Positions 1 to 25,747 of a stretch of 25,747 nucleotides of DNA are shown here, one piece after another. The stretch lies in IMG/VR virus record IMGVR_UViG_3300042556_002288, positions 1 to 25,747 of that record; one strand, given 5' to 3'. The DNA comes from a virus. The notes below the pieces were generated by a model. That model was given only the letters and a program-made list of their open reading frames with translations, searched no databases and had not been told where the DNA came from. Numbering within the stretch: position 1 is the first letter of the stretch; the number at the start of each line of letters is the position of its first letter. Position numbers and translations under genes: made by a program.

Positions 1-771
1 AGGTTTTGTCTCCTCATAGCTATTTATAATTTTCTGTTTGATGTCGCCGGGAATGTTTCTAAGATCGATTAGTGTCTGGTTACGAGAGAAACCAGTTCTC
101 GCTGATTCATCTTGCCATTCACCATAATGTTCGGCCATGTATTTCTCAATGACCTTTTGAGTAATAGGTTTCTGTCTTAAATCACGGACAAAACAATCAG
201 CTGGAGAGAAAATGTTTGGTATGCCATCACCTTTGTCGCCACGAATGATTTTCTCTTTTAGTTCTGAGAGTGGGTCTATAGACTTTATGAATTTCTTTTG
301 AGATGGGTTGTATTGTTTGACATTCTCACCATACATTTGTAATTGTAGAAAGTCACCATCACTTGAAAGAATCAAAACCTTTTGGTGTGGTGAATAAATT
401 GGTACCAGGGTGCCAATGATATCATCCGCTTCGGCACCTTCTACATCAATTACTTTATATGGGAAATTTTCTTTGAGTTCTTGCTTTAGTTTAGCAAGAA
501 TGTCGAAAATCAGATGCCAATCTAAATCCGACTTTTCACGATTCTTTTTGCGAGATGCTTTGTAGAATGGAAAGAATTCTTTGCGCCAGTATTTACGGTT
601 ATCACAACAAAGAACAACTTCACCATATTCACCTCTAAAGTTCTTCAGGTGATTACGAATGATGTTTAACACCATATGACGAATTAGGTTTTCATCTAAT
701 TTGCCTTTATGGTTGGCAATTTGAGCCATAAGACCGGCCAGTAATACTTGATTTAAGTCAACGAGAATCAT
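1..771 (-). CDS. rnh: T4-type RNase H / flap 5'-3' exonuclease, 3' end cut by window edge
   Basis: The gene reads from an ATG at 771 off the left edge of the window, giving 257 codons with no stop. It resembles the T4 RNase H (FEN-1/5'-nuclease) family, which removes RNA primers from Okazaki fragments behind the replisome. I translated it directly. Acidic metal-binding positions occur where the family has them: D5 in VDLNQ, D57 in CCDNRKYWR, E111/E114/D116/D117 in EGAEADD, D138 and D140 in SSDGDF, and a helix-hairpin-helix-like GDKGDGIPN at 178-186. T4 RNase H is about 305 residues, so roughly 50 C-terminal residues probably lie outside. It follows the gene at 805-1152 with a 33-base gap that contains an AT-rich TATAAT on the minus strand (794-799), possibly a weak promoter. 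Family call is confident; exact function is inferred from the family. Confidence 0.9.
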   Translation of the reverse strand, partial: MILVDLNQVLLAGLMAQIANHKGKLDENLIRHMVLNIIRNHLKNFRGEYGEVVLCCDNRKYWRKEFFPFYKASRKKNREKSDLDWHLIFDILAKLKQELKENFPYKVIDVEGAEADDIIGTLVPIYSPHQKVLILSSDGDFLQLQMYGENVKQYNPSQKKFIKSIDPLSELKEKIIRGDKGDGIPNIFSPADCFVRDLRQKPITQKVIEKYMAEHYGEWQDESARTGFSRNQTLIDLRNIPGDIKQKIINSYEETKP

Positions 772-804
772 AACAAACTTTCACAGTTTCAAAATTATAT
801 TATA

Positions 805-1152
805 TCACTTCTTTTTCATTAAGGCAAGAATTTTGTTTACGAGTTTGTCTGATGTGGTAGTCTTTCTGGCAATTATACCAAAAAATCCACCTGGTATTAA
901 ACCAGAAGCGTATTCTAACGGACAGGCAAGAATTGCTTCAAATTCATCAACATCATCATATTCTTCCGAATTCTCTTTACTCTCACGGAACAATACAATG
1001 TGATATAAATCACCTAATGAATTTCCACCAATCTTTTCACCAGGATTTGCATACTGTGAACTCATGATGTGAATTTGATCTTCTGTTTCACCTGCCAAAA
1101 AATAAAGAAAATCTAATTTTTCATCTTTCAGAGGCTTTAACATTTCTAACAT
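805..1152 (-). CDS. Conserved-looking hypothetical protein
   Basis: A 115-residue soluble protein I do not recognise. It is mixed alpha/beta in appearance, with an acidic middle (SKENSEEYDDVDEFE, about residues 58-72), a hydrophobic glycine-rich segment (LIPGGFFGIIARK, about 85-97) and a lysine-rich C-terminus. There is no signal peptide or membrane segment. The ATG at 1152 is preferred over the ATG three codons later because AAAGGATTACA gives an AGGA ribosome-binding site at good spacing just before it. The first 7 bases overlap the end of the GIY-YIG gene, so the two are probably translated together. It sits between DNA-metabolism genes, which suggests but does not show a role in nucleotide or DNA metabolism. 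Confidence 0.75.
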   Translation of the reverse strand: MLEMLKPLKDEKLDFLYFLAGETEDQIHIMSSQYANPGEKIGGNSLGDLYHIVLFRESKENSEEYDDVDEFEAILACPLEYASGLIPGGFFGIIARKTTTSDKLVNKILALMKKK

Positions 1153-1559
1153 TGTAATCCTTTTATATGTGATTTTCTAACTCGTACCATTATCCATGTA
1201 TTGTAATAGTCATCGCTTTCCATTACACCACGAACAAATTGCTCTTTTGCTTCGAGATAACCACATTCACCTTTTGATTTACATAAATGAAGTATTTCAC
1301 GGACAAATTTTTCATGTCCTAATTGTAACACATCTTTCTGTAAGATGTCACTACTTCCATAGTAAGTTTGCCAATTAGATTGGACTTTGAGTTTTTTCTT
1401 TTTACCTTTGACTTGTTTGGTTTTGGTAGAATAAAAAAATTTCTTGCCTATGTATTTTTTACCATTCGTCAGATTAGTAATCTGATACACGAACCCGTAA
1501 TTATCACCAATCAAGTCTTCCGTAAAATCTTTACCATCATATTGCCAGTTTAGTCCCAT
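1146..1559 (-). CDS. Putative GIY-YIG nuclease-like protein
   Basis: A 137-residue protein whose first half resembles the GIY-YIG nuclease fold. GFVY at 22-25 (the GIY element) is followed after a short loop by KKYIGKK at 34-40 (the YIG element). A very lysine-rich stretch follows (about 46-59), then YYGSS at 66-70 and a candidate catalytic Glu in LEAKEQ (103 or 106). Families with this fold include free-standing phage homing endonucleases (Seg type, I-TevI) and DNA-degrading nucleases such as T4 DenA. I cannot place it more precisely: no separate DNA-binding domain is visible and the C-terminus is short and basic. The start overlaps the preceding zinc-ribbon gene by 10 bases (AAGGAATGGGACTAA), with an AAGGA directly abutting the ATG, so translation is probably coupled. 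Location beside nrdB is notable because nrd genes are common homing targets. Confidence 0.7.
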   Translation of the reverse strand: MGLNWQYDGKDFTEDLIGDNYGFVYQITNLTNGKKYIGKKFFYSTKTKQVKGKKKKLKVQSNWQTYYGSSDILQKDVLQLGHEKFVREILHLCKSKGECGYLEAKEQFVRGVMESDDYYNTWIMVRVRKSHIKGLQC

Positions 1560-1738
1560 TCCTTAGTGTCCAAATCATCGTCATCATCCTCTATATAGTC
1601 CTCGGATAATTCTTCGATTTGTTCACCACAGAATGGACAATGTTCTGGTAAGTCTTGAGATACCATTTCTTCCATATACGATACGTTATAAGTTGATTCA
1701 CAACTCAGGCATTCACCTGATAATGATTTGTTTGTCAT
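1550..1738 (-). CDS. Small zinc-ribbon protein with acidic tail
   Basis: A 62-residue protein with two CxxC knuckles, C10-x2-C13 and C34-x2-C37 (CLSC and CPFC), the spacing of a single zinc ribbon. A strongly acidic C-terminus follows (EDYIEDDDDDLD, about 46-57). The fold is usually used for nucleic-acid or protein contacts; with so acidic a tail, a protein-binding or regulatory role seems more likely, but that is inference. The ATG at 1738 has AAGGA about eight bases upstream. It lies 9 bases after the nrdB stop and overlaps the GIY-YIG gene by 10 bases, so it appears to be part of the nrd transcription unit. Confidence 0.75.
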   Translation of the reverse strand: MTNKSLSGECLSCESTYNVSYMEEMVSQDLPEHCPFCGEQIEELSEDYIEDDDDDLDTKEWD

Positions 1739-1747
1739 TTAAATTCC

Positions 1748-2734
1748 TTAATGAGCCCAAACATCTCCCCAATTTCCAGACAAAGCTCCTTTTGCATAGT
1801 CAGTAGCACGATTTTCAAAGAAATTAGTATGTGTTGGTGCGTTAATCATTTCTTCTACCCATGGTAGAGGATTCTTTTTCACTTTAAACACACCTTTGAG
1901 TCCTAATGAAATCAATCGGCGGTCTGCAATATAACGAATATACTTCTTAACATCTTCTGCTGAGAGTCCTTCCATTTGATTTACACCAAATGCTAGGTCA
2001 ATAAACTTATCTTCTAGTTGAACCATTCTCTCAGCAACCGTGTAGATTTTTCCTTTGAGTTCATCATTCCAAATCTCACGATTTTCTTCTATGTATGTTC
2101 TGAATAATTTAATCATGGATTCTGCGTGTTGAGTTTCATCAACAATCGACCAAGTAATAATTTGTCCCATACCTTTCATTTTACCATGACGAGCAAAGTT
2201 TAATAACATGATGAACGAACTAAACAATTGCATACCTTCAGTAAAGGCGGAGAACACAGCAATATGTGTGGCAGTATTCTCTCTTGTGGTATTCTTACTA
2301 GAGATGTCCATAATGTAATCATGTTTCTCACGCATCGCTTCATACTCTAGGAACTCATTGTATGTGGTTTCAGGTAGACCTAGTGTTTCAATGAGGTGTG
2401 AGTAAGCTGCAATGTGTAACGCCTCTCTGGCAGCGAATCCTGTTAGCATCATACGAATTTCTGGTTGTGGAAAGTATGGCAGATAATTCTTAACATATCC
2501 ACCAGCCACATCAATATCACCTTGTGTAAAGAAACGGAATATTTGAGTTAAAAATGTTTTTTCTTCTTTACTTAATTTTTTCTTCCAATCTTTTACATCT
2601 TCAGCCATAGGAACTTCGGTGTGTAACCAATGAGATTGCTCATGTTTCAACCAAGCTTCATATGCCCATGGATAATTAAAAGGTTTGAAATAATTGCGTT
2701 CTTCCGAAAGATTTGATTCTATTTTTTTTATCAT
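1748..2734 (-). CDS. nrdB: Ribonucleotide reductase class I, small (beta, radical) subunit
   Basis: A 328-residue R2 subunit. It holds the di-iron/tyrosyl radical cofactor that the large subunit uses to reduce ribonucleotides to deoxyribonucleotides. The metal ligands align with E. coli R2: D73, E104 and H107 (EALHIAAY), E166 (EGMQ), E200 and H203 (DETQH). The radical tyrosine is present as Y111, so this looks like a normal Tyr-radical enzyme and not a Phe- or Leu-substituted subclass. Length is slightly short for the family (about 340-390). The ATG at 2734 follows AAGGA. It lies 17 bases after nrdA, and the pair would supply dNTPs for phage replication. The gene appears intact, without intron or frameshift. 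Confidence 0.95.
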   Translation of the reverse strand: MIKKIESNLSEERNYFKPFNYPWAYEAWLKHEQSHWLHTEVPMAEDVKDWKKKLSKEEKTFLTQIFRFFTQGDIDVAGGYVKNYLPYFPQPEIRMMLTGFAAREALHIAAYSHLIETLGLPETTYNEFLEYEAMREKHDYIMDISSKNTTRENTATHIAVFSAFTEGMQLFSSFIMLLNFARHGKMKGMGQIITWSIVDETQHAESMIKLFRTYIEENREIWNDELKGKIYTVAERMVQLEDKFIDLAFGVNQMEGLSAEDVKKYIRYIADRRLISLGLKGVFKVKKNPLPWVEEMINAPTHTNFFENRATDYAKGALSGNWGDVWAH

Positions 2735-2751
2735 TATTGTTTTTCCTTAAA

Positions 2752-4539
2752 TTAACCTTCGCAAGCAATACAGTCATTACCTTGTGCTATTTGTTCCATG
2801 TCCAATTCTTTAATTACTTGTCGTTCAATCTTTTTGGATACTTTATCAGCTTTACCAATCTTCTCTGAACGGCAATAATACAAAGTTTTCAATCCTTTTT
2901 TCCATGCCATGAAATGAATAGCATGAATATATTTGATGTGTGCATCTGGTCTAAAGAACAGATTGAGTGATTGTGCTTGGTCGATATATGCTTGACGATC
3001 AGCAGCCAAATCAATCACCCATCGTTGATCAATTTCCATAGATGTTTTGAATACATCTTTAACTGCTTCATCGAGTATATCTAAATGCTGAACTGAACCA
3101 TCATTCGCAATGATAGACGACCAAATTTCATTATATTCTTCTTCGTCTTTTGCTTTCTCTTTGATGATAACATCCAACCAACGATTCTTGTTTAAGTAAG
3201 CACCAGATAGTGTATCTTGCCGATAAGCATTAGCACGGTATGGCTCAACACTAGGTGATGTATTACCCATAATGATAGAGCTACTAGCATTAGGAGCGAT
3301 AGCCATAACATGACTAAACCTGCGGCCGGTGCCGACTGCATCTGGTGCTTCACCACGTTCTTTACCCAATTCAATATTTGCAACATCTAATCCTTCTTTA
3401 ATGTGTTTGAACATTCTGTTGTTTGCAACTTTGGCCATTACTCCTTCAAAAGCAATGCCATTACGCTGTAGATAAGCATGGAACCCAAGAGCACCGATAC
3501 CGATAGAACGTTCTCTTTCGGCACTATATCTTGCACGAGCGATAGCATCAGGAGCATTAGCGATGAAGTAATTAAGGACGTTATCAAGCATTTCGGCAAC
3601 GTCTTTGAGAAATAATGGTTCAGACTTCCATTCATCATAGTTCTCCAAGTTCAATGAAGATAGGCAACATACTGCTGTGCGCTCTTCGTTTGTAGGTAGA
3701 ATAATCTCTGAACAAAGATTTGATTGGTGAATCTTCAAACCTTTATCTTTGAGAAATTCTGGTAGTTCACGGTTACTTGTATCGATGTAATGAATGTATG
3801 GTTCACCGGTCATCATACGAAGCTCTAGAATTTTTTGCCAAAGTTCTTTTGCTGATACAACTTCACGGACTTCACCTGAGTGTGGGTCTTTTAATTCCCA
3901 ATCATCTTTTGCTTCAGGATCCAACATACACTTTTCAATGATGTTCATAAAATCATCAGTGATATTAATACCATGGTGTAGATTCAAACAACGAACATTA
4001 GGGTCGCCTGTCGGCTTCCGCATCTCTAAGAAAGGGATAATATCTGGATGAGAAATGCTGAGGTAAGCAGCATAACTGCCCCTGCGAGTGCGACCTTGCC
4101 GGTATGCCAAAGAACTGGCGTCATAGATTTTGAGGTGAGGCATGACACCAGTAGATTTATCGTCTGCTGAACGAATACCAAAGCCAATGCCAACACCACC
4201 CCCGAGCATAGAAAGCCAATTAGTTTCTGATAGGTTATCAACTAGTCCCTCCGCAGTATCTTCAATGTAATTAAGAAAGCATGATATAGGCATACCACGC
4301 TTAGAACGACCAAAAGAAAGAATGGGAGTAGAATAAGACAGCCAATGTTTGCTAGCGTAGTCGTATAATCTCTGTGCGTGTTCCGGATTGGAACTAAACG
4401 ATTTCGATACAAATGCGAATCTGTGTTGTGGTGATTCTTCATCTTCCTTCATGTAACTTTCTTTAAGTCTTTTAATGCCAAGTTCATCAAACAATTTATC
4501 TCTTTGTAAATCTATTTTAATGCCTAGGTATTCAGTCAT
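2752..4539 (-). CDS. nrdA: Ribonucleotide reductase class I, large (alpha, catalytic) subunit, lacking ATP-cone
   Basis: A 595-residue R1 subunit. Active-site residues align with E. coli NrdA: C87 (PISCF) and C291 (AVCCLS) for the redox pair, N274/C276/E278 (SNLCSEI) around the thiyl radical cysteine, Y554-Y555 (TLYYCRSE) for radical transfer, and a C-terminal C590-x2-C593 (CIAC) for reduction by thioredoxin or glutaredoxin. The first redox cysteine is residue 87 instead of 225, so the N-terminal ATP-cone that senses ATP/dATP is absent and the protein is about 150 residues shorter than T4 or E. coli NrdA. AGAGGCG precedes the ATG at 4539. An upstream extension is unlikely because primase ends only 36 bases away. 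NrdB follows immediately. Confidence 0.95.
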   Translation of the reverse strand: MTEYLGIKIDLQRDKLFDELGIKRLKESYMKEDEESPQHRFAFVSKSFSSNPEHAQRLYDYASKHWLSYSTPILSFGRSKRGMPISCFLNYIEDTAEGLVDNLSETNWLSMLGGGVGIGFGIRSADDKSTGVMPHLKIYDASSLAYRQGRTRRGSYAAYLSISHPDIIPFLEMRKPTGDPNVRCLNLHHGINITDDFMNIIEKCMLDPEAKDDWELKDPHSGEVREVVSAKELWQKILELRMMTGEPYIHYIDTSNRELPEFLKDKGLKIHQSNLCSEIILPTNEERTAVCCLSSLNLENYDEWKSEPLFLKDVAEMLDNVLNYFIANAPDAIARARYSAERERSIGIGALGFHAYLQRNGIAFEGVMAKVANNRMFKHIKEGLDVANIELGKERGEAPDAVGTGRRFSHVMAIAPNASSSIIMGNTSPSVEPYRANAYRQDTLSGAYLNKNRWLDVIIKEKAKDEEEYNEIWSSIIANDGSVQHLDILDEAVKDVFKTSMEIDQRWVIDLAADRQAYIDQAQSLNLFFRPDAHIKYIHAIHFMAWKKGLKTLYYCRSEKIGKADKVSKKIERQVIKELDMEQIAQGNDCIACEG

Positions 4540-4575
4540 GCTTATTTCGCCTCTTATTATTATTACTACAATTAC

Positions 4576-5586
4576 TTAAATCTTTTTCCACCGAATAAAT
4601 TCAGCTTTTGCTCTCAAATTTACGAATGTATTTTTACTTATGATATCTTGGATTTCGTCTGGTGAGAAACCATCTTTGACCATATCGTTAATATCTTTAG
4701 AATCAATCATATCTGGCCAAATTACTACATTATAATGTTTTTCTATTGCATCATCAATTTTTTTAATAATTTCTTTATTACGTGGTTCATTATCAAATAT
4801 CAATGTTACTTTGGACTTATCGTATATAGATGTGATGGATTCTAGGTTACTATCTGCCGTGGCCACAGCATTATCAATGAACATTGAGTCAATCGGACCT
4901 TCGACCACATAGATCATCTTCTCCTCGTCAATCCTATCAAGTCCAAATATCTTATGGTTATCTTCGTGTGTCTTAATAGTAATATATCTTAACTTTGATT
5001 CACCTAATGCTCTGCCTTGTATGGCTACTAGATTCTTTTCCGCATCATAGAACGGTATGACAAGACGCTTATCGTTTTTAGTGAGTTCCTTCTCAATCCC
5101 AAGACTTTGTATGAAGGCTGCGAAATCTTCCGCATAGTATAGTTGCGAGAGAAAGGCCTCCGGAATCCGTCTTGACTGAACATAGACTTTAGCAAAATGT
5201 GCCTCTGGTAAAGAGTCGATAGATGGAAGGTCCAACGATTTTTTAAATATTGGCTTGGTTGTTTTTGCCTCTTCGAATTTTGGTTTCTCATAATTGTTAT
5301 TTCCTGTTTCACCATTCTTATATCGTTCAAGAGCATACTCTTTAAGTAAGTTCGGGTCTACTTGTTTTAGGAAGTTATAGAATGTGGTGCTAACTCCACA
5401 GTTATGACACATGAAGAAATAATCATTCTTTTTGCGATAAACATAACCACGAGATTTTAGCTTATTCTTTTGAGAATCACCACATAGAGGACACCTAAAA
5501 TTATAAAGGTCATCCTTCTTCTTGGTAAACCTTTGTAATTTTGGCGAAAGTTGTAACAGGAAAGTCCTGTCGATGAAAACACTCAT
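4576..5586 (-). CDS. 61: DNA primase, T4 gp61 / DnaG type
   Basis: A 336-residue primase that would synthesise RNA primers for lagging-strand replication with the replicative helicase (gp41 in T4). The N-terminus holds a zinc-binding domain, C32-x2-C35 and C60-x2-C63 (CPLCGD and CHNCG). The Toprim catalytic centre follows: E229 in VVEGPIDS, D265 and E267 in IFDNEPRN, and a downstream SKDINDMV element (296-303) comparable to the DnaG KDPDE region. Length matches T4 gp61 (342). The start at 5586 has only a weak purine-rich site before it. It is the first DNA-metabolism gene after the lysis cassette and is followed by nrdA. Domain content makes the assignment firm. Confidence 0.92.
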   Translation of the reverse strand: MSVFIDRTFLLQLSPKLQRFTKKKDDLYNFRCPLCGDSQKNKLKSRGYVYRKKNDYFFMCHNCGVSTTFYNFLKQVDPNLLKEYALERYKNGETGNNNYEKPKFEEAKTTKPIFKKSLDLPSIDSLPEAHFAKVYVQSRRIPEAFLSQLYYAEDFAAFIQSLGIEKELTKNDKRLVIPFYDAEKNLVAIQGRALGESKLRYITIKTHEDNHKIFGLDRIDEEKMIYVVEGPIDSMFIDNAVATADSNLESITSIYDKSKVTLIFDNEPRNKEIIKKIDDAIEKHYNVVIWPDMIDSKDINDMVKDGFSPDEIQDIISKNTFVNLRAKAEFIRWKKI

Positions 5587-5608
5587 AATATATTATTTCA
5601 AAAAATTC

Positions 5609-6031
5609 TTATTTAATTAACTTACTTATTGTATCTAAATTTACATTAGAAATCAACCATGAAACAGCAATAATACCACCGGCAACCATCCATTTCCATT
5701 GTAGTATTTTATCGAGAGATTCTTTTTCGTTTTTGTTGTGGTCACTCATATCTTTACGGAGAGATTTGAATTCTTCCATAATCTCTTTATTAGAACTTTC
5801 CATTTTATCCAAAACGGTATCTATTCGTTGATGTATTTCTTTGATATCAGCCTCCGTTTCGAGTCTACGATTATCCATGTCTGTATATACCTTTGCAATA
5901 TGCCGGTCGTGTTGATCTACCAGTTTCTCTATAACCTGGTCCATTTTATTACAAAGTGCAGATAAAGTCAATACCTGTGTCTTTAAAACACCAATATCAA
6001 CTTTAATGTCGGTATCGTCAAACTCTGACAT
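5609..6031 (-). CDS. Coiled-coil protein with C-terminal membrane anchor
   Basis: A 140-residue protein with a long charged helix (about residues 12-108, heptad-like spacing of hydrophobics) and one hydrophobic segment near the C-terminus (about 112-130, WKWMVAGGIIAVSWLIS). This gives a tail-anchored membrane protein whose coiled coil would lie in the cytoplasm if the insertion is typical. The layout recalls XhlA-type haemolysin/lysis accessory proteins of phages, but I see no diagnostic motif. The ATG at 6031 directly follows the TAA of the gene at 6032-6223, so translation is likely coupled. It ends 22 bases before primase. A lysis-accessory role is inferred from topology and position. Confidence 0.7.
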   Translation of the reverse strand: MSEFDDTDIKVDIGVLKTQVLTLSALCNKMDQVIEKLVDQHDRHIAKVYTDMDNRRLETEADIKEIHQRIDTVLDKMESSNKEIMEEFKSLRKDMSDHNKNEKESLDKILQWKWMVAGGIIAVSWLISNVNLDTISKLIK

Positions 6032-6223
6032 TTATTTCTTTTCTGGTACTTTAGTGCCATCTAATTTCTTATGCACTTTAATTTCTTTGCAAACTTCTTT
6101 TTCTTTACCAGTCTTTGGATCTTTTTGCATCACACAGGCTTTTTTGGTTTCAGCTGCTTGAGCAACTTGATAACCAACTAAAGACCAAGCGACAATATTA
6201 AGTGCAATTAAAAGCTTTTTCAT
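6032..6223 (-). CDS. Small exported protein with signal peptide
   Basis: A 63-residue protein with a clear signal peptide: MKKLL basic start, hydrophobic core, and likely cleavage after AQA (about residues 21-23). The mature product is only about 40 residues, very lysine-rich, and has two cysteines (C30 and C41) that could form a disulfide in the periplasm. I do not recognise a family. It overlaps the holin-like gene by ATGA and abuts the coiled-coil gene, so it belongs to the envelope/lysis operon. A periplasmic antagonist or effector acting on cell wall or membrane is possible, but nothing in the sequence shows it. Confidence 0.7.
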   Translation of the reverse strand: MKKLLIALNIVAWSLVGYQVAQAAETKKACVMQKDPKTGKEKEVCKEIKVHKKLDGTKVPEKK

Positions 6224-6444
6224 TTTTGTTCTTCCTTTTTAGCAAATTTTTCTGAGGCAGTAAAACCTAATCCTGCGATTACCAAATATATCATTGAATC
6301 AAATAATGATGGTGTTACTTTATAACCAAAAATATCAGCAATAAGAGCAAACGTGCATACGACAAAAGCCGTTACCGTCACAAATCTTTTACTACTAATA
6401 GAACCATTTGTTCCATCTGACAACATACTATTTAACCAATTCAT
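6220..6444 (-). CDS. Holin-like two-helix membrane protein
   Basis: A 74-residue protein with two hydrophobic segments (about 20-40 and 47-64) and a short charged tail (SEKFAKKEEQK). This is the size and topology of small phage holins, which form membrane lesions that release or activate the endolysin. No family-specific motif proves holin function, and the protein at 6448-6966 also has two membrane segments, so either or both may act. Start ATG at 6444. It lies 3 bases after the gene at 6448-6966 and overlaps the exported peptide gene by ATGA. Its place in the same operon as the GH19 endolysin and spanins supports the call. Confidence 0.6.
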   Translation of the reverse strand: MNWLNSMLSDGTNGSISSKRFVTVTAFVVCTFALIADIFGYKVTPSLFDSMIYLVIAGLGFTASEKFAKKEEQK

Positions 6445-6447
6445 TTA

Positions 6448-6966
6448 TTATAACTCCGGTTGTGGTGGTTGAACAGGTGCAGGTTTACCACCAAATCCTG
6501 TTGTAACAGATGGTGTAAACGGTGCAGCTGTTGGTGTTGCGGTAAATTGATTGGTATTTCCGCCAAATGAACTTGTAAATTGTGATGTGTTACCACCAAA
6601 ACTTGTTGAAGGTGCAGATGGAGTTGTTGGTGCAGGCGATACTGTTGTTTTCGCTGTTGCTGCTTGTAGTGCAATCTTTTGTGACTCTTTATCACCACCA
6701 GCCAACATGATACCTGATAATGTGCCGGTTAGAAATGTGGCGATAGGCACAATTAACTCAAAAAACTTCTGGTCAATCGGTGAAATAGCATTGAGTGGTT
6801 GTGTTACAAATATCAACGAATATAATACAACAAACACAATACCAAACAATGTAAGTGCTAAACAAATACCAATGAAGAACCGTAACCGAGCCATAAGCTG
6901 ATCTTCGGTATACATGAAGTTTTGCTCTGGTTGTTTTTCTTCTTTATTAAAAATATTTAAGTTCAT
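6448..6966 (-). CDS. Two-TM membrane protein with Pro/Thr/Gly-rich repeat tail
   Basis: I take the ATG at 6966, giving 172 residues. A slightly longer reading from a TTG at 6972 is less likely, because the ATG overlaps the upstream stop as ATGA. A cytoplasmic-looking N-terminus is followed by two hydrophobic segments (about 28-54 and 68-91). After them comes a disordered tail of about 75 residues rich in Thr, Pro, Ser and Gly. The tail has two copies of FGGNT[SN]QFT (about 123-131 and 134-142) and a partial third FGG at about 158. Function is not recognisable; holin, antiholin or other envelope protein are options. The low-complexity tail and repeats are unusual for a small phage membrane protein. 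Confidence 0.7.
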   Translation of the reverse strand: MNLNIFNKEEKQPEQNFMYTEDQLMARLRFFIGICLALTLFGIVFVVLYSLIFVTQPLNAISPIDQKFFELIVPIATFLTGTLSGIMLAGGDKESQKIALQAATAKTTVSPAPTTPSAPSTSFGGNTSQFTSSFGGNTNQFTATPTAAPFTPSVTTGFGGKPAPVQPPQPEL

Positions 6967-7235
6967 TTGCAATTTGCTCCTGTTACTGGCGTGACTGGTG
7001 TTTTTTGTGACATAGGTTGATTACCATCTGGACCAATTCGTGGATCATTTTGGCCTTTGAAAATATGTTCCGGACAAGTTCTTGTTACATCACAGTATGG
7101 TAACTTGCACATTGGTTTATCCCAATTATTTGGATCTTGGCATGGATAACGGAATCGGTCACCACTAAAATACGCCAATGTTAAAGGTAATAACAAAATG
7201 AACAATATCCATTTCATTAACTTTTTATCGTTCAT
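6963..7235 (-). CDS. Cys-rich protein with N-terminal membrane anchor or signal
   Basis: A 90-residue protein with one hydrophobic segment at about 7-23, either an anchor or an uncleaved signal. An exported domain follows that is rich in Cys, Pro and Asp: C32, C43, C48, C54 and C89. The cysteines suggest disulfide bonding in the periplasm. No family recognised. AGGAG lies about eight bases before the ATG at 7235, which overlaps the endolysin stop by one base (TAATG), so it is co-translated with the endolysin. The downstream neighbour overlaps as ATGA. A role at lysis is suggested by context only. Confidence 0.7.
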   Translation of the reverse strand: MNDKKLMKWILFILLLPLTLAYFSGDRFRYPCQDPNNWDKPMCKLPYCDVTRTCPEHIFKGQNDPRIGPDGNQPMSQKTPVTPVTGANCK

Positions 7236-7861
7236 TAATGAACTCCTAATACATGAAGTGCGTGTTCATAATGTTTAACTCTATCTTCAAGACCAATGGT
7301 GCCACCATTGATACGCTTTGTTAATGTGAGAATGTCACCTTTGTCGGCCCATTGATTGAGATTGTTTGTTTCCCAAAACCAACAAGCAGATTGAGCTGCA
7401 CCTTCAAATGTTTGTAAATATTCAGATGCCTCTTCAACGGTAATACCAAGTGAGGCAGCGAACCAAGAATAGTTTTCTTTGCCTGTCAATTGAATGAGTC
7501 CACGGCCACAATATCTAAATCCGTCACCAGATTCTTCTGGTCCATTTCCCATACGATTAGCATAGATACGATTTGCGATAGCTTCTTGTTTATTTGGTTT
7601 GTTAGCATATTCTTCTGCTAGTGCATCTGTAGGAAAATACTTACCAAATAATTTACGTAATGTTGCAGCACGATAATTTAGATTTTCTTTGAGAAACATA
7701 AAATTACCCGATTCGTGAGCGCATTGTGCTATGAAAGCTGCAATGCGTTGAGGAGTATTAATCTCATACTCAGGCAAAAGTTGTGCTAGAGCATTATGCC
7801 ATTGGTCAATGTATGGATTCTTTGGCAGTAATTGTTTGAGTTGGTCTTTTGTTAGTTCCAT
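7235..7861 (-). CDS. GH19 (chitinase-like) endolysin
   Basis: I choose the ATG at 7861 (208 residues) over a TTG seven codons upstream, which would intrude into the preceding gene. The protein matches the glycoside hydrolase 19 fold used by many phage endolysins to cleave peptidoglycan. E50 in CAHESGNF and E59 in LKENLNY are the likely catalytic pair, followed by the family signature GRGLIQLTGKENY (about 119-131) and a C-terminal TKRINGG element. There is no signal peptide, so it needs a holin to reach the wall. Several membrane proteins downstream and the spanin pair upstream in the same operon complete a lysis module. Confidence 0.92.
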   Translation of the reverse strand: MELTKDQLKQLLPKNPYIDQWHNALAQLLPEYEINTPQRIAAFIAQCAHESGNFMFLKENLNYRAATLRKLFGKYFPTDALAEEYANKPNKQEAIANRIYANRMGNGPEESGDGFRYCGRGLIQLTGKENYSWFAASLGITVEEASEYLQTFEGAAQSACWFWETNNLNQWADKGDILTLTKRINGGTIGLEDRVKHYEHALHVLGVH

Positions 7862-7862
7862 T

Positions 7863-8069
7863 TTATACCGCCATTTTTGCAACAGAGATTGCTGCGTTTA
7901 TCATTGTGTTCAATTGTTCTTTAAGTGCTAAGCCTTCAGCATCATCATTGATGCCTTCCATAATGTTAATGCCTTCTATTAATTGAATGTATTCTTCTTT
8001 GCTAATCTGACCTTCGGCCCACATTTTATTATATTCTATAATCAAAGCATTTAATTGTTCTGGATTCAT
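7863..8069 (-). CDS. Small helical hypothetical protein
   Basis: A 68-residue, mostly helical, acidic protein of unknown function. The segment EGQISKEEYIQLIEGI (about 19-34) resembles the short helix-turn-helix SHOCT-type oligomerisation motif found at protein ends, but the match is weak. No membrane segment. The ATG at 8069 overlaps the stop of the lipoprotein gene as ATGA, and its TAA is two bases from the endolysin start, so it is tightly coupled to both. It may regulate or accompany the endolysin, but that is guesswork from position. Confidence 0.65.
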   Translation of the reverse strand: MNPEQLNALIIEYNKMWAEGQISKEEYIQLIEGINIMEGINDDAEGLALKEQLNTMINAAISVAKMAV

Positions 8070-8470
8070 CTCGGTTTACTCCCTAAAACATGTTGAATGG
8101 TATCTGCTGATTTAATAACTTGTTGCAACTTTGCTTTACAAAATACTGGTGAAATCTTTTCGGCTTTATTAAAATAATCTCTTGTGTCTTTTGTTAATGT
8201 CAATAATTTTGTCGACATATTATCTGTATCTTTATTTCTTGGTATATGACTTGTGAAGTTTTTAAACTCCAATGCTTTGATATACAAATCATTTACCTGT
8301 GTAACAACCAACAATTGGTTACCACAATTTTCTTCTGCAATCTGTGCCTTCGTTTTAATATCATTAACGATGAAGTATTCGTTAGTGTCATACTTGGCCA
8401 TAAAATAGGCATCAAATAATGTGCAACCACTTAATGACAAAACGAACAATAAAGGTAATAATCTTTTCAT
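8066..8470 (-). CDS. Predicted lipoprotein
   Basis: A 134-residue protein with a type II signal peptide: basic MKR, hydrophobic core and lipobox LSGC with the acylated cysteine at 16. The mature part is mixed and helical with two further cysteines. Asp at +4 from the acylated Cys does not give the classic inner-membrane Asp+2 signal, so outer-membrane sorting is possible. Function is unknown. The start at 8470 overlaps the stop of the thermonuclease gene as TAATG. Phage lipoproteins of this kind sometimes block superinfection at the envelope; the sequence neither supports nor excludes that here. Confidence 0.75.
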   Translation of the reverse strand: MKRLLPLLFVLSLSGCTLFDAYFMAKYDTNEYFIVNDIKTKAQIAEENCGNQLLVVTQVNDLYIKALEFKNFTSHIPRNKDTDNMSTKLLTLTKDTRDYFNKAEKISPVFCKAKLQQVIKSADTIQHVLGSKPR

Positions 8471-8904
8471 TAGTTACACCAACTTTGTTTTGCTTCACCA
8501 AAATATTCACGGGCAAAGCCATTTTTAATTAACATGGTGCGTAGTGATTGACCATTTAGTATGATATCACCCAAGACACGGCCACCAAATTTATCCCAGC
8601 CATACAACACAACTTGACGCTGAGTGGAAGCGGATACAGCTTTCTTTGTGAATTCTGTAGCGGCTTGTCCTCTGGCATCTTCTGATGGGCATTGGGCTCT
8701 GAATCCTTTTTCTGGAGTATCAACACCGAATATTCTAACGGCAAGTTCGGGTTTAAGTGGTGCCGGTAAAAAGGGAGCCGCTATGACCACAGTATCGCCA
8801 TCGTTTACACGGACAATCTGAGCATCATAGGTTACACCTTGCGGAGTTTTCTGTGCAAATGCCACCAAAGGTAACATTAATAAAACGGTTAATAATTTTT
8901 TCAT
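8470..8904 (-). CDS. Periplasmic thermonuclease (staphylococcal nuclease-like)
   Basis: A 144-residue protein with a cleavable signal peptide (likely cut after AFA, residue 17) and a complete SNase domain, which hydrolyses DNA and RNA with calcium. Catalytic positions are visible: D35/D37 in VNDGDTV, R57 in VRIFG, D62 and E65 in VDTPE, and R109 in DKFGGRVLG. Two further cysteines (C72 and C143) could form a disulfide after export. Length is typical of a single-domain SNase. The gene is embedded in the lysis operon, overlapping both the spanin and lipoprotein genes. Export to the periplasm is clear from the sequence; whether it degrades incoming DNA, released DNA or something else is open. Confidence 0.9.
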   Translation of the reverse strand: MKKLLTVLLMLPLVAFAQKTPQGVTYDAQIVRVNDGDTVVIAAPFLPAPLKPELAVRIFGVDTPEKGFRAQCPSEDARGQAATEFTKKAVSASTQRQVVLYGWDKFGGRVLGDIILNGQSLRTMLIKNGFAREYFGEAKQSWCN

Positions 8905-9194
8905 TTTACGTTATCAAATATTTGTTTCTGTTGTTTATACCATAACTGCCACGCATTGTATCTATCTTGTAATTCATAATACAATCCGTAATTCTCATTA
9001 GCATTCTCTAACATATCAGCTAATGTTTTTTTATCTTTACTTAGAGGCTTTAGAACCGGAGCGGGCTCCATTAGCACTTGAGGAGCTTCTGGAAACTTTT
9101 GGCTCAACGGCACGGTTGTAGAGCACCCAAGCATCATCAGACAACTTACACTCAGCGTTAATAGCTTCCCTTTTCGCTTCAATATCTTTAGCAT
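8901..9194 (-). CDS. o-spanin (Rz1-like outer-membrane lipoprotein)
   Basis: A 97-residue protein with a lipoprotein signal: basic start MLKILKRKGK, hydrophobic core and lipobox MLGC with C24 acylated. The mature part is proline-containing and then helical. It starts inside, and in a different frame from, the gene at 9037-9531, overlapping it by 158 bases. This nested arrangement is diagnostic of Rz/Rz1 spanin pairs, in which the lipoprotein in the outer membrane binds the inner-membrane partner and fuses the two membranes at lysis. It is longer than lambda Rz1 (60) and nearer the size of T4-type o-spanin. It overlaps the nuclease gene as ATGA. Confidence 0.85.
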   Translation of the reverse strand: MLKILKRKGKLLTLSVSCLMMLGCSTTVPLSQKFPEAPQVLMEPAPVLKPLSKDKKTLADMLENANENYGLYYELQDRYNAWQLWYKQQKQIFDNVK

Positions 9195-9531
9195 TCCTAT
9201 TCACCTTCTCTTTAATCAACTCTTTATTCTTACTAACTTCAACAGTCAACTTTTCATTAAGCTTAGCAGATTTAACTTCTGCTTCTTTTATCTTTGCTTG
9301 CATTTCGGCTATTCTAGCACGATATGACATTTCTACACCATAACCGCCTTCAAAATAAACACCAATCAATAACAATACGATACCGACCTGTCTACCAACT
9401 AAAGCATACGGTTGAATCACAGGTATAAATTTAACAAGTGATCCTATAAATGTTAATACAAGTCCAAGTATAACCAGACCATGTATTGCCCATTGTAAAA
9501 TCCAGTCAGGTATGAATGACAAAAACCACAT
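9037..9531 (-). CDS. i-spanin (Rz-like inner-membrane protein)
   Basis: A 164-residue protein with two hydrophobic segments (about 12-33 and 42-60), then a long charged coiled coil (about 68-128), and a Ser/Gly/Ala-rich low-complexity end (SRSSSSANGARSGSKASK). The 3' third overlaps the o-spanin gene in another frame, which identifies the pair. Classical i-spanins have one N-terminal membrane helix with the coiled coil in the periplasm; two helices would place both termini on the same side, which is unusual. The serine-rich C-terminus is also the region constrained by the overlapping lipoprotein signal sequence. The start ATG at 9531 lies 3 bases after the preceding gene. Confidence 0.8.
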   Translation of the reverse strand: MWFLSFIPDWILQWAIHGLVILGLVLTFIGSLVKFIPVIQPYALVGRQVGIVLLLIGVYFEGGYGVEMSYRARIAEMQAKIKEAEVKSAKLNEKLTVEVSKNKELIKEKVNRNAKDIEAKREAINAECKLSDDAWVLYNRAVEPKVSRSSSSANGARSGSKASK

Positions 9532-9534
9532 TGT

Positions 9535-9888
9535 TTATGCCTTTATTGGTTTTCTCCGAATAGACATAAGAACCGGAGTTTTTTTCTTTTTCAAATTAAC
9601 ACCTGGTTCACCACCAGGTCCACCTGTGCCAGCGATTGCACCACGACCAACAACATTAGTTGGCCCAGCAACAGCAACACCATCTTCATCCAGATCAACA
9701 CCTTCGCCAAGTTGACCTTGATGTAAAGTATTGAGATGATGCATTACTTCTTTTGTTTTGTCCGATATTTGATTAAAGAGTTCGATTCTATCTTCATCAG
9801 TCATTGGACTTTTCAGTTTATGTCTTAGATGGTTCAAATCTGCTTGAACTCTTACAAAATCTTTAAATGTTAATATATCGTAATTCAT
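9535..9888 (-). CDS. Hypothetical protein with helical N-half and Gly-rich tail
   Basis: A 117-residue protein I do not recognise. Residues 1-60 look helical (His-containing, MTDEDRIELFNQISDKTKE). An acidic turn at about 65-69 (DLDED) is followed by a glycine/proline-rich low-complexity segment (about 72-96) and a basic end with KKKK and RRK. No membrane segment. The start at 9888 overlaps the upstream gene as ATGA. It sits between conserved unknown genes and the spanins, so it could be the last member of the virion-associated block or the first of the lysis block. Confidence 0.65.
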   Translation of the reverse strand: MNYDILTFKDFVRVQADLNHLRHKLKSPMTDEDRIELFNQISDKTKEVMHHLNTLHQGQLGEGVDLDEDGVAVAGPTNVVGRGAIAGTGGPGGEPGVNLKKKKTPVLMSIRRKPIKA

Positions 9889-10271
9889 ATTTGCCTTAAT
9901 ATCTGTGCAATATGTAAATCAACCGGAATGTCAGCTGATATAATATTTTTTCCGTTAACACTTCTAACAATGTCAGGCATGATACCCAAATATATTAGAA
10001 ACGTTTTCAAAATATCATAATCTCGTTTATCAATCTTATAGAATAATATTCTAGATGTGTCTTCTGGACCAAAAACATTATTCAATAAAATAATGTGATT
10101 TAATATCAACCGCTCTTTGAGGGTTTTTGTGATCTTATATCTACGAAATAACCTTTTTAAATATTTCGTTCTTTTGATATCACTTTCGAATTCAGACATA
10201 ATACAATTTGGTGTCATATAACACTTCATCGCATACATCATAAAATTTTCATCATTCAAATCATCAAACAT
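9885..10271 (-). CDS. Conserved hypothetical protein of T4-like aquatic phages
   Basis: A 128-residue, helix-rich, basic protein. The sequence MFDDLNDENFMMYAMKCY at the start and KYLKRLFRRYKITKTLKERL in the middle match a family I recall from many marine T4-like phages, where it is annotated as hypothetical; I cannot verify that here. The sequence shows no catalytic motif, signal or membrane segment. It follows the gene at 10278-10760 by 6 bases and overlaps the next as ATGA. Persistent conservation in T4-like phages would suggest a replication, transcription or morphogenesis role, but none is established from sequence. Confidence 0.75.
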   Translation of the reverse strand: MFDDLNDENFMMYAMKCYMTPNCIMSEFESDIKRTKYLKRLFRRYKITKTLKERLILNHIILLNNVFGPEDTSRILFYKIDKRDYDILKTFLIYLGIMPDIVRSVNGKNIISADIPVDLHIAQILRQI

Positions 10272-10277
10272 ATTGTG

Positions 10278-10760
10278 TTATTCTTGTGGTGGTTGCTTTT
10301 CGCCTTCTGGATCTAAATGTTCGGTGTCATCAGATACTAATTCGTCCAAGCCTGCATCATCAGTAACCACAGCATAACATTCATAATGGCCATCTTCGAC
10401 CATACCATAACTGAAATAAAAATAGTAATCTACTTCATTGTCTGGATTTGTTGTTACGCCATCCGTATCAACACCTTGTTTCGTTCCAAACTGGTTTATT
10501 GCAACAACTTCTTCTCCATCTAGAATATCATCAAAAATAATTCTAGGTAAAGCAATACCATATAATGCCAATAATTTTGAAGCTCTATTCCATGCAATAT
10601 AAGGATTTAGAAAATTAGGATCTAAAGCCTGATACAAATTATCGTTTATTTCATTACGTGTTTCTTCTTCAGAGAAATCAATTTTCTCTTTAGAAATGGA
10701 GATGACCGGCATATCCGGTCCATCTCCACACTCACTAACATACCTTCTAAAAGAAAACAT
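10278..10760 (-). CDS. Conserved acidic protein with capsid-targeting-like N-terminus
   Basis: A 160-residue acidic protein of unknown function. The first ten residues MFSFRRYVSE match the pattern M-x-S-F-x-x-Y-V-x-E seen at three other starts in this window and in the T4 internal-protein capsid targeting sequence; Glu10 would be the cleavage position. The N-terminal half is helical (EETRNEINDNLYQALDPNF, about 33-51), the middle is beta-rich, and the end is acidic (DDTEHLDPEGEKQPPQE). No signal or membrane segment. The start at 10760 overlaps the stop of the Ig-like gene by one base. Packaging into the head is an inference, weaker here because position 8 is Val and not Ile or Leu. Confidence 0.75.
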   Translation of the reverse strand: MFSFRRYVSECGDGPDMPVISISKEKIDFSEEETRNEINDNLYQALDPNFLNPYIAWNRASKLLALYGIALPRIIFDDILDGEEVVAINQFGTKQGVDTDGVTTNPDNEVDYYFYFSYGMVEDGHYECYAVVTDDAGLDELVSDDTEHLDPEGEKQPPQE

Positions 10761-11440
10761 TATGCCGTTACAGTCAACTTAACTGGTGTAGATGTTGCAG
10801 AAGCACCTGTTGTTGTTGCAGAAACAGTTACTCTATAGTAATTGTTGTTTGCATCTGTAAATGTTGGTGTAACTGTCAATGTTGCGCCTGTACCACCAGA
10901 GTATGTTGTATTTGCTGGTGTGCCGTTCGAAACGTTTACATAAGATCCACCTAGTGTTGCAGAACGCTGCCATTGATATGTTAATGGAGCTGCAGTGTTT
11001 CCTGCTGTGATCGAAGCCACAACTGTAAACGATGCTGTATTTCCACCACCATATACAACGGAGTTGGCAGATGGATTTGTACCAATCGTAACGATAGCAT
11101 CTTGGTATACACCATCTTCACCATCTTCATTGAAGTTGGAAATAGCGACCAAAACCTCTTCTTGCACACGATTTGCACGACCACCTGAACCGGTTGTTCT
11201 TAGAACCCAGCCAGAATGTGTTTTGCCATTAACTGAAGCTTCGTTAGTATCAACACCAAAAAGACCAATGGTTTCACCAACGGTGTAAACATCAGCTGTG
11301 GTGTTTGCATACAAACGAGCTACGTTATCTGCTGTTGGAGCAGAGTAGTTAGCTTTTACGTTTGTGGCATTCACAATTGTTGAATTGACAGCCCAATATG
11401 GTGCATTGGCTGCGTTATCGTATTTTCCCCATGAGGACAT
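10760..11440 (-). CDS. Virion-like protein with C-terminal Ig-like domain
   Basis: A 226-residue Thr/Asn/Ala-rich protein. Residues about 1-112 form an N-terminal domain (SWGKYDNAANAPYWAVN) of a kind I recall from structural proteins of T4-like phages. Residues about 115-226 look like a bacterial Ig-like domain: beta-strand alternation with a YQWQRS core (155-160) and a YYRVTV strand (201-206), typical of surface-exposed virion domains such as Hoc-like decorations. There is no signal. A strong AAGGAG precedes the ATG at 11440, and a late-promoter-like GATAAATA lies 32 bases upstream, both consistent with high late expression. Likely displayed on head or tail; the exact location cannot be told. 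Confidence 0.8.
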   Translation of the reverse strand: MSSWGKYDNAANAPYWAVNSTIVNATNVKANYSAPTADNVARLYANTTADVYTVGETIGLFGVDTNEASVNGKTHSGWVLRTTGSGGRANRVQEEVLVAISNFNEDGEDGVYQDAIVTIGTNPSANSVVYGGGNTASFTVVASITAGNTAAPLTYQWQRSATLGGSYVNVSNGTPANTTYSGGTGATLTVTPTFTDANNNYYRVTVSATTTGASATSTPVKLTVTA

Positions 11441-11471
11441 CTTCTTCTCCTTATTATTGAAGGTTGTTAGT

Positions 11472-11479
11472 TATTTATC
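11472..11479 (-). promoter_or_regulatory. Putative T4-type late promoter
   Basis: The minus strand reads GATAAATA, one base off the T4 late consensus TATAAATA, in the 39-base gap before the Ig-like virion gene. Distance to the ATG is 32 bases and a strong ribosome-binding site lies between. Recognition would need a gp55-type sigma factor, which is not in this window. Confidence 0.5.
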
Positions 11480-13066
11480 TTATTTTCTATCTTGTTTACT
11501 ACCATCCTGTGGGCCAGCATCTGGTTGGTTAGGACGCTTTTTCATTGATGGATCAATTTCAACGGTATCTCTATCTTGGCCAGTTAAAGTCTTACCACCA
11601 GTCATTATGGCCAAGGCTTCTGGTTTGTTTTCTCCATAACTTTCTTTTTTATCAGTTGTGGCCATCTTTGGTTTCTTACCATAACCTTTGGTTGATTTAT
11701 CGTCTTTTTCCCAATCATACATATCTTCTTTCATATTCTTGGACTTGTATAAAGACTTAATCATACGAGCAGATTTCGACATTTCACGTTTCATTGTTGA
11801 AGTATCATTTGTATTATTGGCACCATCAAATGGCATTTGAGTTGCGGATTGAGTATCGTGAAATACATCTTCACTGGTAGGTTTCATGCCTTGTTTGCGT
11901 TGCATATAACCCATTAGACCTTTAACTCGTTTCTTAGCAATCGCATCGGATTTTGCGTGTAAATCAGCAAATCCTTTTGACATATGTTTACCAGGTTCAG
12001 CTGCATCACGATTGGCTTGAGCATTTTTAAGACTTGCTGTAGATTTATCTTTGTATGAAGCTAGTGTAGATTTTGAAATTTCATCAATCTGTTCAACTTC
12101 TTCTTTCATCTTCATTTCATCTTTACGTTTACCAAAAGTAGAATGAACAAGAGTATCTAATTTCTTGTGAAATTGTGTTTCTTTAGTTTTACTTACTCCA
12201 GTGTCAGCAGCTTCTTTATTCAGATGTTTTTCTAAACGGTCAATAGCACCTTTCATATCTTCTTTGCCTTGCTTGGCATCTGCTTGGCGTTTGGCTTCAA
12301 TATCAGCGTGTTTCTTTTCACGTTCAGCAGATGCTTTACGAAACTTTTGTAATGATGTTGGTTTTGTTGATTCATTTTGTTCTACTTGTTCTCTATTCAA
12401 CAAAGCACGATGCTCTTGATCAATCGGAATAGAATGTTTTTGAATCAAAGCTCTTAACATCTCTCGGCTTCTAGTTTTTGTTGATGTTGTTCCGGCAGTA
12501 GATACTTTTTTAATGGCACGATGAACAGCTGGTGTTGCAGATGGTTCATCAGAATGAATAGCCATCAAATTCTTTAAATGTTTTTTAACTGTATCGTGAT
12601 CAGCTTGAGTTGGTTCATGAGAACGGCTGCTACGAATTCCCATGCCAGATACTTCATCAATCTGTTCTTCTTTTTGTAATCTTTCATCCGGTTTATGGTC
12701 ACGCAACCATTTAGCAAATTCACCAGATTTTGAATAACTAACTTTTTTATCAGTTGTAACAAATTTAGGATCGATACCACGAGATGAGAGAAAACGATTC
12801 AACCACTTATCTTCATCCAATTGAACTTCTTCAACGGTATGATCTTGTTTCCATTTTAAGAAAGCACTTGACTTCGCATGAGATATTTTTGTATCTTTAG
12901 AAACAAATTTAGGATTGATTCCACGAGATGACAAAAACTGGTCGAGTGTACCACCAGCTTCATAAATTCCTGCCTTAGCAGACCATGGATCAGAAGGATC
13001 CACACCAAACCGAGGTTTAGCTGGTGTAGGATTTTTCTTGACGATATCTCTTAAATTCTTAGACAT
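11480..13066 (-). CDS. Large charged repeat protein, possible internal head protein
   Basis: A 528-residue, Lys/Glu-rich, mostly disordered or helical protein of unknown function. Two copies of a 35-residue unit (residues 42-76 and 90-124, key pattern FLSSRGI[ND]PKFV) open the protein. A motif EE..[IL]DE recurs: QLDE at 82-85, QIDE at 135-138 and QIDE at 326-329. The last is followed by SKSTLASYKDKS, a segment type I recall from many aquatic T4-like phage proteins. The [IL]-D-E triplets fit the T4 prohead protease preference ([IL]-x-E). No membrane segment, signal or catalytic motif. AGGAA precedes the ATG at 13066, eight bases after the previous stop. A head-core or packaged role is inferred. 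Confidence 0.75.
   Translation of the reverse strand: MSKNLRDIVKKNPTPAKPRFGVDPSDPWSAKAGIYEAGGTLDQFLSSRGINPKFVSKDTKISHAKSSAFLKWKQDHTVEEVQLDEDKWLNRFLSSRGIDPKFVTTDKKVSYSKSGEFAKWLRDHKPDERLQKEEQIDEVSGMGIRSSRSHEPTQADHDTVKKHLKNLMAIHSDEPSATPAVHRAIKKVSTAGTTSTKTRSREMLRALIQKHSIPIDQEHRALLNREQVEQNESTKPTSLQKFRKASAEREKKHADIEAKRQADAKQGKEDMKGAIDRLEKHLNKEAADTGVSKTKETQFHKKLDTLVHSTFGKRKDEMKMKEEVEQIDEISKSTLASYKDKSTASLKNAQANRDAAEPGKHMSKGFADLHAKSDAIAKKRVKGLMGYMQRKQGMKPTSEDVFHDTQSATQMPFDGANNTNDTSTMKREMSKSARMIKSLYKSKNMKEDMYDWEKDDKSTKGYGKKPKMATTDKKESYGENKPEALAIMTGGKTLTGQDRDTVEIDPSMKKRPNQPDAGPQDGSKQDRK
12695..12799 (-). repeat. 35-residue coding repeat, copy 2
   Basis: Encodes residues 90-124, beginning NRFLSSRGIDPKFV and ending AKWLRDH. 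The spacer between copies carries EEVQLDE. DNA of the two copies has diverged more than the protein, so the duplication looks old and maintained by selection; this is by eye only. Confidence 0.85.
12839..12943 (-). repeat. 35-residue coding repeat, copy 1
   Basis: Encodes residues 42-76 of the 528-residue protein, beginning DQFLSSRGINPKFV and ending LKWKQDH. It matches copy 2 at 12695-12799 in most positions, with conservative changes. The unit is Ser-, Lys- and aromatic-containing and may fold as a small helical module. Confidence 0.85.
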
Positions 13067-13074
13067 AGCTATTC

Positions 13075-14250
13075 CTATTTTTTAATCTTTGTTCTGTCTT
13101 GGACTTTTTTAAATGCTGAACGAGCCAAATCTTTTGCACGACTCATTGGTGTATGAACAGCACCAGATTTGTCTTTGACATTCTTTGGTATTTCTTTCCA
13201 ACCAGATGTGCCTGCAATTGTCGCTTCATCCATTTCAACTTCTTCTTTACGTTGTTTAGCATAGTAAGCAGCAAGAGCCATCTCTTTACGTTTTGCTTTG
13301 GATTTACCAGCAAACTTTGGATTATCAGAGTGAACAAAGTCACTAATCCAATCACCAGCTTTTGCATCTTTACCAAGAACTTCATTAATCATTTCATCGA
13401 GTTGATCTTCGGTATATTCTTCTACCTCTTCTGGTACACAGTTAGGAACTTTACGGCCACCTTTCATTTTCATACCAACAGCAGTATAACCTTTCCAGCA
13501 AGCATCTTTTAATTCACCTGTTGGTTTTTTAACTTCATCAACTTGTTTCGTTTCTTCATTTGTTTCTTTTTTACCTGTGATAAAACGACCAAGGTTTTTT
13601 AGGTCACTCTTAAAAGAACCTGGTTTGTCTTTAAGATAACTTTTGTCAGCAACGTCTTGGTTTTTCTCTGGAGACTTTTCAATAGCTTCAGGCATAACAA
13701 CATCTTTTTTCTCTTTCATCGACTTCCATTTTTCTTCTAAACGAGCCGAAAAGGACTCTTTTACTTTCTTTTTGCCACGGAGAATGGCAAAATCATGAGC
13801 ATCAATTTTGTTGTTCTTGTTTGCATCAATTTTATGTTGAGCACCTTTTAATTCTTCATCGTAACGACCACGATTTTTCATGGCATCTTCTTTGTCCGTT
13901 TTCATTAGGTCTTTTGTTTTTGGACCTTTGAGTGTATCAACAACGTGTTTCTCTGGTTTGGAACCACCATATGCTTTGGTAGATTTGTGAATCAGACCAG
14001 TTTTGGTTTTAGTTACTTCACCAGAAGCAGCTTCTTCGATGGCTTCACCATAAGAAATATCTTCACCTTGAACTTTAACAGGATATGTTTTGCCTTTAAA
14101 CGAAAACATTTTTTCGCCTTTGGTGTGAGCAGCATAAGCAGCTTTACGTAAACCAGTTTCGTCTAAGTCAGCCTCAGACATTTTCTTTTCAGAAATTACC
14201 GAGTTTACGGCATCGACCATTGATTGAGTTACTTTAACTTTTGTGAACAT
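13075..14250 (-). CDS. Large charged multi-module protein with EF-hand-like loop
   Basis: A 391-residue Lys/Glu-rich protein of unknown function. Visible modules: an N-terminal helix; FSFKGKTYPVKV (49-60); an EF-hand-like calcium loop D142-x-N144-x-N146-x-K148-I-D150-x-x-D153; a Cys-containing module LKDACWKGYTAVGMKMKGG (247-265) ending in NCVPEE; and a module LGKDAKAGDWISDFVHSDNP (292-311). The last three resemble segments I recall from proteins of aquatic T4-like phages. The acidic [LVM]DE motif recurs (DLDE, QVDE, QLDE, EMDE). No signal or membrane helix. GGAGAATAAA precedes the ATG at 14250. It lies between similar charged proteins, so the three may act in the same structure; packaging in the head is inferred. 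Confidence 0.75.
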   Translation of the reverse strand: MFTKVKVTQSMVDAVNSVISEKKMSEADLDETGLRKAAYAAHTKGEKMFSFKGKTYPVKVQGEDISYGEAIEEAASGEVTKTKTGLIHKSTKAYGGSKPEKHVVDTLKGPKTKDLMKTDKEDAMKNRGRYDEELKGAQHKIDANKNNKIDAHDFAILRGKKKVKESFSARLEEKWKSMKEKKDVVMPEAIEKSPEKNQDVADKSYLKDKPGSFKSDLKNLGRFITGKKETNEETKQVDEVKKPTGELKDACWKGYTAVGMKMKGGRKVPNCVPEEVEEYTEDQLDEMINEVLGKDAKAGDWISDFVHSDNPKFAGKSKAKRKEMALAAYYAKQRKEEVEMDEATIAGTSGWKEIPKNVKDKSGAVHTPMSRAKDLARSAFKKVQDRTKIKK

Positions 14251-14265
14251 TTTATTCTCCGTTTA

Positions 14266-14586
14266 TTAGCAGTTCCACTTGCGTAATGCTTTGTTAATTC
14301 TAGAATCTGGATCTCTTGCTGTCTTAGCGGATGTCAATCGTTTCTTCATTCCACCCATACGAGCACAGAATGATTTTCTACGATTAGCCGCTTTTGATCC
14401 TGCTTTCAGTTTTGATGGTTTAGTAGTAACAGCCATCGATAACTTAGAGCCTGGATTTTCTCTACGATAAGAAGCGATACCTTTACGATTTAAACCACCT
14501 TCTGGATCTTTACCGGCAGAACGTTGCCATGCTGGCGACTTTTCATCAAGATATTCCTCAGATATGAATTGTTTAAATTTTAGCAT
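14266..14586 (-). CDS. Small basic protein, DUF6321-like, with capsid-targeting-like N-terminus
   Basis: A 106-residue, strongly basic protein. The body (PEGGLNRKGIASYRRENPGS, then RRKSFCARMGGMKKRLTSAK and DPDSRINKALRKWNC) matches a conserved phage protein family I recall as DUF6321, function unknown; the number should be checked. The first ten residues MLKFKQFISE fit the T4 internal-protein targeting pattern, with I8-S9-E10 a good prohead protease site, followed by EEYLDE, another possible site. A small basic mature protein released after cleavage would resemble T4 internal proteins, which coat or accompany packaged DNA. The start at 14586 overlaps the upstream gene by 14 bases, so translation is probably coupled. 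Confidence 0.85.
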   Translation of the reverse strand: MLKFKQFISEEYLDEKSPAWQRSAGKDPEGGLNRKGIASYRRENPGSKLSMAVTTKPSKLKAGSKAANRRKSFCARMGGMKKRLTSAKTARDPDSRINKALRKWNC

Positions 14587-16366
14587 TTTTCTTCTTCTTT
14601 ATAGTTACACCAGATAAAGCAAATTTATCTGCTGGGGTCATTAAAGGTTCTTTGTTACTTGCGCCAGACATCGACCCAGCAAGTCCCATATCATTGGCAC
14701 CTGGATCGTCTATGGCTTCTACAAATTCTTTAAACTTTTTAAATTCTTCACGGTAGGTTACATCGCCCATTCCTGACATAGGGTATACTGTTCCCTGTTG
14801 GCGAGTATCGAATTCTGGTCCTACACCTTGGGATCGAATAGCACCAGAGGCGCTATTGACCCATCGTTTCTTTTTATTTATTTGCTCTTTGTCTTTTTGG
14901 AAGTTTGGCTCTTTGGCTTGGGGCTGGACTTCGACTTTGGGCTGGCCTTCTTCGTAGGTGCGGAAGGTGTAACCTGAGTTGCTGGCGATGTCTCCGTCAC
15001 GGACGTCATCGATTTTTCCGAGCTTTCGCTGGAATTGGATGAAGGGGGAGTTGTTGTCTTGCAAGGGTCTACGGTTTGCGTTGGCTTTACTTTTAAGAAA
15101 TCGATTAGGGCTTTTAACATTTTTTTGTTCCTTGTATAATGAATTAATATTTAATTTAGAGTTTCGAATCAACCAATCTTCGGCGGTTTCGTTAAGAACT
15201 TTGGTATCCAAGAAATCATTAGTTTTTTCATAGATTTCATGTATATCTTGCTCTTTACTATCTATATCTCCTGTATTATCAAAAGATACAAATTTCTCAA
15301 AGGTCTCTTTAAAATATTTAGTATTTTTCTGAGATTTCAACCATTTTTCTTGTCGTATCGATTCAACCATCATCCTGGACAATAAAGAGTTTCTTTCTCT
15401 ACTGGTCTCATTGGTGGTATTCACAAATACCATTATTGTTTCATATCCTAATTCTTCTAATTCTTCTTTGATATATGATATTCTGGTTGTATCATCTGCA
15501 GGACCATTAATGATTAAAGGACCACGATTTCGAATTGCTTCTTGCCTGTAATCACTTGTTTTTTCAGACAATTTTTGTTTATCAGCCAAATACTCTTGAG
15601 CCTGTATGAAATTTAGTTCAACAATCTTGGCTTCAGAAATGGCTTCACGAATGATGATATCTTTACCAGAACCAGGTCCGCCGGTAACAAAAATAGCTTT
15701 GAACATACCACGATCTGTAGTTTCATGTAGTCCCATACCTTTACGAGTATCGTGCATTAACTCTTTTGCATGAGTATCTGAAACGTGAGATGGCACACCT
15801 TTCCTAAACTCACCAAAGTTCTTGTTCTTTGCATGTTCTCTCATCTTAGTAGCGGACATACCTTCTGTGCCTTCAGCGTCTGGATCACGATGTCCAGCAG
15901 AATGTACCGTAATCTTTTTAAAGTGGTATTTTCCATGGCCAGCCTCAACACCATTATATTTGTGTAATAAATGGTGCATCTCTTTAACACGATCAGAACC
16001 AACGACCACATGAAGATGTGTTACGCCACTCTTATGTGCTTCTGCTGCATGGTGTAGAATTGTTGGTTTCTCTTTTGAAGCCGCTACGATATTAGTACCG
16101 CCAGATTCTTTTGCTTCTGTTATTGGACCAGAAACATACCGTTTTAGATGTTTAACCTTTTGTTGAGCCGTTAAAGGATTCTTTTTTGTATCTTGTGTAT
16201 GTGAAACAATGATAGAATGAGTTGCATTATTCTTCTTTGCAACTTCTTTTACTTTATCAATTAATTTTAAATGGCCTGCAGTAGGAGGACTCATTCGGCC
16301 AAAGGTAATAACATGGTGTTTTTCACCTTGTTGTTCTTCTTTGATTATGTCTAAAAATGATTTCAT
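14573..16366 (-). CDS. HxGH nucleotidyltransferase fused to P-loop kinase-like domain, capsid-targeting-like N-terminus
   Basis: I take the ATG at 16366 (597 residues); a TTG four codons upstream is less likely because the ATG gives the N-terminus MKSFLDIIKE, which fits the internal-protein targeting pattern. Residues about 18-200 form a nucleotidyltransferase domain: GRMSPPTAGH (23-32, the (H/T)xGH motif) and SATKMR (171-176, the ISSTxxR motif), as in NMN adenylyltransferases and related enzymes. Residues about 220-390 hold a P-loop domain with Walker A GGPGSGKD (229-236), where Asp replaces the usual Ser or Thr. The C-terminal 200 residues are polar and linker-like. The order resembles NadR (NMNAT then ribosylnicotinamide kinase), so NAD-precursor metabolism is plausible, but substrate is not shown. 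Confidence 0.85.
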   Translation of the reverse strand: MKSFLDIIKEEQQGEKHHVITFGRMSPPTAGHLKLIDKVKEVAKKNNATHSIIVSHTQDTKKNPLTAQQKVKHLKRYVSGPITEAKESGGTNIVAASKEKPTILHHAAEAHKSGVTHLHVVVGSDRVKEMHHLLHKYNGVEAGHGKYHFKKITVHSAGHRDPDAEGTEGMSATKMREHAKNKNFGEFRKGVPSHVSDTHAKELMHDTRKGMGLHETTDRGMFKAIFVTGGPGSGKDIIIREAISEAKIVELNFIQAQEYLADKQKLSEKTSDYRQEAIRNRGPLIINGPADDTTRISYIKEELEELGYETIMVFVNTTNETSRERNSLLSRMMVESIRQEKWLKSQKNTKYFKETFEKFVSFDNTGDIDSKEQDIHEIYEKTNDFLDTKVLNETAEDWLIRNSKLNINSLYKEQKNVKSPNRFLKSKANANRRPLQDNNSPFIQFQRKLGKIDDVRDGDIASNSGYTFRTYEEGQPKVEVQPQAKEPNFQKDKEQINKKKRWVNSASGAIRSQGVGPEFDTRQQGTVYPMSGMGDVTYREEFKKFKEFVEAIDDPGANDMGLAGSMSGASNKEPLMTPADKFALSGVTIKKKKNAKI

Positions 16367-16367
16367 C

Positions 16368-17513
16368 TTACTTTGCAAACCTAGGATTGTTTAAAATTGA
16401 GTTTGAAACTTTTACAGGAACTAGTTTAGATACCGGTCTCATCTTTCCTGCTTTGTCTTTTTGTTGCAATACAATACCTTCACCTTGGGACTTTTTGCCA
16501 TCTATACTTGTTTCCATATCTGGATGTGTTACGCCTTTTAATAAATGTTCTGTAGCTTGACCCAAGTGATGTCTAATATCTAAAGACCTTTGAAAGTGTT
16601 TAGAATTATCATCAACATGTTTTTTCAACTTATCATACTCTGCTTGTTTTCTTACTTGACCAACAGGAGTCTTTAATTTACCAACTGATTTCTTTGCTTC
16701 ATCATCTAAATGTTTTTTATAACCTTCCACGGAAGCAGTTTGACCTTTTCTTGTTGTTCTATTTAAGTATGTAGTAAAGTGTCCACCTTTCTTTACATTA
16801 ATGTGTTCTGGTGTCAAATGTTCTGTGCTATGATTCTTTAGTAACTCTTTTGCTTTTTCTAAATGTTTCTCTGTGGCTTGCCTATCTTTTTCTGAATAAG
16901 TATCTGGATCAGGTTTGTATTCGTGTTCAGGAACAAAAACATTATCACTATGTTTAAGTGCCTTTTTACTAACACCATGAGCCACACCTTTTGTAATCTC
17001 AGTATGAACTGCTAAACCAATTGGTGCTTTTGTTTTGGCTTTGTATGTGATTCTATTTGGTGTTGTGGTAGTATGACCATCAGATTTTTCTCCAGGAGAA
17101 TCTGGTGTATGCAGTAAATCTCCTTGAACATGGTGACCTTTATTGACGAATTCGTGGCCATGTTTTAATAATCTTTTGAGTGAAGCAGCATAGTCTGGTT
17201 TATGACCAAAATGCTGGTCAACTTCTTTAGGTGTTCTTGCTATGACACCTCTGGCAATTCTGTGTTTATCTGAAACACCAACACCTTCTTTATCGTGTAT
17301 GACGTGAACAGAGGCACCACCGTCAGTTTTTAATGATGCACCAACAGAGCTTTCTTGTCCCATTCTTTTTTTGTGAAATTGGTGTAGTAGGTCTATTGCA
17401 GTTTGAGTATGTCTTGGATCTTCGTGTGGCAGGTCTTTCGTATGAGTAAGATGACCCAACATCTCATCATCGATGGATGTGGCTTCCCTCAAGAACGTTA
17501 TAAATGACTGCAT
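16368..17513 (-). CDS. Ligase/nucleotidyltransferase-like protein with capsid-targeting-like N-terminus
   Basis: I choose the ATG at 17513 (381 residues) because AGAAGGAAA precedes it. A GTG eight codons upstream lacks this support. The N-terminus MQSFITFLREA fits the T4 targeting pattern, with L8-R9-E10 then Ala exactly as in T4. The body shows elements that line up with the covalent nucleotidyltransferase (DNA/RNA ligase) superfamily: KTDGGAS with candidate lysine K62 (motif I), VQGDLLH at about 129-135 (motif III position), IGLAVHTEI at 165-173, GEGIVLQQK at 344-352 (motif IV) and SKLVPVKV at 362-369 (motif V). The protein is unusually His- and Lys-rich. It resembles a phage family I recall as DUF6267. 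It is the first gene after a consensus late promoter. Ligase activity is not proven. Confidence 0.8.
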   Translation of the reverse strand: MQSFITFLREATSIDDEMLGHLTHTKDLPHEDPRHTQTAIDLLHQFHKKRMGQESSVGASLKTDGGASVHVIHDKEGVGVSDKHRIARGVIARTPKEVDQHFGHKPDYAASLKRLLKHGHEFVNKGHHVQGDLLHTPDSPGEKSDGHTTTTPNRITYKAKTKAPIGLAVHTEITKGVAHGVSKKALKHSDNVFVPEHEYKPDPDTYSEKDRQATEKHLEKAKELLKNHSTEHLTPEHINVKKGGHFTTYLNRTTRKGQTASVEGYKKHLDDEAKKSVGKLKTPVGQVRKQAEYDKLKKHVDDNSKHFQRSLDIRHHLGQATEHLLKGVTHPDMETSIDGKKSQGEGIVLQQKDKAGKMRPVSKLVPVKVSNSILNNPRFAK

Positions 17514-17516
17514 TAA

Positions 17517-17525
17517 TTTCCTTCT
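17517..17525 (-). promoter_or_regulatory. Ribosome-binding site that fixes the start at 17513
   Basis: The minus strand reads AGAAGGAAA, ending three bases before the ATG at 17513. It falls inside the longer reading that would start at a GTG at 17537, so it favours the shorter protein whose N-terminus matches the targeting pattern. Confidence 0.75.
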
Positions 17526-17569
17526 AGAATGCAACACACTATGGTTGCAAAATACGAATCTGGTTTGAT

Positions 17570-17577
17570 TATTTATA
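17570..17577 (-). promoter_or_regulatory. T4-type late promoter, exact consensus
   Basis: The minus strand reads TATAAATA, identical to the T4 late promoter consensus recognised by RNA polymerase carrying gp55. It lies 57 bases upstream of the ATG at 17513 within the only long gap in the window (17514-17649). The gap also holds a weak inverted repeat (ACCCAA/TTGGGT at 17596-17619) between the upstream gene and the promoter. Expected transcript runs leftward through the ligase-like, kinase and charged-protein genes, implying late expression. Confidence 0.75.
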
Positions 17578-17649
17578 CAACATCTTACTTACCATACCCA
17601 AATGATAGAAAAATTGGGTTTGATACATAGTTGTCAAAAATGTTGGATT

Positions 17650-18345
17650 TTACTGCCAGGAAGTACCTTCAAAATCACCCCAATAGGTTCTTAACTCTCC
17701 TTGACCTTTTAGAACATTGAATGGTAGGGTGTGTATCAAACCTCGACTGGAATAATAGTATATCAGTTTTTGTGGTGGTTTGTCAAGCGCCGAAGCGAGA
17801 ATGGCAGAACCAGTTTCGGCACCTATGAATATCTCTGCTTCCATAATGTGGTAAACATTGGTCATAAAATCTGTGCTATATTTCCAATTATCATAGGTTT
17901 GTGGAAGTTCATTTTGAACACAGATTATTTTTTCATAGTCTGGTAGATTATATTCAGTTAGTATCTGGTCAAGTAATTGGCTTGGCCAATTCCTGTATGT
18001 ATTATACGGAGCATCAAACAAAGGAAACACAACTATCTTTTTCTGTGTAGTCTTTGTATTTTTAATTTTGGCAATATCACCAGATATATCTCTAAAGTCC
18101 CAAAGATTTACTTTTCTCCATGGCAAAGTTTGTTGACCGGCTTCAGAAGAAAAGTAGTCCGTATTTTCACAAAGAAATTTAAATAAGTCTTGACAATACT
18201 TGGCAGAATTGATCGTGCCTTCCATCATATGAAACTTTGAATCAGGATTTTTTCTACGAATATATTCTAAAGCATTCAGCAGAGCAATCATATCACCATT
18301 TCTCAATGGTCCACCAAAAGTGTTTGGCGCAATATTAATAACCAT
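17650..18345 (-). CDS. GT9-like (heptosyltransferase-like) glycosyltransferase, short
   Basis: A 231-residue protein with features of the GT-B family 9 enzymes that build LPS cores. KKIVVFPLFDAPYNTYRNWP lies near the middle, where GT9 proteins have a strand followed by a WP segment. AEIFIGAETGSAILASALDKP lies near the C-terminus, where GT9 proteins have the sugar-nucleotide-binding D/ETGxxHLAxALxxP motif. It is shorter than usual GT9 enzymes (about 320-350). The start overlaps the upstream gene by 11 bases, so translation is coupled. It is the last gene of the glycan island, followed by the 136-base gap with the late promoter. Acceptor and sugar unknown. Confidence 0.75.
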   Translation of the reverse strand: MVINIAPNTFGGPLRNGDMIALLNALEYIRRKNPDSKFHMMEGTINSAKYCQDLFKFLCENTDYFSSEAGQQTLPWRKVNLWDFRDISGDIAKIKNTKTTQKKIVVFPLFDAPYNTYRNWPSQLLDQILTEYNLPDYEKIICVQNELPQTYDNWKYSTDFMTNVYHIMEAEIFIGAETGSAILASALDKPPQKLIYYYSSRGLIHTLPFNVLKGQGELRTYWGDFEGTSWQ

Positions 18346-19090
18346 TTAATATTTCTTCCAATTTATTTTGATGTAATAATTTCATTTTTCTGTTTAGATA
18401 ATAGTGCTTCTCAAAAATTGTATTGATGTTCTTACCATTATCCCAAGAAATGTCATCACCATTTCTAAACTGTATATCCCAATCTTCTGCTTTCCAAATT
18501 ACATAACCATCTTTATTCAATAAGTCCGCTAATACAGAAACTCCTGAAAGGCTTGCAATAAAAGGATGTTTACTATTTTTAATGATGTAGGCATTGGTCA
18601 ACAAATCATTACTGTAATCAATATAATGACATTTCTGTAAACCAGATAATGTGTTTGACCTTCTACGGTCATCAACGGTACCTTCAGACCATCGGTCACC
18701 AATATATGGTGTGTCTTGGTGGATTTCAATATTCATTTCAGGAATTTGAATTTCAAAACTATCATCAACTTCAAAATTTAATTTATAATTATCTTTCATG
18801 AAGTTTTCATAACGACAAGTTTCTATTGGTCGGTTTGTATCATTCTTATCTTCACGAATTGGCCAACTACTCATGTGAGTAATATTACCATAAACAAAAA
18901 CTTCATTTGCAAAATTGACATCAGAGAAAAGACCTTGATGTGCTAAGAATTGTTTGATACCCTTAAACTTGGCCATTTCTGGTCGTATAATCAAATCAAT
19001 ATTTCCATAAGACTTCTGTATACCAGACAATACTGGCATACCATTTAGAAAATCACCTAAGTTAGATGTTCCTGATAAGAATATTTTCAT
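18335..19090 (-). CDS. Glycosyltransferase-like protein, GT9-type N-terminus
   Basis: A 251-residue protein. The N-terminus MKIFLSGTSNLGDFLNGMPVL looks like the GT9/GT-B nucleotide fold with its GDxLxxxP segment (as in ADP-heptose:LPS heptosyltransferases, where GDxLLTTPVL occurs). The C-terminal half holds PFIASLSGVSVLADLLNKDGY (about 176-196), comparable to the GxSGxxxLAxLL region of this fold, but without the usual D or E of the DTG motif. It overlaps both neighbours (11 bases and ATGA). It may be a diverged, substrate-recognition or partly inactive relative of the gene at 17650-18345, with which it might form a functional pair. Confidence 0.65.
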   Translation of the reverse strand: MKIFLSGTSNLGDFLNGMPVLSGIQKSYGNIDLIIRPEMAKFKGIKQFLAHQGLFSDVNFANEVFVYGNITHMSSWPIREDKNDTNRPIETCRYENFMKDNYKLNFEVDDSFEIQIPEMNIEIHQDTPYIGDRWSEGTVDDRRRSNTLSGLQKCHYIDYSNDLLTNAYIIKNSKHPFIASLSGVSVLADLLNKDGYVIWKAEDWDIQFRNGDDISWDNGKNINTIFEKHYYLNRKMKLLHQNKLEEILNGY

Positions 19091-19875
19091 TCACTAAATT
19101 CCTTAAAAGCAATAAACCAATCTGAATTTGAAACTGGATGCAATTCAAATAATTCTGGTTTCATTAAGTAAGACATTAATAATAATGTTTGGTCGTCATC
19201 AATTAAATTATTTTTTAGAAGTTCATGAACACTATGATGAACCATAGCTTCCAATTTTGGCCACATCTCTCGGCCTGCAACAATACACGGTCCAGTTATA
19301 TGAACATCATTATTTGCAATAACGTCTTGGATGTATGTTCCTTCTTTCCATTCTTTGATATTAAAGAAGTGTATTTTATTCTTATCAAAAGAATACTTCC
19401 ACTTCTTAACACCATTTAATGTTTCTTCACTTCTACAATAACCAAAGTCTAACCAAGCAATCAAATCAGTTTTGATGAGGTCTAAAGACCTATTAACAAA
19501 AGATGATTTTAAAGCATTGACGAGAACGTAGTCAGCATTCCAGTATTCTGGATTTTTTACTTGCATGGGATTTATTTTACTCTGATACTCAGGACTTTTC
19601 TGAACATCTGTAATTTTTTGTCTTAACTCAATAAAGCTTTTTTGGAAATCGACTGTCAATATTTGTGTTGGTCGATCTTGTCTTAGAAACTCAATCTCTT
19701 TAACCATATCTTTAGAGGTATACACCACCATATCGTTTTCTAGTTTAGCTAGATGACTGAATCTTTCCAAATAAGTTTGAGTTGTTCTTTGTAGATAATG
19801 TGGCAATCCTTTGTCTGGTGTCCAATCACCACGACCAATATCAAAGAAGGCGGTTACAATTGTAATATCATTCAT
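19087..19875 (-). CDS. HtrL/YibB (WlaTC) family putative glycosyltransferase
   Basis: A 262-residue protein whose start DITIVTAFFDIGRGDWTPDK matches the HtrL/YibB family, found in LPS and capsule gene clusters and thought to be glycosyltransferases. Further family-like features: NADYVLVNALKSSFVN (about 113-128), WLDFGYCRS (about 141-149, possible metal or nucleotide site in place of DxD), and AGREMWP (about 200-206), followed by DDDQTLLL (about 226-233). Length is typical. It overlaps the neighbouring genes as ATGA on both sides. The protein is soluble, with no signal or membrane helix. Family call fairly firm; reaction not established. Confidence 0.8.
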   Translation of the reverse strand: MNDITIVTAFFDIGRGDWTPDKGLPHYLQRTTQTYLERFSHLAKLENDMVVYTSKDMVKEIEFLRQDRPTQILTVDFQKSFIELRQKITDVQKSPEYQSKINPMQVKNPEYWNADYVLVNALKSSFVNRSLDLIKTDLIAWLDFGYCRSEETLNGVKKWKYSFDKNKIHFFNIKEWKEGTYIQDVIANNDVHITGPCIVAGREMWPKLEAMVHHSVHELLKNNLIDDDQTLLLMSYLMKPELFELHPVSNSDWFIAFKEFSE

Positions 19876-20495
19876 TTTTTAGCAATCATAGTTAATATAT
19901 TGGGAAGATTGGAAACTGATTTACGAATTTCATCTTCATGATTACAAATATGTATAGGTGTGTATCCTGCTTTATGTGCCAATTTAATTAGACCATGAAC
20001 ATCAAAGTGGTGAAAGTGTTCATTTTCTTTTCTGTGTTTCCACGTTCTAAACCATTCAGCACCCATGTTTTCGTGCATCCATGGTAATGATATCATAATA
20101 TATTTGGTTTGTAAAGAGGCCAACAGTTCGTGTATGTTTGGTTGTGGTATATGTTCAATCGAATCAAAGAATGTTACCACATCAAAACTTTGTTTGGTAA
20201 CATCAGGTACAAATTCAACACCTTGTGGTAGTGGAAAATTTGAAATGTCATGGCCATAGCATTTAGAAACTTTTTGTTGGTGGCAATATTCTAAGAATTT
20301 GCCGTCACCATAACCAAAGTCACAGATAGAATCGAAACTAGTATATTTGTCTAATAAATCAAATCTTAACTTAGACATGGCAAGATTCATCTTAGTATAA
20401 TATTCCATATAGCGAGTATCATACTTCATAATTTCACCAGTTTGATTTTTTTGAAACCAGTGGCCTGGTTCAATCATCTCATAATTTTCAATCAT
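19872..20495 (-). CDS. SAM-dependent methyltransferase, paralogue A
   Basis: A 207-residue class I methyltransferase. SAM-binding motif I is ICDFGYGDGKFLEYC (about 57-71). The acidic residue following beta-2 is D79 in GHDISN. The post-I/motif II region is FDVVTFFDSIEHI (about 104-116). The C-terminal half carries EHFHHFDVHGLIKLA, typical of methyltransferases in O-antigen and sugar clusters. It is clearly paralogous to the gene at 20488-21123 along the whole length, and overlaps it by 8 bases. Substrate is probably a sugar or glycan given the neighbours, but protein or other small-molecule targets are not excluded. Confidence 0.85.
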   Translation of the reverse strand: MIENYEMIEPGHWFQKNQTGEIMKYDTRYMEYYTKMNLAMSKLRFDLLDKYTSFDSICDFGYGDGKFLEYCHQQKVSKCYGHDISNFPLPQGVEFVPDVTKQSFDVVTFFDSIEHIPQPNIHELLASLQTKYIMISLPWMHENMGAEWFRTWKHRKENEHFHHFDVHGLIKLAHKAGYTPIHICNHEDEIRKSVSNLPNILTMIAKK

Positions 20496-21123
20496 TCTTT
20501 TTCGCCACTATTGTCAATATGTTGGGTAAATCACTAAATGGTGTTCTTATTTTATCTTCATCATTACAAACATGAATTATTTTACAACCAGCATCAATCA
20601 GTAATTTTGTCAAACCGTTACAATCAAAATGGTGGAAATGTTCATTTTCTCTACGGTGTTTCCAATTCATGAACCATTCCTTACCACATGATTCGTGATA
20701 CCAAGGAACAGAGATAACAAAGTATTTTGCTTTTTTTGCTTTGAGTATTGGTGTCAAATCTTCAACATCCAAATGTTCCAAAGAATCAAAGAATGTCATT
20801 ACATCAACCTCAACCTCATCAGGATTGTCCACTTTTGTGATATAAGAAGGTAATTGATAATTTGATATATCATAACCATAAGCCTTAGTGCCTTCTATGT
20901 AACAATATTTCAAAAAACTTCCGTTGCCATAACCAAAATCACAGATCGATTTGACACGACCAATATTTGATTCGATTATAGAATATCTTAATTGTGACAT
21001 TTTATCCGTTGTTGGATAAAGATCATATCTCGTTTTAGAATATGTTTCACTATAGTCAGGACCAGGACCAGTTCTAATTTGAAATAGATGTCCAGGCGAT
21101 ACTACCTTATAATTTTCATACAT
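20488..21123 (-). CDS. SAM-dependent methyltransferase, paralogue B
   Basis: A 211-residue class I methyltransferase, paralogue of the gene at 19872-20495. Motif I is ICDFGYGNGSFLKYC and the post-I region is VDVMTFFDSLEHL. The shared blocks W[HK]HR[RK]ENEHFHHFD and LPNILT near the end are nearly identical between the two, while the segment after the first SAM motif diverges, suggesting different acceptors or positions. The start at 21123 overlaps the upstream glycosyltransferase by 8 bases. Tandem duplication with retained motifs implies both are active. Confidence 0.85.
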   Translation of the reverse strand: MYENYKVVSPGHLFQIRTGPGPDYSETYSKTRYDLYPTTDKMSQLRYSIIESNIGRVKSICDFGYGNGSFLKYCYIEGTKAYGYDISNYQLPSYITKVDNPDEVEVDVMTFFDSLEHLDVEDLTPILKAKKAKYFVISVPWYHESCGKEWFMNWKHRRENEHFHHFDCNGLTKLLIDAGCKIIHVCNDEDKIRTPFSDLPNILTIVAKKND

Positions 21124-21838
21124 AATAATTTTTATAGTTGTGAACTATTTCCATTTCAGAAGGCACATTGTTAATATCATAATTTTTATCAGTTGGCCAA
21201 ATATTAAACAAATAAGGATTGTTTGTATATTTTTTGCCACATAACAAATAGTAGTAAGTCATATAACAGTCCATCCAACCCATCGTAGGATAAAAGTTAT
21301 CTTGTATGTAGTCAGCATTTTTATCAATGAATTCTACAACTTTGAAGTAATTGTCTATGAATGTTTTTACTTTAAAAATTGAACCGCCGCCAGCACCATA
21401 ACCTTGAACATCAGGATAAACTCCAGAAAATTCATGTATCATCTTTGTAAATTCTGGATGAAATAGATTTGCGTGTGTTGTTGGATGTCCAGCAACTTCC
21501 CAATCATCTTCAACGGTTACTGGCTTAACCAATACCACATCATCTTCAACCATCATCAGATGTGTTGTATCCGTTTTAATGCAAGCGATATAAAACCTAC
21601 TCAACCATTCTAGTATCTTTTCTTTTCTGTATCCATAAGGTTGAACAGGATAACTCAGATTCTTTTGTGAATGGTAGTATTCGATATTATACTCTTTACA
21701 TAATGTATAATAATCTGGACCACCATCACAAGCAATCATAAAGAAACTATTCGGATGAAACTTACGAATCGATTGAACAGAATGTTCTGTAGCTTTTGGT
21801 TGTGTTGAAACACAGTTAAAGAAACCGATTGTGGCCAT
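21116..21838 (-). CDS. Putative GT-A glycosyltransferase
   Basis: A 240-residue soluble protein with the order of elements of a GT-A enzyme. There is an N-terminal nucleotide-binding region with FFMIACDGGPD (about 32-42), an acidic metal-binding motif LMMVEDDVVLVKP (about 94-106, EDD serving as DxD), GGGSIFKV (about 150-157) for acceptor or donor binding, and a late GWMDCY (about 187-192). It resembles the eukaryotic- and viral-type small glycosyltransferases often found in phage glycan clusters. It overlaps the methyltransferase and epimerase genes by 8 bases and 1 base (TAATG). Specificity unknown. Confidence 0.7.
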   Translation of the reverse strand: MATIGFFNCVSTQPKATEHSVQSIRKFHPNSFFMIACDGGPDYYTLCKEYNIEYYHSQKNLSYPVQPYGYRKEKILEWLSRFYIACIKTDTTHLMMVEDDVVLVKPVTVEDDWEVAGHPTTHANLFHPEFTKMIHEFSGVYPDVQGYGAGGGSIFKVKTFIDNYFKVVEFIDKNADYIQDNFYPTMGWMDCYMTYYYLLCGKKYTNNPYLFNIWPTDKNYDINNVPSEMEIVHNYKNYYV

Positions 21839-22839
21839 TACATCAACCTATCTTTCCATGTGGCAGGAGTTTTATCTGAAATGATTTCTAAAGGATAAGA
21901 ATAATCAAACTCTTTTGGTCCTTTTTCTTTGATGTATTGTACCGTTTCTTTTATTGCTGTTCTTAGGTCAGTTTTCGTTTCATAATTCAACAATCGCCTT
22001 GCTTTATCAGCAGAACAAGAGGCGTGCTTAACTTCTCTTGGTCGATCAGGCATATGAATTGGTTCACCTTCAAAACCACATTCTTCTGCAACCATCTTCG
22101 ACATATCTTTAACTGTAATTGTTCCTTCATCTGGTCCAATATTAATTATCTGATGTACCAGATTGGGATCAAGTGCCATCTTTTCTAAACAAGAAATACA
22201 ATCATCAACATAAGAGAAACATCTTGTTTGCAAACCATCACCATAAATGATAGCAGGTTTTCCTTGTAGATTACGATTAATCATGATACTCATCACGTTA
22301 CGGAAAGGATCATCATATCGTTGTCTTGGTCCTACAATATTATGTGGTACTGCAATATTCCATTGCATGTAATGAGTATCACATAACACTTTTAATACTT
22401 CTTCACCAGCAACTTTTGCAATACCGTATGGATCAACTGGTTGTGGTTTCATATCTTCAGTGAATGGTGTTTGTTGTTCACCATATCGTGCCATCGATGT
22501 GCAATATACAAATCGTTTTACTTTGTTTTGAACTGCAGCTGATATTGTTGCAACAGATGCTTCAAAGATATTTCGTGTGATGAAGCTTGGACTGAAAACC
22601 GAAAGGCCTTCATGTGCTGTTGCAGCTGTATGAATTACAACATCACATCCTTTCATGATTTGTGCCATATGTTCAACATTACAACAATCAACAATATATA
22701 ACTTGGCTTTTTCTGGTACATTATCAACATAACCACCAATTAAGGTATCGTTACCAATGACTTCATGGCCAAGTTCAATCATTCGATCAGCCAAATGACT
22801 GCCTAAGAATCCTGCTAATCCTGTTATAAAAATTTTCAT
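21838..22839 (-). CDS. NAD-dependent sugar epimerase/dehydratase
   Basis: I choose the ATG at 22839 (333 residues), since the Rossmann strand MKIFITG begins there and the ATG overlaps the upstream stop as ATGA; an in-frame ATG ten codons earlier gives a less typical N-terminus. Extended SDR features are all visible: GLAGFLG (7-13) for NAD binding, the catalytic S-Y-K set with S115 in CTSMARYG and Y138-x3-K142 in YGIAK, and substrate-binding PHNIVGPRQRYDD. It most resembles UDP-glucose 4-epimerase/GalE-type or related nucleotide-sugar enzymes; the exact sugar cannot be told. It would supply an activated sugar to the surrounding glycosyltransferases. Confidence 0.88.
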   Translation of the reverse strand: MKIFITGLAGFLGSHLADRMIELGHEVIGNDTLIGGYVDNVPEKAKLYIVDCCNVEHMAQIMKGCDVVIHTAATAHEGLSVFSPSFITRNIFEASVATISAAVQNKVKRFVYCTSMARYGEQQTPFTEDMKPQPVDPYGIAKVAGEEVLKVLCDTHYMQWNIAVPHNIVGPRQRYDDPFRNVMSIMINRNLQGKPAIIYGDGLQTRCFSYVDDCISCLEKMALDPNLVHQIINIGPDEGTITVKDMSKMVAEECGFEGEPIHMPDRPREVKHASCSADKARRLLNYETKTDLRTAIKETVQYIKEKGPKEFDYSYPLEIISDKTPATWKDRLM

Positions 22840-23687
22840 TTGTATCTCGCTTCTATAATTTTTCTCCATTCAGGAACTCTATCGTATTGGTGAACAATAC
22901 AGAATTTCTTTCCTGTAGATGTGTAAACATAACCATCAATAAAGTCTGGTTCTTCTTCCAATAAGTGTGGTCTAAACGATTCGATCTTAGATGGATCAAC
23001 TGTTGTGCCTGCTTGACAAGCCCAACCATCACGTTGTCTTGCAAATTGAATGACATCTCTGAAAGGTAAAGTTTGTATCAACACATTGAAAACAGCCTGA
23101 TCTACTATAGGAATAGGACGATTAACGGCAGATAAGAATATATTCAAACACAAATCTTTCATGTATTCAGATTCACCACCTAAGGTACCAACATTATAGA
23201 TTTCACAGTCTTTAAATTCATTGTGAAAATACTGGCCATAAGTTTCCATTAAATTTTGATTGCCCCAAGGTTCGTGCATGTATTGAATTGCTTCTGAACC
23301 AGCGACTAATTTTTTACCATTTAGATTTTCTTTTAACCAATCTACGGGATTGCTTTGAAAGATAATGTCTTTAACATCCGTAGTAATAACATAATCATAA
23401 AATTCCCAATTATCTTTTAGAATATTGTAGATGTGAAAGAACCTTTCAACATGAATTGGTAGATGTGATTGGTGGACGAATCGTTTGTTTTCTTTATCTT
23501 CTTGTCCAACAACAACAACTTTAAAATCGTGTTGAACTAGTTTTTCTACCGTTTCTAATGTAGAATTAAAAACGATCATTATCTTGTCACCAACAAAACC
23601 CGTTTCATTAATTGATTTTACCCAAGGTGCAACCTTATCGAAATCATAGTTGGTTATAGCACCAATTACTAAGCTTTTTTCCGCCAT
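22836..23687 (-). CDS. Putative glycosyltransferase with TDxxD motif
   Basis: A 283-residue soluble protein resembling GT-A type enzymes that carry a TD[VI][RK]D..F motif: VITTDVKDIIFQ (about 100-111) supplies the likely metal-binding aspartates. Downstream, YNVGTLGG (164-171) and VDQAVFN (195-201) fit the later acceptor-binding and catalytic regions of such enzymes. It begins with LVIGAITNYDF, a nucleotide-binding first strand. GGAGAATACCC precedes the ATG at 23687. It overlaps the GT2 gene by 19 bases and the epimerase gene by ATGA. Confidence 0.7.
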   Translation of the reverse strand: MAEKSLVIGAITNYDFDKVAPWVKSINETGFVGDKIMIVFNSTLETVEKLVQHDFKVVVVGQEDKENKRFVHQSHLPIHVERFFHIYNILKDNWEFYDYVITTDVKDIIFQSNPVDWLKENLNGKKLVAGSEAIQYMHEPWGNQNLMETYGQYFHNEFKDCEIYNVGTLGGESEYMKDLCLNIFLSAVNRPIPIVDQAVFNVLIQTLPFRDVIQFARQRDGWACQAGTTVDPSKIESFRPHLLEEEPDFIDGYVYTSTGKKFCIVHQYDRVPEWRKIIEARYK

Positions 23688-24382
23688 GGGTATTCTCCAT
23701 TATATTTTTCATTCATTACTTTATTACCATTTTCAAAGAATTCTGCTGTTACAGAACCTTTACCACCATCTACTCGATAACAGGTTGTGTATTCACTTGT
23801 GCAGTGAAACTTAGGAAAATGATGAGTGATAGCCTGTAGAAAAACTCGATCTTGTCCCCAACCACCATGCCAAACAGATGCAATCTTGTTTGCTACTTGT
23901 GTTTTGATGAAGTAACAATTAGTATCTATGTGATGAACTCCGTGATAAGTTGGCCAGATGCCAAGTGATTCACAATCGTCAAAACAAACAAACTTACCTT
24001 CTTTATTATATACTTGACGGAGAGAGTAACACCAATCCAGGCCTCTTGTATTGATTGTCTTAATACATTGTTCGACATGAGACCGATATAACCAATTATC
24101 TTGGTCGAGATAACCAACGTATTCTGTATTGATTAGGTGCGTGAAGGCTGCATAGACACGGTGGCCATAAAAACCATTGGCACCGACATTGATTGGTAAA
24201 GAACAAATGTGAACTCGTTCATCATGAACAGTTGAATCCAATACTTCAAGGGTTTTGTCCATATATCCATCACCATCAATCACAACATAACACTCTGTAG
24301 GATGACTTTGATTTAGGACAGATTCAACGGCAGTTTTCACTTCTGGCGAACCAGTAGTTGGTATAATCACAGTAGCAGACAT
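23669..24382 (-). CDS. Family 2 glycosyltransferase
   Basis: A 237-residue GT-A, family 2-type enzyme. The order is VIIPTTGSPEVKTAVESVLNQ (5-25), which opens the fold; D36 and D38 in VVIDGDG; YLDQDNW (91-97), where D93 and D95 form the DxD metal motif; and GGWGQDRVFLQ (173-183), which has the C-terminal catalytic acid region. No membrane segment, so it acts in the cytoplasm on a nucleotide-sugar donor. It heads the glycan island and is 2 bases after the small gene at 24385. Confidence 0.88.
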   Translation of the reverse strand: MSATVIIPTTGSPEVKTAVESVLNQSHPTECYVVIDGDGYMDKTLEVLDSTVHDERVHICSLPINVGANGFYGHRVYAAFTHLINTEYVGYLDQDNWLYRSHVEQCIKTINTRGLDWCYSLRQVYNKEGKFVCFDDCESLGIWPTYHGVHHIDTNCYFIKTQVANKIASVWHGGWGQDRVFLQAITHHFPKFHCTSEYTTCYRVDGGKGSVTAEFFENGNKVMNEKYNGEYPWRKKA

Positions 24383-24384
24383 AA

Positions 24385-24666
24385 TTAATCTCTTGTTAGT
24401 TTCAGTATTCTCTCTATTTGTTTCTCTATAATTGGTTTACGATTTGGCCAATATATGTATTCTTTCTCTCCGGTCGAATGTAATTTTTTAAGGAAAGGAA
24501 TGATCATCTTTTCTACTTCAGCCAATCTCAATTTATAATCATCAGCTGTTTCGGCAGTTTTGTTTATAACAGAATTGTATTCTTCTTCTGATACAGCAGA
24601 AAAACCAAAGTCATCATCATCTTCGGTGTATTCTTGTAAAATCTTATCAAAATCAACGAGAGCCAT
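24385..24666 (-). CDS. Small conserved phage protein, unknown function
   Basis: A 93-residue protein: acidic N-terminus (EYTEDDDDFGF, about 12-22), helical middle, and a conserved-looking end KEYIYWPNRKPIIEKQIERIL. The YIYWPNR segment is one I recall from hypothetical proteins of marine T4-like phages; no function is assigned to my knowledge. Small acidic-then-helical proteins of this size in T4 include transcription co-activators such as gp33, but I see nothing that proves such a role. It starts one base after the stop of the gene at 24668-25141. Confidence 0.75.
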   Translation of the reverse strand: MALVDFDKILQEYTEDDDDFGFSAVSEEEYNSVINKTAETADDYKLRLAEVEKMIIPFLKKLHSTGEKEYIYWPNRKPIIEKQIERILKLTRD

Positions 24667-24667
24667 A

Positions 24668-25141
24668 TTATTCCTTATTATTAATCACTTCTTTTACATC
24701 ATGTAACATATTATATAATTCAAACAAGGCAACAATTGAATTATGATTCTGATAAAAAAACTTTGTTATTTCTGTTTTTTCGTATTGCCTATTTCTCTTA
24801 GTGGCTGGTTCTTTAGCACTTATTATTTTTTTATTGGCATCTTCTGTTGCTATCTCAACCACCTTTGTTGCTGCAGTTGTAACACTATCTATTTTTCCTA
24901 CTGGTACAACAGACTTGATGTAGTTTCTATATTTAAGTGTTACAGATATTTTGTTTATAAACTGTATTGGTATGGTTTCCAATTTTCTTTTTATGCCATT
25001 GATTCTCTGGTTAATGGCGATTAGTTTGCCATCATTGAGATAATGTTTCTTGTTTGTTTTATATCTTTCGATCAGGTCGAATACTTGGTCAAAACCTTTG
25101 TGACCTTGATAGATTGCGTTTTCTATATCGTCTAGTGTCAT
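24668..25141 (-). CDS. Hypothetical protein
   Basis: A 157-residue basic, helical protein I do not recognise. The N-terminus (TLDDIENAIYQGHKGFDQVFDLIERYK) and C-terminus look helical, with a Val/Thr/Ala-rich middle (about 78-100). No membrane segment or motif. Its ATG at 25141 follows the stop of the preceding gene by one base (TAAAATG), so the two are translated together. AAAGGAAC lies just before. Confidence 0.65.
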   Translation of the reverse strand: MTLDDIENAIYQGHKGFDQVFDLIERYKTNKKHYLNDGKLIAINQRINGIKRKLETIPIQFINKISVTLKYRNYIKSVVPVGKIDSVTTAATKVVEIATEDANKKIISAKEPATKRNRQYEKTEITKFFYQNHNSIVALFELYNMLHDVKEVINNKE

Positions 25142-25142
25142 T

Positions 25143-25747
25143 TTAAGTTCCTTTTGCTATGACAAATTTAGAAGAATTCTTTTGGCGAGATGTGGCATAC
25201 GCAAATACCCATCTAGTAAAAGCGGCTGCACGTTCATCATTAGAAAGAAACTTAATTAAATATGGCATAATTACATTCGTAACCAATTCAGCACTAAGTT
25301 GGCCAACTTGTTTATCATATTCTTCTCTTATAGGACCTTTTGATGGTGCACCATCTTCTTCATATTTTTTTCTAATTGGTACTTTTTGATTTTTAAAATT
25401 GGTAGTTGCTCTATCTAATTTATTTTTAAATAAAGTTCCAAATCTTCCTCTTTTTGGATCACAAAGGTTTAATATTGTTTCAATTTGTCCTGTTCCTAAA
25501 CCTCCAGCTTTAGCTTCAGCACCTTTAATTTGTATTTCGCCTCTAAATGCTCCTCCAGAATTTCCGGATGGATCATGTCTAAAAAATACATAATCTGACT
25601 TATCGGATGATAAGAAAACTTTTAAATCTCTTGCGGCAGGCTTTATTTCGGATGCATTGTATGGTCTCCAATCTTTTATGCCTCCAAAAACAACTTTATT
25701 AATTATTGCTTCTTCGGTTGATCTAGTAAAATTAACTTTTTCTAATT
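25143..25747 (-). CDS. Unrecognised protein, 5' end cut by window edge
   Basis: An open reading frame enters from the right edge and ends at TAA 25143-25145; 200 codons are inside the window and all are open. I translated it directly. It is basic, with a Gly-rich segment (EIQIKGAEAKAGGLGTGQIE, near the middle), PKRGRFGTLFKNKLDRATTN, and a helical C-terminus ending FVIAKGT. No signal, membrane helix or catalytic motif is evident in this part. It could be a virion or DNA-interacting protein, but without the N-terminus I cannot say. It is directly upstream of two small unknown genes. Confidence 0.8.
   Translation of the reverse strand, partial: LEKVNFTRSTEEAIINKVVFGGIKDWRPYNASEIKPAARDLKVFLSSDKSDYVFFRHDPSGNSGGAFRGEIQIKGAEAKAGGLGTGQIETILNLCDPKRGRFGTLFKNKLDRATTNFKNQKVPIRKKYEEDGAPSKGPIREEYDKQVGQLSAELVTNVIMPYLIKFLSNDERAAAFTRWVFAYATSRQKNSSKFVIAKGT

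Follow-up and report, generated by a model that had tools for sequence, protein, structure and literature searches.

Organization of the gene cluster

The window analyzed here is a 25.7-kb fragment (25,747 nucleotides) of a T4-like lake phage, deposited in IMG/VR as record IMGVR_UViG_3300042556_002288. Its minus strand carries ribonucleotide reductase and primase genes, a cluster of genes whose products begin with similar decamers (referred to as tags), and a sugar/methyltransferase cassette, all in the same orientation. Genes were identified by a six-frame scan, and simple gene calling overlooked overlapping genes. The relevant features are listed below, with slashes marking domain junctions or putative cut sites.

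17484 to 17513, minus strand: decamer MQSFITFLRE, N terminus of the DUF6267 protein; predicted cut after LRE
16368 to 17513, minus strand: DUF6267 protein, 381 residues, pI 9.5, probable covalent-nucleotidyltransferase (polynucleotide-ligase-like) fold; PF19782, E = 1.3e-26
16337 to 16366, minus strand: decamer MKSFLDIIKE, N terminus of the 597-residue protein; predicted cut after IKE
14573 to 16366, minus strand: 597-residue protein, HxGH nucleotidyltransferase plus P-loop kinase (residues ~220 to 390) plus disordered tail; PF01467, E = 1.5e-5; PHROG 3041, E = 2e-60
14557 to 14586, minus strand: decamer MLKFKQFISE, N terminus of the small basic protein
14266 to 14586, minus strand: DUF6321 protein, 106 residues, pI 10.6; PF19846, E = 4e-19
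13075 to 14250, minus strand: 391-residue modular protein with no tag of its own; internal junction QVDE/VKKPTGELKDAC at 13534 to 13542
11480 to 13066, minus strand: 528-residue modular protein; QLDE, QIDE, and QIDE sites between repeated modules
10760 to 11440, minus strand: 226-residue member of a head-protein family, a neighbor in the cluster; PHROG 613
10731 to 10760, minus strand: decamer MFSFRRYVSE, N terminus of the acidic protein; VSE deviates from [IL]xE
10278 to 10760, minus strand: acidic protein, 160 residues, pI 4.1, no family
9885 to 10271, minus strand: DUF7207 protein, a conserved untagged neighbor
9535 to 9888, minus strand: 117-residue protein; internal junction VDLDE/DGVAVAGPTN at 9685 to 9693

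All four decamers described in an earlier note on this DNA were recovered at the starts that it had chosen. Two of these starts lie inside the longest open reading frame (codons 9 and 5), and the choice is supported by the relatives, which are conserved from that methionine onward. The description of the carriers as two nucleotidyltransferase-type proteins, one of them with a P-loop, a small basic protein, and an acidic protein of unknown function holds by family assignment and pI. The DUF6321 protein, which has relatives in 516 phage records, contains a second [ILV]xE site (YLDE/KSPAWQ, 14542 to 14550) where the DUF6321 domain begins. Searching the window with the profile of gp21-type proteases (PF03420) gave no match, the fragment being too short for head genes. 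Among the long relatives, the nearest is G001, a 136-kb record that has the same cluster, with a copy of the 597-residue gene that is 89% identical.

Similarity of the decamers to the T4 capsid targeting sequence

The capsid targeting sequence of T4 and its protease are already known, as are packaged enzymes such as Alt (PMC9026906, PMC5694885). According to Mullaney and Black, as quoted in PMC9026906, the T4 tag consists of the ~10 N-terminal residues, with positions 4 and 7 involved in targeting and positions 8 and 10 in processing. The four decamers of the window share this layout, with IPII and IPIII as the positive control. Three of them (LRE, IKE, and ISE) follow the [IL]-x-E cleavage rule, VSE being the exception, as had been claimed. 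The proposed match to IPI and IPIII stands in part: MKTYQEFIAE is exactly the N terminus of IPII and IPIII, whereas IPI begins with MKTFKEFTST and is a misfit at position 10. A signal peptide or secretion tag was also considered and is ruled out by the charged residues at positions 5, 6, and 9, by Glu10, and by the absence of a hydrophobic core.

A strict version of the pattern (M-x2-[FY]-x2-[FYILVMW]-[ILVMF]-x-E) was applied to candidate ATG starts. It was found at 4 of the 49 candidate starts and at none of the 168 internal methionines of the window (P = 0.0024). Seven of 6,126 internal methionines (0.11%) matched in seven related genomes, giving a probability of 3.5e-7 for at least 4 matches among 49 starts, or 6e-6 with the upper bound for the background rate. 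These values are optimistic, since the pattern was composed after the four decamers had been seen. The ortholog and proteome comparisons reported below are free of this weakness and hence weigh more.

Conservation and spread of the tag

Orthologs were collected at 123 loci in two scans of viral contigs, and nearly all those of the DUF6267, nucleotidyltransferase-kinase, and DUF6321 genes open with the pattern. Phe4 and Glu10 of the DUF6267 protein are invariant in 34 aligned orthologs, even at ~30% identity; this alignment was drawn from tagged orthologs and shows the spread of the tag rather than its frequency. Met1, Phe4, and Glu10 are invariant in 33 orthologs of the 597-residue protein. 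Relatives of the 160-residue protein have varied tags that retain the pattern (MLAFRRYVSE, MKQFREFIRE, and MLGFKQFVVE). The consensus of 193 distinct decamers from ~120 relatives is MK[ST]FK[QE]F[LI]xE, and the columns that were unconstrained by the search agree with T4 MKTYQEFIAE (K2 in 112, S or T3 in 149, and Q or E6 in 84 of the 193 decamers).

Once their first 12 residues were removed, the carriers fell into 25 similarity groups, several of them short or doubtful, so that a fair count is ~20 families. The presence of the tag on ~20 otherwise unrelated families indicates that it is a portable element rather than one inherited together with a single domain. Carriers in relatives include an S-AdoMet lyase and an ADP-ribosyltransferase-like protein (L102:3043-3837; PF03496, E = 8.8e-8), and the named isolates with the tag include S-SSM5, S-RIM2, C48C1, and DLP_6. 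The strict pattern matched no gene in HTVC008M and one gene in Melnitz, and the strict tag is missing from the HTVC008M and P-HM2 homologs. The strict pattern undercounts, since the tags of the HTVC008M and Melnitz homologs are degenerate or shorter (MKKFSEIIE and MLSFTGYSNLSE).

Genome-wide specificity and head machinery

Scanning the whole genome of G001 with the pattern, as the earlier note had suggested, returned as full-length matches only the same four genes, in one cluster, plus a doubtful 54-residue open reading frame. All pattern carriers of G002 and G003 lie within that cluster except one 56-residue open reading frame, and G004 has three more small candidates beyond it. The pattern might have been equally common in proteins of cytoplasmic role, which would have counted against packaging; the opposite was found, no replication or metabolic gene of G001 to G003 being a match. 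The gp21-type protease expected in the same genome is encoded by G001 (Peptidase_S77, E = 1.2e-33), and this family is present in 7 of 10 long relatives. G001 to G004 also encode gp22 and gp23. The propeptide region of their gp23 contains an L-[NS]-E triplet (LNE in G001), which is placed as a cut site by analogy with T4 gp23.

Tag ends and internal junctions as equivalent boundaries

Stretches found directly after the tag in one protein recur inside longer proteins of other phages, at a total of 176 junctions. In 110 of them, Glu immediately precedes the shared domain, and in 74 an [ILV]xE triplet ends exactly at the junction, in comparison to an average of 5.4 for the other offsets; the next-highest offset is +6 (35 junctions), a position at which a second site exists in some families. 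Because the 176 junctions come from 13 domain families, they are not independent; most of these families, though not every one, show the effect clearly. For example, MKSFKQYLGE/DLRQWF corresponds to internal TELNE/DLRKWF. Two such junctions lie in the window, where MKKFKEYIKE/VKKPTGELKDAC and MKTFKKFIDE/DGMAGG...AGPTN of relatives correspond to ETKQVDE/VKKPTGELKDAC within the 391-residue protein and to VDLDE/DGVAVAGPTN within the 117-residue protein, respectively.

The [ILV]DE triplet is enriched in the modular proteins of the window (8 in 1,142 residues versus 3 in 3,891 residues elsewhere in the window; P = 6e-4) and exceeds the number in shuffled sequences (mean of 0.9). The looser [ILV]xE triplet is not enriched in the modular proteins relative to the other proteins of the window (P = 0.43). 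The tag end and the internal [ILV]xE sites act as equivalent boundaries, which is what cleavage of both by a single protease would produce, and they therefore resemble equivalent cut sites. In that case, the 391- and 528-residue proteins would be multipart head proteins cut into modules.

Detection of tagged proteins in virion preparations of related isolates

Mass spectrometry of CsCl-purified virions has been published for three Kyanoviridae isolates, S-CREM2 (PMC10665884), S-SCSM1 (PMC9602691), and S-SZBM1 (PMC9146016). A tag profile built exclusively from the lake-phage decamers was run on all called genes, with ATG, GTG, and TTG starts and a nine-residue variant permitted. The top five tag scores among the 222 genes of S-CREM2 all belong to virion proteins detected by mass spectrometry (P = 6e-4), and the score falls from 6.4 to 2.0 after the fifth gene. 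These proteins are the following.

Cytidylyltransferase: MKNFSSFLTE
S-AdoMet hydrolase: MKDFDSFLEE
gp136: MQTFSMFFSE
gp13: MKDLHSFLTE
APH/ChoK-like kinase (GTG start): VKRFDAFLTE

A Cas9-like nuclease, the fourth enzyme detected in the S-CREM2 virion, has LRFASFMAE near its N terminus, and most untagged enzymes of this phage are absent from the virion detections. The highest tag score in S-SCSM1 belongs to a virion-detected NMNAT (MKSFLQFLKE); the virion set of this phage was taken from the "virion protein" notes in GenBank, which mark 48 records in comparison to the 45 stated in PMC9602691. The virion-detected cytidylyltransferase of S-SZBM1 begins with MRFRQFIIE. The presence of tagged cytidylyltransferases, an S-AdoMet hydrolase, and a kinase in the virions of these isolates supports the packaging of tagged proteins that the earlier note had suggested.

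The small tagged proteins S-SCSM1 gp30 and S-SZBM1 gp191 and gp192 were undetected in the published virion proteomes, in which detection is biased toward long proteins. Among proteins of at least 150 residues in the three phages, five profile matches were detected and one was not (P = 0.015, with one uncalled gene added). All three strict ATG matches of at least 200 residues in S-CREM2 were detected, which is not significant (P = 0.18, hand count). A rank test of the tag score across the full set of virion proteins likewise fell short of significance, as expected, since tail parts make up most virion proteins. The authors of PMC10665884 stated that contamination of virion preparations could not be excluded; the tag argues against contamination as the source of the virion detections. 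Cleavage after residue 10 is a prediction from the sequence, the published tables being silent on residues 1 to 10.

Putative activities of the two large carriers

The residues invariant in 34 DUF6267 sequences are K61, D63, and G64 (KxDG), QGD at positions 129 to 131, E344 and G345, and K362. Motifs I (KxDG), III, IV (EG), and V (K), which form the signature of covalent nucleotidyltransferases, are thus all present. In searches with an AlphaFold (AF2) model of the protein (pLDDT of 85.9), nearly all of the top matches among solved structures were RNA or DNA ligases (Foldseek E value of 2e-3). The structural alignment (VIA-align Z score of 8.1, root mean square deviation of 3.9 over 180 residues) is borderline, near the level of unrelated folds, and is made credible by the invariant nucleotidyltransferase motifs. 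Together, motifs and model indicate that the 381-residue protein is probably ligase-like.

The 597-residue protein exceeds the cutoffs of PF01467 and TIGR00125, and its conserved PPTxGHxKL and GMSxTKMR sequences match the HxGH and S-x-x-[KR]-M motifs of NMNATs and cytidylyltransferases. The nearest folds of its kinase domain are polynucleotide kinase and guanylate kinase, which are tied with Z scores of 13.4 to 13.5 in a low-confidence model (pLDDT of 59). PDB sequence searches with both enzymes returned nothing useful. Two putative roles would fit, the healing and sealing of nucleic acid ends on entry or the rebuilding of NAD.

Probable capsid targeting and its alternatives

We consider it likely that the decamers act as IPII/IPIII-type capsid targeting sequences and that the proteins carrying them are docked, cut by gp21, packaged, and delivered with the DNA. 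By analogy with T4, we infer that the tag would dock the carriers to the prohead core (scaffold gp22) during head assembly, and that the gp21-type prohead protease would then cut after Glu10, releasing the mature protein in the head. The genome would be packaged around the freed protein, which would exit together with the DNA when the next cell is infected, as in T4. The cargo would comprise the ligase-like DUF6267 enzyme, the nucleotidyltransferase-kinase, the small basic protein, and the acidic protein, the enzymes probably entering the next host along with the DNA. The same protease seems to cut the neighboring modular proteins at internal [ILV]xE sites.

The tag may instead load proteins into the prohead as core or head parts that are consumed or retained, rather than as cargo for the host. 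In T4, the same protease cleaves the core proteins gp22, gp67, and gp68, the modular 391- and 528-residue proteins resemble core proteins with multiple cuts, and the gp22 of the nearest relative itself begins with MAKFNLSEAAKEIL. We nevertheless regard this explanation as unlikely, because the catalytic motifs of the DUF6267 protein and of the nucleotidyltransferase-kinase are intact and invariant and because a tagged S-AdoMet lyase, a kinase, and an ADP-ribosyltransferase-like protein are implausible as scaffold.

Still less probable, in our opinion, is that the motif represents a widespread type of amphipathic helix at the N terminus, used for docking to a membrane, a chaperone, or a complex, and that the virion detections reflect contamination by abundant late proteins. 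Both structure models do contain a helix at residues ~3 to 12, with low confidence, and contamination was raised by the published authors themselves. This explanation is at odds with the detection in S-CREM2 virions of precisely the best-scoring tagged proteins and few untagged enzymes, with the protease triplet located exactly at the tag end in the junction analysis, and with the sequence agreement with the T4 tag. A chance resemblance of the four N termini could be suspected for a motif this short and degenerate, picked with the four in view; its likelihood is negligible, as it is already refuted by the conservation of orthologs at ~120 loci and by the absence of the pattern from the remaining full-length genes of G001.

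Comparison with known systems and implications

The likeness to T4 IPII and IPIII extends over an ungapped alignment (aromatic residue at position 4, hydrophobic residues at 7 and 8, and Glu10), the preferences for K2, S/T3, and Q/E6, the presence of gp21, gp22, and gp23 in the nearest relative, and the basic character of three of the carriers. By family matches, the carriers of the window belong to DUF6267, CTP_transf_like, DUF6321, or no family, and they are probably unrelated to IPI to IPIII. Unlike with IPII and IPIII, the cargo includes large two-domain enzymes, the tag occurs on ~20 families, and the mature domains are also found inside longer proteins at [ILV]xE junctions. T4 Alt, a packaged ADP-ribosyltransferase, is an N-terminally cut head enzyme of the same activity class as the tagged ADP-ribosyltransferase-like protein of a relative, whereas the enzymes of the window are a nucleotidyltransferase-kinase and a ligase-like protein.

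The NMNAT/cytidylyltransferases and kinase-like proteins of cyanophage virions include members of the same nucleotidyltransferase family, are often clustered beside primase and ribonucleotide reductase genes, and have tagged N termini. The papers reporting them (PMC10665884, PMC9602691, and PMC9146016) drew no link to the targeting sequence and left contamination possible. In our literature search, whose scope excluded most subscription journals, "capsid targeting sequence" occurred in just 15 papers, and together with "cyanophage" only in a T4 review. The ejection proteins of SPN3US and phiKZ likewise lose an N-terminal propeptide to a gp21-related protease and are ejected (PMC5694885); their propeptides are mostly longer than 100 residues, in contrast to the 10 residues of the tags in the window. 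What is new is that the tag is spread over enzymes of T4-like phages from the environment, that it agrees with virion proteomes, and that its end behaves as the equivalent of internal junctions.

A broader proposal, which we advance tentatively and judge somewhat more apt to fail than to hold, is a general two-part loading code of environmental T4-like phages, in which the N-terminal decamer would admit any protein to the prohead and internal [ILV]xE junctions would allow a single tag to carry several swappable domains, the prohead protease cutting all of them, thereby delivering a changing set of enzymes into the host. If this proposal is true, a ligase-like enzyme, a polynucleotide-kinase-like nucleotidyltransferase, an S-AdoMet lyase, a small-molecule kinase, and an ADP-ribosyltransferase would be delivered before any phage gene is expressed, and DNA or RNA ends might, for example, be healed, NAD restored, or restriction blocked.

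The capsid targeting sequence has hitherto been a textbook curiosity of T4, known from a few small coliphage proteins. Here, it reads as a signal that can be put to use in T4-like phages from both lakes and seas, and packaged proteins may thus be listed from genome sequence alone. The tag offers an answer to the question of whether the nucleotidyltransferases and kinases of cyanophage virions are real cargo or contamination, and the cut N termini are predicted to the residue, which makes them testable on existing data. The decamers also supply natural tags for packaging enzymes into phage heads.

The tag, an N-terminal decamer resembling the capsid targeting sequence of T4 internal proteins, was left out by the annotated start of the phage C48C1 cytidyltransferase (L177:3001-4407), whose open frame opens with IKNFSQYLLE; tags can therefore be hidden by start annotation. 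The kinase gp14 of cyanophage S-CREM2 (L131:10579-12846), detected in virions, begins with VKRFDAFLTE from a GTG start. The Cas9-like gp12 (L131:7704-10313), also detected in S-CREM2 virions, contains LRFASFMAE close to its N-terminus, suggesting that its start was annotated too far upstream.

Small tagged proteins are encoded close to terminase genes in two cyanophages:

L133:47311-48125, S-SZBM1 gp191 and gp192
L134:44215-44535, S-SCSM1 gp30, a homolog of S-SZBM1 gp191

None of the three was detected by published virion mass spectrometry.

Other genes of the window were assigned from sequence alone:

7235-7882, apparent GH19-like lysin
8470-8904, apparent secreted thermonuclease-like protein
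17650-24382, minus strand, sugar-nucleotide, methyltransferase and glycosyltransferase-like gene run, upstream of the cargo cluster by transcription order

In a lake phage, the DUF6267 gene adjoins a gene for an ADP-ribosyltransferase-exoenzyme-like protein (L102:3043-3837) tagged MITFRNFMTE, which shares its activity class with the packaged Alt of T4. In relatives, the slot between the DUF6267 and nucleotidyltransferase genes holds differing tagged proteins without an assigned family (e.g., L016:2709, L064:2582, and L057:9378). The slot is likely to be a cargo hotspot.

Follow-up and report, generated by a model that had tools for sequence, protein, structure and literature searches.

A NadR look-alike from T4-like aquatic phages: a variant of a virion-associated nucleotidyltransferase family, fused to a zeta-toxin/polynucleotide-kinase-type P-loop domain

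Marine cyanophages share a core nucleotidyltransferase family, the T4-GC190 "cytidylyltransferases" (phrog_395 and phrog_3041), whose members are carried in virions. T4-GC190 was detected in purified S-SM1 virions (PMC3037559), and S-CREM2 virions contain the cytidylyltransferase ORF154, which the authors of that work had suggested to act as an NMNAT and to enter along with the virion (PMC10665884). These cyanophage forms have no P-loop domain and carry other tails. NadR also places a P-loop domain of kinase fold after a nucleotidyltransferase domain. Zeta toxin/PezT and the polynucleotide kinases of Clostridium thermocellum and T4 have the same fold as the P-loop domain described below and belong to its family, and closer homologues (27-30% identity over the domain) are encoded as separate genes by phages HTVC008M (gp129) and Melnitz (gp118), with canonical GK[T/S], NSD, D-[G/S]-T-G and R-x-R-[T/S] motifs. 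The protein analyzed here has the same nucleotidyltransferase domain and motifs as T4-GC190 followed by a P-loop domain; it is a NadR look-alike in layout, is not a NadR, and is a variant of the known virion-associated phage enzyme family.

The window, which is the whole 25.7-kb stretch of DNA analyzed, is a virus record for which there is no longer genome sequence. The fused gene (14573..16366, minus strand) encodes 597 residues comprising a capsid-targeting-like N-terminus, a nucleotidyltransferase domain, a P-loop domain, and a tail. Its first codon is an ATG at 16366, and its stop codon ends at 14573; the mechanical open reading frame begins at a TTG at 16378, but the natural start is the ATG, immediately 3' of the stop of the upstream gene. 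A plus-strand reading of the same coordinates was rejected, as it contains stops throughout. Genes nearby encode, among other products, a T4-like primase, the two subunits of ribonucleotide reductase, and an endolysin. Relatives of the fused protein are encoded by 247 viral contigs, 80 of which were retrieved, and many align over their full length. Since relatives are this numerous, GGPGSGKD is unchanged in all 69 that were aligned, and a two-domain AlphaFold model built from 66 sequences is confident (mean pLDDT 90), the fusion is well beyond chance. The initial annotation's description of a P-loop GGPGSGKD following a nucleotidyltransferase, in the order of NadR, is borne out by both sequence and model.

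The nucleotidyltransferase domain (residues ~16-212; 15731..16321, minus strand) is a member of the T4-GC190 family. It matches phrog_3041 and phrog_395 and scores over the cut-offs of PF01467 (25.6 bits) and TIGR00125; the fused protein matches P-HM2 PHM2_163, which is labeled T4-GC 190. Relatives of the domain occur in 504 phage records, mostly of Synechococcus phages. Its motifs include GRMSPPTAGH (residues 23-32), KKNPL, GSDR, RDPDAEG, and SATKMR (residues 171-176), and 26 diverse members all share G23, R24, P27, P28, T29, G31, H32, G123, D125, R126, R160, D161, P162, D163, S171, K174, and R176. With (H/T)xGH and S-x-[ST]-x-x-R motifs on a Rossmann-like fold, it belongs to the HxGH/TxGH nucleotidyltransferase superfamily, and sequence and predicted structure together show an NMNAT/PPAT fold with intact catalytic motifs. 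The invariance of the catalytic motif residues makes the domain look active, as the initial annotation had held, although the first motif is TxGH and not the HxGH named there.

The identity of the acceptor is harder to read from these comparisons. Among the matches listed by VIA-align, the domain aligns with the PPAT 3otw (Z 14.1, rmsd 2.9, 151 residues aligned) and with the NadM 2qjt (Z 13.5, rmsd 3.1, 161 residues aligned), which amounts to a tie. The structural comparison proposed by the initial annotation thus does recover a NadM fold match, but an equally good PPAT match accompanies it, and neither fold nor sequence searches separate NMN from phosphopantetheine. Profile matches among the 26 family members are likewise spread over NadD (16), NadR (14), CoaD (13), and NadM-type (9) models, all weak and far under cut-offs; the best member matches TIGR00482 at E 9.6e-6, and the window protein scores 12-18 bits against the NadM and NadR models, whose cut-offs are 127-341. 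A profile search of the PDB with the nucleotidyltransferase alignment gave only weak PPAT and NMNAT matches, the best being PPATs at E 0.036, and the same search with the single sequence gave no useful match. The top Foldseek match, an ATP sulfurylase/APS kinase, was dismissed as two domain matches adding up by chance (TM-score <0.3, rmsd 17.7). There is a slight lean toward NMN, which may tentatively be named as the single most likely acceptor, at well under even chances. NAD is a possible product, as NadD and NadR profiles match slightly more members than CoaD does, all of them far below cut-offs.

The P-loop domain (residues ~218-412; 15131..15715, minus strand) is of the zeta-toxin/polynucleotide-kinase type and is not the ribosylnicotinamide kinase of NadR. 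Among the structural matches listed, its best is the C. thermocellum polynucleotide kinase 4gp7 (Z 13.3, rmsd 2.6, 142 residues aligned), and a profile search finds zeta toxin 1gvn at E 7.7e-7 and T4 polynucleotide kinase at ~5e-4. The zeta toxin family PF06414 is matched by 19 of 19 P-loop members (best 3.7e-15), with the window protein alone just below its cut-off (21.9 versus 22.3 bits), and AAA_33 by 18 of 19. By contrast, AAA_28 (PF13521), which we take to be the family covering the NadR kinase, is matched by only 2 of 19. A ribosylnicotinamide-kinase-type P-loop with a Walker Ser/Thr was not found in any fused copy; all read GKD on a zeta toxin/AAA_33-type domain.

Comparison with unfused homologues shows how far this domain has departed from a canonical kinase. 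In HTVC008M, gp129 lies directly upstream of the nucleotidyltransferase gene gp130; Melnitz gp118 lies ~50 kb from the Melnitz nucleotidyltransferase gene, a homologue without the first domain is also present within Atu_ph07 gp053, and stand-alone forms occur in viral contigs as well. A further stand-alone P-loop protein (L240, genome G012, 42358-42996) is encoded elsewhere in the genome of a phage with an unfused nucleotidyltransferase. Among all loci retrieved by the point of counting, Walker A (residues 229-236; 15659..15682, minus strand, in the window) reads GGPGSGKD in 82 of 82 fused copies, confirming the Asp that the initial annotation placed at the Ser/Thr position, versus GK[T/S] in 72 of 72 stand-alone copies (GGPGSGKT 58, GGPGSGKS 8, GGPGVGKT 5, GGAGSGKS 1). 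Because the fused copies form one related group, this link between GKD and fusion possibly reflects a single evolutionary event. Aligned stand-alone copies also keep N-[S/V]-D, D-[G/S/A]-T-G, and R-x-R-[T/S] or a close form. In aligned fused copies, the Asn of NSD is kept but a non-acidic residue stands two places on, D-x-T-G is mostly replaced by NGPA, the lid arginine motif R-x-R-T is gone, and ~16 residues are deleted. The aligned fused copies therefore lack all three residues expected of an active zeta-toxin/polynucleotide-kinase-type enzyme: the Walker Ser/Thr, the general-base Asp, and the lid Arg.

Asp in place of the Walker Ser/Thr is by itself no proof of inactivity, since T4 dNMP kinase (gp1), which is in other respects a different kinase and has catalytic residues of its own, reads GVKRSGKDT. 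It is the joint loss of the Walker Ser/Thr, the general-base Asp, and the other motifs that suggests an altered or dead kinase. The domain nevertheless appears to be under selection and to have a function, because it is still strongly conserved: conservation is 0.84-0.89 per 25-residue block over residues 226-325, dropping afterwards, so that its first 100 residues are conserved as strongly as the nucleotidyltransferase domain.

Directly upstream, with its stop just before the fused start, lies a DUF6267 gene (16368..17513, minus strand; PF19782, E 1.3e-26). Of 225 nucleotidyltransferase loci, 215 have DUF6267 within 2.6 kb upstream and the remaining 10 include <1.5 kb of sequence on that side, so every locus with enough sequence has it; the records of P-HM2, HTVC008M, Melnitz, and C48C1 likewise show a DUF6267-type gene upstream of the nucleotidyltransferase. 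K61-x-D63-G64, Q129-G130-D131, and E344-G345-x-V347 (380-residue numbering) do not vary among 31 members, and this conservation of KxDG, QGD, and EGxV likens the family to the covalent nucleotidyltransferases of the ligase superfamily. A structure model (pLDDT 82) best matches, among the matches listed, Naegleria RNA ligase (Z 9.7, rmsd 3.8, ~184 residues aligned), and all 50 structural matches listed are RNA, tRNA, or DNA ligases. With KxDG, an acidic motif III, and EGxV on a ligase fold, DUF6267 is predicted to be an unrecognized RNA-ligase-like protein; a literature search found no paper that names it.

Both of these proteins, and the DUF6321 protein encoded downstream (14266..14586, minus strand, overlapping the 3' end of the fused gene), begin with T4-like leaders: MKSFLDIIKEE in the fused protein (MKSFLDIIKEEQ; 16331..16366, minus strand), MQSFITFLREA in DUF6267, and MLKFKQFISEE in DUF6321. 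These resemble MKTYQEFIAEA of IPIII and MKTFKEF of IPI as given in the T4 record, and the fused protein thus appears to carry a capsid-targeting N-terminus, judged by resemblance rather than cleavage data. The leader and the virion-borne S-SM1 and S-CREM2 homologues together make packaging into the head probable. Capsid delivery, raised by the initial annotation, is accordingly a reasonable idea, though one already in print and not new. In PHROG matches, the DUF6321 module forms the C-terminal part of phage proteins that are much longer. A further small protein in the window (10760..10278, minus strand) has a capsid-targeting-like start, MFSFRRYVSE.

How these parts work together can be explained in several ways. 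We consider it probable that the fused protein is a capsid-targeted T4-GC190 "cytidylyltransferase" of T4-like aquatic phages whose P-loop domain is no longer an ordinary kinase. The MKSFLDIIKEE leader would take it into the head, from which it would be injected together with the DNA; the first domain would then nucleotidylate a small phosphorylated acceptor, most likely with AMP taken from ATP, and the P-loop domain may serve as a regulatory or scaffold module that binds nucleotide or holds a complex with DUF6267 or DNA. The initial annotation instead pointed to NadR, and in a bifunctional NAD salvage enzyme the P-loop domain would phosphorylate nicotinamide riboside, tolerating the Asp, and the first domain would make NAD, countering NADase defenses on entry. 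Domain order, the NadD, NadR, and NadM-type profile matches, and the published NMNAT idea for the virion form (PMC10665884) agree with this reading. Yet the fused protein scores only 16.5 bits against the NadR equivalog model TIGR01526 (cut-off 341.15; 18.5 bits for the first domain alone), its P-loop belongs to another subfamily rarely matched by AAA_28, the NSD aspartate and other kinase motifs are lost, and an extra tail is present. NadR is also absent from the 50 structural matches listed by VIA-align, an absence that by itself excludes nothing. Furthermore, every NadM phage surveyed also has NadV (PMC9503650), whereas a search for NAPRTase or NadV detected neither in 14 related contigs (96-176 kb), which may be incomplete (control genomes matched in 6 of 14). 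NadR membership is thus not upheld, and NadR-like salvage appears very unlikely.

It is unlikely, too, that the enzyme is PPAT-like or another small-molecule adenylyl- or cytidylyltransferase (for coenzyme A, FAD, or a sugar or alcohol phosphate) unrelated to defense. PPATs do provide the best Z-scores and the best PDB profile matches, and the CoaD model matches half of the members; the Z-scores are nonetheless tied with NadM, the NadD and NadR models reach slightly more members, and the first motif starts G-R-[MFL]-x-P rather than the G-[ST]-F of PPAT. A different role is suggested by the neighborhood, in which the DUF6267 ligase, a polynucleotide-kinase-derived end-binding P-loop, and a supporting nucleotidyltransferase (for example, one that regenerates NAD from NMN or alters the ends of RNA or DNA) would form a packaged nucleic-acid end-repair unit, with the incoming genome or cleaved tRNA as its target. 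Constant DUF6267 synteny, its ligase motifs and fold, a polynucleotide kinase at the head of the structural matches listed for the P-loop domain, and the grouping of ligase-like, P-loop, and nucleotidyltransferase genes in HTVC008M are consistent with such a unit. On the other hand, the DUF6267 alignment has no significant match to any solved ligase in a PDB sequence-profile search, Foldseek alone is weak (best E 5.8e-3), and the kinase motifs are lost from the fused P-loop, so that end repair seems rather unlikely. A bolder form, in which RNA-ligase-like DUF6267 and the nucleotidyltransferase fused to a former polynucleotide-kinase-type domain are packaged and injected as an end-processing unit for the first minutes of infection, is doubtful. 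The DUF6267 partner and the kinase comparison still extend the search beyond NAD to nucleic-acid ends, and the constant ligase-like partner and the contrast between canonical stand-alone and altered fused kinases offer concrete tests of what packaged enzymes do on entry.

The tail (residues ~414-597; 14576..15127, minus strand) has no match in phage records and contains the conserved blocks GYTFRTYEE, EPNFQKDKE, GPEFDTRQQGTVYPMSGMGDVTYRE, and EAIDDPGANDMG. The polar extension of about 200 residues described by the initial annotation is indeed present, from about residue 413 to 597, but a conserved 80-residue frame also runs through it. This overlapping gene, in another frame (14878..15120, minus strand; MLKALIDFLKVKP...SKSSPKPKSQTSKKTKSK), encodes an S/T/P/K-rich product, and its ATG is preceded by a Shine-Dalgarno-like AAGGA. 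All 41 non-redundant full-length sequences, counting the window, have a counterpart at this position, 69-109 codons long and conserved at its two ends (M[LF]K..I.FLK.KP and SKS..K...TS.KTKKK). Identity at fourfold-degenerate third positions is 0.62 in the overlap versus 0.40 and 0.48 in the flanks, and the amino acids of the main frame are least conserved in this stretch. The case for the gene rests on this conservation and not on open length, as the median p per sequence is 0.057 in shuffles that leave the main protein unchanged.

Other window genes include a tandem pair on the minus strand (20495..19872 and 21123..20488) encoding similar proteins (MIENYEMIEPGHWFQ... and MYENYKVVSPGHLFQ...) that resemble duplicated methyltransferase genes. 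Near the endolysin gene, a phrog_452 endonuclease (8904..8473, minus strand; thermonuclease-like) has a signal-peptide-like start. A GIY-YIG-like start, YGFVYQITNLTNGKKYIGKK, marks the product of 1559..1146 (minus strand) as a possible homing or repair endonuclease.
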